A stretch of 64,000 bases of DNA from Cryobacterium frigoriphilum (lineage in GTDB: Bacteria > Actinomycetota > Actinomycetes > Actinomycetales > Microbacteriaceae): the NCBI RefSeq assembly GCF_004403305.1, contig NZ_SOHE01000083.1, positions 62,001 through 126,000 on the forward strand. Direction: 5' to 3'. Positions 1 to 64,000 of the stretch are shown here, one piece after another. The position numbers were made by a program, and so were the translations under genes. The first letter of the stretch is position 1; each line of letters opens with the position of its first letter. The notes beneath the pieces were generated by a model. That model worked only from the letters and a program-made list of their open reading frames with translations. It did no database searches and had not been told where the DNA came from.

Positions 1-1
1 A

Positions 2-952
2 GTGGTGAACCGGATGTCCCGATGGATTCCAACCCGAATCGACGGCAAGATACGCTCCTTCGCGTGGCTCTCGCTGATCAGTGAGATCACGATCATCGGC
101 ACCGGCGGCGCCGTACGCCTGACCGGCTCGGGGCTCGGCTGCTCCACCTGGCCGGCCTGCGTGCCCGGTTCGCTGACACCGACCGCGGAGATGGGCATCC
201 ACGGGGTGATCGAATTCGCCAACCGCCTGATGACCGGGGTCATCGGCATCATCGCCATCATCATGCTGCTGCTGCTCTGGAACCTGCGCCGTCAGCGCCG
301 CGACCTCTTCGTGCTGGCCCTGGTTCTGGTCGGCGGGATTCTCGCCCAGGCGGTCGTCGGCGGAATCACCGTGTGGACCGGGCTGAACCCCTTCATTGTC
401 GGGTTCCACTACGTCGCCTCGCTCCTGATGGTCTGCGTCGCCGCGGTGCTCGTCTACCGCGTCTACTCCCCTGTCGGTACCCGCACTCGCATCGTGCCCG
501 CCGCCTTCGCCGGCCTGACCCACGCCACGAGCTTCTTCGTGGCGGTCACGATCGCCTTCGGCGTGCTCACCACGGCATCCGGTCCGCACTCCGGTGACCT
601 CGACGCCGCCCGCAGCGGCTTCAACGTCGAGCTGCTCGAACACCTGCACGCCTGGCCCGCCTACGTCATGCTGGCGCTCACGATCGTGCTGCTCGCGGCA
701 TCCGTCGCCCGCCGGCTGCCCATCGCGTCATGGTTCGCCGCGCTGCTGTTGGTCGAGGGCATCCAGATCTTCGTGGGCCTGGTCCAGGCGAACTTCGGCC
801 TGCCGCCGCTGCTGGTGGGCATCCACATGGTGCTCGCGAGCATCCTGGCGGCGGTCATGACCGTGGTTATTCTCAGTCTCAAAAAGGTGACGGATGCCCC
901 GGCGACCGCACCAGAGGCATCCGCCGCCGAACCGGCCCTCAGCAACCGCTAG
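2..952 (+). CDS. ctaA: Heme A synthase (CtaA/COX15 family), 5' end near window edge
   Basis: Converts heme O to heme A for cytochrome aa3 oxidase, in the cytoplasmic membrane. The roughly 316-residue protein has eight hydrophobic segments and the family pattern. A first helix ends in TGGAVRLTGSGLGC, an extracellular Cys pair lies at 47 and 53 (GCSTWPAC), and heme-ligand histidines lie at 67 (IHGVIEFANR) and 136 (GFHYVAS). A second-half pair sits in EHLHAW and GIHMVL. The frame is open from base 2 (GTG), with an ATG at base 14. The true start may be either of these or just outside the window. A strong terminator follows at 970. Its partner ctaB lies 6 kb away, separated by a transporter operon and an HNH gene. 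Confidence 0.93.
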   Translation: MVNRMSRWIPTRIDGKIRSFAWLSLISEITIIGTGGAVRLTGSGLGCSTWPACVPGSLTPTAEMGIHGVIEFANRLMTGVIGIIAIIMLLLLWNLRRQRRDLFVLALVLVGGILAQAVVGGITVWTGLNPFIVGFHYVASLLMVCVAAVLVYRVYSPVGTRTRIVPAAFAGLTHATSFFVAVTIAFGVLTTASGPHSGDLDAARSGFNVELLEHLHAWPAYVMLALTIVLLAASVARRLPIASWFAALLLVEGIQIFVGLVQANFGLPPLLVGIHMVLASILAAVMTVVILSLKKVTDAPATAPEASAAEPALSNR

Positions 953-969
953 CGCGTTCCGCACAGAGG

Positions 970-1003
970 AAAACCCCCGCGTCAGAGGACGCGGGGGTTT
1001 TTT
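970..1003 (+). terminator. Rho-independent terminator of ctaA
   Basis: A perfect 14-bp inverted repeat (AAAACCCCCGCGTC, 970-983, and its complement 988-1001) with a 4-base AGAG loop ends in a run of T. It lies 18 bases after the ctaA stop and 16 bases before the end of the opposing osmoprotectant operon, so it can serve both strands. Confidence 0.9.
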
Positions 1004-1018
1004 ATGCTTGACCGGCGG

Positions 1019-2044
1019 CTATTCCGCCGGGTCGGTGATGAAACCCTCGTCGACCATCCAGGCGTAGGCCACATCGGCGGGTTCTTCGCCGTCGACGTCG
1101 ACCTCGCGGTTCATGCCGCGCAGCACCTCGTCGGTGAGTTTGGGTGAGATCTGGGCGAAGATCTCTTCGAGGCCCGGGTAAGCGTCGATCGTCTCGGTGA
1201 AGAAGACCGGGGCCACGTTGTAGGCCGGGAAGAACGACAGGTCGTCGGTCAGTACCGTGAGGTCGAGGGCGTCGATGCGACCGTCGGTCGTGAAGACCTC
1301 GCCGAAGTTGCAGGCTCCGTCGTCGGTCGCGCTGTAGATGGCGCCGGTGTCGTAGATGCCCACGTTGCCGTCCGGCACACTGTCGGCGGCGCCGCGTTCC
1401 ATGCCGTAGTGGGCGAGCATCGGGTTCAGGCCGTCGGGGCGCGAGTTGAACTCGGACTCCACGCAGAAGGTGCGGGCCTCGACCGGCAGCGCGGCGAGTT
1501 CGGACATGGTCGAAATGCCGCCGAGTTCGGCGACGGCCTCGGTGCGTACGGCCATGGCGTAGGTGTTGTTCATGGGAGCCGGCTCGCCCCAGGTGACGCC
1601 GTTCTCGATGTCGACGTCGTAGACGGCCTGCCACATCTCGTTCTGGTCGGTGATCGCCTCGGCCTGCCCGAGGTAGGTCAGCCAGGCGGTGCCGGTGTAT
1701 TCCCAGAGCACGTCGGCCTGGCCCGAGAGCAGCAGTTCGCGGGCCGGCTGGCTGCCGGGCACGTTGCTGAGGTCGGTCACGTCGAAGCCGGCGGCGGTTC
1801 CGGCGATGACCGCGATCTTGCCGAGCAGCAGCTGTTCGGTGAAGTTCTTCGAGGTGATCGTCAGGTCGACGCCCTCGGCGCCGTCGAGCGGGGTGATCGA
1901 GCCGGGGCCCACCGGGGGAACGTACGACGTGACGGGCTGCAGCCCGCAGCCGGTCAGGGCAACCGCCGAGAGCGCGAGCGCACCGGCGATCAGGCCGCGG
2001 CGGCGCATCCGGACGGAGGTGATGCGAGCGGTGGAGCGGTACAT
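1019..2044 (-). CDS. Osmoprotectant/quaternary-amine ABC transporter substrate-binding lipoprotein (OpuAC/ProX type)
   Basis: Extracytoplasmic solute receptor for glycine betaine, choline or carnitine-like compounds, 341 residues. It begins with an Arg-rich n-region and a hydrophobic stretch ending in LTGC, which places the lipidated Cys at residue 33. The mature part follows the OpuAC fold, starting with an ITSKNFTEQLLLG-type strand typical of OpuC/OsmF receptors. The start at 2044 is supported by an AAGGGA Shine-Dalgarno 6 bases upstream, inside the preceding permease. The stop and start are directly adjacent, and this is the last gene of a four-gene operon. Substrate is inferred from the family and cannot be set from sequence. 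Confidence 0.88.
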   Translation of the reverse strand: MYRSTARITSVRMRRRGLIAGALALSAVALTGCGLQPVTSYVPPVGPGSITPLDGAEGVDLTITSKNFTEQLLLGKIAVIAGTAAGFDVTDLSNVPGSQPARELLLSGQADVLWEYTGTAWLTYLGQAEAITDQNEMWQAVYDVDIENGVTWGEPAPMNNTYAMAVRTEAVAELGGISTMSELAALPVEARTFCVESEFNSRPDGLNPMLAHYGMERGAADSVPDGNVGIYDTGAIYSATDDGACNFGEVFTTDGRIDALDLTVLTDDLSFFPAYNVAPVFFTETIDAYPGLEEIFAQISPKLTDEVLRGMNREVDVDGEEPADVAYAWMVDEGFITDPAE

Positions 2045-2872
2045 CTAGAGTCCCTTCGGGCGGGCGACGTGTTCGACGACACGGCCGACCCAGTCGATGA
2101 GCAGGGCCAGCAGAGCCACGAGCAGGGCTCCGGTGACGAGCACCGTGGTCAGTGAGAGGTTGACGCCGGTGGTGATGAGGATGCCGAGGCCGCCACCGTT
2201 GATGAAGGTCGCGAGGGCCGCGGTGCCGACCAGCAATACGAGGGCGGTGCGCACTCCGGAAAGCATGACCGGCACGGCGAGGGGCAGCTCGACCCTGAAG
2301 AGCACCGCGGTGGCGCTCATGCCCATACCGCGTCCGGCTTCGACGAGTCGGGCATCGACCTGGTCGAGCCCGATCATCGTGTTGCGCAGCACCGGCAGCA
2401 CGGCGTAGAGCACGAGGCTCAGCGTCGCGGCCCAGAAGCTGAACCCGACCCACAAGGCCAACAGCACGACGACGCCAACCGCCGGAGCGGCCTGACCGAT
2501 GTTCGCGATGGCGAGCACCGGAGCCGTCAGAAACCGCAGCGGCTTGCGCGTCAGGGCGATTCCGAGGGGGATGGCGATGACGAGCACGATGACGGCCGCC
2601 AACAGGGTGAGCTGCAGGTGTTCCAGCGTGTACACCCACAGTGCCGCGGGCGCCAGTGTTCGAAGTTCGATCGCAGAAAGGTCTGCCGTCAGCAGCCATA
2701 CCAGGAGCGCCAGACCCGCGAGAATGATGCCGGCGAGCTGGTACACCAGACCCCGCCAGGACGCCCACACGGTACGGGCACGGCTGACGGTAGCGGCGGC
2801 GGCGATCGGCAGACCGGCGGCGGAGTCGCCGCCGGCTATTCCGGCTTCAGCCTTCAGGGAGCCGGTGCTCAC
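2045..2872 (-). CDS. Osmoprotectant ABC transporter permease (ProW/OpuCD type)
   Basis: Inner-membrane permease of the betaine/choline-type importer, 275 residues. It has a roughly 40-residue cytoplasmic N-terminus and about six hydrophobic helices. The EAA loop (VEAGRGMGMSATAVLFRVEL) is characteristic of binding-protein-dependent permeases. Translation starts at a GTG that overlaps the stop of the upstream ATPase gene by 4 bases (GTGA), so the two are translationally coupled. It pairs with the second permease at 4232, giving the heteromeric OpuC-like arrangement of two permeases, one ATPase and one receptor. Confidence 0.9.
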   Translation of the reverse strand: MSTGSLKAEAGIAGGDSAAGLPIAAAATVSRARTVWASWRGLVYQLAGIILAGLALLVWLLTADLSAIELRTLAPAALWVYTLEHLQLTLLAAVIVLVIAIPLGIALTRKPLRFLTAPVLAIANIGQAAPAVGVVVLLALWVGFSFWAATLSLVLYAVLPVLRNTMIGLDQVDARLVEAGRGMGMSATAVLFRVELPLAVPVMLSGVRTALVLLVGTAALATFINGGGLGILITTGVNLSLTTVLVTGALLVALLALLIDWVGRVVEHVARPKGL

Positions 2873-4239
2873 TGCGCGGCCCGCGCGTCCGCGCCGCTGC
2901 CGTCCGCCTCGATCGGTTGGGCGCTGCTTGATTGGGCACTGCTTGATTGGGCACTGCTTGATTCGGCACCGATCAGTTCCGCTTCGGCGGCTTCCGCGGC
3001 TGACGCCTGCGCCTGGAACATGCCCGTGTTCAAACCGACGGGTGCCTTGTCCGACTCGAGAACCGCAGCGGTCTGCGAGCGGGTGATGGCGTCCATCACG
3101 GTGCGTACGTCGATGACGCCCTTGAACATGTCACGGCGGCCGGTGACCAGTGCGGCCCCGGCGCTCGAGACCAGCATCGTGTCCAGTGCGTCGTTCAGGG
3201 TGGCGCGGATGCCGACAACCGGCAGCTTCGGGTCCGGAACGGCGCTGATCAGATCGAGGCGCCCGAGTTTGCGCCGCGACAGCCACTGGATCGGACGGTG
3301 ACGGTCGTCGACGATCACCGCGTGTCCGTGGCCGGCTTCGGCGACGCGGGCCAGAACATCCGCTGCCCGTTCGCCGGGATTACCGATGACGGCGTCGGCG
3401 AGACCGACCTCTTCGACCCGCGTCAGGGTGAGCTGCTTGAGGCCGGCGCCGGAGCCGATGAAGTTTTCGACGAACTCGTTGGCCGGGTCGCCGAGGATAC
3501 GCTCGGGGGTGTCGTACTGTTCGAGCTGGGCGCCCTCGTTGAAGATGGCGATCCAGTCGCCGAGCTTGACGGCCTCGTCGAAGTCGTGGGTGACGCAGAC
3601 GATGGTCTTCTGCAGCTCATCCTGGATGTTGAGCAGTTCGTCCTGCAGGCGCAGGCGGGTGATCGGGTCGACGGCGCCGAAGGGCTCGTCCATGAGCAGC
3701 ACGGGCGGGTCGGCCGCGAGAGCACGCGCAACGCCGACTCGCTGCTGCTGGCCGCCCGAGAGCTCCTTGGGGTAGCGATCACGGTAGAGGGCCGGGTCGA
3801 GGGAGACGAGCTCGAGCAGTTCGTCGACGCGGGCCGCGATGCGGGCCTTGTCCCAGCCGAGCATTTTCGGCACGATGCCGATGTTCGTGGCGACGGTCAT
3901 GTGCGGAAACAGGCCGCCGGCCTGGATCACGTAGCCGATGCCGCGCCGCAGGGTGTCGCCGTTCATCTCGGTGACGTCGTCGCCATCGACGACGATGCGG
4001 CCCTCGGTCGGCTCGATGAGTCGGTTGATCATCTTGAGGGTCGTGGTCTTGCCGCAGCCCGAGGGGCCGACGAACATGACGATCTTGCCGGCCGGGATCT
4101 CCATGGTGAGACCGTCGACGGCGGGGTGGACCTGGCCGGGAAAGCGCTTGGTGACATGGTCGAGCAGGATGCTCGCACCGGTGATTCCGGTGGATGCGGC
4201 GCTGGGCGCGGGGCTGGTGGATGCGTTGCGTTCAGACAC
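2869..4239 (-). CDS. Osmoprotectant ABC transporter ATP-binding protein with CBS domains (ProV/OpuCA type)
   Basis: Energising subunit of the importer, 456 residues. Walker A GPSGCGKT is at 58-65, signature LSGGQQQR at 160-167 and Walker B LLMDEP at 181-186. Residues of about 270-390 form a CBS pair of the kind that senses ionic strength or cyclic-di-AMP in OpuA/OpuC relatives. The C-terminal tail beyond the CBS pair is low-complexity and contains three tandem SSSAQ units, from a 15-bp DNA repeat at 2917-2961. The gene starts with GTG and overlaps the upstream permease by 8 bases and the downstream permease by 4. This tight overlap supports one operon. Confidence 0.92.
   Translation of the reverse strand: MSERNASTSPAPSAASTGITGASILLDHVTKRFPGQVHPAVDGLTMEIPAGKIVMFVGPSGCGKTTTLKMINRLIEPTEGRIVVDGDDVTEMNGDTLRRGIGYVIQAGGLFPHMTVATNIGIVPKMLGWDKARIAARVDELLELVSLDPALYRDRYPKELSGGQQQRVGVARALAADPPVLLMDEPFGAVDPITRLRLQDELLNIQDELQKTIVCVTHDFDEAVKLGDWIAIFNEGAQLEQYDTPERILGDPANEFVENFIGSGAGLKQLTLTRVEEVGLADAVIGNPGERAADVLARVAEAGHGHAVIVDDRHRPIQWLSRRKLGRLDLISAVPDPKLPVVGIRATLNDALDTMLVSSAGAALVTGRRDMFKGVIDVRTVMDAITRSQTAAVLESDKAPVGLNTGMFQAQASAAEAAEAELIGAESSSAQSSSAQSSSAQPIEADGSGADARAAQ
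2917..2970. repeat. 15-bp tandem repeat, about 3.6 copies, near the 3' end of the ATPase gene
   Basis: Units TTGGGCGCTGCTTGA, TTGGGCACTGCTTGA (twice) and a partial TTCGGCACC lie head to tail. The period is a multiple of three, so it expands the protein tail in frame as SSSAQ units about 15 residues before the stop. Confidence 0.9.
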
Positions 4240-4873
4240 GGATACCTCGGGGAATGGTCAGGCGGCCGAGGCCGACGAGAAGAAGATCAAGAATGAGGGC
4301 GAGGACGATGACGCCGATGACGCCCGTCAGTACGGACTCGAGCGAGTTGGCGCCGCCGCTGCGGGACAGCCCGGAGAAGATGAAGCCGCCCAGGCCCGGG
4401 CCGAGGGAGTACGCGGCGACCGCGGCGATTCCCATCACCATCTGAGCGGATACGCGGACACCCGTCAGAATGATCGGCCAGGCCATCGGCAGCTCCACCT
4501 GCAGCAGGGTGCGGAACCGGCTCATGCCGATGCCACGCGCCGACTCGACGATCGACGGCGCGATACCGGACAGCCCGACGACGGCGTTGCGCAGAATCGG
4601 CAGTGCCGCGAAGAAGGCCACCACGATGACGGCCGGTGTGACGCCGAAACCGAGCGGTGCGATGAGCAGACCAATCAGGGCGAAGGCCGGGATGGTCAGG
4701 CCGATGGCCGACACCGAGTTCACGACCGAGGTTAGGCCCTTACTGCGGTAGACGAGGGACGCGATGATCACGGCGATCACTGTCGCCAAGATCAGGCATT
4801 GCACCACGAGGCTGAAATGCTGCCAGCCACTGAACAGGATCTGCTCATACCGATCCCCTAGAAAATCCCACAC
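4232..4873 (-). CDS. Osmoprotectant ABC transporter permease (ProW/OpuCB type)
   Basis: Second permease of the importer, 213 residues from the chosen start. It has about five hydrophobic helices and an EAA loop (VESARGIGMSRFRTLLQVEL). The open frame extends upstream to a GTG at 4903, but the GTG at 4871-4873 (protein start VWDFLGDRY) is preferred. AGAGG lies 7 bases before it, and family members begin at this helix. First gene of the operon, reading 4873 down to 1019. The roughly 245 bases upstream hold no other gene; no clear promoter hexamers were recognised there. Confidence 0.9.
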   Translation of the reverse strand: MWDFLGDRYEQILFSGWQHFSLVVQCLILATVIAVIIASLVYRSKGLTSVVNSVSAIGLTIPAFALIGLLIAPLGFGVTPAVIVVAFFAALPILRNAVVGLSGIAPSIVESARGIGMSRFRTLLQVELPMAWPIILTGVRVSAQMVMGIAAVAAYSLGPGLGGFIFSGLSRSGGANSLESVLTGVIGVIVLALILDLLLVGLGRLTIPRGIRV

Positions 4874-5119
4874 ATTAAAACCTCTTCGCCGTAGTTCACA
4901 CACCGATTCACCGCCACCGGCAGCGGCGCAACTGGAGGCGCCGGTGCCGAACTGGATGGGGACGCGGGCTGAGAGCCGTAGGCGAGGGTGAGGGACTAGT
5001 CTCGCACGGCTACCCCCGTATGGGCGTAGCGAGACGTTACGGTTCCATCACGCGTGGCATCTCAGTGACGGGGCGCGGTATGACGAGGGCGTGACGGGGG
5101 CATGAAGGGGCGTGACTGG

Positions 5120-6646
5120 CTAGCTGCTGGGCGTGGTGGCGCGGTGTTTTTGTGGTGCGCGCCAGCTGTCGGTGGGGTCGAGCCAGTGTGGGGCTTTGAC
5201 TTGGGGTCGGCCGTTGATCATGCGGATGCGCCAGCCGCCGATGTTGTCCAGGCTTTGGTGATGCCACCAGCAGACGGCGCAGCCATTGGAGATGACAGTG
5301 TCTCCACCTTCGCTGTAGGGCACGACATGGTTGAGTTCGCAGTAGTACGCGGGCACGGTGCAGCCGAGAATGACGCAGCCTCCATCGCGGGCGGTGATGG
5401 CGCGGCGCTGCAGGTGGTCGAAGAGTCGTTTGCGGCGGTTCTGCACGCTGCCGACCTGCACGATGCGCCCGTTTGTGTCAAAGACGACGGGTTCCACGCT
5501 GCTGACCTTCATCAGGTCGGTGACGGTTTTCAACGAGAGAGGGGCGTCGAGGCCGTCGATCCAGCCGACGCCGCGGCCGGCTTCGAGGTCGGCGGCGTTG
5601 ACGTGCACCATCACGGTCGGCGCCGCACCGCCGATACTCGGAGCGCCGGGGTCGCGGGCTCCAGCCACAAACAGCGCCCGCACGATGTCGGCTCGCTTCT
5701 CACCGGCGGGGCGGGTGTCGACGCAGACGATCTGTCGGGCCTCCTCGTCGCTGCCCTCGCCCTCAGCACCCTCAGCACCATCAGCACCCTCAGCACCATC
5801 GGTGCTGTCGGTGCTCTCGGTGCTGTCGGTGCTGTCGGTGGGGGTGAAGGTGGGACTGCTGGTGGCGAAGTGCGCGGCCCAGAACTTCTCCATGATGCCG
5901 CGGTCCAGCGGAGTCATACCACCGATCAACGGGTAGAGACCATCGCGCAACAGACCGAACCCGATACTGCTCTTGGCCTCCCGGGCACGGTCGGTCGGAG
6001 CGATACCGTTGGGGTCGAGCCGGGCCTGCCAGGCCGCCACCAACACGCGGAGGTTGTCCGGCGGCAACGCCAGCCCCGGGCACGGGTCACCGTCAGAATC
6101 GAGCATCTGCGCACCGGTCGCGACAGTGACCAACGCCTGCTCGGCGGCCTCCAACTTGCTCTGCTCGGCCCGGCGAGAGACCACGTCCAGGCCTTTCACG
6201 ATCACCTCGGCCGCATCCACCCCGATCGCACCCGCAGCCAACGCCGCCCCCACCACCGGATACAGCGCCGGCAACGACGCCCCGACCCCCGCGCGCACCC
6301 GAGTGAACGCACCCAACGCCAGACGCCGCTTGGCCTCCCGCACCGACACCCGCGTGACCGCCGTGATCACGTCGACCGTGTTGCGACAGCCGAGCTTTTT
6401 GATCAGACTGCCCGACCCGAAGTCAATGGCCGCCCGCCCCGCCACATCATGCGCGGAGATCACCCGGGCGGCATCCACCAGCCGGCCCAGGCCCTCCAAC
6501 CCACCCAACACCCCGACCGCGGCCATGTCCGAGGGTCGTGAGAGGGTGAGCCCAGCAAGGACTTCGGCGAGACGCTCCTGAATCTCAGCGAGCGCCTCAA
6601 CCGCTTCGTGGTCGGAATCTGTGTCCGACGGGAGTGTCAATGACAT
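5120..6646 (-). CDS. DUF222 domain / HNH endonuclease-like protein (13E12 repeat family type)
   Basis: A 508-residue member of the large actinobacterial DUF222-HNH family. The N-terminal two thirds are the helical DUF222 region (AEVLAGLTLSRP, EAKRRLALG). The C-terminus carries an HNH fold with the order CVILGC, ELNHVVPYSEGG, NGCAVCWWHHQSLDN. The Cys pairs and the HH are intact, so nuclease chemistry is possible. The biological role of this family is not established. Between the two parts lies a low-complexity linker of TDS/TES and GAE units encoded by short repeats around 5750-5850, which looks prone to length change. The gene stands alone between the importer operon and ctaB, and starts at ATG 6646. 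Confidence 0.85.
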   Translation of the reverse strand: MSLTLPSDTDSDHEAVEALAEIQERLAEVLAGLTLSRPSDMAAVGVLGGLEGLGRLVDAARVISAHDVAGRAAIDFGSGSLIKKLGCRNTVDVITAVTRVSVREAKRRLALGAFTRVRAGVGASLPALYPVVGAALAAGAIGVDAAEVIVKGLDVVSRRAEQSKLEAAEQALVTVATGAQMLDSDGDPCPGLALPPDNLRVLVAAWQARLDPNGIAPTDRAREAKSSIGFGLLRDGLYPLIGGMTPLDRGIMEKFWAAHFATSSPTFTPTDSTDSTESTDSTDGAEGADGAEGAEGEGSDEEARQIVCVDTRPAGEKRADIVRALFVAGARDPGAPSIGGAAPTVMVHVNAADLEAGRGVGWIDGLDAPLSLKTVTDLMKVSSVEPVVFDTNGRIVQVGSVQNRRKRLFDHLQRRAITARDGGCVILGCTVPAYYCELNHVVPYSEGGDTVISNGCAVCWWHHQSLDNIGGWRIRMINGRPQVKAPHWLDPTDSWRAPQKHRATTPSS

Positions 6647-6862
6647 ATTCTCAGTATCGCGGGTCTAGAATTCAACTTCAAGACTATATATGAGTGATTG
6701 TCAGAATAATCAGAGATAATTCTCCCCTCGACACGCGCACGAACATCCCGGGTTGCCAGCGGGACCCGGGCCCGCCGTCGGCACGCTGTCGGCCCGATAA
6801 CGGCCCATCGAAGACCCCCAGAGTGCCCCAGAGTGCCCTGGGAACAGAACGTCAGGACCGGT

Positions 6863-6914
6863 GTGAGACGGGTACGTGAGAAGGGTGCGTGAGAAGGGTG
6901 CGTTAAAAGGGAAG
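6863..6914. repeat. 13-bp tandem repeat, four copies, covering the ctaB stop codon
   Basis: Four head-to-tail units read GTGAGACGGGTAC, GTGAGAAGGGTGC (twice) and GTTAAAAGGGAAG. The ctaB stop (TAA on the minus strand, 6903-6905) lies in the last unit, so the array extends from the gene end into the downstream spacer. The rest of the 6647-6902 spacer holds an AT-rich patch near 6690-6720 that may be the promoter of the HNH gene; nothing else was recognised. Confidence 0.88.
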
Positions 6915-7823
6915 GAGGGGGTCCACGCCGACGGCCACGAAGAGCAGCGTGAGGTACGCGATCGAGCCGTGGAAGACCCGCATCGGTGAGACGTGCTCGT
7001 GGCGGATGGCGAGGTTGTAGAGGCGGTGGGTCTCGTAGATGAACCAGCCACCGGTCACGAGGGCGATGCCGGTATAGAGCAGGCCCATGTCCGCGACGGG
7101 AATCAGCAGCAGGGAGCAGGCGACGGTGGCCCAGGCGTACAGGATGACCTGCAGGCCGACCTGCGCGCGACCGCGCACCACGGAGAGCATCGGCACGCCG
7201 GCGGCGCGGTAGTCCTCGCGGTACTTCATCGACAGCGGCCAGTAGTGCGGCGGCGTCCACAGGAAGATGATCAGAAAGAGGATGAACGGCGGCCACGACA
7301 GGTCACCGGTGACGGCGGCCCAGCCGATGAGCACGGGCATGCAGCCGGCGATACCGCCCCAGACGATGTTCTGCGCGGTGCGGCGCTTGAGGACGATCGT
7401 GTAGAAGACGACGTAGAGCAGGATGGCTGCGAACGAGAGAGCGGCAGCGAGCCAGTTGGTGAAGATCCACAGCCAGGCGATGGATGCCGCGCCCAATACC
7501 CACGCAAACACGAGCGCCTGCCGGTCGGTCAGCTCGCCCGTGACGAGGGGGCGCCGCTTGGTGCGGTTCATGACCCGGTCGATGTCTCGGTCGATGTAGC
7601 AGTTGAATGCACCGGCGGAACCGGCGCTGAGCGATCCACCGATCAGGGTCGCAACCATCAGCCAGAGGCTCGGAAGCCCACGTTCCGCCAAAATCATGGT
7701 CGGAGCGGTCACGACCAGCAGCAGCTCCACGACCCGTGGCTTGGTCAGTGCGACATACGCCATGACCGTGCGACGGAAACTACGGGTGCCGCTCACAGCG
7801 GTCTTCTCTAAAGCGACGTCCAT
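6903..7823 (-). CDS. ctaB: Protoheme IX farnesyltransferase (heme O synthase)
   Basis: Adds the farnesyl tail to protoheme, giving heme O, which ctaA converts to heme A. The 306-residue integral membrane prenyltransferase carries the UbiA-family Asp-rich motif [20 protein letters not shown] and a second polar loop near [16 protein letters not shown]. The open frame reaches GTG 7853, but ATG 7821-7823 is chosen because GAGGAG lies directly upstream at proper spacing. It is divergent from tkt, the usual arrangement in actinobacteria. Its last codons and stop fall inside a 13-bp tandem repeat. Confidence 0.95.
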
Positions 7824-7955
7824 TGCTCCTCTAACCGGTGCAGTCTGAAACACCTCGCAAGTCTTTTAATTCTAGGCCATCCCGGTGCAGGCCCCGTTCA
7901 TGTCACGTTAGGCCCCATGACGTAACAAAGAGGGGCAGGGTCCGGCGGCCGTCCG

Positions 7956-7961
7956 TATACT
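7956..7961 (+). promoter_or_regulatory. Candidate -10 box for the tkt operon
   Basis: TATACT is a near-consensus actinobacterial -10 hexamer about 160 bases upstream of tkt in the divergent ctaB/tkt spacer. No convincing -35 was seen at 16-18 bases, which is common for housekeeping promoters in this group. The leader from here to 8119 also contains TTGTCGC/GCGACAA complementary segments (7983-7989 and 8038-8044). Confidence 0.4.
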
Positions 7962-8119
7962 TAATGTGCTGGCCAATCGCGGTTGTCGCTCGTGGGCAAC
8001 CCCAGGGTCCCCATCCCGACATCGCGAGTCAACCGGCGCGACAACGCATTCTTCTGTGCGGTCGCTCAGATACTTGGACAGGTTCCCTGTCCACTTCGCC
8101 TTGAGAAGGGTCAATACAC

Positions 8120-10213
8120 GTGGCAGCAATGCAGTGGGATTCCATCGACAATCTAGCGGTCAACACCGCCCGAGTTCTCGCGGCCGATGCCGTGGAGAAG
8201 GTTGGAAATGGGCATCCCGGCACAGCCATGAGCCTCGCTCCCGCCGCGTACCTGCTCTTCCAGAAGGTCATGCGCCGCGACCCGGCCGACAACGAGTGGA
8301 TCGGTCGCGACCGTTTCATCCTGTCGGTCGGCCACAGCTCGCTCACTCAGTACGTTCAGCTCTACATGGGCGGCTACGGCCTCGAACTCGAGGACCTGAA
8401 GGCTCTGCGCACCTGGGGTTCCAAGACCCCGGGGCACCCGGAGTACGGCCACACCGACGGTGTCGAGATCACCACCGGTCCCCTCGGCCAGGGCCTGTCC
8501 TCGGCCGTGGGCTTCGCGTACGCTTCGCGTTTCGAGCGCGGCCTGTTCGACCCGGATGCCGCCACCGGCGCCAGCCCGTTCGATCACTTCGTGTACGTCA
8601 TCGCCGGCGACGGCGACCTGCAGGAGGGCATCACGAGCGAGGCCTCCTCGCTCGCCGGCCACCAGCAGCTCGGCAACCTGATTGCGATCTACGACAGCAA
8701 CCAGATCTCCATCGAAGACGACACCAACATCGCCTTCACCGAAGACGTCGCCGCCCGCTACGCCGCCTACAACTGGCACGTGCAGACCGTCGACTGGAAG
8801 AAGACCGGCGACTACGTCGAAGACGTCGCCGAACTGAACGCCGCCATCACGGCCGCGCAGGGCGTCACCGACCAGCCCTCGCTGATCATCCTCAAGACGA
8901 TCATCGGGTGGCCGGCGCCGAAGAAGCAGAACACCGGCAAGATCCACGGATCCGCGCTCGGTGCCGAAGAACTCGCCGGCGTCAAGACCGTGCTCGGCTT
9001 CGACCCGGAGAAGAGCTTCGACGTGGCCCCCGAGGTCATCGAGCACACCCGTCTGGCGCTCACCCGCGGCGCCGCCGCCCACGCCGAGTGGAACGTGGGC
9101 TTCGACGCCTGGGCCCTCGCCAACCCCGAGCGCAAGGTTCTGCTCGACCGCGTACTCGCCGGCGACCTGCCCGACGGCGTCGACGAGGCCCTGCCCGTCT
9201 TCCCCGCCGGTACCGCCGTCTCCACCCGCGCCGCGTCCGGCAAGGTGCTCACCGCCCTCGGTGAGGTCATCCCCGAACTCTGGGGCGGTTCGGCCGACTT
9301 GGCCGAGTCGAACAACACCACCATCGGCGGTGCGGCCTCGTTCATCCCGAGCGAGCACTCCACCGGCGCCTGGACCGGCAACGAGTACGGACGTGTGCTG
9401 CACTTCGGCATCCGCGAACACGCCATGGCGGCGATCCTCAACGGAATCGTGCTGCACGGCAACACCCGCCCCTTCGGCGGCACGTTCCTCATCTTCAGTG
9501 ACTACATGCGCCCGGCGGTTCGTCTCGCCGCGCTCATGAAGGCGCCGTCGATCTTCGTCTGGACCCACGACTCCGTCGCCCTCGGCGAAGACGGCCCCAC
9601 TCACCAGCCGATCGAACAGCTCGCGACCCTGCGCGCCATTCCCGGACTCGACGTGGTGCGCCCCGGCGACGCCACCGAGGTCGGCGTCGCCTGGCGCACC
9701 ATGCTCGAGCGTCGCAACGGTCCGGCCGGCATCGCCCTGACCCGTCAGAACATCCCGGTGTTCGCTCGTGGCGAGGGTGCAGCCAGCGGCGACACCTTCG
9801 CATCCGCTGACCTGGCCAAGCACGGCGCGTACGTTCTCGCCGAGGCCTTCACCGGCACCCCCGACGTGATTCTCATCGGCACCGGCAGCGAGGTGCAGCT
9901 TGCCGTCGACGCCCGCGAAGCGCTCAAGGCCGACGGAATCCACGCCCGCGTGGTCTCGGCTCCCTGCCTCGAATGGTTTGACGAGCAGACCGCGGAGTAC
10001 CGCGAATCTGTTCTGCCGGCCGCCATCACGGCCCGCGTCTCGGTCGAAGCCGGCATCGCCCTCACCTGGCGCGGCATCGTGGGCGACCGCGGCCGCAGCG
10101 TCTCGATCGAGCACTTCGGTGCCTCGGCCGACTACCAGACCCTGTTCCGCGAATTCGGCATCACGACGGAAGCCGTCGTCGCTGCCGCCAAAGCATCCAT
10201 CGCTGCGCACTAG
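8120..10213 (+). CDS. tkt: Transketolase
   Basis: Thiamine-diphosphate enzyme of the pentose phosphate pathway, 697 residues, full length. The thiamine-binding motif GDGDLQEG is at 163-170. Conserved histidines are in [12 protein letters not shown] (H32), VGHSSLTQY (H72) and TPGHPEYGH (H106), and the catalytic Glu region is FGIREHAM. It starts at GTG 8120 with GAGAAGGG about 9 bases upstream. First gene of a co-directional operon tkt-tal-pgi-zwf-opcA-pgl. Confidence 0.97.
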
Positions 10214-10241
10214 CGCCAACATAATTCAGGAGATCAAAAAA

Positions 10242-11366
10242 ATGACTGAACAGACCACTCCCCTCGCCCAGCTCTCCGCCGCCGGCGTCAGCATCTGGCT
10301 CGACGACCTGTCGCGCGAGCGCATCGCCTCGAACGGGCTGCAGAAGCTCATCGAAAGCCACAACGTGGTCGGCGTGACCACCAACCCGACGATCTTCGCC
10401 GGCGCCCTCACCAAGGGTGAGGCCTACGCCGAGCAGGTGGCCACCCTCGCCGCCGCCGGCACGCCCGTCGCCAAGGCCGTCTTCGAGATCACGACGGATG
10501 ACGTCACCGCCGCGAGCGATATCTTCCGCCCCGTCTACGACCGCACCCACGGCCAGGATGGCCGTGTCTCCATCGAGGTCGAGCCCGGCCTCGCCCACGA
10601 CGCCGCCGGAACCGTCGTACAGGCCCAGGAACTGTGGGCCAAGGTCAACCGCCCGAACGCGATGATCAAGATCCCCGCGACCGTTGAAGGCCTCGACGCG
10701 ATCACCGAGACCATCGCGCTCGGCATCAGCGTCAACGTCACCCTGATCTTCAGCCTCGAGCGTCACCGTCAGGTCATCAACGCCTACCTGTCCGGTCTCG
10801 AGAAGGCCAAGGCCGCCGGCATCGATCTCTCCACGATCCACTCCGTCGCCTCGTTCTTCGTTTCCCGCGTCGACACCGAGATCAACGCCCGCCTCGAGGC
10901 CATCGGCACCCCCGACGCCCTCGCCCTGAAGAGCAAGGCCGGCGTCGCCAACGCCCAGCTGGCCTACGAGGTCTTCGAGCAGGCATTCTCCAGTGAGCGT
11001 GCCCTCGGCCTGCTCGCCGCCGGCGGCACCAAGCAGCGCCCGCTCTGGGCCTCGACCGGCGTCAAGGACCCGAGCCTGCCCGACACCCTCTACGTGACCG
11101 AACTGGTCGCGCCCGAGGTCGTCAACACCATGCCGGAGAAGACGATGCAGGCCACCTTCGAGCACGGCGTGATTCCCGCCGACTCGGTCACTGGCTCCTA
11201 CGCCGCGGCCAACGCCGTGCTCGACGCCCTCGCTGCGCAGGGCGTCTCCTACGACGACGTCACCCGCGTTCTCGAAGAGGAAGGCGTCGCCAAGTTCGTC
11301 ATCTCCTGGAACGAACTGCTCGAAACCGTCGAGACGGCACTCAACGCCGCCAAGGTTCTGCGATGA
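10242..11366 (+). CDS. tal: Transaldolase
   Basis: Transfers a dihydroxyacetone unit between sugar phosphates. The 374-residue protein of the actinobacterial Tal class has the Schiff-base lysine in [10 protein letters not shown] (K143). The substrate-binding segment is [22 protein letters not shown]... at residues 31-52. The open frame extends upstream into tkt, but ATG 10242 with CAGGAGA 8 bases before it is the clear start. The stop overlaps the pgi start (ATGA). Confidence 0.97.
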
Positions 11367-12967
11367 GTTTTCGTATTTCGGTGAGCGGAGCGGCGGCCGA
11401 CGCCGTTCGCTCCGCCGTACCGACGCTGGTCGACGACCTGGTCGCCTCCGGCATCACGGCGCTTGACCCGGCGCTGTGGGGCCCGGACGCGCAGTCAGAG
11501 GCCGCCGTGCGCCTGGGCTGGACGGAATCCGTCGCGATCTCCCGCCCGCTCGTCGCCGAGATCGTCGCCCTGCGCGACGACCTGCACGCACGCGGCGTGA
11601 CCCACATCAACCTCGCCGGCATGGGCGGCTCCTCGCTCGCCCCCGAGGTCATCACCCGCACCGCGGGTGTCGAGCTGACCGTGCTCGACGCCACCGACCC
11701 CGGCCAGGTGCTCGCCGCCCTCGGCACCAACCTCGCCACCTCGGCGCTCGTCGTGTCGAGCAAGTCCGGTTCGACGGTCGAAACCGACAGCCAGCGTCGC
11801 GTCTTCGAACGCGCCTACCTGGCCGCCGGCATCGACCCGGCCGAGCGCATCATCGTGGTGACGGACCCCGGTTCGCCGCTCGAGGCATCCGCTACCGCCG
11901 CCGGCTACCGCGTCTTCACGGCCGACCCGAACGTGGGCGGGCGCTATTCGGCCCTCACCGCTTTCGGACTCGTGCCGTCGGGCCTGGCCGGCGTCGACAT
12001 CGGCGCGCTGCTCGACGAGGCAGAGGCCGTTTCCCTGTCGCTCGCCGTGGACTCCCCCGAGAACCCCGGACTGGTGCTCGGCGCGGCGATCGCCGCGACC
12101 GTTCCGCGCCGCGACAAGCTCGCCATTCTCGCCGACGGAACCCACATCGTGGGCTTCGCCGACTGGGTCGAGCAGCTCATCGCGGAGTCGACCGGCAAGC
12201 TCGGCCGCGGCATCCTGCCGGTCGTCATCGAGGCGACCGCCCCGGAACTGACCGAGGCCCTGCCCGACGTGCAGCTCGTGCGCGTGGTAGCGGATGCCGG
12301 CACCGAAATTCTGCTCGGCGACGACACCGATGAGATCCGCGTCAGTGGAACCCTTGGCGCGCAGTTCCTGGTCTGGGAATACGCGACCGTCGTCGCCGGC
12401 CGGTTGCTCGGCATCAACCCCTTCGACCAGCCCGACGTGGAATCGGCCAAGATCGCGACCCGCGGCCTGCTCGACTCCCGCCCGGCGCCCGAACCGGCCG
12501 CGTTCATCTCCGACGGCATCGAGGTGCGCGGCACTGCCCACGTCATCGGCGCCGCGAGCGACCTCGCCTCGGCGATCGACGCCCTGCTCGAGGAACTCGG
12601 CCCCGACGGCTACGTGGCCATTCAGGCCTACGTGAACCGCCTGGCACTGCCCGAACTGGCCGGCCTGCGCGACGGTGTCGCGACGCTCGCCAAGCGCCCC
12701 GTCACCTTCGGTTGGGGACCCCGGTTTCTGCACTCGACCGGTCAGTTCCACAAGGGCGGCCCGGCCACCGGCGTGTTCCTGCAGATCCTCGCCACTCCGG
12801 CCGAGGACCTCGATATTCCGGAACGCCCGTTCACCTTCGGCGAGCTCGTGCAGGCGCAGGCGAGCGGTGACGCGAGCGTTCTGGCGGCTGCCGGTCGCCC
12901 GGTGCTCACGCTGACGCTGACCGATCCGGCCGCGAACCTGGCGACCCTCTTCGCGGCACTCGCGTAG
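11363..12967 (+). CDS. pgi: Glucose-6-phosphate isomerase
   Basis: Interconverts glucose-6-phosphate and fructose-6-phosphate, returning carbon from the pentose pathway to glycolysis. At 534 residues it has the short, divergent form found inside actinobacterial pentose phosphate operons. Sugar isomerase (SIS) motifs [12 protein letters not shown] and [13 protein letters not shown] are present. Start ATG overlaps the tal stop by 4 bases, indicating translational coupling. Confidence 0.93.
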
Positions 12968-12999
12968 GCTCGCCCTGCATCACTAGATCCGGCACCACC

Positions 13000-13023
13000 G
13001 GACGGGGCCTTCGGGCCCCGTCC
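13000..13023 (+). terminator. Intercistronic hairpin between pgi and zwf
   Basis: A perfect 10-bp stem GGACGGGGCC / GGCCCCGTCC closes on a stable TTCG tetraloop. There is no T-run, so it is more likely an attenuating or mRNA-stabilising hairpin than a full terminator. Confidence 0.55.
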
Positions 13024-13057
13024 CGATCGATACCCCATACCTCCCCGAAGGAGCTGC

Positions 13058-14599
13058 ATGTCACCGGTGGAAATCACCCCGGAGTTCAACCCGCTGCGTT
13101 CGCCCTCCGACTACCGCCTGAACAGAATCGCGGGGCCCAGCAGCCTCGTCATCTTCGGCGTCACCGGCGACCTCGCTCGGAAGAAACTCATGCCCGCGGT
13201 CTACGACCTCGCCAACCGCGGCCTGCTCCCCCCGGGCTTCGCCCTGGTCGGCTTCGCCCGCCGCGACTGGGACAACGAAGACTTCATGCAGGTCGTGCAC
13301 GATGCGGTCAAGGAACACGCCCGCACCGACTTTCATGAGGATGTCTGGGCACAGCTGGCCGAGGGCATCCGCTTCGTCTCGGGAACTTTCGACGACGCGG
13401 CCGCGTTCGAACGCCTCAAGGACACGATCGAGGAACTCGACCGTGAACGCGGCACCATGGGAAACCATGCCTTCTACCTGTCGATCCCGCCGAAGGCCTT
13501 CCCGGAGGTCACCGAACAGCTGCGCCGTTCGGGCCTCGCGGAGCAAAAAGACGGCCAGTGGCGCCGCGTCGTCATCGAAAAGCCCTTCGGCAGCGACCTG
13601 AAGACCGCCCGTGAACTCAACGCGGTGGTTGAATCGGTCTTTCCGCCGGACTCCGTCTTTCGAATCGACCACTACCTGGGCAAGGAGACGGTGCAGAACA
13701 TTCTCGCGCTGCGCTTCGCGAACCAGATGTTCGAACCGCTCTGGAACGCCAACCACGTCGAGCACGTGCAGATCACCATGGCCGAGGACATCGGAGTGGG
13801 CGGTCGCGCCGGATACTACGACGGCATCGGCGCCGCCCGCGACGTCATTCAGAACCACCTGCTGCAGTTGCTCGCGCTGACCGCGATGGAAGAACCGATC
13901 TCCTTCGACGCCGCCGATCTGCGCGCCGAGAAGGAGAAAGTTCTCGCCTCGGTGCGACTGCCCGATGACCTGGGTCTCGGCACCGCACGCGGCCAGTACA
14001 CCGGCGGCTGGCAGGGCGGTGAGAAGGTCGACGGATTCCTCGAGGAAGACGGCATGAACCCGGACTCCGTCACCGAAACCTACGCGGCACTGCGCCTGAC
14101 GATCGACACCCGCCGCTGGGCCGGAGTTCCCTTCTACTTGCGGGCCGGCAAACGACTCGGCCGCCGGGTCACGGAGATCGCCGTGGTCTTCAAGCGGGCC
14201 CCGCAATTTCTCTTCGCGCCCAGCCAGACGGCCGAGCTCGGCCACAATGCACTCGTCATCCGCGTGCAGCCCGACGAGGGCGTCACCATCCGCTTTGGTT
14301 CCAAGGTGCCCGGTGTGAACATGCAGGTGCGCGATGTGACCATGGACTTCGGGTACGGCCACGCCTTCACCGAAGCCAGCCCGGAGGCCTACGAGCGTCT
14401 GATTCTCGACGTACTGCTCGGCGACCCGCCGCTGTTCCCCCGCCATGAGGAGGTTGAACTGTCGTGGAAAATTCTCGACCCGATCGAGGAGTACTGGGCC
14501 ACTCAGGGTCAGCCCGAACAGTACCGCCCGGGAACCTGGGGCCCCACCTCGGCCGACGAACTTCTGGCCCGCGACGGCCGAACCTGGAGACGACCATGA
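13058..14599 (+). CDS. zwf: Glucose-6-phosphate 1-dehydrogenase
   Basis: First oxidative step of the pentose phosphate pathway, producing NADPH. The 513-residue protein has the nucleotide-binding GVTGDLARKKL (34-44), the active-site DHYLGKE at 204-210 and the substrate segment RAGKRLGRR. Start ATG 13058 is preceded by GAAGGAG. The stop overlaps opcA by 4 bases, consistent with the known dependence of actinobacterial Zwf on OpcA. Confidence 0.97.
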   Translation: MSPVEITPEFNPLRSPSDYRLNRIAGPSSLVIFGVTGDLARKKLMPAVYDLANRGLLPPGFALVGFARRDWDNEDFMQVVHDAVKEHARTDFHEDVWAQLAEGIRFVSGTFDDAAAFERLKDTIEELDRERGTMGNHAFYLSIPPKAFPEVTEQLRRSGLAEQKDGQWRRVVIEKPFGSDLKTARELNAVVESVFPPDSVFRIDHYLGKETVQNILALRFANQMFEPLWNANHVEHVQITMAEDIGVGGRAGYYDGIGAARDVIQNHLLQLLALTAMEEPISFDAADLRAEKEKVLASVRLPDDLGLGTARGQYTGGWQGGEKVDGFLEEDGMNPDSVTETYAALRLTIDTRRWAGVPFYLRAGKRLGRRVTEIAVVFKRAPQFLFAPSQTAELGHNALVIRVQPDEGVTIRFGSKVPGVNMQVRDVTMDFGYGHAFTEASPEAYERLILDVLLGDPPLFPRHEEVELSWKILDPIEEYWATQGQPEQYRPGTWGPTSADELLARDGRTWRRP

Positions 14600-15561
14600 T
14601 CGTTGATCTGCCCAACACCACCACCAGCAAGATCTCCAAGGCGCTGGTGCGCATTCGTGAGGAGGGCGGCGCGGTCGCGCTCGGACGCGTTCTCACGCTC
14701 ATCATCTCGTCGACCCTCGGCCACGAAGAAGAAGCCATTGCCGCCGCGAACGATGCCTCTCGTGAGCACCCGATGCGGGTCATCGTGGTCTCCACGCAGG
14801 TTCCGAATGCGGGTGACCCCGAACCCGCCGCCCGGGTTGACGCCGAGATTCGGGTCGGCGGCGACGCCGGCGCGAGTGAGGTCATCGTGCTGCGCGTGTA
14901 CGGCGAGGCCGCGAACGACCCGGAGAGCCTGGTCACCGGACTGTTGCTCTCCGACGCCCCCGTCGTGACGTGGTGGCCGGGTGAAGCGCCGGAGATTCCC
15001 TCCGAGACTCCCCTCGGCCGGCTCGCCAACCGCCGAATCACGGATGCCTCGGCGCAGCTGAGCCCTCAGGACGCGCTGTTCCACCTGTGCCACAGTTACC
15101 GTCCCGGTGACACGGACTTCGCGTGGACCCGCCTGACGCTGTGGCGTGGCCAACTCGCCGCCGTGCTCGATCAGCCGCCCTATGAGGCCGTCACGGCCGT
15201 ACAGGTCACGGGGGCAGCGGCATCGCCGTCAACCACGATGCTCGCCGCGTGGCTGCAGATGCAGTTGGGGGTCACGGTCGAATACGAACTCACCTCGGGC
15301 CCGCTCGCCAACGGCGTGCACGGTGTGCACCTCACCCGCGCCTCCGGTGTCATTTCACTGGAGCGCGAGATTCCCGACGTGGCCACCCTCAGCCAGCCGG
15401 GCCAGCCCCTGCAGGATCTGACGCTCAAGCGTCGCAGCCTGCGCGACTGCCTGGCCGACGAACTGCGTCGGCTGGACCCCGACGAACTGTATGGTGAAGT
15501 CATTATGCGTGGTCTTCCGGGTTTGCACGCGAAGGCCGCCGCCGAGGCTGGGGAGAAATAG
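14596..15561 (+). CDS. opcA: Glucose-6-phosphate dehydrogenase assembly protein OpcA
   Basis: Activator or assembly factor for glucose-6-phosphate dehydrogenase, 321 residues. It has the family pattern MIVDLPNTTTSKISKALVRI at the start, WWPGEAP near residue 137 and a C-terminal domain. The frame is open upstream inside zwf, but ATG 14596 overlapping the zwf stop (ATGA) is the natural start. The stop shares one base with the pgl start. Confidence 0.93.
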   Translation: MIVDLPNTTTSKISKALVRIREEGGAVALGRVLTLIISSTLGHEEEAIAAANDASREHPMRVIVVSTQVPNAGDPEPAARVDAEIRVGGDAGASEVIVLRVYGEAANDPESLVTGLLLSDAPVVTWWPGEAPEIPSETPLGRLANRRITDASAQLSPQDALFHLCHSYRPGDTDFAWTRLTLWRGQLAAVLDQPPYEAVTAVQVTGAAASPSTTMLAAWLQMQLGVTVEYELTSGPLANGVHGVHLTRASGVISLEREIPDVATLSQPGQPLQDLTLKRRSLRDCLADELRRLDPDELYGEVIMRGLPGLHAKAAAEAGEK

Positions 15562-16331
15562 TGAGCAACGAACGGCGTGTACTGGTTCACCGCGACAAAC
15601 AGGCGCTGGCCACGGCGGTTGCGGCACGGTTCATCACGAAGATGGTCGATATTCTCGACGAACAGGGCACGGCACACGTCGTTCTGACCGGTGGTTCCGT
15701 GGGCATCAACGTGCTCTCGGCCATCAACGAGTCGTCGGCCAGGGACACCATCGACTGGACCAGAGTGAACTTCTGGTGGGGCGATGAGCGTTGGCTGGCC
15801 CGGCACGATGCAGAACGCAACGAACTGCAGGCCAGGGTGGCGCTGCTCGATCACATCGATGTTCCCGAAGAGAACGTGCACCCGATGGGCGCCGCCGGCG
15901 AGGGTGTCGAGCTGGATGACGCCGCCGCGGGCTATGCGGCGGAACTCGGCGCGAACGCTCCGTTCGGGGCACTGATGCCGAGCTTCGACATTACCTTTCT
16001 GGGAGTCGGCCCTGACGGACACATCGCATCGCTGTTCCCGCACCGGTCCGCGATCAGGGAGCGCGAGGCGAGCGTGCTCTCCGTGCGCCGTTCCCCCAAG
16101 CCGCCGGCCGAGCGCATCACGCTGACCCGTCCGGTGCTCAACTCCTCCGAGCGGGTCTGGCTCGTGCTGGCCGGCTCGGACAAGGCATCCGCTTTGGGGC
16201 TGGCCCTGGCCGGTGCCAGCCGCGACGAGGTTCCGGTCGCCGGCATCAAGGGCCGACGTCGCACGGTCTTCTTCATCGACAAGGCCGCGGCCGCCGAGGT
16301 TCCCGAGAACCTCATCGCGCCGATCTACTGA
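15561..16331 (+). CDS. pgl: 6-phosphogluconolactonase
   Basis: Hydrolyses 6-phosphogluconolactone, the product of Zwf. The 256-residue SIS-like lactonase carries the motifs LTGGSVGINVL, WWGDERW, and FLGVGPDGHIASLFP with the catalytic-region His. It starts at GTG 15561. Last gene of the operon; gnd is not in this window. The stop codon begins a 12-bp tandem repeat and a strong terminator follows 40 bases later. Confidence 0.95.
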   Translation: MSNERRVLVHRDKQALATAVAARFITKMVDILDEQGTAHVVLTGGSVGINVLSAINESSARDTIDWTRVNFWWGDERWLARHDAERNELQARVALLDHIDVPEENVHPMGAAGEGVELDDAAAGYAAELGANAPFGALMPSFDITFLGVGPDGHIASLFPHRSAIREREASVLSVRRSPKPPAERITLTRPVLNSSERVWLVLAGSDKASALGLALAGASRDEVPVAGIKGRRRTVFFIDKAAAAEVPENLIAPIY

Positions 16332-16360
16332 CGGGCAAGCTGACGGCCAAGCTGACGCAG
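16328..16360. repeat. 12-bp tandem repeat, about 2.7 copies, beginning at the pgl stop codon
   Basis: Units CTGACGGGCAAG, CTGACGGCCAAG and CTGACGCAG lie head to tail. The first unit contains the pgl TGA stop (16329-16331), so each copy repeats a TGA. Confidence 0.85.
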
Positions 16361-16370
16361 GTTTAACACA

Positions 16371-16405
16371 GAAAGGCCCCGACCTGTCAGGTCGGGGCCT
16401 TTCTT
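16371..16405. terminator. Bidirectional terminator between pgl and rbpA
   Basis: A 15-bp perfect stem (GAAAGGCCCCGACCT, 16371-16385, with 16389-16403) closes on a 3-base loop. T-runs lie on the plus side and A-runs on the left flank, so it can end the plus-strand pentose phosphate operon and the minus-strand rbpA transcript. Confidence 0.9.
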
Positions 16406-16425
16406 GATGCACTGTCGGTGTGCTG

Positions 16426-16791
16426 CTAGTTCGGCGCGATCTTGCCGCGGCGCACGCGCAGCTGCTGCAGCGCCTCTTCGAGGAGGGACTCCGCCTCTTG
16501 CTCGGTGCGGCGCTCTTTCACGTAGGCGAGGTGGGTCTTGTAGGGCTCCAGCTTGACCACGGACGGCGGGTTGGCCTTGTCGCGGCCGGCCGGAAGTCCT
16601 GAAGACGGGCAATCGATCGTGACGGGGATTTCTTCGTCGGGCAGGGTCGCCGCGAAGTAGCGCACGGTCTCGTTGCCGAGGGCGTCCCAGTAGGAAACCT
16701 TGACGCGCTCCGCGTGGTATCCGCGGTCCTGCTCACCCATCGGGCCGGCTCCTACACGCGAGCCCCGAATTGCGCTGCCACCAGATGCCAT
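16426..16791 (-). CDS. rbpA: RNA polymerase-binding protein RbpA
   Basis: Actinobacteria-specific transcription factor that binds RNA polymerase and group I/II sigma factors and stabilises open complexes. The 121-residue protein contains the basic linker with GSRVGAGPMGEQDRG, the core domain with the zinc-less pattern typical of many members, and the C-terminal sigma-interaction helix (LLEEALQQLRVRRG). It lies next to secG, its common neighbour. Confidence 0.93.
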   Translation of the reverse strand: MASGGSAIRGSRVGAGPMGEQDRGYHAERVKVSYWDALGNETVRYFAATLPDEEIPVTIDCPSSGLPAGRDKANPPSVVKLEPYKTHLAYVKERRTEQEAESLLEEALQQLRVRRGKIAPN

Positions 16792-16854
16792 GATCTTCCT
16801 CCGCTACATTTTTTTACAGATGCTGTGTTCTGATTCTTGTTGGGCGACCTGAGG

Positions 16855-17106
16855 CTAAACGCCTGTATCGAACTTGGTGATCAAACCCAACACCACGATG
16901 CACGTGATCCAGGCCAGCCCCAGAACCACGGTGATGCGATTGAGGTTACGCTCTGCGAGGCCCGAGGCACCGAGATTCGATGTCATGCCGCCCCCGAACA
17001 TGTCGGAGAGGCCACCGCCCCTCCCCTTGTGCAACAGAATGAGCATGGTGAGCAGGAGGCTCGTAATTCCGAGCAACACCTGCAACACAACCTGGAGAAT
17101 CTCCAC
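16855..17106 (-). CDS. secG: Preprotein translocase subunit SecG
   Basis: Small membrane subunit of the SecYEG channel, 83 residues. Two hydrophobic helices (about 4-24 and 55-76) flank the conserved cytoplasmic loop LHKGRGGGLSDMFGG. It lies downstream of tpiA with a 158-base spacer that contains a 7-bp GGGTGCC/GGCACCC hairpin at 17190-17207, so partial transcript separation is possible. Confidence 0.93.
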   Translation of the reverse strand: MEILQVVLQVLLGITSLLLTMLILLHKGRGGGLSDMFGGGMTSNLGASGLAERNLNRITVVLGLAWITCIVVLGLITKFDTGV

Positions 17107-17189
17107 ACGAAACCTTTCACAATTGCGGTGGGCACGTTGGACACCACCGCGGACACTGGCAATTATAGCCTGCTGCCGCTCTCCGACGG

Positions 17190-17207
17190 GGGTGCCTCAC
17201 GGCACCC
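17190..17207 (-). terminator. Short hairpin between tpiA and secG
   Basis: GGGTGCC and GGCACCC form a perfect 7-bp stem with a TCAC loop, 58 bases after the tpiA stop on the minus strand. No U-tract follows, so read-through into secG is expected. Confidence 0.4.
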
Positions 17208-17264
17208 GGCGGAAAACGGCAGCAGGATTGTACTATTTACGCGGTGTAAGCGGGTTGAGCCGGC

Positions 17265-18059
17265 CTAGCCCACGTGCTTCAGGTAGCGAACGATGTTGCC
17301 GAATTCGGTGACATCGAGGCTGGCCCCGCCGACGAGTGCACCGTCGACGTTCGGCTCGCGCATGTACGCCGCGATGTTGCCCGACTTGACGGACCCGCCG
17401 TAGAGGATGCGGGTCTTGTCGGCGACGTCCTGGCCGAGGGTCTCCTGCAGAACGAGTCGCAACTGTGCCGCGACCTGCTCGGCCTGCTCGGGCGTCGCGG
17501 CTTTGCCGGAACCGATGGCCCAGACGGGCTCATAGGCGACGACGATGTCCGCGGCGTTCGAGACGCCGGCCAGAGCGGCACGCAGCTGCGCGACGGGGAC
17601 CGCGCTCGGTCCGTGCAGCTCGAGGTCAGCGGCCGTTTCACCGACGCAGATGAGCGGAACGAGGTTCTGGCCGAGAGCCGCCGTGACCTTCGCGGCAACC
17701 TGCTCGTCGGTCTCGTTGTGCAGGGTGCGACGTTCGGAGTGCCCGATGATGACGTACTGGCATTCGAGCTTGGCCAGGAACGCGGCCGAGATTTCACCGG
17801 TGAAGGCGCCGGACTCCTGCGCCGAGACATCCTGCGCCCCGAAAGCGAGCGGCAGTTTGTCGGCCGAGATCAGCGTCTGCACGCTGCGGATGTCGGTGAA
17901 CGGCGGGAAAACCGCCACCTCGACCGCGGTGAAATCGTGGTTGGCGTCTTTCAGGCTCCAGGCGAGCTTCTGCACGAAGGCGATGGCCTGGAGGTGATCC
18001 AGGTTCATCTTCCAGTTGCCGGCAATGAGCGGCGTGCGTCGCGGGTTGATGGTTACCAT
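17265..18059 (-). CDS. tpiA: Triosephosphate isomerase
   Basis: Interconverts dihydroxyacetone phosphate and glyceraldehyde-3-phosphate. The 264-residue protein has AGNWKMN with the catalytic Lys, GHSERR with the electrophilic His, and the signature AYEPVWAIGSGK with the base Glu. The start overlaps the end of pgk by 7 bases, part of the gap-pgk-tpiA operon. Confidence 0.97.
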   Translation of the reverse strand: MVTINPRRTPLIAGNWKMNLDHLQAIAFVQKLAWSLKDANHDFTAVEVAVFPPFTDIRSVQTLISADKLPLAFGAQDVSAQESGAFTGEISAAFLAKLECQYVIIGHSERRTLHNETDEQVAAKVTAALGQNLVPLICVGETAADLELHGPSAVPVAQLRAALAGVSNAADIVVAYEPVWAIGSGKAATPEQAEQVAAQLRLVLQETLGQDVADKTRILYGGSVKSGNIAAYMREPNVDGALVGGASLDVTEFGNIVRYLKHVG

Positions 18060-19264
18060 CCGAGGACCTCCAGTCCGGGCAGGCGCTTACCCTCGAGAAA
18101 TTCGAGGCTTGCACCGCCGCCAGTAGAAATGTGACCAAACTGGTCGTCGCTGAAACCGAGGATGCGCACGGCAGCGGCGGAATCGCCACCGCCGACGACG
18201 CTGAGGCCGCCAACCTCGGTGAGTGCCTGGGCAACCGTGCGGGTACCCTCGGCGAAGGGGGCGAGCTCGAACACGCCCATCGGTCCGTTCCAGAACACCG
18301 TCTGGGACGAGCGGATGATGGCCGCGAACGCCGCCGCCGACTCCGGTCCGATGTCGAGGCCGAGACCGGCCGCGCCATAGGGAGTGTCTTCGATGGCGTC
18401 GGCCGCGGTGATCGTGTGCTCGGCGTCGGCCCCGAACTTGGAGGCCACCACGATGTCCGTGGGCAGCACGATCTTCACGCCGAGGCGCTCGGCCTCGGCG
18501 AGGTAGCCGCGTACGGTGTCGAGCTGGTCGCTCTCCAGCAGGCTTGCGCCGACCTTGTGGCCCTGGGCCGCGAGGAAGGTGAAGAGCATGCCGCCACCGA
18601 TGAGCAGCGAGTTGACTCGCGGCAACAGGTGACCGATGACGCCGAGCTTGTCGGACACCTTGGAGCCGCCCAGCACGACCGCGTACGGCGCCTCTGGCTT
18701 CTCGGTCAGGCGTTCAAGCACCTCGAGCTCGGTCTGAATGAGCAGACCGGCCGCGCTCGGAAGAATCGAGGCGAGGTCGAAGACGCTCGCCTGCTTGCGG
18801 TGTACGACGCCGAAGCCGTCGGAGACGAGAGCGTCGCCCAGAGTGGCGAGCTGCTCGGCGAAGGCGATACGTTCCGCCTGCACCTTGCTGGTCTCGCCGG
18901 CGTTGAAACGCAGGTTCTCGAGTACGACGAGCTCGCCGTCGGCGAGTGCGCCCACGGCATCCGTCGCCGAAGCTCCGACCGTGTCGGTCGCGAACGCGAC
19001 CGGCTGGCCGAGCAGCTCGCCGAGGCGCGCGGCGACCGGCGCGAGGCTGTACTTGGCGACGGCCTGGCCGTCGGGGCGTCCCAGGTGGGACACCACGACG
19101 ACCCGCGCGCCGGCGGCGAGAAGTGCGGTGAGGGTGGGCAGTGACGCCCGCACCCGACCATCGTCGGTGATCTGACCATCCGTCAACGGAACGTTCAGAT
19201 CACAGCGAACGATGACGCGTTTGCCCTGGAGCGAACCCAGTGAATCGATAGTGCGAAGCGTCAC
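18053..19264 (-). CDS. pgk: Phosphoglycerate kinase
   Basis: ATP-forming glycolytic kinase, 403 residues. The N-terminal signature (RVIVRCDLNVPL), the hinge region and the C-terminal nucleotide motif (GGGDSAAAV) are present. It starts at GTG 19264, 12 bases after the gap stop, and overlaps tpiA. Confidence 0.97.
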   Translation of the reverse strand: MTLRTIDSLGSLQGKRVIVRCDLNVPLTDGQITDDGRVRASLPTLTALLAAGARVVVVSHLGRPDGQAVAKYSLAPVAARLGELLGQPVAFATDTVGASATDAVGALADGELVVLENLRFNAGETSKVQAERIAFAEQLATLGDALVSDGFGVVHRKQASVFDLASILPSAAGLLIQTELEVLERLTEKPEAPYAVVLGGSKVSDKLGVIGHLLPRVNSLLIGGGMLFTFLAAQGHKVGASLLESDQLDTVRGYLAEAERLGVKIVLPTDIVVASKFGADAEHTITAADAIEDTPYGAAGLGLDIGPESAAAFAAIIRSSQTVFWNGPMGVFELAPFAEGTRTVAQALTEVGGLSVVGGGDSAAAVRILGFSDDQFGHISTGGGASLEFLEGKRLPGLEVLGW

Positions 19265-19276
19265 AGCAGCGCCGGC

Positions 19277-21050
<1,774 letters not shown>

Positions 21051-21061
21051 AGCTAATCTCC

Positions 21062-21109
21062 TCTGGTGTTGGTCGGCTCTGGTATTGGTCGACTCTGGTG
21101 ATAACCGAC
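21062..21109. repeat. 16-bp tandem repeat, three copies, in the sodA leader
   Basis: TCTGGTGTTGGTCGGC, TCTGGTATTGGTCGAC and TCTGGTGATAACCGAC lie head to tail just upstream of the sodA ribosome-binding site, so they fall in its promoter or 5' untranslated region. Confidence 0.8.
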
Positions 21110-21154
21110 ACGCACGTGCACGCGTCGGACAAATGAGCGACTTATTCAGTCTAC

Positions 21155-22156
21155 TCAGGTCATTTGTGGCTCATCGGCGTGCGCCGGGTAGTGCGGTTCC
21201 GTTCCGGGGATGCCCTCATCGGCCGCTTTCTTGTCGGCCATGGCGAGCAGCCGACGGATGCGCCCGGCCACCGCGTCTTTCGTCATCGGCGGATCGGCGT
21301 GGTGACCGAGCTCGTCGAGGCTCGACTCACGGTTGTTCAGACGCAGCTCACCGGCGTAGCGCAGGTGCTCGGGAATGTCGGCGCCGAGGATATCCATGGC
21401 CCGCTGAACTCGGGCGCAGGCTGCCACAGCGGCCTCGGCCGAACGACGCAGGTTGGCGTCGTCGAAGTTGACGAGCCGGTTGGCCGTGGCGCGCACCTCG
21501 CGGCGCTGGCGCATCTTCTCCCAGCTCTGCACGGTCTCCTGGGCGCCCATGACCTTGAGCATGGCGGCGATGGCGTCGCCGTCACGAATGACAACGCGGT
21601 GCACACCGCGCACCTCGCGTGCCTTCGCGGCGATGCCGAGGCGGCCGGCCACGCCGACGAGGGCCATGGCGGCCTCGTTGCCGGGGCAGACGACCTCGAG
21701 GGCGGCCGAACGGCCCGGGTCGGTCAGCGAGCCGTGCGCGATGAACGCCCCGCGCCAGATTGCGGCGATCTCTTCCTTCGAGCCGGTCGTGAGTCGGTTC
21801 GGCAGACCGCGAATCGGGCGCCGGCGGGCATCCAGCAGCCCGGTCTGGCGCGCCAGAGTCTCGCCGCCCTCGATGACCTGCACCAGGTACCGGTCGGTGC
21901 GGCGCACACCCGACGCGGGCTGCACCTGAACGGCGCTGCGCACGCCGTACAGCTCGGTGAGGTCTTTGCGCACACGGCGCACGATCTGGGGCGTGTCGAG
22001 CTCAGACTCGATCGCGATACGGGTGTTGATCATGTGCAAACCGCCGGAAAACCGGAGGATCGTGGCGAGCTCTGCGGCGCGCACGGTGGTCTTGGAGACC
22101 ATCACGCTGGAGAGTTCATTCTTTACGTCGGCGGTGAGAGCCAATCGCGTTTCCAT
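21155..22156 (-). CDS. whiA: Sporulation/cell-division regulator WhiA
   Basis: DNA-binding protein conserved in Gram-positive bacteria, linked to cell division and, in Streptomyces, sporulation. The 333-residue protein has an N-terminal LAGLIDADG-like half ([27 protein letters not shown]) and a C-terminal helix-turn-helix ([20 protein letters not shown]). It lies directly downstream of rapZ. The usual yvcK gene between them is absent. Confidence 0.95.
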
Positions 22157-22197
22157 TCTGTTTTGTCCCGAAAAAATCTGTCGTCAATCCGGTGGAG

Positions 22198-23073
22198 CTA
22201 TTCGCGCCCCAGGTCGCGGTGCTTGATTCTGACCGCGACGCCGGGAAGTTTGTCGATCCGAGCGGCAAGCTCGCGGGCCATCGCCACCGATCGGTGTTTG
22301 CCGCCCGTACAGCCGATCGCTATTGTCGCGTGGCGTTTGTTCTCGCGCTGGTACCCCGCGAGCACCGGTGCGAGCGCGGCCGCGTAGTGATCGAGAAACT
22401 CGAGGGCCCCTTCCTGCTCCAACACGAAGTCACGCACCTCGGGGTCTTGACCGGTGTGCCCCCGCAGATCAGGGACCCAGAACGGGTTGGGCAGAAAGCG
22501 CGCATCCGCGACGAGGTCGACATCCGTCGGCAGCCCGTACTTGAACCCGAAGCTCATGACGGTGACGTGCACGCCGGCCGCGCCCTCGGCCGAGAACCGT
22601 TCGGTGATCGTCGTGGCGAGCTGGTGCACGTTGAGGTCGGAGGTGTCGATGACGAGGTCGCTCGACTCGCGTACCGGGCCCATGCGCACCCGTTCGGCGG
22701 CGATTCCGTCGAGCAGGGTGCCTTCGCCCTGCAGCGGATGCGGGCGCCGCACCGATTCGAAGCGGCGCACGAGCACATCGTCGCGGGCCTCGAGAAAGAT
22801 GACCCGCACCTGAGTGCCGCTGCGCAGCGCCTGCACGATCTCCTGAAAGTCACCGAAGAAGTCCCGGCCCCGAATGTCGACCACGGCGGCGATCTTCGGC
22901 AGGTTGGTGCGGGCGCGCTCGACCAGTTCAACGAGCGGGCGCAGCATCTGCGGCGGCAGGTTGTCGACGACGTACCAGCCGAGGTCTTCCAGAGCATTGG
23001 CAACGGTCGAGCGACCCGCGCCCGACATGCCCGTGACGATCAGCATTTCCTGCTTGTCGGGGTCCGTTGTCAT
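22198..23073 (-). CDS. rapZ: RNase adapter RapZ / nucleotide-binding protein YvcJ family
   Basis: P-loop protein of the RapZ/YvcJ family, 291 residues. Walker A GMSGAGRS is at 15-22, the following [12 protein letters not shown] segment is strongly conserved, and the C-terminal domain includes [17 protein letters not shown]. It binds nucleotides; a role in small-RNA decay is proven only in enterobacteria, so its function here is inferred. The neighbours uvrC upstream and whiA downstream match the actinobacterial order. Confidence 0.93.
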
Positions 23074-23148
23074 TCTGAGGTGCGCCTTCGGTTGAGGTAG
23101 GTCAAGACTCTAAGACTATCGACCAGCGGCAGGAACACGAACGCGGCT

Positions 23149-25086
23149 TCACGACCGCAGGTGTTCGTGAATGGTGACCGCTAGCACCGGACCGATGCCG
23201 CGCACCTCGCCGATCGCGTCGACGGTCGCTTCTTTCAGCCGGGCCACCGACCCGAAGTGCTGCAGCAGCACCTTGACCCGAGCCGGGCCGAGGCCCGGGA
23301 TTTCGCCGAGCACCGAGGAGATGTCCTTCTTGCGCCTCGCCCGCTGGTGGGTGATGGCAAAGCGGTGTGCCTCGTCTCGAATGCGCTGAAACAGGAACAG
23401 GGCGTCGCTGTTGCGCGGCAAAATCACCGGGTAGTCCGAATCGGGCAGCCAGATCTCTTCGAGTCGTTTCGCGATTCCGCAGAGCTGGATGCCCGTGACC
23501 CCTGACTCGCGCAGCGCCCGAGCGGCCGCCGATACCTGCGGCTGGCCACCATCGACGATTAGCAGATTCGGCTGGTAGCGGAACTTTTTTCGCTTGGCGT
23601 CGGCGTCGAGGTCCGCGGCCAGCGGCATCGACACCAGGTCGGCAGCGGGATCGACGGCGGTGACTTCGAGAACGGCGCCCGGGGCATCCGTCGGCACGGC
23701 CGCATCGGGGCGCAGGTAGGCGAGGCGCCGCGTGAGGGTGCGATAGATCGAGTCGGTGTCGTCGGTGGTTTCGGGAATGTTGAAGCGGCGGTACTCGTCT
23801 TTGCGCGGCAGGCCGTCTTCGAAGACGACCATCGAGGCGACCACGTTGGTGCCGCTGAGGTGCGAGGCGTCGTAACACTCCATACGCAGGGGGGCCTGGC
23901 TCATGCCGAGGGCCTCCTGGATGTCTTCGAGGGCCTTCGAGCGAGAGACGAAGTCGGAGCTGCGCCGGGTCTTGTAGAGCATCAGGGCGTGCTTCGCGTT
24001 TTGGGCGGCCGTCTCGAGCAGGGCGGCCTTTTCGCCGCGCTGAGCGGCGACGAGTCGCACCTTGCGGTGGCCGACGCCGGCGAGCCAGGTTTCGAGGGCC
24101 TCGGCGTCGTCGGGCAGCTCGGGCAGCACGATCTCGCGCGGCGGATTGATCCCGCCGGTGTAAGCGGTCTGCAGAATAGAGTCGAGCAGCTCGCCGGTCG
24201 TGACGTCGAGTTCTTTGTCGACCATCCAGCCGCGCACACCGCGGATGCGCCCGCCGCGCACGATGAACTGCTGCACGCTGGCCGCGAGCTCGTCTTGTTC
24301 GATGCCGAACAGGTCGATGTCGACGGTGTCGCGCAACACCACGGCGCTCTTCTCCAGCACCGACTCGAGGGCCTTGGCCTGATCGCGCAGCTTGCCGGCC
24401 CGCTCATACTGCTGTTCGGCGGCAGCGGCCTTCATCTCGGCCGTGAGCTGGTTGATGAGCTTACGGTCGTGGCTGTTCATGAAGTTCACGAACTCGTTCA
24501 CGATCAGCCGGTGTTCTTCGATGCCGATCTTGCCCGAGCAGGGGCCGTAACACTTACCGATCTGGCCGGCGAAACAGGGCTTACCGGACTCCATGGCGCG
24601 CTTGTAGTTCGCGTTGTTGCAGGTGCGAATCGGGAAGGCCTTGAGCATGAGTTCGACGGTTTCGTAGACCGCCCAGACCTTGGGGTACGGGCCGAAGTAG
24701 CGGGCGCCCTTGATGCCGGAGGTGCGGGTGACGAGGGCCCGCGGAGCCTCGTCGGCGAGGGTGACGGCGAGGTACGGGTAGGACTTGTCGTCCTTGAACT
24801 TGACGTTGAAGGGTGGGTCGAACTCGTTGATCCAGGTCCACTCGAGCTGCAGGGCCTCGACCTCGGTGCCGACGACGGTCCATTCGAGCGAGGTCGCGGT
24901 CGTGACCATGCGGCGGGTGCGTTCGTGCAGACTCGCGAGGGGGGCGAAATAGTTGGCCAGCCTGGCGCGCAGGTTGTTCGCTTTGCCCACGTAGACCACT
25001 CGACCGTTGGGGTCTCGAAAGCGGTAGACCCCGGGGTTGGTCGGAATTTCGCCCGTCTTGGGGCGATAGCTCAGCGCATCAGACAT
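23149..25086 (-). CDS. uvrC: UvrABC excinuclease subunit C
   Basis: Makes both incisions in nucleotide excision repair. The 645-residue protein has an N-terminal GIY-YIG nuclease ([20 protein letters not shown]), a UVR UvrB-binding motif (around residues 205-240), a middle RNase H-like nuclease domain ([19 protein letters not shown]) and C-terminal helix-hairpin-helix motifs ([16 protein letters not shown]). It follows uvrA by 15 bases on the same strand. Confidence 0.97.
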
Positions 25087-25101
25087 CAGTGAAACCTAAG
25101 C

Positions 25102-27969
25102 TTAACGCCCGGCGAGGATCTCCTTCAGGAACGTTCCGGTGAAGCTCTTCTTGACCGTGGCGATGTACTCGGGGGTGCCGGTCGCGAGTACCTTGCCGCC
25201 GCCCGAACCGCCCTCTGGCCCCAGGTCGATGACCCAGTCCGCGCTCTTGATCACGTCGAGGTTGTGTTCGATCACGATGACGGTGTTGCCCTTGTCGACG
25301 AGGCTGTTGAGCACGAGCAGCAGCTTGCGAACGTCTTCGAAGTGCAGCCCGGTGGTGGGCTCGTCGAGCACGTAGACGCTGCGGCCGTTGGAGCGGCGCT
25401 GAAGCTCGGTCGCGAGTTTGACCCGCTGGGCCTCGCCGCCCGAGAGGGTCGTGGCGCTCTGGCCGAGCCGCACGTAGCCGAGGCCGACCTCGACGAGGGT
25501 CTTCAAAAAACGGTGGATCGCGGAAATCGGTTCGAAGAACTCGGCCGCCTCCGCGATCGGCATGTTGAGGACCTCGGCGATGTTCTTGCCCTTGTAGTGC
25601 ACCGTGAGGGTGTCGCGGTTGTAGCGGTCTCCCCCGCACACCTCGCAGGCTACATACACGTCGGGCAGAAAGTTCATTTCGATCTTGATCGTGCCGTCGC
25701 CCGAGCACGCCTCGCAGCGGCCGCCCTTGACGTTGAAGCTGAACCGGCCCGGCAGGTAGCCGCGGGTCTTGGCCTCGATCGTCTCGGAGAACAGGTTGCG
25801 GATCTTGTCGAAGACGCCGGTGTAGGTGGCCGGGTTGGAGCGCGGGGTGCGGCCGATCGGGGCCTGATCGACGTGCACGACCTTGTCGAGCTGGTCGAGA
25901 CCGGTGACCCGGGTGTGCTTGCCCGGCAGTTTGCGGGCGCCGTTGAGTCGGTTGGCGAGCACCCGATAGAGGATGTCGTTGACGAGCGAGGACTTGCCGG
26001 AGCCGCTGACGCCGGTGACGGCGGTGAAGACGCCGAGCGGGAAGGTGACGGAGACCTTCTTGAGGTTGTTGGCTTCGGCGCCGGTCACGGTGATCTCACG
26101 CGCCGGGTCGAGCGGTCGTCGCTCGGTGGGCGTCTCGATGCTCTTGCGGCCGGACAGGTAGTCGCCGGTGAGGGACTTGGTGTTGGCCAGCAGTCCTTCG
26201 TAGGAGCCGGAGTGCACGACGTGGCCGCCGTTGACGCCCGCGCCCGGGCCGATGTCAACGACCCAGTCGGCGGTGCGGATGGTGTCCTCGTCGTGCTCGA
26301 CGACGATCAGGGTGTTGCCGAGGTCGCGCAGCGCGATCAGGGTTTCGATCAGGCGGCGGTTGTCGCGCTGGTGCAGCCCGATGCTGGGCTCGTCGAGCAC
26401 GTACAGCACACCGGTGAGGCCCGATCCGATCTGCGTGGCCAGACGGATGCGCTGGGCCTCGCCGCCGGACAGCGTCGCCGCCGCGCGCGCGAGGTTCAAA
26501 TAGTTCAGGCCGACCCGAATCAAGAAGTCGAGGCGCACCTTGATCTCGCGCAACACCTGGGCGGCGATGGTCGCCTCCCGGTCGGTGAGAGCCAGCTGCT
26601 CCATGAACGCGCGGGCGTCGCTGAGGCTCAGCGCGCAGACATCCGCGATGCTCGCGTCATGAACGCGCACGGCGAGAACCTCGGGCTTGAGCCTGGTGCC
26701 GTTGCAGACGTGGCAGTCGACCTCACGCAGGTATTCGGCCCAGCGCTGGCGCTGGGTGTCGCTCTCGGCCTGCAGGTACTGGCGTTCGATGTAGGGAACG
26801 ACACCCTCGAAGCCGGAGGTATAGCTCATCTCGCGGCCGTAGCGGTTCTTCCACTTCACCCGCACCTCGAAGTTGTCACCGCGCAGCACGGCGTTCTGCA
26901 CCTCGTCGGTCAGCTCACCCCAGGGGGTGTCGAGTGAGAAATCGAGGTCGTTCGAGAGGCCGTCAAGCAGTTTCTCGTAGTACTGGAACAGGCCCTTACC
27001 CTGGGTGGTCCAGGGCAGCACGACACCCTCGGCGATGCTGAGGTCGGGGTCGCCGAGCAGCAGGTCGGCGTCGACGGACATGCGAGTGCCGAGACCGGAG
27101 CATTCGGGGCAGGCGCCGAACGGTGCGTTGAACGAGAATGTACGCGGCTCGATCTCGGTGAGCTGCACGGGGTGGTTGTTCGGGCAGGACAGCTTCTCGG
27201 AGTAGCTCCGCCAGGCGTCGTCGCCGGTCTTGTCGATGAAGTTGATCTGCACGACACCGTCGGTGAGCTTCAGGGCGGTCTCGAGCGAGTCGGTGAGGCG
27301 GGTCAGCAGCTCGGGGCCGGCGACGAGACGGTCGACCACGACGGCGATGTCGTGCTTCTGCTGCTTCTTCAGGGTCGGCGCCTCGCTGAGCTGGATCTGG
27401 TTGCCGTCGACGATGGCACGGGAGTAGCCGCCGGCCACAAGCTCCTTGAAGAGGTCGACGAACTCGCCCTTTTTCTGTGAGATCACCGGGCTCAGCACCT
27501 GGTAGCGGATGCCGGACTCGAGTTCCATGAGCTGGTCGGCGATCTGCTGCACGGTCTGGCTCTGGATGATCTCGCCGCAGATGGCGCAGTGCGGCACCCC
27601 GATGCGGGCCCACAGCAGGCGCATGTAGTCGTAGATCTCGGTGATCGTGCCGACCGTCGACCGCGGGTTGCGGTTGGTGGACTTCTGGTCGATCGAGACG
27701 GCCGGGCTCAGGCCCTCGATGAAATCGACGTCGGGCCGGTCGACCTGACCGAGAAACTGGCGGGCGTAGGCGCTGAGCGATTCGACGTAGCGGCGCTGCC
27801 CCTCGGCGAAGATCGTGTCGAAGGCGAGCGACGACTTGCCCGAGCCCGAGAGGCCGGTGAACACGACGAGCGAGTCCTTGGGAATCTCGAGGTCGACGTT
27901 GTGGAGATTGTGCACGCGAGCGCCGCGCACGCTGAGCTTGGAACCTGATTTCACCGGGGTAATTGACAC
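25102..27969 (-). CDS. uvrA: UvrABC excinuclease subunit A
   Basis: Damage-recognition ATPase of nucleotide excision repair, 955 residues, full length. Two ABC modules are present: Walker [15 protein letters not shown] near residue 40 and [14 protein letters not shown] near 650, each with a LSGGEAQR signature. Zinc-finger Cys clusters include [10 protein letters not shown]. It starts at GTG 27969 and is divergent from the PadR regulator. No clear LexA box was recognised upstream. Confidence 0.97.
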
Positions 27970-28055
27970 TCATCGATTCTATGCACGGCCACCGACACTG
28001 CCTGAACGTTGCCTGTCACAGAGGGATGACTCCGCCGAGAACCGCAGCGGTTTCC

Positions 28056-28071
28056 GAGTATGTATATACTC
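28056..28071 (+). promoter_or_regulatory. Candidate PadR operator overlapping the promoter
   Basis: GAGTAT and ATACTC form an inverted repeat with a 4-base centre (GAGTATGTATATACTC), and the AT-rich core contains TATACT, which could be the -10. It lies 41 bases upstream of the PadR start. PadR regulators typically repress their own cassette through such palindromes. Confidence 0.6.
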
Positions 28072-28111
28072 AGAAACGTATTTATTTCTTCCCGTGATCG
28101 TCGGAGGTTTC

Positions 28112-28726
28112 ATGTCCGTTCGCCAGAGTCTGCTCGCCATCCTCAACCAGGGGCCCTGCTACGGGTACCAGCTGCGGGCGGAATTCGACCGGCGTACCGG
28201 GTCGACCTGGCCGCTCAACGTCGGTCAGATCTACAACACGCTCGATCGGCTGGAGCGTGATGGCCTGGTGCAGAAGGCATCCGCCGACAAGGACTCTGCC
28301 GATGCCGAGTCGCACAACACCTTCGAGATCACGGCCGCCGGTCGCCTCGAGGTCGCCCACTGGCTCGACTCCCCCGTCGTGCGCACCACGGCCACCCGCG
28401 ACGAACTCGCAATCAAACTTGCCATCGCCGTCACCCTGCCCGGAGTCGACATCGCCCACGTGATCCAGGTGCAGCGCACCGCGACCTTCCGCACGCTGCA
28501 GGAACTGACCCGCACGAAGAACGCGACCGACAACCCCGAATCAGCAGAGCAGCTGGCGTGGCTGCTCGTCGTCGACTCGCTGATCTTCGCGGCCGAGGCC
28601 GAGGCGCGCTGGCTCGACCACTGCGAGAACCGCCTCGCCCGGGCGCTGGCCGCCGGAACCGCGACGCCGCTGCCGCTGTCCACTGACGTGCCCAAGCGCG
28701 GCCGCCCGACCAAGGCCCGCGCGTGA
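28112..28726 (+). CDS. PadR-family transcriptional regulator
   Basis: The 204-residue regulator has an N-terminal PadR winged helix ([20 protein letters not shown], then [15 protein letters not shown]) and a longer C-terminal Vir-type dimerisation helix. The frame is open upstream, but ATG 28112 with GGAGG 6 bases before it is the natural start. Its stop overlaps the ABC ATPase start (GTGA). The pair ATPase plus permease downstream is the usual regulated target, often for lipid, peptide or drug export. Confidence 0.9.
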
Positions 28727-29484
28727 CCGGCGCCGCACTCCCGACCGGCACCTCGCCCGTCGACACCGATCTGTTGCTGAAGCTCGACGGCGTCTCGATG
28801 CAGTACGGTCGCGGCGAGACCGCGGTCACGGCTCTCGCGGGCGTCGACCTGCAGGTGAGGCGCGGCGAACTCGTGGCGGTGATGGGGGCATCCGGTTCGG
28901 GAAAATCGACGCTGCTGACCGTGGCCGGCGGCCTGACCCCACCGACCGCGGGCGAGGTGATCGTCGAGGGCCACTGGCTCAGCCAGCTCTCCGCCCGCGA
29001 GCTCGCTGTACTGCGGCGGCGAAGCCTGGGCTTTGTGTTTCAGGATTTCAACCTGATTCCCTCGCTCACGGCGCTCGAAAACGTGAGCCTGCCGCTCGAG
29101 CTCGACGGCTGGAGCGCAAAAAAGGCGCACCGGCCCGCCCTCGACGCCCTGCGGATCGTGGAGCTCGGCGACCGAGCCCAGCACTTTCCGGCGGACCTGT
29201 CTGGCGGTCAGCAGCAGCGCGTCGCGATCGCCCGCGCGGTCGTCGGCGGCCGGTCGCTCATTCTCGCCGACGAGCCCACCGGAGCACTCGACAGCACGAC
29301 CGGGGAACTCGTGCTGCGGATGCTCCGCTCCCGGGTCGACGCGGGCGCCGGCGGCATCCTCGTCACCCACGATGCCCGTCATGCGGCATGGGCGGACCGG
29401 ATCGTCTTTCTGCGCGACGGGCGCATCGTGGACGAGTCGCGGGCATCCGCTGTCTCGAGCCTGCTGGGCGGCCTGCCCCTGTGA
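28723..29484 (+). CDS. ABC transporter ATP-binding protein (MacB/LolD-like)
   Basis: The 253-residue ATPase has Walker A GASGSGKS at 55-62, signature LSGGQQQR, Walker [13 protein letters not shown] and the H-loop VTHDARHA. The DEPTGALD form marks the MacB/FtsE/LolD group that works with FtsX-type permeases. Start GTG 28723 overlaps the padR stop, and its own stop overlaps the permease start (GTGA), so three genes are coupled. Confidence 0.9.
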
Positions 29485-32309
29485 CCGCGTCCCTCAGTGG
29501 CGGCCGCTCGGGCGGTACCCGCATCGCGTTTCGGATCGCCCGGCGGATGGCCGGGCAATCACGCGGCCGCAGCGCGCTGATCGCGCTGCTGGTGGCGATT
29601 CCCGTGCTCGGGCTCGTCGGCATCACCACGGTCGTGGCGAGTAACGAAGCGACTCCCGCCGAACGCGTGTCACTCGAGCTCGGGGCGACCGAAGCCCGAG
29701 TGAGCATCGTTGCCGTGCCCACAGCGGATTTCTCGCAGGACCCGCTCGACGACCGGTTCTTCCGGTACGGCTACGCGGACAATGCCGTGCAGTCGCTCAA
29801 CCCGACACCCGTGTCCGCCGAGTCGCTGTTTGCGCCGGACACCCGGCTGCTCTCCATTCGATCGACGGATGTCGTGGCCCAGACGAAAGATGGGCTCGGC
29901 TCCTTTCCGGCCGTGCAGGGCCAGCCCTGGGACCCCGCGTTCGCCGGAAAGTGGGACGTGACGGCGGGAACGGCGCCGACCGCAGCTGACGAGATCATGG
30001 TGACCGCCGCGACGCTCGAGCGACTCGGCGCCACCATCGGGGGCACGGCGACCCTGACCGCACCCCACGCCGAAACATACACAATCGTCGGAACGATTCG
30101 CAGTTCGAGTCTCGACGATGACGCGGTCGCGTTCTTCGGTCTGCCCGGCGCCTTCGACGGAGTGCCGCCCGAGGCCTCCGACTGGATGACCCAGTGGTAC
30201 CTGCCCGACACCCCGCTCTCCTGGAGCCAGGTCCAGGAGCTCAACCCGCTCGGCGTGAGCGTGCTCTCCCGTTCCGTGCTGCTCGACCCACCGTCGCCGG
30301 GCAGCTCCAGCTACGACCCGGGTCAGACGTCCTCGGGGTTCCTGACCCTCTTCATCGCGCTGCTCGGCGGTTTTGCCCTGTTCGAGGTCGCGCTGCTCGC
30401 GGGAGCGGCATTCACGGTCGGCGCCCGCACCCAGCAGCGCACGCTGGCGACCCTCGCCAGTGTCGGTGGCGACCGACGCCTGCTCTTTCGGGTCATGTCC
30501 TTCGGCGGGATCATTCTCGGTGCCGTCGGCGCCGCTGTGGGAACCGTGCTGGGGCTCGCCGGGGCCCGGATCTTCCTGGGCGTCTGGGCGAACGGCAATG
30601 CCAGCCGGTATCCGGGATTCCACCTCGATCTCGTGTCGCTGCTCGTCATCGCCGCGTTCGCCGTGCTCGCCGGCTGGTGCGCGGCGGCGGTTCCGGCCCG
30701 GGCTGCCGGCCGCATCGACGTGCTGGCTGCCCTCCGCGGCGCGCAGCGCCCGCCCCGCACCAGGCGTCGGCGCCCGATTGCCGGGTTTACCCTGCTGGCG
30801 TTGGGCGCGATCATCACCGTCATCGGCGGCCTGGTGCAGCTGTCCGCCTACGGACCGATTTACCGCAGCGGACAGTCCACGCTGGGGGTCGTGCTGATCA
30901 TTGCCGGCCCGGTCATCATGCAGATCGGAGCCGTGTTCCTCGCTCCCGGCATTCTGCGCCGGGCGGCCGAGCTGGCATCCCGGTGGGGACCCGGTGCGCG
31001 GCTCTCGACGCGTGATGTGGCACGGAATCCCGGACGCAGCGTTCCGGCACTCGCGGCGATCATGAGTTGCGTCTTTGTGGCCACGTTCGTGATGAGCCTG
31101 CAGGCTTCGCTGGAGATCAATTCGACTCGCACCTACACATATACGGCCCCGCTGAACACCGCCCTCGTGAGCCTGAATGTCTTCGAAGAAGAGCCCGCGT
31201 TCGAGTACGTGGTGCAGAGCACGGGCCCGGAGGTCGCTGCGGCGCTCGACGCGAGCTTTCCTAGCGGTCAGGCTCGGCTGCTGAACAGTGTCGAGCAGCC
31301 GTTTCCGGGGTTCACGGCGCCCGATGGGCCGACGGCTGAGGACGCGCCTGCTTTGCCCGCGCTGCCCTACCCGCGCATCGATCCGGACTCGCTGTGCCCG
31401 AGCGATGCCGACCGAACGGGAAGCGGCGCGCAGGAGTTTCCCGCGGACATCCGCTGCCCGACGCCGTACTATCTCGACGTAGACAACGGGGGCAGGGACG
31501 ACCACATCTGGGTCGGTGACGTCGACGACTTGGCCGCGATTCTCGGCATGCCGGTCTCAGCCCAGTCGCGGCAGACTCTGGCCGCGGGAGGGGCCGTCAG
31601 TACCTACGACGAGTACCTCGTCGAGGATGGCATCCGATTGGACTGGCTGACTACGCTCAACACTTCCGAGGAGCCAGCCCGCAGCGTGACGCTCGCCGGG
31701 AGCGTGCAGAAACCGGAGCATCCGCTGCGATACGCCATCTTCATGCTTGATTCCACAGCGGATGCCCTCGGCCTCGAGTACCGCCCCACGGTGGTGGTCT
31801 CGAGCCTCGACGCCCCGCCGACCGTGGCGGAGCTGGATCAGGCGCAGGCCGCGCTCGCCGCCGTGTCCCAGGACATGTCCCTCACGGTGGAGGCAGGTCC
31901 CGACGCCTATGGAGCGACCTGGAGTTGGGCGCTGCTGGCGCTCACCGCGGTCATCGCCCTCGTCACGGCGACGATCACGATCGGACTCGCCCGCGCCGAC
32001 GGGCACCGGGACAGTGCGGTGCTCAGCTCGCTCGGCGCGTCGCCGTGGGTGCGGCGGGCGTTCGGGTTCTGGCAGGCCGTGGTGGTCGTGGGGCTCGGCA
32101 GCGTGATCGGAGTACTGCTGGGACTGATGCCGTCGTTCGCCCTCTCGCTGACCCGTGACGCGTTGGGGGCGACGGTGCTGCCGTTCGCTCCGCCGTGGCT
32201 GCAACTGGCCCTGATGGTGGTGGCGTTGCCCGCGCTCGTGGCGGTCGGCGCGGCGCTCACCGCTGGCGGTACCCACACCCGCTTCAGCAATCGGGCGGTC
32301 TTCGACTGA
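29481..32309 (+). CDS. FtsX-family ABC transporter permease
   Basis: Large permease of 942 residues from GTG 29481, which overlaps the ATPase stop. The layout is an N-terminal helix (about 28-50), a large extracytoplasmic domain, and a four-helix FtsX unit at about 280-520. A second extracytoplasmic domain of about 300 residues and three C-terminal helices follow. This double-FtsX form with its own ATPase and PadR regulator resembles BceAB-like or MacB-like exporters in Gram-positive bacteria. The substrate is unknown. It is followed by a 569-base gene-free palindrome array. Confidence 0.85.
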   Translation: MTASLSGGRSGGTRIAFRIARRMAGQSRGRSALIALLVAIPVLGLVGITTVVASNEATPAERVSLELGATEARVSIVAVPTADFSQDPLDDRFFRYGYADNAVQSLNPTPVSAESLFAPDTRLLSIRSTDVVAQTKDGLGSFPAVQGQPWDPAFAGKWDVTAGTAPTAADEIMVTAATLERLGATIGGTATLTAPHAETYTIVGTIRSSSLDDDAVAFFGLPGAFDGVPPEASDWMTQWYLPDTPLSWSQVQELNPLGVSVLSRSVLLDPPSPGSSSYDPGQTSSGFLTLFIALLGGFALFEVALLAGAAFTVGARTQQRTLATLASVGGDRRLLFRVMSFGGIILGAVGAAVGTVLGLAGARIFLGVWANGNASRYPGFHLDLVSLLVIAAFAVLAGWCAAAVPARAAGRIDVLAALRGAQRPPRTRRRRPIAGFTLLALGAIITVIGGLVQLSAYGPIYRSGQSTLGVVLIIAGPVIMQIGAVFLAPGILRRAAELASRWGPGARLSTRDVARNPGRSVPALAAIMSCVFVATFVMSLQASLEINSTRTYTYTAPLNTALVSLNVFEEEPAFEYVVQSTGPEVAAALDASFPSGQARLLNSVEQPFPGFTAPDGPTAEDAPALPALPYPRIDPDSLCPSDADRTGSGAQEFPADIRCPTPYYLDVDNGGRDDHIWVGDVDDLAAILGMPVSAQSRQTLAAGGAVSTYDEYLVEDGIRLDWLTTLNTSEEPARSVTLAGSVQKPEHPLRYAIFMLDSTADALGLEYRPTVVVSSLDAPPTVAELDQAQAALAAVSQDMSLTVEAGPDAYGATWSWALLALTAVIALVTATITIGLARADGHRDSAVLSSLGASPWVRRAFGFWQAVVVVGLGSVIGVLLGLMPSFALSLTRDALGATVLPFAPPWLQLALMVVALPALVAVGAALTAGGTHTRFSNRAVFD

Positions 32310-32878
32310 GGCTCGCGCCACGAATACGGGGCCCAGGTGGGGCATCCGCGCCGCGGCACTCGTTGGGCAAGACGGCACCTGATGTACCCAGTGCCGGGTC
32401 GCCTAACGAGTGCCACGACGACGCGAAGGCGGGGCATCCGCGCTCGCGGCACTCGTCAGGCAAGACGGCACTCCGTGCAAGGAGTGCCGGGTCGCCTAAC
32501 GAGTGCCACGACGACGCGAAGGCGGGGCATCCGCTCTCGCGGCACTCGTTAGCTCTCGCGGCACGCGATGGAACGAGTGCCGCCAGCCCTAACGAGTGCC
32601 GCCACGGCAGGGGCGTCGCGCGCGGACGCGTCCCGGCCGACGCCGGAGCCCGGGCCGGGGAATCCGCCCTCGCGGCACTCGTCAGGCAAGACGGCACTCC
32701 GTGCAAGGAGTGCCGGGTCGCCCAACGAGTGCCACGACGACGCGAAGGCAGGGCATCCGCTCTCGCGGCACTCGTTAGCTCTCGCGGCACGCGATGGAAC
32801 GAGTGCCGCCACCCCTAACGAGTGCCGCCACGCGACGCGGCCGGCTACTGCAGGTCGCCGGCTGCTGCAGGTCGCCGG
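32310..32878. repeat. Array of five large palindromic hairpins in a gene-free spacer
   Basis: No gene was recognised here. Three A-type units lie at 32355-32414, 32448-32507 and 32674-32733. Their outer arms GGCACTCGTNNGGC / GCCTAACGAGTGCC enclose an inner GGCACTCC/GGAGTGCC stem; the first unit has a different inner stem. Two B-type units lie at 32539-32602 and 32765-32828, with outer arms GCGGCACTCGTTAG / CTAACGAGTGCCGC around an inner GCGGCAC/GTGCCGC stem. The pair at 32443-32604 is repeated at 32669-32830 with about 3 differences in 162 bases. The array lies between convergent genes, so termination is one possible role. Confidence 0.88.
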
Positions 32879-32893
32879 CTACTGCAGGTGGCC
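32843..32893. repeat. 17-bp tandem repeat, three copies, covering the uvrB stop codon
   Basis: GGCTACTGCAGGTCGCC, GGCTGCTGCAGGTCGCC and GGCTACTGCAGGTGGCC lie head to tail. The third unit holds the last uvrB codons and its stop (minus-strand TAG, 32879-32881); the other two are downstream copies of the gene end. Confidence 0.88.
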
Positions 32894-34942
32894 GGCTTTC
32901 TCCATCTGGCGCAACTCGCGTTTGAGTTCGCCGAGCTCGTCGCGCAGGCGTGCGGCGAGCTCGAATTTGAGCTCGCCGGCGGCCTCGAGCATCTGCCCGT
33001 TGAGGTCGGCGATGATCGACTCGAGGTCGTTGGCGCCGTTCGCGGCGAGGCCGACGCGCTTGGTGGCGGCGTTCTTACGCCCCTTCGCGTCGCGGCTGGC
33101 GAGCAGCTCGGCGGTGTCGGCGCCTTCGCGGGCGAGGGCCTCGGTGATATCGCCGATGCGCTTGCGCAGCGGGGTCGGGTCGATGCCGTGCAGCGTGTTA
33201 TAGGCCACCTGTTTCTCGCGGCGCCGGTCGGTCTCGTCGATGGCCTTCTCCATCGACGCGGTGAGCCGGTCGGCGTACATGTGAACCTCGCCCGACACGT
33301 TGCGGGCGGCGCGGCCGATGGTCTGGATGAGCGACGTGGCCGATCGCAGAAAGCCCTCTTTGTCGGCGTCGAGAATAGCCACGAGCGATACCTCGGGCAG
33401 GTCGAGGCCCTCCCGCAGCAGGTTGATGCCCACGAGCACGTCGTAGATGCCGGCCCGCAGCTCGGTCAGCAGTTCGACGCGGCGCAGGGTGTCGACGTCG
33501 GAGTGCAGGTAACGTACCCGCACCCCGGCCTCGGTGAGGAAGTCCGTGAGGTTCTCGGCCATCTTCTTGGTCAGCGTCGTGACGAGTACCCGCTCGTTGA
33601 GTTCGACGCGTTTGCGGATCTCCTCGAGCAGGTCGTCGATCTGGCCCTTGCTGGGCTTCACGATGATCTGCGGGTCGATCAGGCCGGTTGGGCGGATGAT
33701 CTGCTCGACGATGCCATCCGCTATGCCCATCTCGTACTTGCCGGGTGTTGCCGACAGATACACGGTCTGGCCAACCCGGCCCTTGAACTCGTTGAACTTG
33801 AGCGGCCGGTTGTCGAGGGCGCTCGGCAGGCGAAAACCGTGGTCGACGAGGGTGCGCTTGCGGCTCGAGTCTCCCTCGTACATCGCACCGATCTGGGGCA
33901 CGGTCACGTGGGATTCGTCGATGACCATGAGGAAATCATCCGGGAAGTAGTCGAGCAGGCAGTGCGGGGCCTCCCCCGGTTCGCGCGCGTCGATGTGCCG
34001 GGAGTAGTTCTCGATGCCGGAGCAGAAACCGATCTGTTCCATCATCTCGAGGTCGAAGGTGGTGCGCATGCGCAGCCGCTGCGCTTCGAGCAGCTTGCCC
34101 TCACGTTCGAGTTCTTCGAGGCGTTCGGCGAGTTCTTCTTTGATGGTGCCGATGGCGCGCTGCATGGTTTCGGTGCTCGCGACGTAGTGCGAGCCAGGGA
34201 ACACGGCGACCGAATCGAGCGTGCGCACGATATCGCCGGTAAGCGGATGCAGGCTGTGCAGCGCTTCGATCTCGTCGCCGAACATCTCGATACGAATGGC
34301 GAGTTCTTCATACATCGGGATGATCTCGATGGTGTCGCCGCGCACCCGAAAGTTGCCGCGAGAGAAGTCGACATCATTGCGCTGGTACTGCATCGCCACG
34401 AACTTGCGGATCAGCCAGTCGCGGCTGACCTTCTGCCCGACCTGCAGGGCGATCATCGCCTCCATGTACCCTTCCGGGGTACCGAGGCCGTAGATGCAGG
34501 ACACAGTGGAGACGACGATCACGTCGCGACGGCTCAGCAGGGAGTTGGTCGTGGAGTGCCGCAGCCGCTCGACCTCCTCGTTGATCGAGGAGTCCTTCTC
34601 GATGAAGGTGTCGGTCTGGGGTACGTAGGCCTCGGGCTGGTAGTAGTCGTAGTACGAGACGAAGTACTCGACAGCGTTGTTGGGCATCAGGTCGCGAAAC
34701 TCATTGACGAGCTGCGCGGCGAGGGTCTTGTTGTGCGCCAGCACGAGCGTCGGCCGCTGCACCTGTTCGATGAGCCAGGCCGTCGTCGCCGACTTGCCGG
34801 TACCGGTCGCGCCGAGCAGAACGATGTCGGTTTCACCGGCCTGGATGCGGGCGGCGAGGTCGGCAATCGCGCTCGGCTGGTCACCGCTGGGCGTGTACTC
34901 GCTCACGACCTCGAAGGGATTGACTGAGCGCGTGGGTTCCAT
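32879..34942 (-). CDS. uvrB: UvrABC excinuclease subunit B
   Basis: Helicase-like damage-verification subunit, 687 residues. Walker [14 protein letters not shown] is near residue 39, the beta-hairpin region contains [12 protein letters not shown], motif II is DESH, motif VI is QTIGRAARN, and a C-terminal UVR domain (about 650-685) binds UvrC. It starts at ATG 34942. It is separated from uvrA by the PadR/ABC cassette and the palindrome array, a break in an otherwise common uvrB-uvrA neighbourhood. Confidence 0.97.
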
Positions 34943-34998
34943 TTATCCAGTGTACAAAGTGGGACTGACAGTGGGCTCGCAGGCCCGTGCGGCAGAGG

Positions 34999-35613
34999 TC
35001 AGGAGGCCTCGGCCGCGGACACGCGCTGCCAGAGGTCGTCGAGCTGACGCAGGGTTGCTCCCCGGTCACCATCGTTGTCGATGACGACGTCGGCCATGGC
35101 GAGACGCTGGGCATCCGTCGCCTGAGCCTGAATGCGGTCGAGGGCCTCGGCGCGGGTCATTCCGCGAGTCGCCACCATGCGTTTCACCCGGGTTTCGCTG
35201 CTCGCCTGCACGACGACGATGAGATCGAAGGTGAGGCGGCGGTCTTCGGGGGCCTCGGCAAGCAGCGGAACGTCGTAGACGACGATCGCGTGAGGGTCGA
35301 GCACCTCGGCCTCGGCGATGAGTTCGCGGGTGCGCTGCCAGACGGCGGGATGCACGATCGCGTTGAGGCGTTCCCGGCGTTCGTCGTCGGTGAAGATGAT
35401 GGCCCCCAGGGCCGCTCGGTCGAGGGTGCCGTCGGGACGCAGCATCTCCTCGCCGAATTCGTCGACGATGGCGTCGAGGGCGGGGGTGCCGGGTTCGACG
35501 ACGATACGGGCGAGTTGGTCGGCGTCGATATGCACGGCGCCGTACGCGGCGAGGCGGGCCGCGACGAATGATTTGCCCGATGCGATGCCGCCGGTGAGGC
35601 CGATGAGGTACAT
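34999..35613 (-). CDS. coaE: Dephospho-CoA kinase
   Basis: Final step of coenzyme A synthesis, phosphorylating the ribose of dephospho-CoA. The 204-residue protein has the P-loop GGIASGKS at 8-15, the DADQLAR motif after it, and the lid segment VKRMVATRGMTRAEA. The open frame reaches much further upstream. ATG 35613 is chosen because the family starts at this MYLIGLTGG segment and GAAGG lies just before it. It sits between uvrB and rpsA as in many actinobacteria. Confidence 0.95.
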   Translation of the reverse strand: MYLIGLTGGIASGKSFVAARLAAYGAVHIDADQLARIVVEPGTPALDAIVDEFGEEMLRPDGTLDRAALGAIIFTDDERRERLNAIVHPAVWQRTRELIAEAEVLDPHAIVVYDVPLLAEAPEDRRLTFDLIVVVQASSETRVKRMVATRGMTRAEALDRIQAQATDAQRLAMADVVIDNDGDRGATLRQLDDLWQRVSAAEAS

Positions 35614-35636
35614 GCCTTCATGGTACCGATCCAGCT

Positions 35637-36497
35637 TCAGCAACCGACGCCGTCGGGGTTCTGCAGGCAGTTTTCCGCCACCAGGGCGGTGCGGATGCGT
35701 CCCACCACCACACTCAGAGCGTTGCCCGTCGCGGGCACGAGCCCCGCAACGGTCAACCAGGTCGAACCCGCGAATCGATACTCGGCGCGATAGTCGACCG
35801 TGACCGTGCTCGTGTACCGCCCGACAGCCTCGTAGGAGTGCGTGGTATCGGTATCCGTGAACTCGGCCGTGTAGTCGCGCCAAACGGCGCCGCCGGTCGT
35901 CGCTGAACCCGATGTTCCGTCGCCATAGTCCCAGCGGTACGAGACCGGGGTGAACCGCACCTCGGCGGGGAGGCCGAGCAAGTTACCGGATTGCACGTGA
36001 ACGGATGCCGTGGCGATGAAGTTCGCGGGCATCCCTCGCACCGCCCACCCCGCCGGCTGCATCACCTGCACCGGAACGGTCGGAGTGAAACTGACCAGGT
36101 CGCTCACCGTGACCGTTGTCGACACCTGACACGCGTCGTCGACCGGCGTGGACCCGCAGTCGAGCGGAAGCGGCAGGACGTAGAAGTCCGCTGTATAATC
36201 GCCACCCATGTCCACCCGGCCGCCTGTTTTCGAGCTTTGGGCGCTGCCCCCGTCAGCTGCGTCTCCCGAGTCGCCCTCGTCGGCTCCGTTGGCTCCGTTG
36301 GCCCCGTGCGACACCGACGTTGAATCATCACCCCGCAGGACGACGCTGTCTTCGGCTATCTGCCCCGATATTCTCGGACAGATCCCCAGCTGGTAGTCGG
36401 CGAGAGCGCACTCGGGCAGGAGGGTGCTCCCGAGAACGGTGACGCCTGACGTGCTGACAATGGCAGAGAAGATGACGACGAGCACGGTCCGCAGCAT
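35637..36497 (-). CDS. Secreted PKD-domain protein, unknown function
   Basis: A 286-residue protein with an N-terminal hydrophobic segment (about 3-24) acting as signal peptide or anchor. An acidic, Gly/Ala/Asp-rich linker follows at about 58-95, then one PKD-like beta domain with the typical YRWDYGDGTSGS and HSYEAVGRYTSTV strands at about 195-265. Paired cysteines at both ends of the mature part may form disulfides. Its ATG overlaps the stop of the upstream lipoprotein gene by one base (TAATG), so the two are coupled. The function is not recognised; the PKD fold suggests a surface or protein-binding role. Confidence 0.8.
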   Translation of the reverse strand: MLRTVLVVIFSAIVSTSGVTVLGSTLLPECALADYQLGICPRISGQIAEDSVVLRGDDSTSVSHGANGANGADEGDSGDAADGGSAQSSKTGGRVDMGGDYTADFYVLPLPLDCGSTPVDDACQVSTTVTVSDLVSFTPTVPVQVMQPAGWAVRGMPANFIATASVHVQSGNLLGLPAEVRFTPVSYRWDYGDGTSGSATTGGAVWRDYTAEFTDTDTTHSYEAVGRYTSTVTVDYRAEYRFAGSTWLTVAGLVPATGNALSVVVGRIRTALVAENCLQNPDGVGC

Positions 36498-37069
36498 TAG
36501 CAGACACCTCCGCGCGACCAGACGGTCTGTTTCGCGACGATTAGCGAGTTTGCCGACGATGAGCGGTCGAAAGTAACCTCAAACGGAATGCGATCTGGTC
36601 GTGCTGCAGACACTGCTGAGGCGCCATTGGCATAAAGAACGTCGGTCTGCGAGACATCCAAGCAGAGATACGCCACCACGATGCCCACGCCATCACGGGC
36701 CTTCTCGTCGACCTGTTGCATAGTCACGCTGTCGAAGCCGCTGGTTCCGATGGTGTGCAACCCCTGAGCTCGAACCTTGTCGTACCCCGAGATTTCGATG
36801 TCAGCGAACGTCCGCGAGGCGACCAATCGAATGCGTTCCGGCTCCGCACCTCCCTCCGAGAGGATGAGGTCAGACGTCTCGAGGTAGGCGGCGTAGGCGG
36901 CCGTGGCGGCCGCGAGGGCCTCCTCGTTGGAGGCGAAGAGCGGGGATATGACCGTGCGAGTCGGGGTGGGTTGAGGCGGCGGTTCGGCGCTCGCCGCGCA
37001 GCCGGTCACGCCCGCCAGGGCGGCACCGATCAGAACAAGGTTCAGAATGTGGTGCCGTCGCGGGCTCAT
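36497..37069 (-). CDS. Putative lipoprotein, unknown function
   Basis: A 190-residue protein from ATG 37069 with a basic start (MSPRRHH), a hydrophobic stretch and a lipobox ending VTGC, so lipidation is predicted at Cys22. The mature part has an Ala-rich helix (EEALAAATAAYAAYLETSD) followed by an alpha/beta region that looks NTF2-like, as in small actinobacterial DUF6318-type lipoproteins; this assignment is tentative. The open frame extends 39 codons upstream, but those residues would destroy the signal peptide. Co-transcribed with the PKD protein downstream. Confidence 0.75.
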   Translation of the reverse strand: MSPRRHHILNLVLIGAALAGVTGCAASAEPPPQPTPTRTVISPLFASNEEALAAATAAYAAYLETSDLILSEGGAEPERIRLVASRTFADIEISGYDKVRAQGLHTIGTSGFDSVTMQQVDEKARDGVGIVVAYLCLDVSQTDVLYANGASAVSAARPDRIPFEVTFDRSSSANSLIVAKQTVWSRGGVC

Positions 37070-37192
37070 GCGGTCACGATAGGGCAACACGCGAACCCGT
37101 GGCGAAGTTATGCACAGGCAAATGTGTGAATTAGACGACAGTTTTCGGTGCGCGCTCGCGACATCCGCTGCCCGAACGGCGGGCACGAAAAA

Positions 37193-37222
37193 GCAGGCCG
37201 GGCCCCGAAGGGTCCGGCCTGC
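37193..37222 (-). terminator. rpsA terminator
   Basis: GCAGGCCGGGCCC and GGGTCCGGCCTGC form a long stem with a CGAA loop and one unpaired base. On the minus strand it is followed by TTTTTC, a classic intrinsic terminator about 40 bases after the rpsA stop. Confidence 0.88.
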
Positions 37223-37232
37223 CAGATGTACT

Positions 37233-37262
37233 GCTAGTCAGTGCAGAAGAAAGTACTGACTA
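37233..37262 (-). repeat. Inverted repeat covering the rpsA stop codon
   Basis: CTAGTCAGT (37233-37241) and ACTGACTAG (37254-37262) form a perfect 9-bp stem with a 12-base loop. The right arm contains the rpsA stop codon (37260-37262). Confidence 0.7.
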
Positions 37263-38717
37263 GTTGCTGCTGCTGAGCTTCTCGCGCAGTGCGGCGAGTG
37301 CCTCGTCGTCGGCGAGCGTGCCGGCTCCGGCAGCTTCGCTCGAGAACGTGTTGCCCGCGGCGGACGCGACATCGCCGACGGCGGTGATCTCGTCGTTCGA
37401 GGTTGCAACCTGCTTCTTGTGCGCTTCCCAGCGAGCCTGGGCTGCAGCGTAGTCCTGCTCCCACTTCTCGCGCTGGGAGTCGAAGCCCTCGCGCCACTCG
37501 TTGGTCTCCGAGTCGAAACCTTCCGGGTACTTGTAGTTGCCCTGGTCGTCGTACTCGGTGAGCATTCCGTAGAGTGCCGGGTCGAACTCGGTGCCCTCGG
37601 GGTCGACACCATCGTTGGCCTGCTTGAGGCTCAGCGAGATGCGACGACGCTCGAGGTCGATGTCGATGACCTTGACGAACACCTCGTCGCCGACCGAGAC
37701 AACCTGCTCGGCGAGCTCGACGTGCTTGCCGGAGAGCTCGCTGATGTGAACCAGGCCCTCGATGCCCTCGGCAACGCGAACGAACGCGCCGAACGGAACG
37801 AGCTTGGTGACCTTACCCGGTGCAACCTGGCCGATGGCGTGGGTGCGGGCGAAGACCTGCCACGGGTCTTCCTGCGTGGCCTTGAGCGACAGGGAAACGC
37901 GCTCGCGGTCCAGGTCAACCTCGAGAATCTCGACGGTGACTTCCTGGCCAACCTCAACGACCTCGCTGGCGTGCTCAATGTGCTTCCAGCTGAGCTCGGA
38001 AACGTGAACCAGACCATCGACGCCGCCGAGGTCGACGAACGCACCGAAGTTGACGATCGAGGAGACGATGCCCTTGCGGACCTGTCCCTTCTGGAGGTTG
38101 TTGAGGAACGTGGTGCGGCTCTCGGACTGAGTCTGCTCGAGCAGGGCACGACGAGACAGCACAACGTTGTTGCGGTTCTTGTCGAGCTCAAGGATCTTCG
38201 CTTCGATTTCCTGGCCCAGGTACGGGGTCAGGTCGCGAACGCGACGCAGCTCGATGAGCGAGGCCGGCAGGAAGCCACGAAGGCCGATGTCGACGATGAG
38301 TCCACCCTTGACGACCTCGATGACCGAACCGGTGACAACACCGTCGGCCTCCTTGATCTTCTCAACATCGCCCCATGCACGCTCGTACTGAGCGCGCTTC
38401 TTCGAGAGGATGAGGCGGCCTTCTTTGTCTTCTTTCTGAAGAACGAGGGCCTCGACCAGGTCGCCGACCTTGACAACCTCGGAAGGGTCAACGTCGTGCT
38501 TGATGGAAAGTTCGCGGGAGGGGATGACACCCTCGGTCTTGTAGCCGACGTCGAGGAGAACCTCGTCGCGGTCGATCTTCACAACGGTGCCTTCGATGAG
38601 GTCTCCGTCGTTGAAGAATTTCAGAGTCTTTTCGACCGCGGCAAGAAAGTCTTCAGCAGATCCAATGTCGTTGATGGCGACCTGCTTGGGTGCCCGTTCG
38701 GTCGTTGCGATTGTCAT
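37260..38717 (-). CDS. rpsA: 30S ribosomal protein S1
   Basis: RNA-binding ribosomal protein that helps load mRNA, 485 residues. Four S1 OB-fold repeats lie at roughly residues 34-105, 120-188, 208-278 and 293-365; the last two are closest to consensus (GAFVDLGGVDGLVHVSELSW, GAFVRVAEGIEGLVHISELS). A non-S1 charged tail carries WREGFDSQREKWEQDYAAAQ and an Ala/Ser/Asp-rich end, as usual in actinobacteria. The leader at 38764-38793 holds an 8-bp inverted repeat. Confidence 0.97.
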   Translation of the reverse strand: MTIATTERAPKQVAINDIGSAEDFLAAVEKTLKFFNDGDLIEGTVVKIDRDEVLLDVGYKTEGVIPSRELSIKHDVDPSEVVKVGDLVEALVLQKEDKEGRLILSKKRAQYERAWGDVEKIKEADGVVTGSVIEVVKGGLIVDIGLRGFLPASLIELRRVRDLTPYLGQEIEAKILELDKNRNNVVLSRRALLEQTQSESRTTFLNNLQKGQVRKGIVSSIVNFGAFVDLGGVDGLVHVSELSWKHIEHASEVVEVGQEVTVEILEVDLDRERVSLSLKATQEDPWQVFARTHAIGQVAPGKVTKLVPFGAFVRVAEGIEGLVHISELSGKHVELAEQVVSVGDEVFVKVIDIDLERRRISLSLKQANDGVDPEGTEFDPALYGMLTEYDDQGNYKYPEGFDSETNEWREGFDSQREKWEQDYAAAQARWEAHKKQVATSNDEITAVGDVASAAGNTFSSEAAGAGTLADDEALAALREKLSSSN

Positions 38718-38763
38718 GTAGTAGTTGCTCCAGGATGGACATAGCTCAGGCCACAGGCAGAAG

Positions 38764-38793
38764 GATTCAGACAGAGTGAATCAAATCTGAATC
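38764..38793 (-). promoter_or_regulatory. Inverted repeat in the rpsA leader
   Basis: GATTCAGA (38764-38771) and TCTGAATC (38786-38793) form a perfect 8-bp stem with a 14-base loop about 50 bases upstream of the rpsA start. A second palindrome, GTCAC-AAAC-GTGAC, lies at 38830-38843. These could be a leader hairpin and an operator; neither is assigned to a known regulator. Confidence 0.4.
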
Positions 38794-38934
38794 AGGTTGT
38801 TGTGCTCCGCATATGGCAACGGATAGTTCGTCACAAACGTGACACTCTATGCTAGCTGCCCGCGCAGACGAGGGGCAACTCGACATCCGGCCGAGTTTCG
38901 AGCGAATATGGGCCGGTCAGCAGCCGGTCAGCGG

Positions 38935-41628
38935 CTACGGAACGACGAGAACGTGTCCGACCGCACCGCGCTCGGCATCCGTCATGGCGTGCGTGACGAA
39001 GGAATAGGTGCCGGCCTCGGGAAAGCTGAGCTCGACGAAGCCGCCCTGAGCCGGCGCGAGGGCGAGCGTCTGGCTGCCTCCGGTACCGGTGCTGCCGCCC
39101 TGACGCAACAGGTACTCGCCCTCGGCGTAGACCGTGTCGAACTGCCCGCCAACGATATGAAAGGAACTCGCCAGGTTCGGCCCCGCGTCGAGCACCCAGA
39201 AGCGGATGCGCTCCCCCACTTTCGCGGTCAGCGGCTGCTGCGCATACTGATTGGCATAACCGTTGAAGACGACGAGGTCGGGGGTGGCGGCGGCGATCTT
39301 CGCGGAGTCGGCGATACCGCCCTGCGGCCCGAGGTAGAACTCGGACTGCACGAGCAGGTATTCCCGGTCGACCGGGTCGAGCCCGGCGGGGTCGATGACG
39401 ACCGCGCCAAACATGCCGTTGGCGATGTGAAGCGACATCGGCGTCGTAGAGCAGTGGTAGAGCCAGATTCCCGACCGGGTGGCGGTGAAGGAATACTCGA
39501 GGGTCTCGCCGGGCTCGATCGTGCGCATCGGTCCGTCTGGGGCGAGGGCGCCGGCGTGAAAGTCGAGCGAGTGGCCGGTCGTCGCGTCGTTGATCAGGGT
39601 GATCGTGAAGGTGTCCCCGACCGTGCCGCGCAGGGTCGGGCCGGGCGCGGTGCCGTTGAAGGGCCACAGCGTCTGGGTCACGCCGGGGGCGACCTCGACC
39701 TCGGTGTCGCCGACGCGGAAGGTGTAGTCGTGATGGGTTTCGCTTGACGCCGGCGGCAGGGCGGCGTCGCGGGCCTCGAATCCGGGCGATGGCTCGGCCT
39801 GGGCGCCGAGGTCGTCGGCAGCGGTTGCCGCGACGTCGGTTGCGCCAGAATCGGTTGCGCCAGAATCGGCGTGGTCGGCCGCGGCCTCCGTCGATTCCGC
39901 CGTCGATTCCGCCGTCGAGCCGGTGACTGCGATCTGCAGCACCATGCCCATCTGGCGGTGTCCGGCGATGGAACACCAGCCCTCACTGCTCGCGGCCATG
40001 ACACCGGCGTCGACGGTGACCGTCTCTCCCGGTGCCACCCGGCCCGAAGTGACGCCGTTCGCGAGGGTGAGGTCGTGCACGGCGGTGTCGTCGTTGGTGA
40101 CGGTGAGTTCGAGTCGGTCTCCGGCGGGCACGGTCAGGCGGGACGGCGAGAACCGCATGTCGAGCATCGTCACGGTTGCCGTGGTGACCTCGCCCGAGGC
40201 GATGGTCGCGGCGTTCCGAGCGGTGACCGAACCCGAGCCGACGCCGGCCGTGACCGGATCGAGGGCGACGCCGACGGTGACGGCGAGCACGAGCACGGCG
40301 ACCGCGGCGGCCGCCATTCCGCTGCGCGTGCGACGGGGGCCGGGCGCGGCTGCCGTGACCGCCGCGAGCCTGTCGGCCAGCAACGGCACGGCGGGGGCTG
40401 CGCCCCGAGAACGGATGCGCCCGCCCACCACGACCGCGCGCACGAGCAGAACCAGGAAGCTCAGCAGAACCCCGAACACCAGAAGCGAGAGCACGACCTT
40501 TACGAGGCTGGGTACCGGCAACAGGTAGAACACGATGCCGCCGTTGACCACGAGCAGGCGAAACAGCGGTGCCCGGTCGAGTTCGGCGGCCGCGGCCTTG
40601 CCGGCCTGCGGCCCGCCACCGGAGACCATGGGCACGAGGTAGCTCAGGGCACCGAGCAGCAGCTGCACGGCGAAACCCGCCAGCAGCGGAACAAGCAGCC
40701 AGCCGAGGCGATCGACGGCCTCGATCGGGGCCGGAGCGGTCGCCACGAGCACGCCGAGAGCCCCGACGCTGAACGCCAACCAGGCCATCGACGCGGCGAG
40801 GCTCCAGCCGGCGAATGTCGTCGGCGGAGCCTGCCGCGCCTGCCGCACGGCCTCCCGCACGACGGGCATGAGGCCGAGCAGATAGAGCAGCGCACCGGCG
40901 GCGACGCCGATCGGCTGGCCCGCCAGGCTCGCACCGGCGGCGACCAGCACACCGGCGGCGAGCAGGGGCAGGGCGGTGCGGGCGGCGGCATCCGTTCCGT
41001 CTCCGAGGCGGGTGCGCAGCACCGTGGGCCAGAGCAGCAGCAGGGTCCCGACCGCGGTCAGACCGACCCAACCGAGCACGTTGAGAATGATATGCGCCAC
41101 ATAGAGGCGGGCGTGCAGGTCGGCGCCGGTCGCCGGGCCGGCCATCCAGATGCCGAGGCCCACCCCGATGGCGAGGCTCACGCTCGCGGCCACGTAGTAG
41201 CGCACCAGCGAGCCGAAGCGGGTGGGTTTGGCCCGGCGCAGCTGGCCGCCGAGCAGGATCGCATGCAAGACCGCGACCGCGCCGACGACGAGGCCGCCGC
41301 CGAGCACGAGCGGGAACGCGTTGAGGGTCATGCCGACCATCACGAGGATGGCTCCCAGCGTGTGCCCGGCGAGGCGGATGATCAGCGACCGGCGGCCGCT
41401 GAGTGCCGGCCGACGCACCAGGGTGTCGGCGAAGTGCTGGCTCCAGATCAGGATTGCGGTGCTGACGGCGCCGAGCAGCAGCAGGTGCACCATCAGCCAG
41501 TCGGCACCGGGCACCATCTGGTGCGTGAGCACGGCGACGCCGAGCACCGCGAGCCAGCCGACGACGACGGCGTTGGTCTGCAGGTACCAGGTGCGGCGGG
41601 CGTGCACGCGGGCGGTGACGGGACTCAT
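38935..41628 (-). CDS. Membrane-fused NirK-type copper nitrite reductase with extra cupredoxin domain
   Basis: An 897-residue fusion. Residues 1 to about 450 form a polytopic membrane domain with about a dozen hydrophobic segments. Residues of about 480-570 form a cupredoxin with a type 1 copper pattern (C552, H557, M560 and an upstream VHDL His). After a low-complexity Ala/Thr/Ser/Asp linker (STAESTAES and SGATDSGATD repeats) comes a two-domain NirK-like module at about 640-897. There all expected ligands are visible: type 1 H686, C726, H734, M739; type 2 H691, H725, H880; catalytic D689 and H824. Nitrite-to-NO reduction at the outer membrane face is likely. The ATG overlaps the upstream gene stop by 4 bases. 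A related multicopper oxidase remains possible. Confidence 0.82.
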   Translation of the reverse strand: MSPVTARVHARRTWYLQTNAVVVGWLAVLGVAVLTHQMVPGADWLMVHLLLLGAVSTAILIWSQHFADTLVRRPALSGRRSLIIRLAGHTLGAILVMVGMTLNAFPLVLGGGLVVGAVAVLHAILLGGQLRRAKPTRFGSLVRYYVAASVSLAIGVGLGIWMAGPATGADLHARLYVAHIILNVLGWVGLTAVGTLLLLWPTVLRTRLGDGTDAAARTALPLLAAGVLVAAGASLAGQPIGVAAGALLYLLGLMPVVREAVRQARQAPPTTFAGWSLAASMAWLAFSVGALGVLVATAPAPIEAVDRLGWLLVPLLAGFAVQLLLGALSYLVPMVSGGGPQAGKAAAAELDRAPLFRLLVVNGGIVFYLLPVPSLVKVVLSLLVFGVLLSFLVLLVRAVVVGGRIRSRGAAPAVPLLADRLAAVTAAAPGPRRTRSGMAAAAVAVLVLAVTVGVALDPVTAGVGSGSVTARNAATIASGEVTTATVTMLDMRFSPSRLTVPAGDRLELTVTNDDTAVHDLTLANGVTSGRVAPGETVTVDAGVMAASSEGWCSIAGHRQMGMVLQIAVTGSTAESTAESTEAAADHADSGATDSGATDVAATAADDLGAQAEPSPGFEARDAALPPASSETHHDYTFRVGDTEVEVAPGVTQTLWPFNGTAPGPTLRGTVGDTFTITLINDATTGHSLDFHAGALAPDGPMRTIEPGETLEYSFTATRSGIWLYHCSTTPMSLHIANGMFGAVVIDPAGLDPVDREYLLVQSEFYLGPQGGIADSAKIAAATPDLVVFNGYANQYAQQPLTAKVGERIRFWVLDAGPNLASSFHIVGGQFDTVYAEGEYLLRQGGSTGTGGSQTLALAPAQGGFVELSFPEAGTYSFVTHAMTDAERGAVGHVLVVP

Positions 41629-42875
41629 GCGCCGGCTTTCTGTGGTGCGCTGGCTTTCTGAGGTGCGCTGGGTATCTGTGGTGCGCTGGTTTTCTGAGGG
41701 CGGCGACCGACGCCATCCACCGGTCCGCGTACCGCTGAGACCACGGCGATGACGATGAACAGCAGCAGCGCGCTGATGTTGAGCGATCCGCCGAGCTGCA
41801 GCATCGAGGGCATGCCCCAGGCATCACCGAAGAGCACCCGCAGCACGAGTGAGGCGTGCAGCAGCGCGACCGGGAGGTACATGATCGGCCGGTACGGCAG
41901 CGGGCGGCGCAACACGGCCGGCAAAATGACGGGGGCGTGGGCCATGATCATCGACAGGGTGAAGCCGAGCAGCACCGCGTGGATGACCGCGTCGTAGGCC
42001 GGTCCGCTCGTCGCGGCGCCGCCGACGAGCCAGATGACACCGGCGACGACCAGCCAGGCGTAGCCGCTCAGCAGGCACGCCGCCATGTATCGCGGCAGCC
42101 CCGTCGCCCGCAGGGTGCGGCGCGCGACATCGTGCAGGAACAGCCAGGACACCACCCACAACAGGGCGAAGCCGAAGAGCGGATAGCCGTAGGCCGGAAC
42201 GCTGAGGGCGAGCGAAACGCATCCGGTGAGCGACAGCGCCGCCCACAGCAGACCGCGACCGGGGTGGCTGCCACGCAGGGACAGCCGGGCCAGTTCGAGG
42301 CGTTCGCCGGCGATGGTGAGCACGAGGAAGGCGCTGAAAGCCGGAATCAGGTGCGCGACCGGTACGGCAGCGAGCCAGAGAAGCGCGGCGACGACGAGGT
42401 TGACCCCGCCGAGAAACTGGATCGCGGTGGCGGTCATCGCCTGGCGACGCCAGATGGTGCGGTAGATCAGCAGCAGGCCGATCGCGCCGAGAACGATCGC
42501 GCTGCGGCCGATCCAGGTCGGCAGCGGTGCCAGTACGAGCAGGCTGCCGATGCCGAGCAGGGCCGGCGCAGTGAACGCCCACCACTTTTTGATGGCGACC
42601 GCCCGTTCGAGCACGATCAGGGTGCCGACGAAGCCGAACACCATGAGCGCGCCGTGCGAGGCCGCCAGCCGATCGGCCAGCGGCGGAACGTCGAAGCCCA
42701 GCAGGGCCGTCGCTGCGTAGAGCCCGAACAGCAGCGACGCCCCGGCCGGAGCGAGGAACAGAAAGCGGATGCCCGGGCGATCGATCAGGCCGCGGCGCGG
42801 CTTCGCCCGGGCCTGGACTGACGCGACGGCGGGTACAGTCCCGGTGCCAGACGAGGACGGCTCAGCGGGACGCAC
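41625..42875 (-). CDS. Polytopic membrane protein, NnrS-like, partner of the copper reductase
   Basis: A 416-residue protein with about eleven hydrophobic helices. Histidines sit in helix contexts such as SHGALMVFGFVGTLIVLERA and HAVLLGFTLSMIMAHAPVILP, which recall the heme/copper-binding NnrS proteins of the NO response. This similarity is by eye and tentative. The cytoplasmic C-terminus is a SAPQK-type repeat encoded by an 18-bp DNA repeat. It starts at GTG 42875 and overlaps the copper reductase gene by 4 bases (ATGA), so the two work as one operon. Confidence 0.7.
   Translation of the reverse strand: MRPAEPSSSGTGTVPAVASVQARAKPRRGLIDRPGIRFLFLAPAGASLLFGLYAATALLGFDVPPLADRLAASHGALMVFGFVGTLIVLERAVAIKKWWAFTAPALLGIGSLLVLAPLPTWIGRSAIVLGAIGLLLIYRTIWRRQAMTATAIQFLGGVNLVVAALLWLAAVPVAHLIPAFSAFLVLTIAGERLELARLSLRGSHPGRGLLWAALSLTGCVSLALSVPAYGYPLFGFALLWVVSWLFLHDVARRTLRATGLPRYMAACLLSGYAWLVVAGVIWLVGGAATSGPAYDAVIHAVLLGFTLSMIMAHAPVILPAVLRRPLPYRPIMYLPVALLHASLVLRVLFGDAWGMPSMLQLGGSLNISALLLFIVIAVVSAVRGPVDGVGRRPQKTSAPQIPSAPQKASAPQKAGA
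41634..41699. repeat. 18-bp tandem repeat, about 3.6 copies, at the 3' end of the NnrS-like gene
   Basis: Units of the form GGCTTTCTGTGGTGCGCT lie at 41634, 41652 and 41670, with a partial copy at 41688. The period keeps the reading frame and encodes SAPQKx units that end a few codons before the stop. Confidence 0.88.
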
Positions 42876-42933
42876 CCGCCTAGTTTACCGAACCCTATAT
42901 GCCCGTCCGGGACCGCATCGCGTTCTGCTTCGG

Positions 42934-44634
42934 TTAGGCCAGCGCCGACCGCAGGGTGTCGAGGCCAACGCCGCCGAGGTCGAGGGCCCGGCGGTGGAAC
43001 TCCTTGATGGAGAAACTCGAACCCTCGCGGGCGGCACACTCGTCGCGCAACTGCTCCCAGATGCGCTGCCCGACCTTGTACGACGGAGCCTGGCCGGGCC
43101 AGCCGAGGTACCGGTTCACCTCGAACTTCACGAAACCCTCGTTCATGTTCACGTTCTGGCCGAGAAACTCGAACGCGTACTCCGCGGTCCACTTTCCGCC
43201 GCCGTCGGGGCGCTGCTTGCCGAGGTGCACACCGATATCCAGCACGACGCGGGCGGCGCGCATCCGCTGCCCGTCGAGCATGCCGAGGCGGTCGGCCGGG
43301 TCGTCGAGGTAGCCGAGCTGTTCCATCAGCCGTTCGGCGTACAGCGCCCAGCCTTCGGCGTGTCCCGAGGTGCCGGCGAGCTGGCGGCGCCAGGTGTTGA
43401 GCTTGGCGCGGTTGTAGACGGCCTGGCCGATCTGCAGGTGGTGCCCGGGAACGCCCTCGTGGTAGACGGTGGTCAGTTCACGCCAGGTGTCGAATTCGGT
43501 GACGCCGACCGGAACGGACCACCACATGCGGCCGGGGCGGGAGAAGTCATCCGTTGGTCCGGTGTAATAGATGCCGCCCTCCTGCGTGGGGGCGATCATG
43601 CACTCGATGGCCTTGATCTCGTCGGGAATGTCGAACTGAGTGTCGGCGAGTTCGGCGACGGCCCTGTCGCTGGTCTCCTGCATCCACTTCTGCAGGGCGT
43701 CGGTTCCGTGCAGTTTGCGGCTCGGGTCGGTGTCGAGAAAGGCGATGGCTTCGAGCACGGTCGCGCCGGGCTTGATCTGGCGGGCGACGCTTTCTTGCTC
43801 ACTCACCATGCGGGCGAGCTCGTCGACGCCCCACTCATAGGTTTCGTCGAGATCGATGGTCGCGCCGAGAAACTGGCGAGAGGTGAGGGCGTAGTGGTCG
43901 CGGCCGACGGCATCCGCCTCGGTGGCGACCGGCGCGAGATCGTTTCGCAGAAAATCGCCGAGCTTCTCGAAGGCCGAGGCCGACCGTCGCGCGCCGAGGC
44001 CGAGGTCGCTCGCGAGCGAGGCCGGCAGGCTGCCCTGCTCGAGGCTGGCCTCTGAGGCGAATTCGGCGAAGAAGCCGTCGTTGGCCGAGTGGCGCTGCAC
44101 CTGGGCGAGCACTTCGAGCACCTGGCGGCGGGCCGGGGTCACTCCCCGCTCGATGCCGAGCCTCAGGGTCTCGATGTAGCCGTCGACGGCGTTCGGCACG
44201 GCACCGAGCCGCGACGAGATGTTGCTCCAGTCGTCGACCGTCTTCGTGGGCATGAGGTCGAAAATCTCACGGATGCCCTGGGCCGGGGACGCGATCACGT
44301 TCAGGTCCCGAAGCTGCAGGTTGGCCGCGGAGCTCTCGAGTTCGAGGGCCAGTGTGGCCCGCAGGTCGGTCTGAGTGACCCGGTCCACGTCGTCGATCAC
44401 GGTGGCCGCGTCGAGGGCGGTGATAATCCGGGTGGCCTCGGCGATATAGCGCTCGTGTCCGGCGGGCGAGAAATCGCCGAAGCGCCCGTCGCCCTCGGTG
44501 CGTCCGATGTAGGTGCCGACCGTGGGGTCGAGGTCGACGAGGGTATCGACCCAGTCTTCAGCGATCTTGTCGATGGGGGTAGCCGGGCGCTGCACTGCGC
44601 CGCTGGCTCCGTTCGTGCTTTTCGCGGTAGTCAT
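42934..44634 (-). CDS. DUF885 family protein, putative zinc-dependent peptidase
   Basis: A 566-residue cytoplasmic protein of the DUF885 family, which resembles M32/M3-type metallopeptidases. The zinc motif HEGVPGHH is at residues 392-399, with a downstream Glu-containing helix (SGHAEGWALYAERLMEQLGY). No signal peptide is visible. It starts at ATG 44634 and stands between the Nir-like operon and a lipoprotein gene on the same strand. The substrate is unknown. Confidence 0.88.
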   Translation of the reverse strand: MTTAKSTNGASGAVQRPATPIDKIAEDWVDTLVDLDPTVGTYIGRTEGDGRFGDFSPAGHERYIAEATRIITALDAATVIDDVDRVTQTDLRATLALELESSAANLQLRDLNVIASPAQGIREIFDLMPTKTVDDWSNISSRLGAVPNAVDGYIETLRLGIERGVTPARRQVLEVLAQVQRHSANDGFFAEFASEASLEQGSLPASLASDLGLGARRSASAFEKLGDFLRNDLAPVATEADAVGRDHYALTSRQFLGATIDLDETYEWGVDELARMVSEQESVARQIKPGATVLEAIAFLDTDPSRKLHGTDALQKWMQETSDRAVAELADTQFDIPDEIKAIECMIAPTQEGGIYYTGPTDDFSRPGRMWWSVPVGVTEFDTWRELTTVYHEGVPGHHLQIGQAVYNRAKLNTWRRQLAGTSGHAEGWALYAERLMEQLGYLDDPADRLGMLDGQRMRAARVVLDIGVHLGKQRPDGGGKWTAEYAFEFLGQNVNMNEGFVKFEVNRYLGWPGQAPSYKVGQRIWEQLRDECAAREGSSFSIKEFHRRALDLGGVGLDTLRSALA

Positions 44635-44663
44635 GACCCGAGCTTAGAACACGGGCACCGCTC

Positions 44664-45479
44664 CTACTGGGGGGCGCCGAGCGGGCCCGTTCCTGTGCCC
44701 AGTGGCACGGTGCTCATGCTGACCAGTTCCTCGCGCCCGCCGGCTCCGCCCGACACGTCCACCACGAGTACGGGACCGATGCCGGGCGCGTAGAGCTTGT
44801 ACTGTGCCACGTCGGGTTCGATCGTGATCGTGTCCTTGGTGAGCACCACATCTGAGAATTGTCCGAACGGAACCTGAGCCAGCTCGGAACGACTGAGAAC
44901 CTCGCCATTGTCTTCGGCCTCCCCGGCGTAGTACTCCTGGCGATAGGACAGCCCCACGACCGGATCGGCCGGCATGACCACACCCGGCAGAGCCCCGTCC
45001 ACTCCGGCCTCGAACGACCCGGCGGTCGAGCTGATCACACCGTTCTCGAACTCGGCGGTATCTTCGCCGAGATACCACACGGTGCCTTGGTGGTCCTGGG
45101 CGTACCAATCAAACGTGTCCTCAATCACTTCGGAACCGCGCCGCACTGTGTCGCGGACGACGCGTGCGGTGATGCCGTTGGCGATGAGTCGGGTGTCGTG
45201 GGTCACAGTGACGGTCACGGTGAGTTCGTCGCCCGTTCCGTCGGTTTCACGATAGGTCCACTGTGTTCCGGGCATCATCGGCCAGTAGGGATTGTCGATG
45301 GTGACACTGAACGCGGACGGATCCAGTTGGACCGGTGTGCTGCCCCTGGGCAGGTCCGCCGCCGATGCTGGCGTGATGACCTGTGCCGGCGCGCACCCTG
45401 TACTGGCGGTGAGAATACTGGCACTGAGAATGCCGGCGCTGAGCGCCAGTCCGAGAACGCTGTGTGAGGGTGACTTCAT
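44664..45479 (-). CDS. Putative lipoprotein, unknown function
   Basis: A 271-residue exported protein. It has a signal peptide with probable lipidation Cys29 in ASTGCA; the box is slightly atypical, with Ser at -3. The mature part is beta-rich, with IDNPYWPMMPGTQWTY near its start and FDWYAQDHQGTVWYLGEDT in the middle. This pattern recurs in uncharacterised actinobacterial exported proteins. It is divergent from the PepSY/two-component cluster, sharing a 215-base promoter region with it, so it may be a target of that system. Confidence 0.75.
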   Translation of the reverse strand: MKSPSHSVLGLALSAGILSASILTASTGCAPAQVITPASAADLPRGSTPVQLDPSAFSVTIDNPYWPMMPGTQWTYRETDGTGDELTVTVTVTHDTRLIANGITARVVRDTVRRGSEVIEDTFDWYAQDHQGTVWYLGEDTAEFENGVISSTAGSFEAGVDGALPGVVMPADPVVGLSYRQEYYAGEAEDNGEVLSRSELAQVPFGQFSDVVLTKDTITIEPDVAQYKLYAPGIGPVLVVDVSGGAGGREELVSMSTVPLGTGTGPLGAPQ

Positions 45480-45612
45480 GATGTTCGCCCCTTCCTGAGT
45501 CTGGATACTGCTGGTGCCCGGTGACCCTGGCCGTCTCGGCCGGTCTGGCCCTCAGAGTGCCGCCGTGAGGCTGACTCTGGGCTGAATCGTGCGGATACCG
45601 AGGCCCGACCGA

Positions 45613-45628
45613 TTCAGACAGGGTTCAG
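45613..45628 (+). promoter_or_regulatory. Candidate response-regulator direct repeat
   Basis: TTCAG occurs at 45613-45617 and 45624-45628, spaced 11 bases apart, in the divergent lipoprotein/PepSY spacer. OmpR-family regulators bind direct repeats with this spacing, and an OmpR-type gene lies 0.5 kb downstream. No other strong element was seen in this 215-base spacer. Confidence 0.4.
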
Positions 45629-45694
45629 GCGCCGGAGCCTACGGTCACTGCACCGACGCATCCGTGTCGGTTCCGTCGGGACAGGAGTTGTGTC

Positions 45695-46117
45695 ATGCAC
45701 GCACCAGAGCACAAAAATGCTGAGCAGCAAAACACGAAGCACGAAAGCGCACAGAATTCGATCAGGATTGCGACGGCACTCGCCGGCACGGTCGCGCTCG
45801 CGGCGGGCGGAGTACTGCTGCTCGGAACCTCCGGGGCTATCGGCGCCCCCGGCAAGACGACGGGATCTGCCACCTCGGAGGGCCCCGACGTGGCCATCAC
45901 CGGCGGCGCGCTCGACCAGGCCAGCGCCGCAGCCCTCGCCCACACGGGCGACGGGGTCGTCACGGAGACCGAGATGAACGACGAAGAAAGCTACTACGAA
46001 GTCGAGGTCACCCTGAGCTCAGGCGCCGAGGTCGACGTGCAGCTCGACCAGGGCTTTGCCGTCGTGGGTTCCGAACCGGAGAACTCGTCGGGGCACGAAA
46101 ACTCTTCAGACGAGTAG
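45695..46117 (+). CDS. PepSY-like membrane-anchored small protein
   Basis: A 140-residue protein with a polar N-terminus (1-23), one hydrophobic segment (about 24-45), then a PepSY-like fold (ALDQASAAALAHTGDGVVTE followed by YYEVEVTLSSGAEVDVQLD) and an acidic tail. PepSY domains are often inhibitory or signalling modules outside the membrane. It is followed after 45 bases by a response regulator and sensor kinase, an arrangement common in actinobacteria, so it likely takes part in or responds to that system. Confidence 0.78.
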   Translation: MHAPEHKNAEQQNTKHESAQNSIRIATALAGTVALAAGGVLLLGTSGAIGAPGKTTGSATSEGPDVAITGGALDQASAAALAHTGDGVVTETEMNDEESYYEVEVTLSSGAEVDVQLDQGFAVVGSEPENSSGHENSSDE

Positions 46118-46162
46118 AGCACGACACCCCCAGGCCGCCGTCATCGCCGTACTCTGATCGTC

Positions 46163-46837
46163 ATGAAGGTGCTGCTGGTCGACGACGACGTGAAGATCAC
46201 CGCAATCGTGGCGCGCGGACTGACGGCGGAAGGGTTCACCGTGGACGTTGAACACACGGGCCCGGACGGCCTCTGGCGCGCGACCGAAGGCCATTACGAT
46301 GTGATCGTGCTCGACATCATGCTGCCGGGACGCAATGGTTTTCTGATCTGCGCCGACCTGCGAGCAGCCGAGAATTGGACCCCGATCCTCATGCTGACGG
46401 CCAAGGATGGTGAACTCGACGAGGCTGAGGCTCTGGATACCGGCGCCGACGATTACATCGTCAAGCCGTTCTCTTTTCCCGTGCTGGTCGCACGATTGCG
46501 CGCGCTCATGCGGCGCGGAGCATCCGCTGACCCCGGCCCGGACACACTCGCCGACCTCAGTATCGACCCGCGCACCCATCGGGCACGGGTCCGCAGGGAA
46601 GAGATCACGCTCACGGCCCGGGAATTCGCCGTACTGTACTTTCTCGTGCACCATGCGGGGCAGCTGGTCTCCAAACACGCGATTCTCGACGGCGTCTGGA
46701 GTGACGATTTCGAGGGCGACCCGAACATCGTCGAGGTCTACATCGGGCGGTTGCGACGCACACTCGAGCAGCATGCCAGCCGGGCCATGATTGAGACCGT
46801 ACGCGGCGCCGGCTATCGCATTGTCGCGGCGGCCTGA
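46163..46837 (+). CDS. OmpR-family response regulator
   Basis: A 224-residue regulator. The receiver domain has acidic pocket DDD at 7-9, phospho-acceptor D51 in VLDIMLPGRNG and the conserved Lys in YIVKPFSFP. The C-terminal winged helix (about 130-222) carries LTAREFAVLYFLVHHAGQ and VEVYIGRLRRTLE. It is 3 bases upstream of its kinase. The signal is unknown. Confidence 0.94.
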   Translation: MKVLLVDDDVKITAIVARGLTAEGFTVDVEHTGPDGLWRATEGHYDVIVLDIMLPGRNGFLICADLRAAENWTPILMLTAKDGELDEAEALDTGADDYIVKPFSFPVLVARLRALMRRGASADPGPDTLADLSIDPRTHRARVRREEITLTAREFAVLYFLVHHAGQLVSKHAILDGVWSDDFEGDPNIVEVYIGRLRRTLEQHASRAMIETVRGAGYRIVAAA

Positions 46838-46840
46838 GCC

Positions 46841-48205
46841 ATGCGAGGCCTGCTCGGCCTGCGGGGTATGGGCGCTGTCGGTGTGCGTGGCCGCATCACC
46901 CTCCTGGCGACCGTTGTCGTTCTGATCGTGCTGGCCGGCACCGGTGCGGCCCTCTCGGCCGTGCAACGATCTGTGCTCACCGACAGCGTCGACGAGGTTC
47001 TGCAACGCCAGATCAGCGAGATCGTGGCGCAGATCGATGCCGGCACTCTTCCACCGATCCTTGCCGGGCAGGGTGATGACGAGTCCTACGGCCAGGTGAC
47101 GGATGCCGCGGGCCGGATCGTCGCCGCCACCCGCGTCACGCCGCCCGCGGGTTCCGCCGCCGATCGGGCGGGCCACGCAGCCGAAGGGCCCCCCGACTTT
47201 CGCGTGCGGACCGCACAGCGTGCGGGCCTGCGCATCGACGTCGGCACTCCCCTCGACGACGTCAACGAGAGTGTCGCGGCGTTGGTGAGTGGGCTTCTCG
47301 TGGCTGTCCCTGCCGCTGCGGCGCTCCTGGCCGTCATGGTGTGGTTCCTCGTGGGCCGCGTGCTTCGACCGGTCGAGAGAATTCGGCAGGAGGTCGCGGA
47401 GATCTCCGGTCGGACCCTCGAACGCCGTGTTCCGGAACCACCCCGCGCCGACGAGATCGGCAGGCTCGCCCGCACGATGAACGGCATGCTCGCCCGCCTG
47501 GATGCCTCGGCCAAACGCCAGCAGCGCTTCGTCTCCGACGCCTCCCACGAATTGCGCAGTCCGCTCGCGCGGATCAGGGCTGAATTGGAGGTCGACGAGG
47601 CGCATCCCGGCCTCACCGACCCCGAAACCATTCGGAGAAGTGTGCTGGCCGAAACCTTGCTTTTGCAGCACCTGGTCGACGACCTGCTCGAGCTGGCCCG
47701 CATCGATGAAGCAGACCTCGGCCCTCCCCACATGATTGTCGACCTCGACGAAATCGTGCGCGGCGAGATCGACCGGGCACGAGCATCCGCTCGCCTCACG
47801 GTCACGGTGACGACACTCACCCGTGTGCACGTGCGGGGAGACGCGGCCCAGCTCGGGCGGGTCGTGCGCAACCTACTCGACAACGCAGCCGAACACGGCG
47901 GCGGCCAGGCAACGGTCGGGTTGGTGGCCCAGGCGACGGATGCCGTGCTCACCGTTTCCGACGCTGGCCCGGGGATCGAGTCTTCACTGCAGGAGCAGGT
48001 CTTTGAGCGCTTCGCCCGTGCCGATGCGGCGCGCTCCGGCAGCGGATTCGGGCTGGGCCTGGCGATCTCGCGTGCCCTCGTGACCGGGCACGGGGGCACG
48101 ATCCGGCTGCTGGATCGCACGCCGGGGGCGCACATCGAAGTTCGGCTCCCCCTCGAGCCCGACCGGGAACGAGGGGAAACGTCAGGGGGCAGAACCGGTC
48201 GCTAG
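46841..48205 (+). CDS. Sensor histidine kinase
   Basis: A 454-residue membrane kinase. Helices at about 21-41 and 151-173 flank an extracytoplasmic sensor domain of about 110 residues with no recognised fold. HAMP follows, then HisKA with phospho-acceptor H236 in SDASHELRSPLARIR. The ATPase has N box NLLDNAAEHG, G1 SDAGPGI and G2 GFGLGLAI. It pairs with the regulator just upstream. Its end overlaps the convergent polA stop by 4 bases. Confidence 0.94.
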   Translation: MRGLLGLRGMGAVGVRGRITLLATVVVLIVLAGTGAALSAVQRSVLTDSVDEVLQRQISEIVAQIDAGTLPPILAGQGDDESYGQVTDAAGRIVAATRVTPPAGSAADRAGHAAEGPPDFRVRTAQRAGLRIDVGTPLDDVNESVAALVSGLLVAVPAAAALLAVMVWFLVGRVLRPVERIRQEVAEISGRTLERRVPEPPRADEIGRLARTMNGMLARLDASAKRQQRFVSDASHELRSPLARIRAELEVDEAHPGLTDPETIRRSVLAETLLLQHLVDDLLELARIDEADLGPPHMIVDLDEIVRGEIDRARASARLTVTVTTLTRVHVRGDAAQLGRVVRNLLDNAAEHGGGQATVGLVAQATDAVLTVSDAGPGIESSLQEQVFERFARADAARSGSGFGLGLAISRALVTGHGGTIRLLDRTPGAHIEVRLPLEPDRERGETSGGRTGR

Positions 48206-50889
48206 TGGGCGGCGTCGTCCCAGTTAGCGCCGCGGCCGAGCTGCACGTCGAGCGGCACGAGCAGCTCGGCGGCGGTGCCCATGCGGTGCCGCACGACCGT
48301 GCTGAGAGCGTCGTACTCCCCCGGCGCGACCTCGAAGATCAATTCGTCATGGACCTGCAGCATCATGCGCGACTCGAAGCCCTCGCTCGCCATGTCCCGG
48401 GCGATACCGTTCATGGCGATCTTCATGATGTCGGCCGCCGACCCCTGGATCGGCGCGTTCAGTGCCGCGCGCTCGGCGTTGTCGCGCAGCACGCGGTTCG
48501 GGCTGTGCAGGTCGGGGAACGGCCGGCGACGCCCGAACAGGGTCTGGGTGTAGCCGTCGACCTTGGCCTGCTCGACCACGTTGCGCAGGTAGTCACGTAC
48601 GGCGCCGAAACGGGCAAAGTAGTCCGTCATCAGCTGCTTCGCCTCCTTGTTGTCGATGCGCAGCTGCTTCGACAGGCCGAACGCGCTGAGCCCGTATGCG
48701 AGGCCGTAGGACATGGCCTTGACCTTGCTGCGCATCTCGTTGCTCACCTCGGCGGGTTCGACGCCGAAGATGCGGGCACCCACGAAGCGATGCAGGTCTT
48801 CGCCGGCGTTGAAGGCCTCGATCAGTCCGGCGTCCTCGGACAGGTGCGCCATGATGCGCATCTCGATCTGCGAGTAGTCGGCGGTCAGCAGGCATTCGGT
48901 TCCCGGACCGGCCTGGAACGCGGCGCGGATGCGGCGGCCCTCCTCGGTGCGCACCGGGATGTTCTGCAGGTTGGGGTCGTTCGACGAGATGCGGCCGGTG
49001 GTCGTGCCGATCTGCATGTACGTGGTGTGGATGCGACCGGTGCTGTCGATCTCCTTGTCGAGGGTTTCGACGATCTGGCGCAGCTTGGTCGAGTCCCGGT
49101 GCTTGAGCAGCAGGTCCAGGAACGGATGCGGGTTGCTGGCCTGCAGATCGGCCAGGGCCCCAGCATCCGTCGAATACCCGGTCTTGTTGGCCCGGGTCTT
49201 GGGCATGCCGAGCTGCTCGAAGAGCACGTCCTGCAGCTGCTTGGGTGAGCCGAGGTTCACCTCGCGGCCGATCTCCGCGTAGGCGCTCGCGGCATAGCCG
49301 GCGGAGCGTTCGCCGAGCTGGCTCGACAGTTCGGCGAGCTGTTCGTGCGAGACGGCGACGCCGGTGAGCTCCATGCCGACCAGGGTCAGCAGGGTCGGAA
49401 TCTCGATCTCGGTCAGCAGGGTGCGCGAGCCCTCATCGAGTAGGGCGAGCACGGCCGGCGCGAGGCGCAGGGTGTACCAGGCCTGCAGCGGCGCGCCGCC
49501 GTCCTGCTCGTCGGGCACCAGCTGGTTCGGGTCGGTCACCGGCAGGGCCTCGTCCAGGTAGCGGGTGACCAGGTCGACGAGGGTCTTGTCCGGGCCGCCC
49601 GGGCGCAGCAGCCAGCCGGCCACGAGGGTGTCGACCGCGAGGCCGCTGAAGGTCAGCTTGGCGCGTTTCAGCGCCTTGAGCTGCGGTTTGGCGTCGTGCA
49701 TGATCTTGGGGGCGTCGCTCGCCAGCCACGCCTCCAGGGGCGCGTAGTCGCCCCGGTCGGCCTGCCAGGGCAGGGAAATGGTCTCGGTGAGGCTCGCGAG
49801 GCCGAACCCGATCGGGCGGCCCTCCTGCACCTCGACGGTGAGTCCGAGCCCGGCCGGCGCGGCCGCCGTCGCGCGCACGAGCCACGCGGCGAGTTCTTCG
49901 TCGAGCAGGTTCTGGGCCACCGGGGCGACGGGCGCCGCGACCGCCTCAACGGGGTTCTCGGCGACCGCACCGGCGACGGATGCCCCGCCCGCGGCATCCG
50001 CTCCCTCCAGCTTGAGTACGCGGTCGAGCAGGCTCTTGAATTCGAGCCGGCCGAAGATGTCCCTGACGGCGTCCTGATCCATCGCGCCGCGCTGCAGGTT
50101 CTCGACGGCGACGTCGAGCTCGACGTTGGTCACGAGCCGGTTCAGCCGGCGGTTGCGAATCGCGTTCTCTTTTTGCTCGCGCAGGTTGTTGCCGACGACG
50201 CCCTTGATCTCCTCGGCGTGCTCGAGGATTCCGTCGAGGCTGCCGTACAGGCCGAGCCACTTGACGGCGGTCTTCTCGCCGACCTTGCTGATGCCGATGA
50301 GGTTGTCGCTGGTCTCCCCCACGAGAGCAGCCACGTCGGGGTACTGCTCGGGTTCGATGCCGTAGCGCTCGCGAACCCGGGCCGGGTCGTAGCGGGTGAG
50401 CGCGGAGACGCCCTGACTGGCCGGGTAGAGCAGGGTGACGTTTTCATTGACGAGCTGGATCGCGTCACGGTCTCCGCTGACGACGAGCACGTTGTAGCCC
50501 GCCGCATTGCCCTGCACCGAGAGGGTCGCGAGAATGTCGTCGGCCTCGAAATCTTCCTTGGTGATGGTCGTGATGTTCATCGCGGCCAGCGCCTCCTGCA
50601 GCAGCGGAATCTGGCCGAGAAACTCGGGCGGTGTCGCATTGCGGGTTCCCTTGTATTCGGGGTATTCCCGGGTGCGAAACGAGGCCCGCGAGATATCGAA
50701 GGCGACGGCGATGTGGGTGGGTTTTTCGTTGCGCAGCAGGCTGAGCAGCATCGACAGAAAGCCGTGAATGGCGTTCGTATGCTGCCCGTCGTGGGTCTGG
50801 AAGCTATCCACCGGCAGAGCGAAAAACGCTCGAAATGCCAGGGAATGGCCGTCAATGATCATCAGGGTAGGCTTTTCGGAGTCCAACAC
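48202..50889 (-). CDS. polA: DNA polymerase I
   Basis: Repair and Okazaki-fragment polymerase, 895 residues. The N-terminal 5'-3' nuclease (LMIIDGHSLAFRAFFALP, DFEADDILATL, GDRDAIQLV) spans about 1-295. The middle exonuclease-like domain lacks the DxE acidic motif (it reads LTVEVQEG) and is probably inactive, as usual in actinobacteria. The polymerase domain has motif A LLTADYSQIEMRIMAH and motif C LMLQVHDELIFEV-like residues. It starts at GTG 50889. Confidence 0.97.
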   Translation of the reverse strand: MLDSEKPTLMIIDGHSLAFRAFFALPVDSFQTHDGQHTNAIHGFLSMLLSLLRNEKPTHIAVAFDISRASFRTREYPEYKGTRNATPPEFLGQIPLLQEALAAMNITTITKEDFEADDILATLSVQGNAAGYNVLVVSGDRDAIQLVNENVTLLYPASQGVSALTRYDPARVRERYGIEPEQYPDVAALVGETSDNLIGISKVGEKTAVKWLGLYGSLDGILEHAEEIKGVVGNNLREQKENAIRNRRLNRLVTNVELDVAVENLQRGAMDQDAVRDIFGRLEFKSLLDRVLKLEGADAAGGASVAGAVAENPVEAVAAPVAPVAQNLLDEELAAWLVRATAAAPAGLGLTVEVQEGRPIGFGLASLTETISLPWQADRGDYAPLEAWLASDAPKIMHDAKPQLKALKRAKLTFSGLAVDTLVAGWLLRPGGPDKTLVDLVTRYLDEALPVTDPNQLVPDEQDGGAPLQAWYTLRLAPAVLALLDEGSRTLLTEIEIPTLLTLVGMELTGVAVSHEQLAELSSQLGERSAGYAASAYAEIGREVNLGSPKQLQDVLFEQLGMPKTRANKTGYSTDAGALADLQASNPHPFLDLLLKHRDSTKLRQIVETLDKEIDSTGRIHTTYMQIGTTTGRISSNDPNLQNIPVRTEEGRRIRAAFQAGPGTECLLTADYSQIEMRIMAHLSEDAGLIEAFNAGEDLHRFVGARIFGVEPAEVSNEMRSKVKAMSYGLAYGLSAFGLSKQLRIDNKEAKQLMTDYFARFGAVRDYLRNVVEQAKVDGYTQTLFGRRRPFPDLHSPNRVLRDNAERAALNAPIQGSAADIMKIAMNGIARDMASEGFESRMMLQVHDELIFEVAPGEYDALSTVVRHRMGTAAELLVPLDVQLGRGANWDDAAH

Positions 50890-50960
50890 TCCCTCAGCCT
50901 ACAAGCCCCGCGGCCTCTCGGCGCGGGCTGCAGAGGCTGGCCCCGCGACCAAAGGTGATC

Positions 50961-51386
50961 ATGTTCAGTCTGACCGACAACGCCCTCGACTGGGTTCAGC
51001 AGCGCGGCGGCGGAGCCCTCGCCGACAAGATGGGGATCGAGTTCACGGAGTTCAGCATCGCCAGGGCCGTGGCCCGCATGCCCGTTGAGGGCAACACCCA
51101 ACCGGCCATGCTGCTGCACGGTGGCGCCTATGTCGTGCTCGGCGAATCGCTCGGCTCCATGGCCGCGAACCTGCACGCCGGTCCCGGCAAACTCGCCGTC
51201 GGCATCGAGATCAACGCGACGCACACCCGCTCGGCGACCAGCGGCTGGGTGACCGCCGTCTGCACGCCGGTGCACCTCGGCCGTACCCTCACGACGCACG
51301 AAATCGCGGTAACGGATGACCAGGGTCGCCGCTGCTCGACCATCCGCATCACGAACATCATTCGGGATCTGCCCCCGAAGCCGTGA
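50961..51386 (+). CDS. PaaI-type hotdog-fold thioesterase
   Basis: A 141-residue single hotdog domain with LLHGGAYVVLGESLGSMAA (the helix with the active-site region) and the following strands INATHTRSATSGWVTAVCTP. It resembles PaaI/YdiI acyl-CoA thioesterases, which hydrolyse small or aromatic acyl-CoAs; the substrate is not set. ATG 50961 is chosen over the upstream GTG because AAAGG lies 5 bases before it. It is divergent from polA, the common actinobacterial order. Confidence 0.88.
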   Translation: MFSLTDNALDWVQQRGGGALADKMGIEFTEFSIARAVARMPVEGNTQPAMLLHGGAYVVLGESLGSMAANLHAGPGKLAVGIEINATHTRSATSGWVTAVCTPVHLGRTLTTHEIAVTDDQGRRCSTIRITNIIRDLPPKP

Positions 51387-51404
51387 TTCTTCGGCGTTAA
51401 CAAA

Positions 51405-51442
51405 CAAGCAGGCCCGGTCATCATTGACCGGGCCTGCTTGGG
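51405..51442. terminator. Bidirectional terminator between the thioesterase and the ANTAR regulator
   Basis: A perfect 16-bp stem (CAAGCAGGCCCGGTCA, 51405-51420, with 51425-51440) closes on a TCAT loop between convergent genes. Confidence 0.88.
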
Positions 51443-51475
51443 TTGTGCGCTCGTCTGAGCGCGGTGCCGTCTCAG

Positions 51476-52081
51476 TTACTTCTTGACCGACAGCTGTTCG
51501 ATGATCGCCTGGGAAACGTCGTGCATCGTGAGGCGGCGATCCATCGACGCCTTCTGAATCCAGCGAAACGCTTCCGGCTCGGTCAGGCCCATCTTCTCGT
51601 TCAGCAGGCCCTTGGCGCGGTCGACGAGTTTGCGGGTCTCGAAGCGTTCGACGAGGTCGGCGACCTCGGCCTCGAGGGTGATGATCTGGCTGTAGCGGGA
51701 GAGGGCGATCTCGATCGCCGGCAGCAGGTCGTTCGGGGTGAAGGGCTTCACGACATAGGCGAGGGCGCCCGCTTCGCTCGCGCGCTCGACCAGTTCCTTC
51801 TGGCTGAACGCGGTCAGCAGCACGACCGGAGCAATGTGCTCCTTCGACAGGCGCTCGGCCGCGCTGATGCCGTCGAGCTGGGGCATCTTGACGTCCATGA
51901 TGACCAGGTCGGGGCGCAGCTCCCGTGCCAGCGCGACAGCGGTTTCTCCGTCACCGGCTTCGCCAACGACTTCAAAGCCGTTGTCTCGGAGAATTTCGAC
52001 GATGTCGAGACGGATGAGGGATTCGTCCTCCGCGACGACAACGCGGCGAGGAGGGGTGGGGGTGCTGTCTTGGTCGGTCAC
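51476..52081 (-). CDS. ANTAR-domain response regulator (PdtaR-like)
   Basis: A 201-residue two-component regulator with RNA-binding output. The receiver domain has phospho-acceptor D63 in VIMDVKMPQLDG and Lys in YVVKPF. A coiled linker leads to the C-terminal ANTAR three-helix domain (about 136-196, KLVDRAKGLLNEKMGLTEPEAFRWIQ...). Such proteins bind paired hairpins in RNA and prevent transcription termination. Its position between the thioesterase and pyk is typical for actinobacteria. No cognate kinase is adjacent. Confidence 0.93.
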   Translation of the reverse strand: MTDQDSTPTPPRRVVVAEDESLIRLDIVEILRDNGFEVVGEAGDGETAVALARELRPDLVIMDVKMPQLDGISAAERLSKEHIAPVVLLTAFSQKELVERASEAGALAYVVKPFTPNDLLPAIEIALSRYSQIITLEAEVADLVERFETRKLVDRAKGLLNEKMGLTEPEAFRWIQKASMDRRLTMHDVSQAIIEQLSVKK

Positions 52082-52118
52082 AGCGAAAGCCTACGGTATT
52101 CTGAACGAGTAGTTGTAA

Positions 52119-52201
52119 GCCGGTGTGGCGGAATGGCAGACGCGGAGCACTCAAAATGCTTTGTTCGCAAGGACGTGTGGGTTCGAGTCCCACCACCGGT
52201 A
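52119..52201 (+). tRNA. tRNA-Leu (anticodon CAA)
   Basis: An 83-base cloverleaf. Acceptor arm GCCGGTG pairs with CACCGGT (first pair G-U) and the discriminator is A. The anticodon stem GAGCA/TGCTT holds loop CTCAAAA with anticodon CAA, which reads UUG. A long class II variable arm lies around TGTTCGCAAGGACG, and the T arm GTGGG-TTCGAGT-CCCAC is intact. CCA is not encoded. A TATTCT hexamer at 52097-52102 is a possible -10. Confidence 0.95.
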
Positions 52202-52216
52202 CAGATTATTGAAAGG

Positions 52217-52242
52217 AAAACCCCAGGTCAGTCTGGGGTTTT
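52217..52242 (+). terminator. Terminator of tRNA-Leu
   Basis: AAAACCCCAG (52217-52226) and CTGGGGTTTT (52233-52242) form a perfect 10-bp stem ending in T residues, 15 bases after the tRNA. It separates the tRNA transcript from the downstream retron-like region. Confidence 0.9.
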
Positions 52243-52631
52243 GCTGTTTCCCCCCGAAGTGCACGGCGGCCATGCCACACATTCGTGCCACACGAGCGCT
52301 GACCTCGGGGCCGGCCACGACCGGTGAGGCACGGACTTCGTGCCTTCCTGCGCGCCCGGAAGGCACGAAGTCCGTGACTCGGCTTCGCCCCGCCGTCAAC
52401 ACGCCGATAGGGTGACGCTGTGCGAGGGTTTTCAGGCGAGGCGGGTGGTGCACGCGTTGCGCCGCCCTCTCCGGGGCTACCCCGGGGCACGCAGACCGAC
52501 CAGGAACGAACACCGCAGGCACGCCACTGCGCTCCGCGCAGCTCGGTGCCCGCACCGATCGACGAGTCGCCCGGATTCCCTCACACACCCACTTCCAGCC
52601 CGGGCAGCCACCCCGGCAAACGGGCACCACG
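52243..52631 (+). ncRNA. Candidate retron-type noncoding RNA region (msr-msd-like), hairpin-rich leader of the reverse transcriptase
   Basis: Gene-free stretch between the tRNA terminator and the reverse transcriptase. In order it holds a 6-bp hairpin at 52282-52296 (TTCGTG-CCA-CACGAG) and a CCGG/CCGG hairpin at 52311-52324. Next comes a perfect 19-bp hairpin with arms 52330-52348 and 52358-52376 and loop TGCGCGCCC, extended by GAG/CTC beyond one mismatch. Further small hairpins lie at 52471-52485, 52527-52541 and 52545-52556. Short flanking complements ACGGCGG (52263-52269) and CCGCCGT (52390-52396) could be a1/a2 arms. Known retrons place two or more small msr hairpins before a long msd hairpin upstream of the enzyme, which is the order seen here. 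The a1/a2 match is weak and no branching guanosine can be assigned. Confidence 0.4.
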
Positions 52632-54023
52632 GTGAGGGCGGGTTCGGCCGCGCCGCCACCGACTCCGGCCGCACTCGTGCTCGGGCGCAAACCGCATCCG
52701 TCGACGGATGCCCTGGCGGCCACGCTTGCCGCCGCCCTGCTCGGCGCCAAGACGTGGTCGAAGACCGACATGATCGAGGTGGGCGCCCGCGCGCTCGGTG
52801 CCCGCCGCCGCTGGCTGGGCCCCCTCGCGAGCGAGATTCTGAGCTCCTACCCGCGGGCGCCGACGGATGCGCCGCGCGAGTTGGCCGCACACATCACCGG
52901 CTGCACCGCCTTCAGCAACGCCGTCGAGGAAGCCACCAGTCGGGGCGTCCCGATCACCATCGCCAGCTATCCCCTGACTCCGCCCCAGGCCGGCGCAGTC
53001 ACATCCGCGCTCCCGCGACTCGACACCCTCGGCGACCTTGCGGCACTGCTCGGGCTGACCCCGGGAGAACTCGACTGGTTCGCCGACACCGGCCACTGGA
53101 ATCGCCGAGCCCGCCCCGGGGTGCTGCACCACTACCGCTACGAGTGGCGAGCACGGCCGGGGCGCACGCCGCGCCTGCTCGAGGTGCCCGGTACCCGCCT
53201 GCGCGCCCTCCAGCGCACCCTGCTGAACGACCTGCTCGGCCTGATCCCGGCGCACCCGGCCGCGCACGGCTTCGTTCCGGGCCGCAGCGCCGTGACCGGT
53301 GCCGCCCGGCACACCGGCGCCGCCGTCGTCATCAGCCTCGACCTCACGTCGTTCTTCGCCAGCGTGAGCGCGCAGAACATCTACGGCACCCTGCGGCGGG
53401 TCGGCTATCCCGAGGCGGTCGCGTACTCGCTCACCGGACTGTGCACCCACGCGGTCCCGCCGCGGGTGATCGCCGCGATGCCGCCGGGCGGCGACCCGGG
53501 TGAGCGGGCAGCACTGCGGCGAGCTCTGGCGAGTGCACATCTGCCGCAGGGCGCCCCGACTTCCCCCGTGCTCGGCAACCTCGCCATCCGCCGCCTCGAC
53601 GCGCGCCTCGACGGCTGGGCCGAAGCCGCAGAGGCGACGTACACCCGGTACGCCGACGACCTTGCCTTCAGCGGCGGCGACGCGCTGCACCGGCGGGCGG
53701 ATGCCTTCGTACGCGGCGTCACACGCCTCGTCACGGCCGAAGGTCACACCGTGAACCCGCACAAGACGCGGGTGAGGCCGGCCAGCGTGCGGCAAAGCGT
53801 CACCGGCATCGTCGTCAACGCGCGCCCGAACCTGGTGCGGGTCGAGGCCGACCGGCTCAAGGCGATCGTGCACAACTGCGTCGTACATGGCCCGGCCGGC
53901 CAGAACCGCGGGGCCCACCCCGACTTTCGGGCGCACCTGCTCGGCCGCATCTCGTGGGTCGAACAGCTCAACCCTCAGCGCGGCGCCCGCCTACGCGCCA
54001 CTTTCGCCCGCATCCGCTGGTAA
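52632..54023 (+). CDS. Retron-type reverse transcriptase
   Basis: A 463-residue RNA-directed DNA polymerase. Residues 1 to about 130 match no domain I know. From about 132 the order is retron-like: a helical segment DLAALLGLTPGELDWF, then RLLEVPGTRLRALQRTLLND (181-200) and HGFVPGRSAVTGAARH (212-227, a GAxxH variant of the retron NAxxH). Motif A SLDLTSFFAS follows with D237, then LPQGAPTSPVLGNL (304-317), YADD at 340-343, GHTVNPHKT (371-379) and VTG at 390-392. All catalytic aspartates are intact. No maturase or integrase domain is present. It starts at GTG 52632, overlapping the stop of an unassigned 71-codon frame; no clear Shine-Dalgarno is seen. Its base composition matches its neighbours, suggesting long residence. 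Confidence 0.9.
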   Translation: MRAGSAAPPPTPAALVLGRKPHPSTDALAATLAAALLGAKTWSKTDMIEVGARALGARRRWLGPLASEILSSYPRAPTDAPRELAAHITGCTAFSNAVEEATSRGVPITIASYPLTPPQAGAVTSALPRLDTLGDLAALLGLTPGELDWFADTGHWNRRARPGVLHHYRYEWRARPGRTPRLLEVPGTRLRALQRTLLNDLLGLIPAHPAAHGFVPGRSAVTGAARHTGAAVVISLDLTSFFASVSAQNIYGTLRRVGYPEAVAYSLTGLCTHAVPPRVIAAMPPGGDPGERAALRRALASAHLPQGAPTSPVLGNLAIRRLDARLDGWAEAAEATYTRYADDLAFSGGDALHRRADAFVRGVTRLVTAEGHTVNPHKTRVRPASVRQSVTGIVVNARPNLVRVEADRLKAIVHNCVVHGPAGQNRGAHPDFRAHLLGRISWVEQLNPQRGARLRATFARIRW

Positions 54024-54039
54024 ACACGCGCCGCACACA

Positions 54040-54100
54040 CGCGAAAGCGGGTGAATCGTCGGTCTGACAGTGTCTGACCGACGATTCACCCGCCTTCGCG
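54040..54100. terminator. 25-bp hairpin between the reverse transcriptase and pyk
   Basis: Arms 54040-54064 and 54076-54100 pair at 24 of 25 positions around an 11-base loop. It lies 16 bases after the reverse transcriptase stop and 10 bases from the convergent pyk stop. The simplest role is bidirectional termination, although no T-run is present. Confidence 0.7.
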
Positions 54101-54110
54101 AGAGGGAAGC

Positions 54111-55556
54111 CTACTTGCGCACGTAGGCGGGAGCGGCCTCATTGTGGGCGTCACCGACGCGGTGCACCCGGATGTCGTTCGTGGAACCCACGATGCCGGG
54201 AGGGGATCCGGAGATCACCACGACCTTGTCGCCGATCTGAGCCAGACCCTCACCCAACAGAATGTCGTCGACCTGAGCGAACATCGCGTCCGTGTGCGTC
54301 ACCGTGTCCACGAGGAACGTCTGCACGCCCCAGGTGAGCGCGAGACGACGACGGATGCCGGGCTCGGGCGTGAAGGCGAGCATCGGGATGTGAGACCGCA
54401 GGCGCGCCATGCGACGGGCCGAGTCGCCCGACTCGGTGAAGATGCAGAGGTACTTCGCCTCGACGAACTCGGCGACCTCGATCGCGGCGAGGGTGATCGC
54501 CCCGCCCTGGGTACGCGGACGGTTCGTGAGCTTCGCGATACGCTCCAGGCCGTGCTCCTCGGTGGAGTCGACGATGCGTGCCATAGTCTGCACCGTGGTG
54601 ACGGGGTAAGCCCCGACACTGGTCTCACCGCTGAGCATGACCGCGTCGGCGCCATCGAGCACGGCGTTGGCGACATCGGACGTCTCGGCGCGGGTCGGCA
54701 CCGGGCTGTGGATCATGGACTCGAGCATCTGCGTGGCGACGATGACCGGCTTGGCCATGCGACGTGCGATCTCAACGGCGCGCTTCTGCACGATCGGCAC
54801 GGCCTCAAGAGGAAGTTCAACGCCCAGGTCGCCACGGGCGACCATGATCGCGTCAAACGCGTCAACGATGTCCTCGAGGTTCTCCACGGCCTGCGGCTTC
54901 TCGATCTTGGCGATCACCGGAACCCGACGACCCTCCTCGGCCATGATCTCGTGCACACGGGTGATGTCTTCCGCGTTGCGCACGAACGACAGCGCGATCA
55001 GGTCGGCGCCGAGGCGCAGCCCCCAACGCAGGTCGGCTTCGTCCTTCTCGGACAGGGCCGGCACATTGACGGCAACGCCGGGCAGGTTGATGCCCTTGTT
55101 GTTCGAGACCGGGCCGGCGACGATGACCTTCGTGGTGACGACGACGCCATCCGTTTCGACGACCTGTACCTTCACCTTGCCGTCATCGATGAGCAGAAAG
55201 TCGCCCGCCGACACATCCTGAGGCAAACCCTTGAAGGTCGTGCCGCACAGGTCTTTGGTGCCCACGACGTCTTCGGTCGTGATCTTGAAAATGTCCCCGA
55301 CGGCGAGCTCGTACGGCCCGCCCTCAAACTTGCCGAGGCGAATCTTGGGGCCCTGCAGGTCGACCATCACGGCGACGGCGCGCCCCGAGTCGTTGGCGGC
55401 CTTACGCACGTTCGCGTAGACACTTTCGTGCACCTGGTAGTTGCCGTGGCTGAGGTTCATGCGGCAGACGTCAACGCCTGCATCGATCAGCGCTCGGATC
55501 TGCTCGTAGCTGGCAGCTGCCGGCCCGAGGGTGGCGACGATTTTAGCGCGTCTCAT
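54111..55556 (-). CDS. pyk: Pyruvate kinase
   Basis: Last step of glycolysis, making ATP and pyruvate. The 481-residue protein starts [20 protein letters not shown] and has the catalytic Lys in [14 protein letters not shown], the metal site [12 protein letters not shown] and [14 protein letters not shown]. The C-terminal domain (about 340-475) ends with [18 protein letters not shown]. It is full length and convergent with the reverse transcriptase. Confidence 0.97.
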
Positions 55557-55622
55557 GCTGGTGGATCTCCGGTTTCCGCGCCCAGAAGGCGCATTGTGAC
55601 AGGGTCGAGAAAGTAGGGGGAA

Positions 55623-57072
55623 TTACAGGGCGAAGGCGCGGGCATCCGCGGTGACGGGCGAGGGCAGCTGGGTGTCGCCCTCCAGAAAGCGATCGACAGC
55701 GGATGCCGCGGCGCGGCCCTCCGCGATCGCCCAGACGATGAGGGACTGGCCACGACCGGCGTCACCGGCCACGAAGACACCCTCCTGGCTGGTCTGGTAG
55801 GCCGCATCGCGGTCTACGTTGCCCCGGTCGGTGAACGGCAGGCCGAGCTGGTGACCGAGGTCGGTCGGTTCCGGTCCGGTGAAGCCCATCGCGAGCAGCA
55901 CGAGGTCCGCGGGAATCTCCCGCTCGGTGCCGGCCTTCGGCACCCGACGTCCGTCGAGGTATTCGGTTTCGGCGATGCGCAGCGCACGCACCTCTCCGAC
56001 CTCGTTGGAGAGAAACTCGATCGTCGACGCGAGGTATTCGCGGGTACCGCCCTCTTCGTGGGCGCTCGACACCTCGAACAGCGTCGGGGACATGGGCCAC
56101 GGCTGGTGCTCGGGGCGGTTGGTGCCCGGCTGCTTGCCGATCGCGAGGTTCGTGACGGATGCCGCCAGCTGGCGGTGCGCCGTGCCGATGCAGTCCGCTC
56201 CGGTGTCGCCACCGCCGAGAACCACGACGTGCTTGCCCTCGGCCGTGATCTGCTGGTCGACGCTGTCGCCGGCGCCGACCTTGTTCTGCTGCACGAGGTA
56301 TTCCATGGCGAAGTGCACGCCGGGCAGGTCGCGGCCCGGGATCGGCAGGTCGCGCGGAACCATGGCGCCGGTCGCGATCACGACGGCGTCGTACCGGGTG
56401 CGCAGCGAATCCCACGTGATGTCCACGCCGATGTTAACGCCGGCCCGGAAACGGGTGCCCTCGGCCGTCATCTGGGCGAGACGCAGCTCGAGGTGCTTCT
56501 TTTCCATCTTGAAGTCCGGGATGCCGTAGCGCAGCAGCCCGCCGATACGGTCGTCACGCTCGAAGACGGCGACGGTGTGGCCGGCCCGAGTGAGCTGCTG
56601 GGCGGCGGCCAGTCCGGCAGGCCCCGACCCGACGACGGCGACGGTCTTGCCGGTCAGGCGGCCGGGAGGCTGCGGCGTGACCCAGCCCTCGGCGAAGGCC
56701 TGGTCGATGATCGAGACCTCGACCTGCTTAATCGTGACGGCCGGCTGGTTGATGCCAAGCACACACGACGATTCACACGGTGCCGGGCAGAGCCGTCCGG
56801 TGAATTCGGGAAAGTTGTTCGTAGCGTGCAGGCGCTCGATGGCCTGCTGGCCCTCGTCACGCCAGACCAGATCGTTCCACTCGGGAATCAGGTTGCCGAG
56901 CGGGCAGCCCTGATGGCAGAACGGCACGCCACAGTCCATGCAGCGGCCGGCCTGGCGCTTGAGCACGGCGGAGTCGCCCTGCTCGTAGACCTCTTTCCAG
57001 TCCATGAGGCGCACGGCGACGGGGCGCCGCGCGGGAAGCTCACGTTCGGTGGTCTTCAGGAATCCCTTCGGA

Positions 57073-57080
<8 letters not shown>
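55623..57080 (-). CDS. gltD: Glutamate synthase small subunit
   Basis: NADPH-oxidising flavoprotein subunit of glutamate synthase, 485 residues. N-terminal Cys clusters ([20 protein letters not shown], and [12 protein letters not shown]) bind iron-sulfur centres. FAD motif [17 protein letters not shown] and NADPH motif [14 protein letters not shown] follow. The open frame reaches 57140, but ATG 57080 matches the family start ([15 protein letters not shown]) and overlaps the gltB stop by 8 bases, so the subunits are coupled. Confidence 0.97.
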
Positions 57081-61662
<4,582 letters not shown>

Positions 61663-61822
61663 TAAGACCGTCCTCACGTGCATGACTGGCAGGGCGGCAC
61701 TGGCCCGCTGCTGGAACTAACTAGTACTGTGTTGCCGGTCATTGGATGCTGCCGGTCTGGGTGGCCGGACTGGGGCCGGCCGCGGGCGGGGTGCAGGTTC
61801 CGTATGGCGGAACCAGCGTGGC

Positions 61823-62797
61823 CTACTGGCGCGAGCCGCTGCTGCTTGTGGCGGAAGGCTCGCGTGAAGTCGGGGATGTGACGGCATCATTGTCGTCGTC
61901 ACCCTCGAGTTCGGAATCGTTGTCTTCGAATTCTACCTCAGGGTCGACCGCGATCCATTCGCGGCCGGCAACGTAGGGACTCAGCTCGAGTCCGGGGTGT
62001 TCCTGGCGCTGGATGATAATGATCAGCAGGCCGACGACGATCGCCGCGAGCGACGCCCAGACGTTGGTGCGCAGGCCGAAGAACACCTCGCTCGGGTCGA
62101 CGCGGATCGATTCGAAGATCGTGCGGCCGATGCCGTACCAGATCAGGTAGACCCCGAAGGCCTTGCCCCAGCGTAGGTTCAGGCGGCGCTCGAGCAGCAG
62201 GATCACGGCGACACCGGCGAGGTTCCAGATGATTTCGTACAGGAACGTCGGGTGGAACAGCGTGTCCGCCGGAAGCCCGATGGGGAAGGCCGCGTTGGTC
62301 GCTTCGATCTCAAGGCCCCACGGCAGGGTGGTGGGCAGGCCATAGAGCTCGTGGTTGAACCAGTTGCCGAGGCGTCCGGTGGCCTGGGCGATCAGCATGG
62401 CCGGCGCGAGGGCGTCAGCGAAGGACCAGAAGCGGATGCCCGATTGCCGGGAACCGATCCAGGCGCCGACCGCACCGCCGAGCAGAGAGCCGAAGATGGC
62501 GTTGCCGCCCTCCCAGATGTACAGGGTGCGCAGCAGGTCGGCGCCGTCGTAGAAGTAGTCTCCCGGGTGGGTCAGCACGTGGTAGATACGCGCCCCGACG
62601 ATGCCGAGCGGTACGGCCCAGAGGATGATGTCGAGCACGACCCCCGGTTCGCCGCCGCGCTTGGAGAGCCGGCGGGAGGTGATCATCGTGGCGAAGATAA
62701 TGCCGGCGAGAATGCACAGGGCATAGGCGTGGATGCGGAAGGGTCCGAGGTCGACGAAACTCCAGCCGGGGCTCGGGATGCTCAGAGGCATAGACAC
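61823..62797 (-). CDS. lgt: Prolipoprotein diacylglyceryl transferase
   Basis: Attaches diacylglycerol to the lipobox Cys of lipoproteins, several of which are encoded in this window. The 324-residue membrane protein has seven or so helices and the signature GRLGNWFNHELYGLPT. Essential residues lie near RIYHVLTHPGDY and FLYEIIWN. The C-terminal tail after about residue 270 is acidic and Ser-rich (EVEFEDNDSELEGDDDND). GTG 62797 is chosen for its AAAGG; ATG 62791 is the alternative. It follows trpA, the usual actinobacterial order. Confidence 0.95.
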   Translation of the reverse strand: MSMPLSIPSPGWSFVDLGPFRIHAYALCILAGIIFATMITSRRLSKRGGEPGVVLDIILWAVPLGIVGARIYHVLTHPGDYFYDGADLLRTLYIWEGGNAIFGSLLGGAVGAWIGSRQSGIRFWSFADALAPAMLIAQATGRLGNWFNHELYGLPTTLPWGLEIEATNAAFPIGLPADTLFHPTFLYEIIWNLAGVAVILLLERRLNLRWGKAFGVYLIWYGIGRTIFESIRVDPSEVFFGLRTNVWASLAAIVVGLLIIIIQRQEHPGLELSPYVAGREWIAVDPEVEFEDNDSELEGDDDNDAVTSPTSREPSATSSSGSRQ

Positions 62798-62862
62798 TGA
62801 AGTACTACCTTTCGTAACGCGGACGCGGTGCAACGGTGGTGCGAAAACCAACCACGGTCAAT

Positions 62863-63720
62863 TTATCGTAGATCCCGGGTGCCGGCAGCCAGTTCGGCGG
62901 CGAGCACGCCGACGGCGGCGACTCCCCCGTCGGTCAGTGCCTTGACGAGGGCGGAGCCGACGATCGCCCCGTCGGCGTAGGCGAGGATCTCGCGTACCTG
63001 GGCCGGGGTGGAGATGCCGAGGCCCACGCAGGCACTCGTCGAACCGGCGGCACGCAGCCGGTCGACGAGGACGCGGGCGGCCGAGTCAACATCGGAACGG
63101 GCTCCGGTGGTGCCCATCGTCGAAACCGCGTAGACGAAGCCGCGGCTGGCCTCGATGGCCTGCAGGAGTCGGGCATCCGACGACGACGGTGCGGCGAGGA
63201 AAACCCGGTCAAGTCCGGTGCGTTCGCTCGCGGCGAGCCAGGCATCCGCTTCATCGGGAATCAGGTCGGGGGTGATGAGGCCGGCGCCGCCGGCGGCGAG
63301 CAGGTCGTCGGCGAATCGGTCGACGCCGTACTGCAGAACGGGGTTCCAGTAGGTCATCACGAGCACTGGCGCGTCGACCTGAGCGGTGATTGCCTTGACG
63401 GCTTCGAAGCCGTGGTGCAGTTTGAAGCCGCCGGCGAGGGCCTTCTGGGTGGCGGCCTGGATGACGGGACCGTCCATGACCGGGTCGGAGTATGGCAGTC
63501 CGAGTTCGATCACGTCGACGCCGTTGGCGGCGAGGGCCACCGCGGCGTCTATGCTCTCGGTCAGGCTGGGAAAACCGACGGGCAGGTAGCCGATGAGGGC
63601 TCCGCTGCCGGCCGCCCGGCGTCGGGCGATGGTGGCCTCGACTGCGCTGTGCGTGACGCTGGCCGTGCTGGTGCCGTGCCGGCTGGTGTTGCCTTCGTGG
63701 GAGGGGCTGGTGGTGCTCAT
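62863..63720 (-). CDS. trpA: Tryptophan synthase alpha chain
   Basis: Cleaves indole-3-glycerol phosphate to indole, which passes to TrpB. The 285-residue TIM barrel has [13 protein letters not shown] (catalytic Glu region), [16 protein letters not shown] (catalytic Asp) and a glycine-rich phosphate site near [11 protein letters not shown] and [10 protein letters not shown]. The first 25 or so residues are an unusual Ser/Thr/His-rich extension before the conserved start. The ATG overlaps the trpB stop by 4 bases. Confidence 0.96.
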
Positions 63721-64000
63721 GACTGTTCCGCGCCTTCGTCGAGCAGATCGAAGTATCGAGCCGCGGTTTCCATGTCCTTGTCGCCGCGTCCGCTGAGGTT
63801 CACGAGAATCGTCGCGTCGGGGCCGAGCTGCTTGCCGAGTTCGAGCGTGCCGGCGAGGGCGTGTGCCGACTCGATTGCCGGAATGATGCCTTCGGTCTGG
63901 CTCAGCAGGCGCAGCGCGCTCATCGCGGCCGCATCGGTGACCGGCAGGTATGTGGCCCGGCCGATGCTGGCGAGCCAGGCGTGTTCCGGGCCGACCCCCG
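63717..64000 (-). CDS. trpB: Tryptophan synthase beta chain, 3' part only
   Basis: The last 93 or so codons of trpB; the rest lies beyond the right edge. The visible frame reads [20 protein letters not shown], then [21 protein letters not shown] and [11 protein letters not shown], which are the conserved C-terminal TrpB segments including the phosphate-contacting SGRGDKD. An internal ATG at 63923 is not the real start. The stop overlaps the trpA start (ATGA). Confidence 0.95.

Follow-up and report, generated by a model that had tools for sequence, protein, structure and literature searches.

The window analyzed here, i.e. the whole stretch of 64,000 nt of the Cryobacterium frigoriphilum contig NZ_SOHE01000083.1, carries on its forward strand an uninterrupted reading frame (52632-54023, GTG start, stop included) encoding a retron-type reverse transcriptase (RT) of 463 amino acids, as indicated by the ORF list, the translation, Pfam and PADLOC profiles and the predicted fold. 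RVT_1 (1.6e-18) is the only Pfam domain matched in this frame, in a search in which a fused effector domain was also looked for. The retron hallmarks named in a preliminary description of the locus are all read in the translation, namely the catalytic YADD motif (residues 340-343; 53649-53660, forward strand), the VTG of region Y and, in region X, GAARH, a GAxxH variant of NAxxH; QGAPTSP and LDLTSFF are also found. The catalytic aspartates are intact, and in an alignment of 47 RT sequences Y340, D342 and D343 are invariant. The GAxxH variant, in which the histidine is kept, is within the normal range of retrons: a survey of retron-like RTs gives 100% conservation for this histidine and 62% for the asparagine (PMC4244168), and Mx65 and Ec48 are described as likewise devoid of the region X asparagine (PMC6868368). 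The aligned members of the family are 39-85% identical to the window RT over the whole protein, and a comparison with its homolog in locus L013 gave a dN of 0.089 and a dS of 0.425 (dN/dS about 0.2). The structure of the RT was predicted with a mean pLDDT of 91.5.

The protein begins with a predicted helical domain (residues 1-124, six helices; 52632-53003, forward strand), delimited from the predicted structure and the alignment, which when predicted alone reached a pLDDT of 87.8. The domain is poorly conserved: among the 39 family members in which an alignment was possible, most are 19-50% identical to that of the window, with 82% in L013. Relative to L013, this domain and the RT part have equal dN (0.091 and 0.088, respectively), and the domain has the lower dS (0.235 vs 0.512). 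Compared alone with solved structures, the domain gave a best Z of 3.9 (72 residues, rmsd 4.3), and a Foldseek search returned no match under an E of 1, although such weak matches are no proof of a new fold.

Upstream, at 429 nt from the RT, lies a tRNA-Leu (CAA) gene detected by the tRNA search (52119-52202, forward strand), which is outside the retron; the other flanks are an ORF for an ANTAR-type regulator and a pyk gene convergent to the RT, both named from a reading of the ORFs. This setting, and the lack of an effector gene adjoining the RT, whose neighbors in the window are the tRNA-Leu and pyk, had already been described and were found as stated; there is no defense island around the RT. 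Amid the convergent RT and pyk genes, the repeat search placed an inverted repeat with 30-nt arms separated by 1 nt (54040-54100), perhaps a two-way terminator; it was not listed by a terminator scan requiring a run of T. The composition of the RT gene had been said to match that of the host, which is the case for its GC3 (0.877, compared with 0.84-0.90 in five neighboring genes) but not for its total GC (0.735 vs 0.668 for the window). Similarly, the GGATGC motifs mentioned as host-like do occur inside the gene, where five copies of GGATGC/GCATCC correspond to 3.6 per kb, a higher density than the 1.6 per kb of the window. A palindrome with 23-nt arms (52326-52380) recurs at six further sites of this genome (13 matches when both strands are counted, including two at the window itself) and looks like a small REP-type element; homology of the retron region with its nearest relative starts at the edge of this palindrome.

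A conserved RNA upstream of the RT gene

Just upstream of the RT, a conserved structured RNA resembling msr-msd (52422-52584, forward strand), which had been overlooked in the preliminary description, was delineated by alignment, covariation and a covariance model. The 500 nt preceding the window RT match those of 42 of the 61 other loci at E<=1e-3. In L004, whose RT is at another genomic site, the match covers window positions 52421-52596 at 83%, while the match shrinks to a core near 52466-52487 in the remotest of these loci. An alignment of 35 upstream regions, that of the window included, displayed an 18-bp outer stem, two hairpins and a longer hairpin; 39 distinct RNA sequences were listed, from which the divergent L038, L044, L049 and L050 were omitted, and L013 is also absent from the alignment, all five being later recovered by the covariance model.

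On the forward strand of the window, the outer stem is formed by the a1 arm (52422-52439) and the a2 arm (52567-52584), with 18 pairs, 16 of which have changed on both sides. Between the arms, the consensus fold and covariation define a first msr-like hairpin (52443-52467), a nearly invariant second one of the form CCGGGG-loop-CCCCGG (52469-52487) and an msd-like hairpin (52515-52553), the proposed template of the hairpin in the RT-DNA. As read from these sequences, the layout is a1-msr-msd-a2, as in retrons. Of a total of 46 pairs, 30 were changed on both sides with pairing kept, against 20.0 in shuffled alignments and 13-16 in slid ones; paired cells amounted to 94.6% (79.6% shuffled, 40-48% slid) and the covariation score was 0.430 (0.149 shuffled, 0.06-0.10 slid), bearing in mind that the consensus structure was built from the very sequences counted and is consequently favored in the slid control. 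The RNA of the window itself folds moderately better than its shuffles (z -2.30, with 2 of 200 shuffles as good). No meaningful match to this RNA was found in Rfam, the tRNA being the only match of the window to attain a gathering score.

In known retrons, the branch guanosine is located at the end of a1 (PMC6868368). Here, a G at 52440 (forward strand) immediately 3' of a1, in a conserved GAG context, is proposed as the likely branch point, by analogy with those systems and from the alignment. Its context in the window is GAGG, while the commonest one known is TAGC; among the priming motifs listed in PMC6868368 the nearest is GAGC, and GAGG does not figure there. Ahead of the RNA, column conservation points to a -10-like box, TAnnnT (52408-52413, forward strand), as a putative promoter, at which a scan for the sigma-70 consensus found no site.

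The covariance model matched 64 of the 65 loci of the RT family, always on the strand of the RT and with a start upstream of the RT match; 63 of these matches have E<=1e-5 and the remaining one, L047, 0.001. In three loci (L033, L043 and L059) the RNA runs 27-61 nt into the start of the RT match, and in the single locus missed, L034, the RT is at a contig edge. Since 34 of the 64 RNA-positive loci had been used in building the model, we considered the 30 others, of which L005, L015 and L017 repeat rows of the model and L002 and L013 are apparently one contig (each 52,069 bases long), leaving 26. These include a Paraburkholderia genome and draft genomes of Acidobacteria and Planctomycetes, and overall the RNA ranges from Actinomycetota to Burkholderiales, plus those draft genomes; several of the drafts are metagenome bins, whose naming can err. 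Within the genus, the RNA was found in five of 57 genomes, exactly the same five that carry the RT, and the model found none at the four genus loci with other RTs (L009-L012). Two of these, L009 and L010, are type III-A retron RTs distinct from the window RT. When 292 sampled genomes of the phylum were scanned with filters that lose weak matches, the model recovered the window's genome only, while the RT_other profile of PADLOC matched three of 296, namely the window and two loci (L103 and L104) in which the RNA also stands just before the RT. A description of this RNA was not encountered in the literature searched, a comparison that did not extend to the main classification paper or to the RNA models of PADLOC; PADLOC has retron RNA models of its own (PMC9252829), and the RNA may already be present in existing lists of retrons or RNA models.

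Classification of the RT

The window RT was scored by PADLOC at 598 bits with RT_other (PDLC02949) and 559 with RT_outgroup (PDLC03740), and the same two profiles were the best by far in four distant members of the family, with the scores in the same order. Both are catalogued as RT profiles and span the greater part of the N-terminal extension as well; the papers that could be searched gave no described RNA, effector or function for this group. The next-best profile, that of type XIII RTs, which are of similar length, gave 282 bits, less than half of 598, and the cut-offs of group_II_RT_mat (46 bits vs 300) and Drt2 (36 bits vs 390) were not reached. Likewise, the solved folds closest to the predicted RT are those of retron RTs, Ec86 (Z 25.7, 297 residues, rmsd 9.6) and Eco2 (Z 25.3, 236 residues, rmsd 2.3), followed by group II (Z 18.2, 229 residues, rmsd 3.1), DGR (Z 17.7, 227 residues, rmsd 3.4) and DRT2 (Z 15.1, 284 residues, rmsd 10.9) enzymes.

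In an unrooted tree, 30 members of the family were separated from 13 other retron-like RTs with a support of 100. These references derive from 20 typed candidates, six of which had no family at 1e-75 and one more of which was omitted; three of the 13 are only XIII-like, and they fall across the fully supported split from the window family. When a single distant group II RT was used as outgroup (branch length 4.3) the root fell inside the family, and thus the tree leaves open its deeper position relative to group II. A group II or DGR affiliation had been put forward as the outcome that would overturn the retron assignment; both profiles and fold speak against the former, and the latter was compared by fold, in which it ranks below retron RTs. 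The RT belongs to the retron group that PADLOC names RT_other/RT_outgroup.

Distribution and mobility

The preliminary description had suggested that the RT may be a resident cellular function, which is not supported, and had asked whether the tRNA-Leu-RT-pyk order is conserved across Microbacteriaceae. The RT is present in five of 57 genomes of the genus, and in three of its members it occupies sites other than that between tRNA-Leu and pyk. The tRNA-Leu site was retrieved from 30 of the 57 genomes, including those of the window and of one relative harboring the retron (G003); in 22 of the 28 remaining relatives the gap from tRNA-Leu to pyk measures 113-716 nt and lacks the RT, the other six being not measurable. 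The succession of tRNA-Leu and pyk is common in the genus; of the 65 family loci, L002 and L013 alone have pyk in the vicinity of the RT. Because of these empty sites, the sporadic presence and the homologs in unrelated places, the reading as a resident gene was rejected.

Discovery of a mobile-element context in relatives had likewise been named as a finding that would count against the first interpretation, and this was borne out in part. In G003, the nearest relative, the tRNA-Leu and the retron are separated by a 15.3-kb element (L101, reverse strand, about 1646-17008) containing phage integrase, portal and capsid genes; it is prophage- or satellite-like and is inserted in the same tRNA-Leu, but two att-like repeats of the tRNA's final 26 bases bound it, and the retron is just outside them. 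In addition, a transposase gene is the next listed gene downstream of the RT in a relative from a Dietzia plasmid. Five plasmid records with RT relatives were opened, two of them with no listed genes at that place and three with the RT amid metabolic or regulatory genes, the PLSDB gene table being incomplete; in the Tsukamurella record the RT precedes a HAD-hydrolase gene by 28 nt. The Tsukamurella 'plasmid 5' (L186, NZ_LR134447.1) carries polA and rpsA, and for this reason it may be a piece of chromosome. A phage origin was rejected: among 50,697 phage records no full-length relative of the RT was found (eight had a match, the best at 29% identity), nor was there one among the best 80 of 163 viral-contig loci (at most 36% identity).

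Neighboring genes

In 64 loci, the window included, the 62 upstream neighbors fall into 52 clusters and the 61 downstream neighbors into 42, and in 39 of the 61 the downstream gene is convergent with the RT. No neighbor family recurs across the RT family in these 62 upstream and 61 downstream genes or in Pfam and PADLOC scans, the latter covering the 107 nearest genes of 57 loci, with genes above 900 amino acids left out; a conserved operon partner was rejected on this basis. Among the first 25 of 113 listed Pfam families, the commonest were ABC_tran and AAA_21 (six of 107 each), with a TNT domain in four, and the commonest PADLOC matches, mad3, mad8 and AriA (six each), look like cross-matches of generic ATPases. 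Neighbors shared by near relatives include a TetR-type regulator, an esterase-like protein, a fatty acid desaturase, a flagellar gene, an ABC transporter, and DUF4190 and YitT genes. The contig labelled Vibrio cholerae 35D (L028) shares neighbor clusters with the Arthrobacter loci L023, L024 and L027 and is probably mislabelled or a contaminant.

The ORF picker used to call neighbors was a simple one: pyk in L013 was misread, and a group of pentapeptide-repeat genes ended up in the RT cluster, for which reason the latter are missing from the counts and the scan above. These genes, in five Amycolatopsis and Crossiella loci, four of which were run against Pfam, overlap or abut the RT stop codon, with starts within 7 nt of its end on either side (L048, 7076-7708; L049, 7002-7625; L052, 6969-7562; L053, 6968-7561; L060, 7006-7620), and are candidates for the role of retron partner within this subclade. 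A TNT-domain gene adjoins the RT region on the opposite strand in four loci (L048, 7758-10028; L049, 7644-9860; L060, 7698-10241; L067, 7667-10030) and none is adjacent in L052 and L053; since each of the six genomes searched has 3-5 TNT matches, this nearness may be due to chance. Both gene types weigh against a retron without a partner.

Discussion

Because a covarying RNA precedes 64 of 65 homologous RT loci and, in the genus, occurs in the same five genomes as the RT, we consider it very probable that the locus is a complete retron, consisting of a single RNA and a single protein. The earlier view of a retron-type enzyme is accordingly upheld by profiles, by the fold and, above all, by the covarying msr-msd-like RNA. 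Priming, msDNA and its length are deduced from known retrons. In such a scheme, the RNA starting at 52422 would fold, with a1 paired to a2, and be bound by the RT, which would use the 2'-OH of G 52440 as primer for cDNA synthesis; copying upstream from 52566 would then yield msDNA, in which a hairpin of RT-DNA, roughly 55-70 nt long, remains attached to the msr RNA. More speculatively, the partner may be the N-terminal helical domain of the RT itself or a protein encoded elsewhere.

Ec86 (Eco1), tied with Eco2 as the highest-ranked solved structure, has the a1-msr-msd-a2 layout that we propose for the window RNA; it works with a separate effector, whereas the window retron has none adjoining and displays an extra N-terminal domain. 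By their description in PMC6868368, Mx162, Mx65, Sa163 and Ne144 have an extended N-terminus, as does the window RT, and Mx65 shares with it the missing asparagine of region X. The same source predicts retron RTs in Actinobacteria, and reports host-like codon use and probable vertical inheritance for Mx162 and Sa163, unlike the patchy occurrence of the present family within a genus; the msd of Mx162, with 162 nt, also differs from the roughly 55-70 nt predicted here.

An accessory and probably defensive role is suggested by the patchy presence, the changing sites and the maintained pairing, and we lean slightly towards an accessory immune element. As no neighbor stands as toxin, one would have to be supplied by the N-terminal domain or by a protein encoded in trans, unless the role is non-immune. 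If a partner is built in, the N-terminal domain is the foremost candidate, and we tentatively hypothesize, at somewhat less than even chances, that it is a built-in effector or a docking part. It is also conceivable, if rather doubtful, that these loci represent an old single-gene retron lineage, spread in several phyla and devoid of a separate effector, in which the N-terminal domain, released or switched by the msDNA, would itself be the toxin or sensor.

The msDNA, or an RT-msDNA particle, could instead have a non-immune cellular job, such as regulation or DNA repair, which we regard as possible yet less probable than defense. The lack of a family-wide neighbor on either side, the absence of close relatives in the phage records and in the 80 best-matching of 163 viral-contig loci, and the housekeeping-like GC3 of the RT are all compatible with such a job, and a review mentions retrons with no clear effector links, for which other functions are possible (PMC8867640); nevertheless, an occurrence in five of 57 genomes at differing sites is that of an accessory element and not of a core one. 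That the retron is tripartite, with an effector acting in trans or encoded beside the RT only in some lineages, seems unlikely to us: the pentapeptide-repeat genes at the RT stop codon and the toxin-type TNT genes beyond would fit, but these candidates are confined to the Amycolatopsis/Crossiella subclade, none is near the window, and the TNT domain occurs several times in each of the genomes searched and is not adjacent in L052 and L053. More improbable still is a decaying or selfish retron that has lost its effector and is of no use to the host, since, even though an adjoining partner is missing and the distribution is sporadic, the frame and the active-site residues are intact, the dN/dS relative to L013 is about 0.2 and the stems of the RNA are kept by compensatory change among actinobacterial families. 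Finally, a group II intron, DGR or DRT-type enzyme with no retron identity is hardly credible, for although the RT fold is common to all these classes and the root is unsettled with one group II RT as outgroup, the group II and Drt2 profiles remain far below their cut-offs, retron RTs rank first among solved folds, an RNA with a1 and a2 arms stands upstream, and only the tRNA attains an Rfam gathering score within the window.

While the RT group was already known from PADLOC, and retrons with no clear effectors from the literature (PMC8867640), the present analysis adds the conserved RNA with its taxonomic range and its association with the RT, the finding that no partner is shared family-wide, and an N-terminal domain that matched none of the solved structures searched well. 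The lack of an effector in some retrons still awaits an explanation, for which this family, with an RNA of about 163 nt and a protein of about 460 amino acids, offers a compact case. The covariance model provides a means of finding and typing the family, whose hosts include soil and cold-climate actinobacteria, and the defined RNA structure indicates which bases to mutate. If the RT and the RNA alone protect the cell, the N-terminal domain would be a new kind of retron effector; if they give no protection, this family would point to retrons with jobs beyond abortive immunity.
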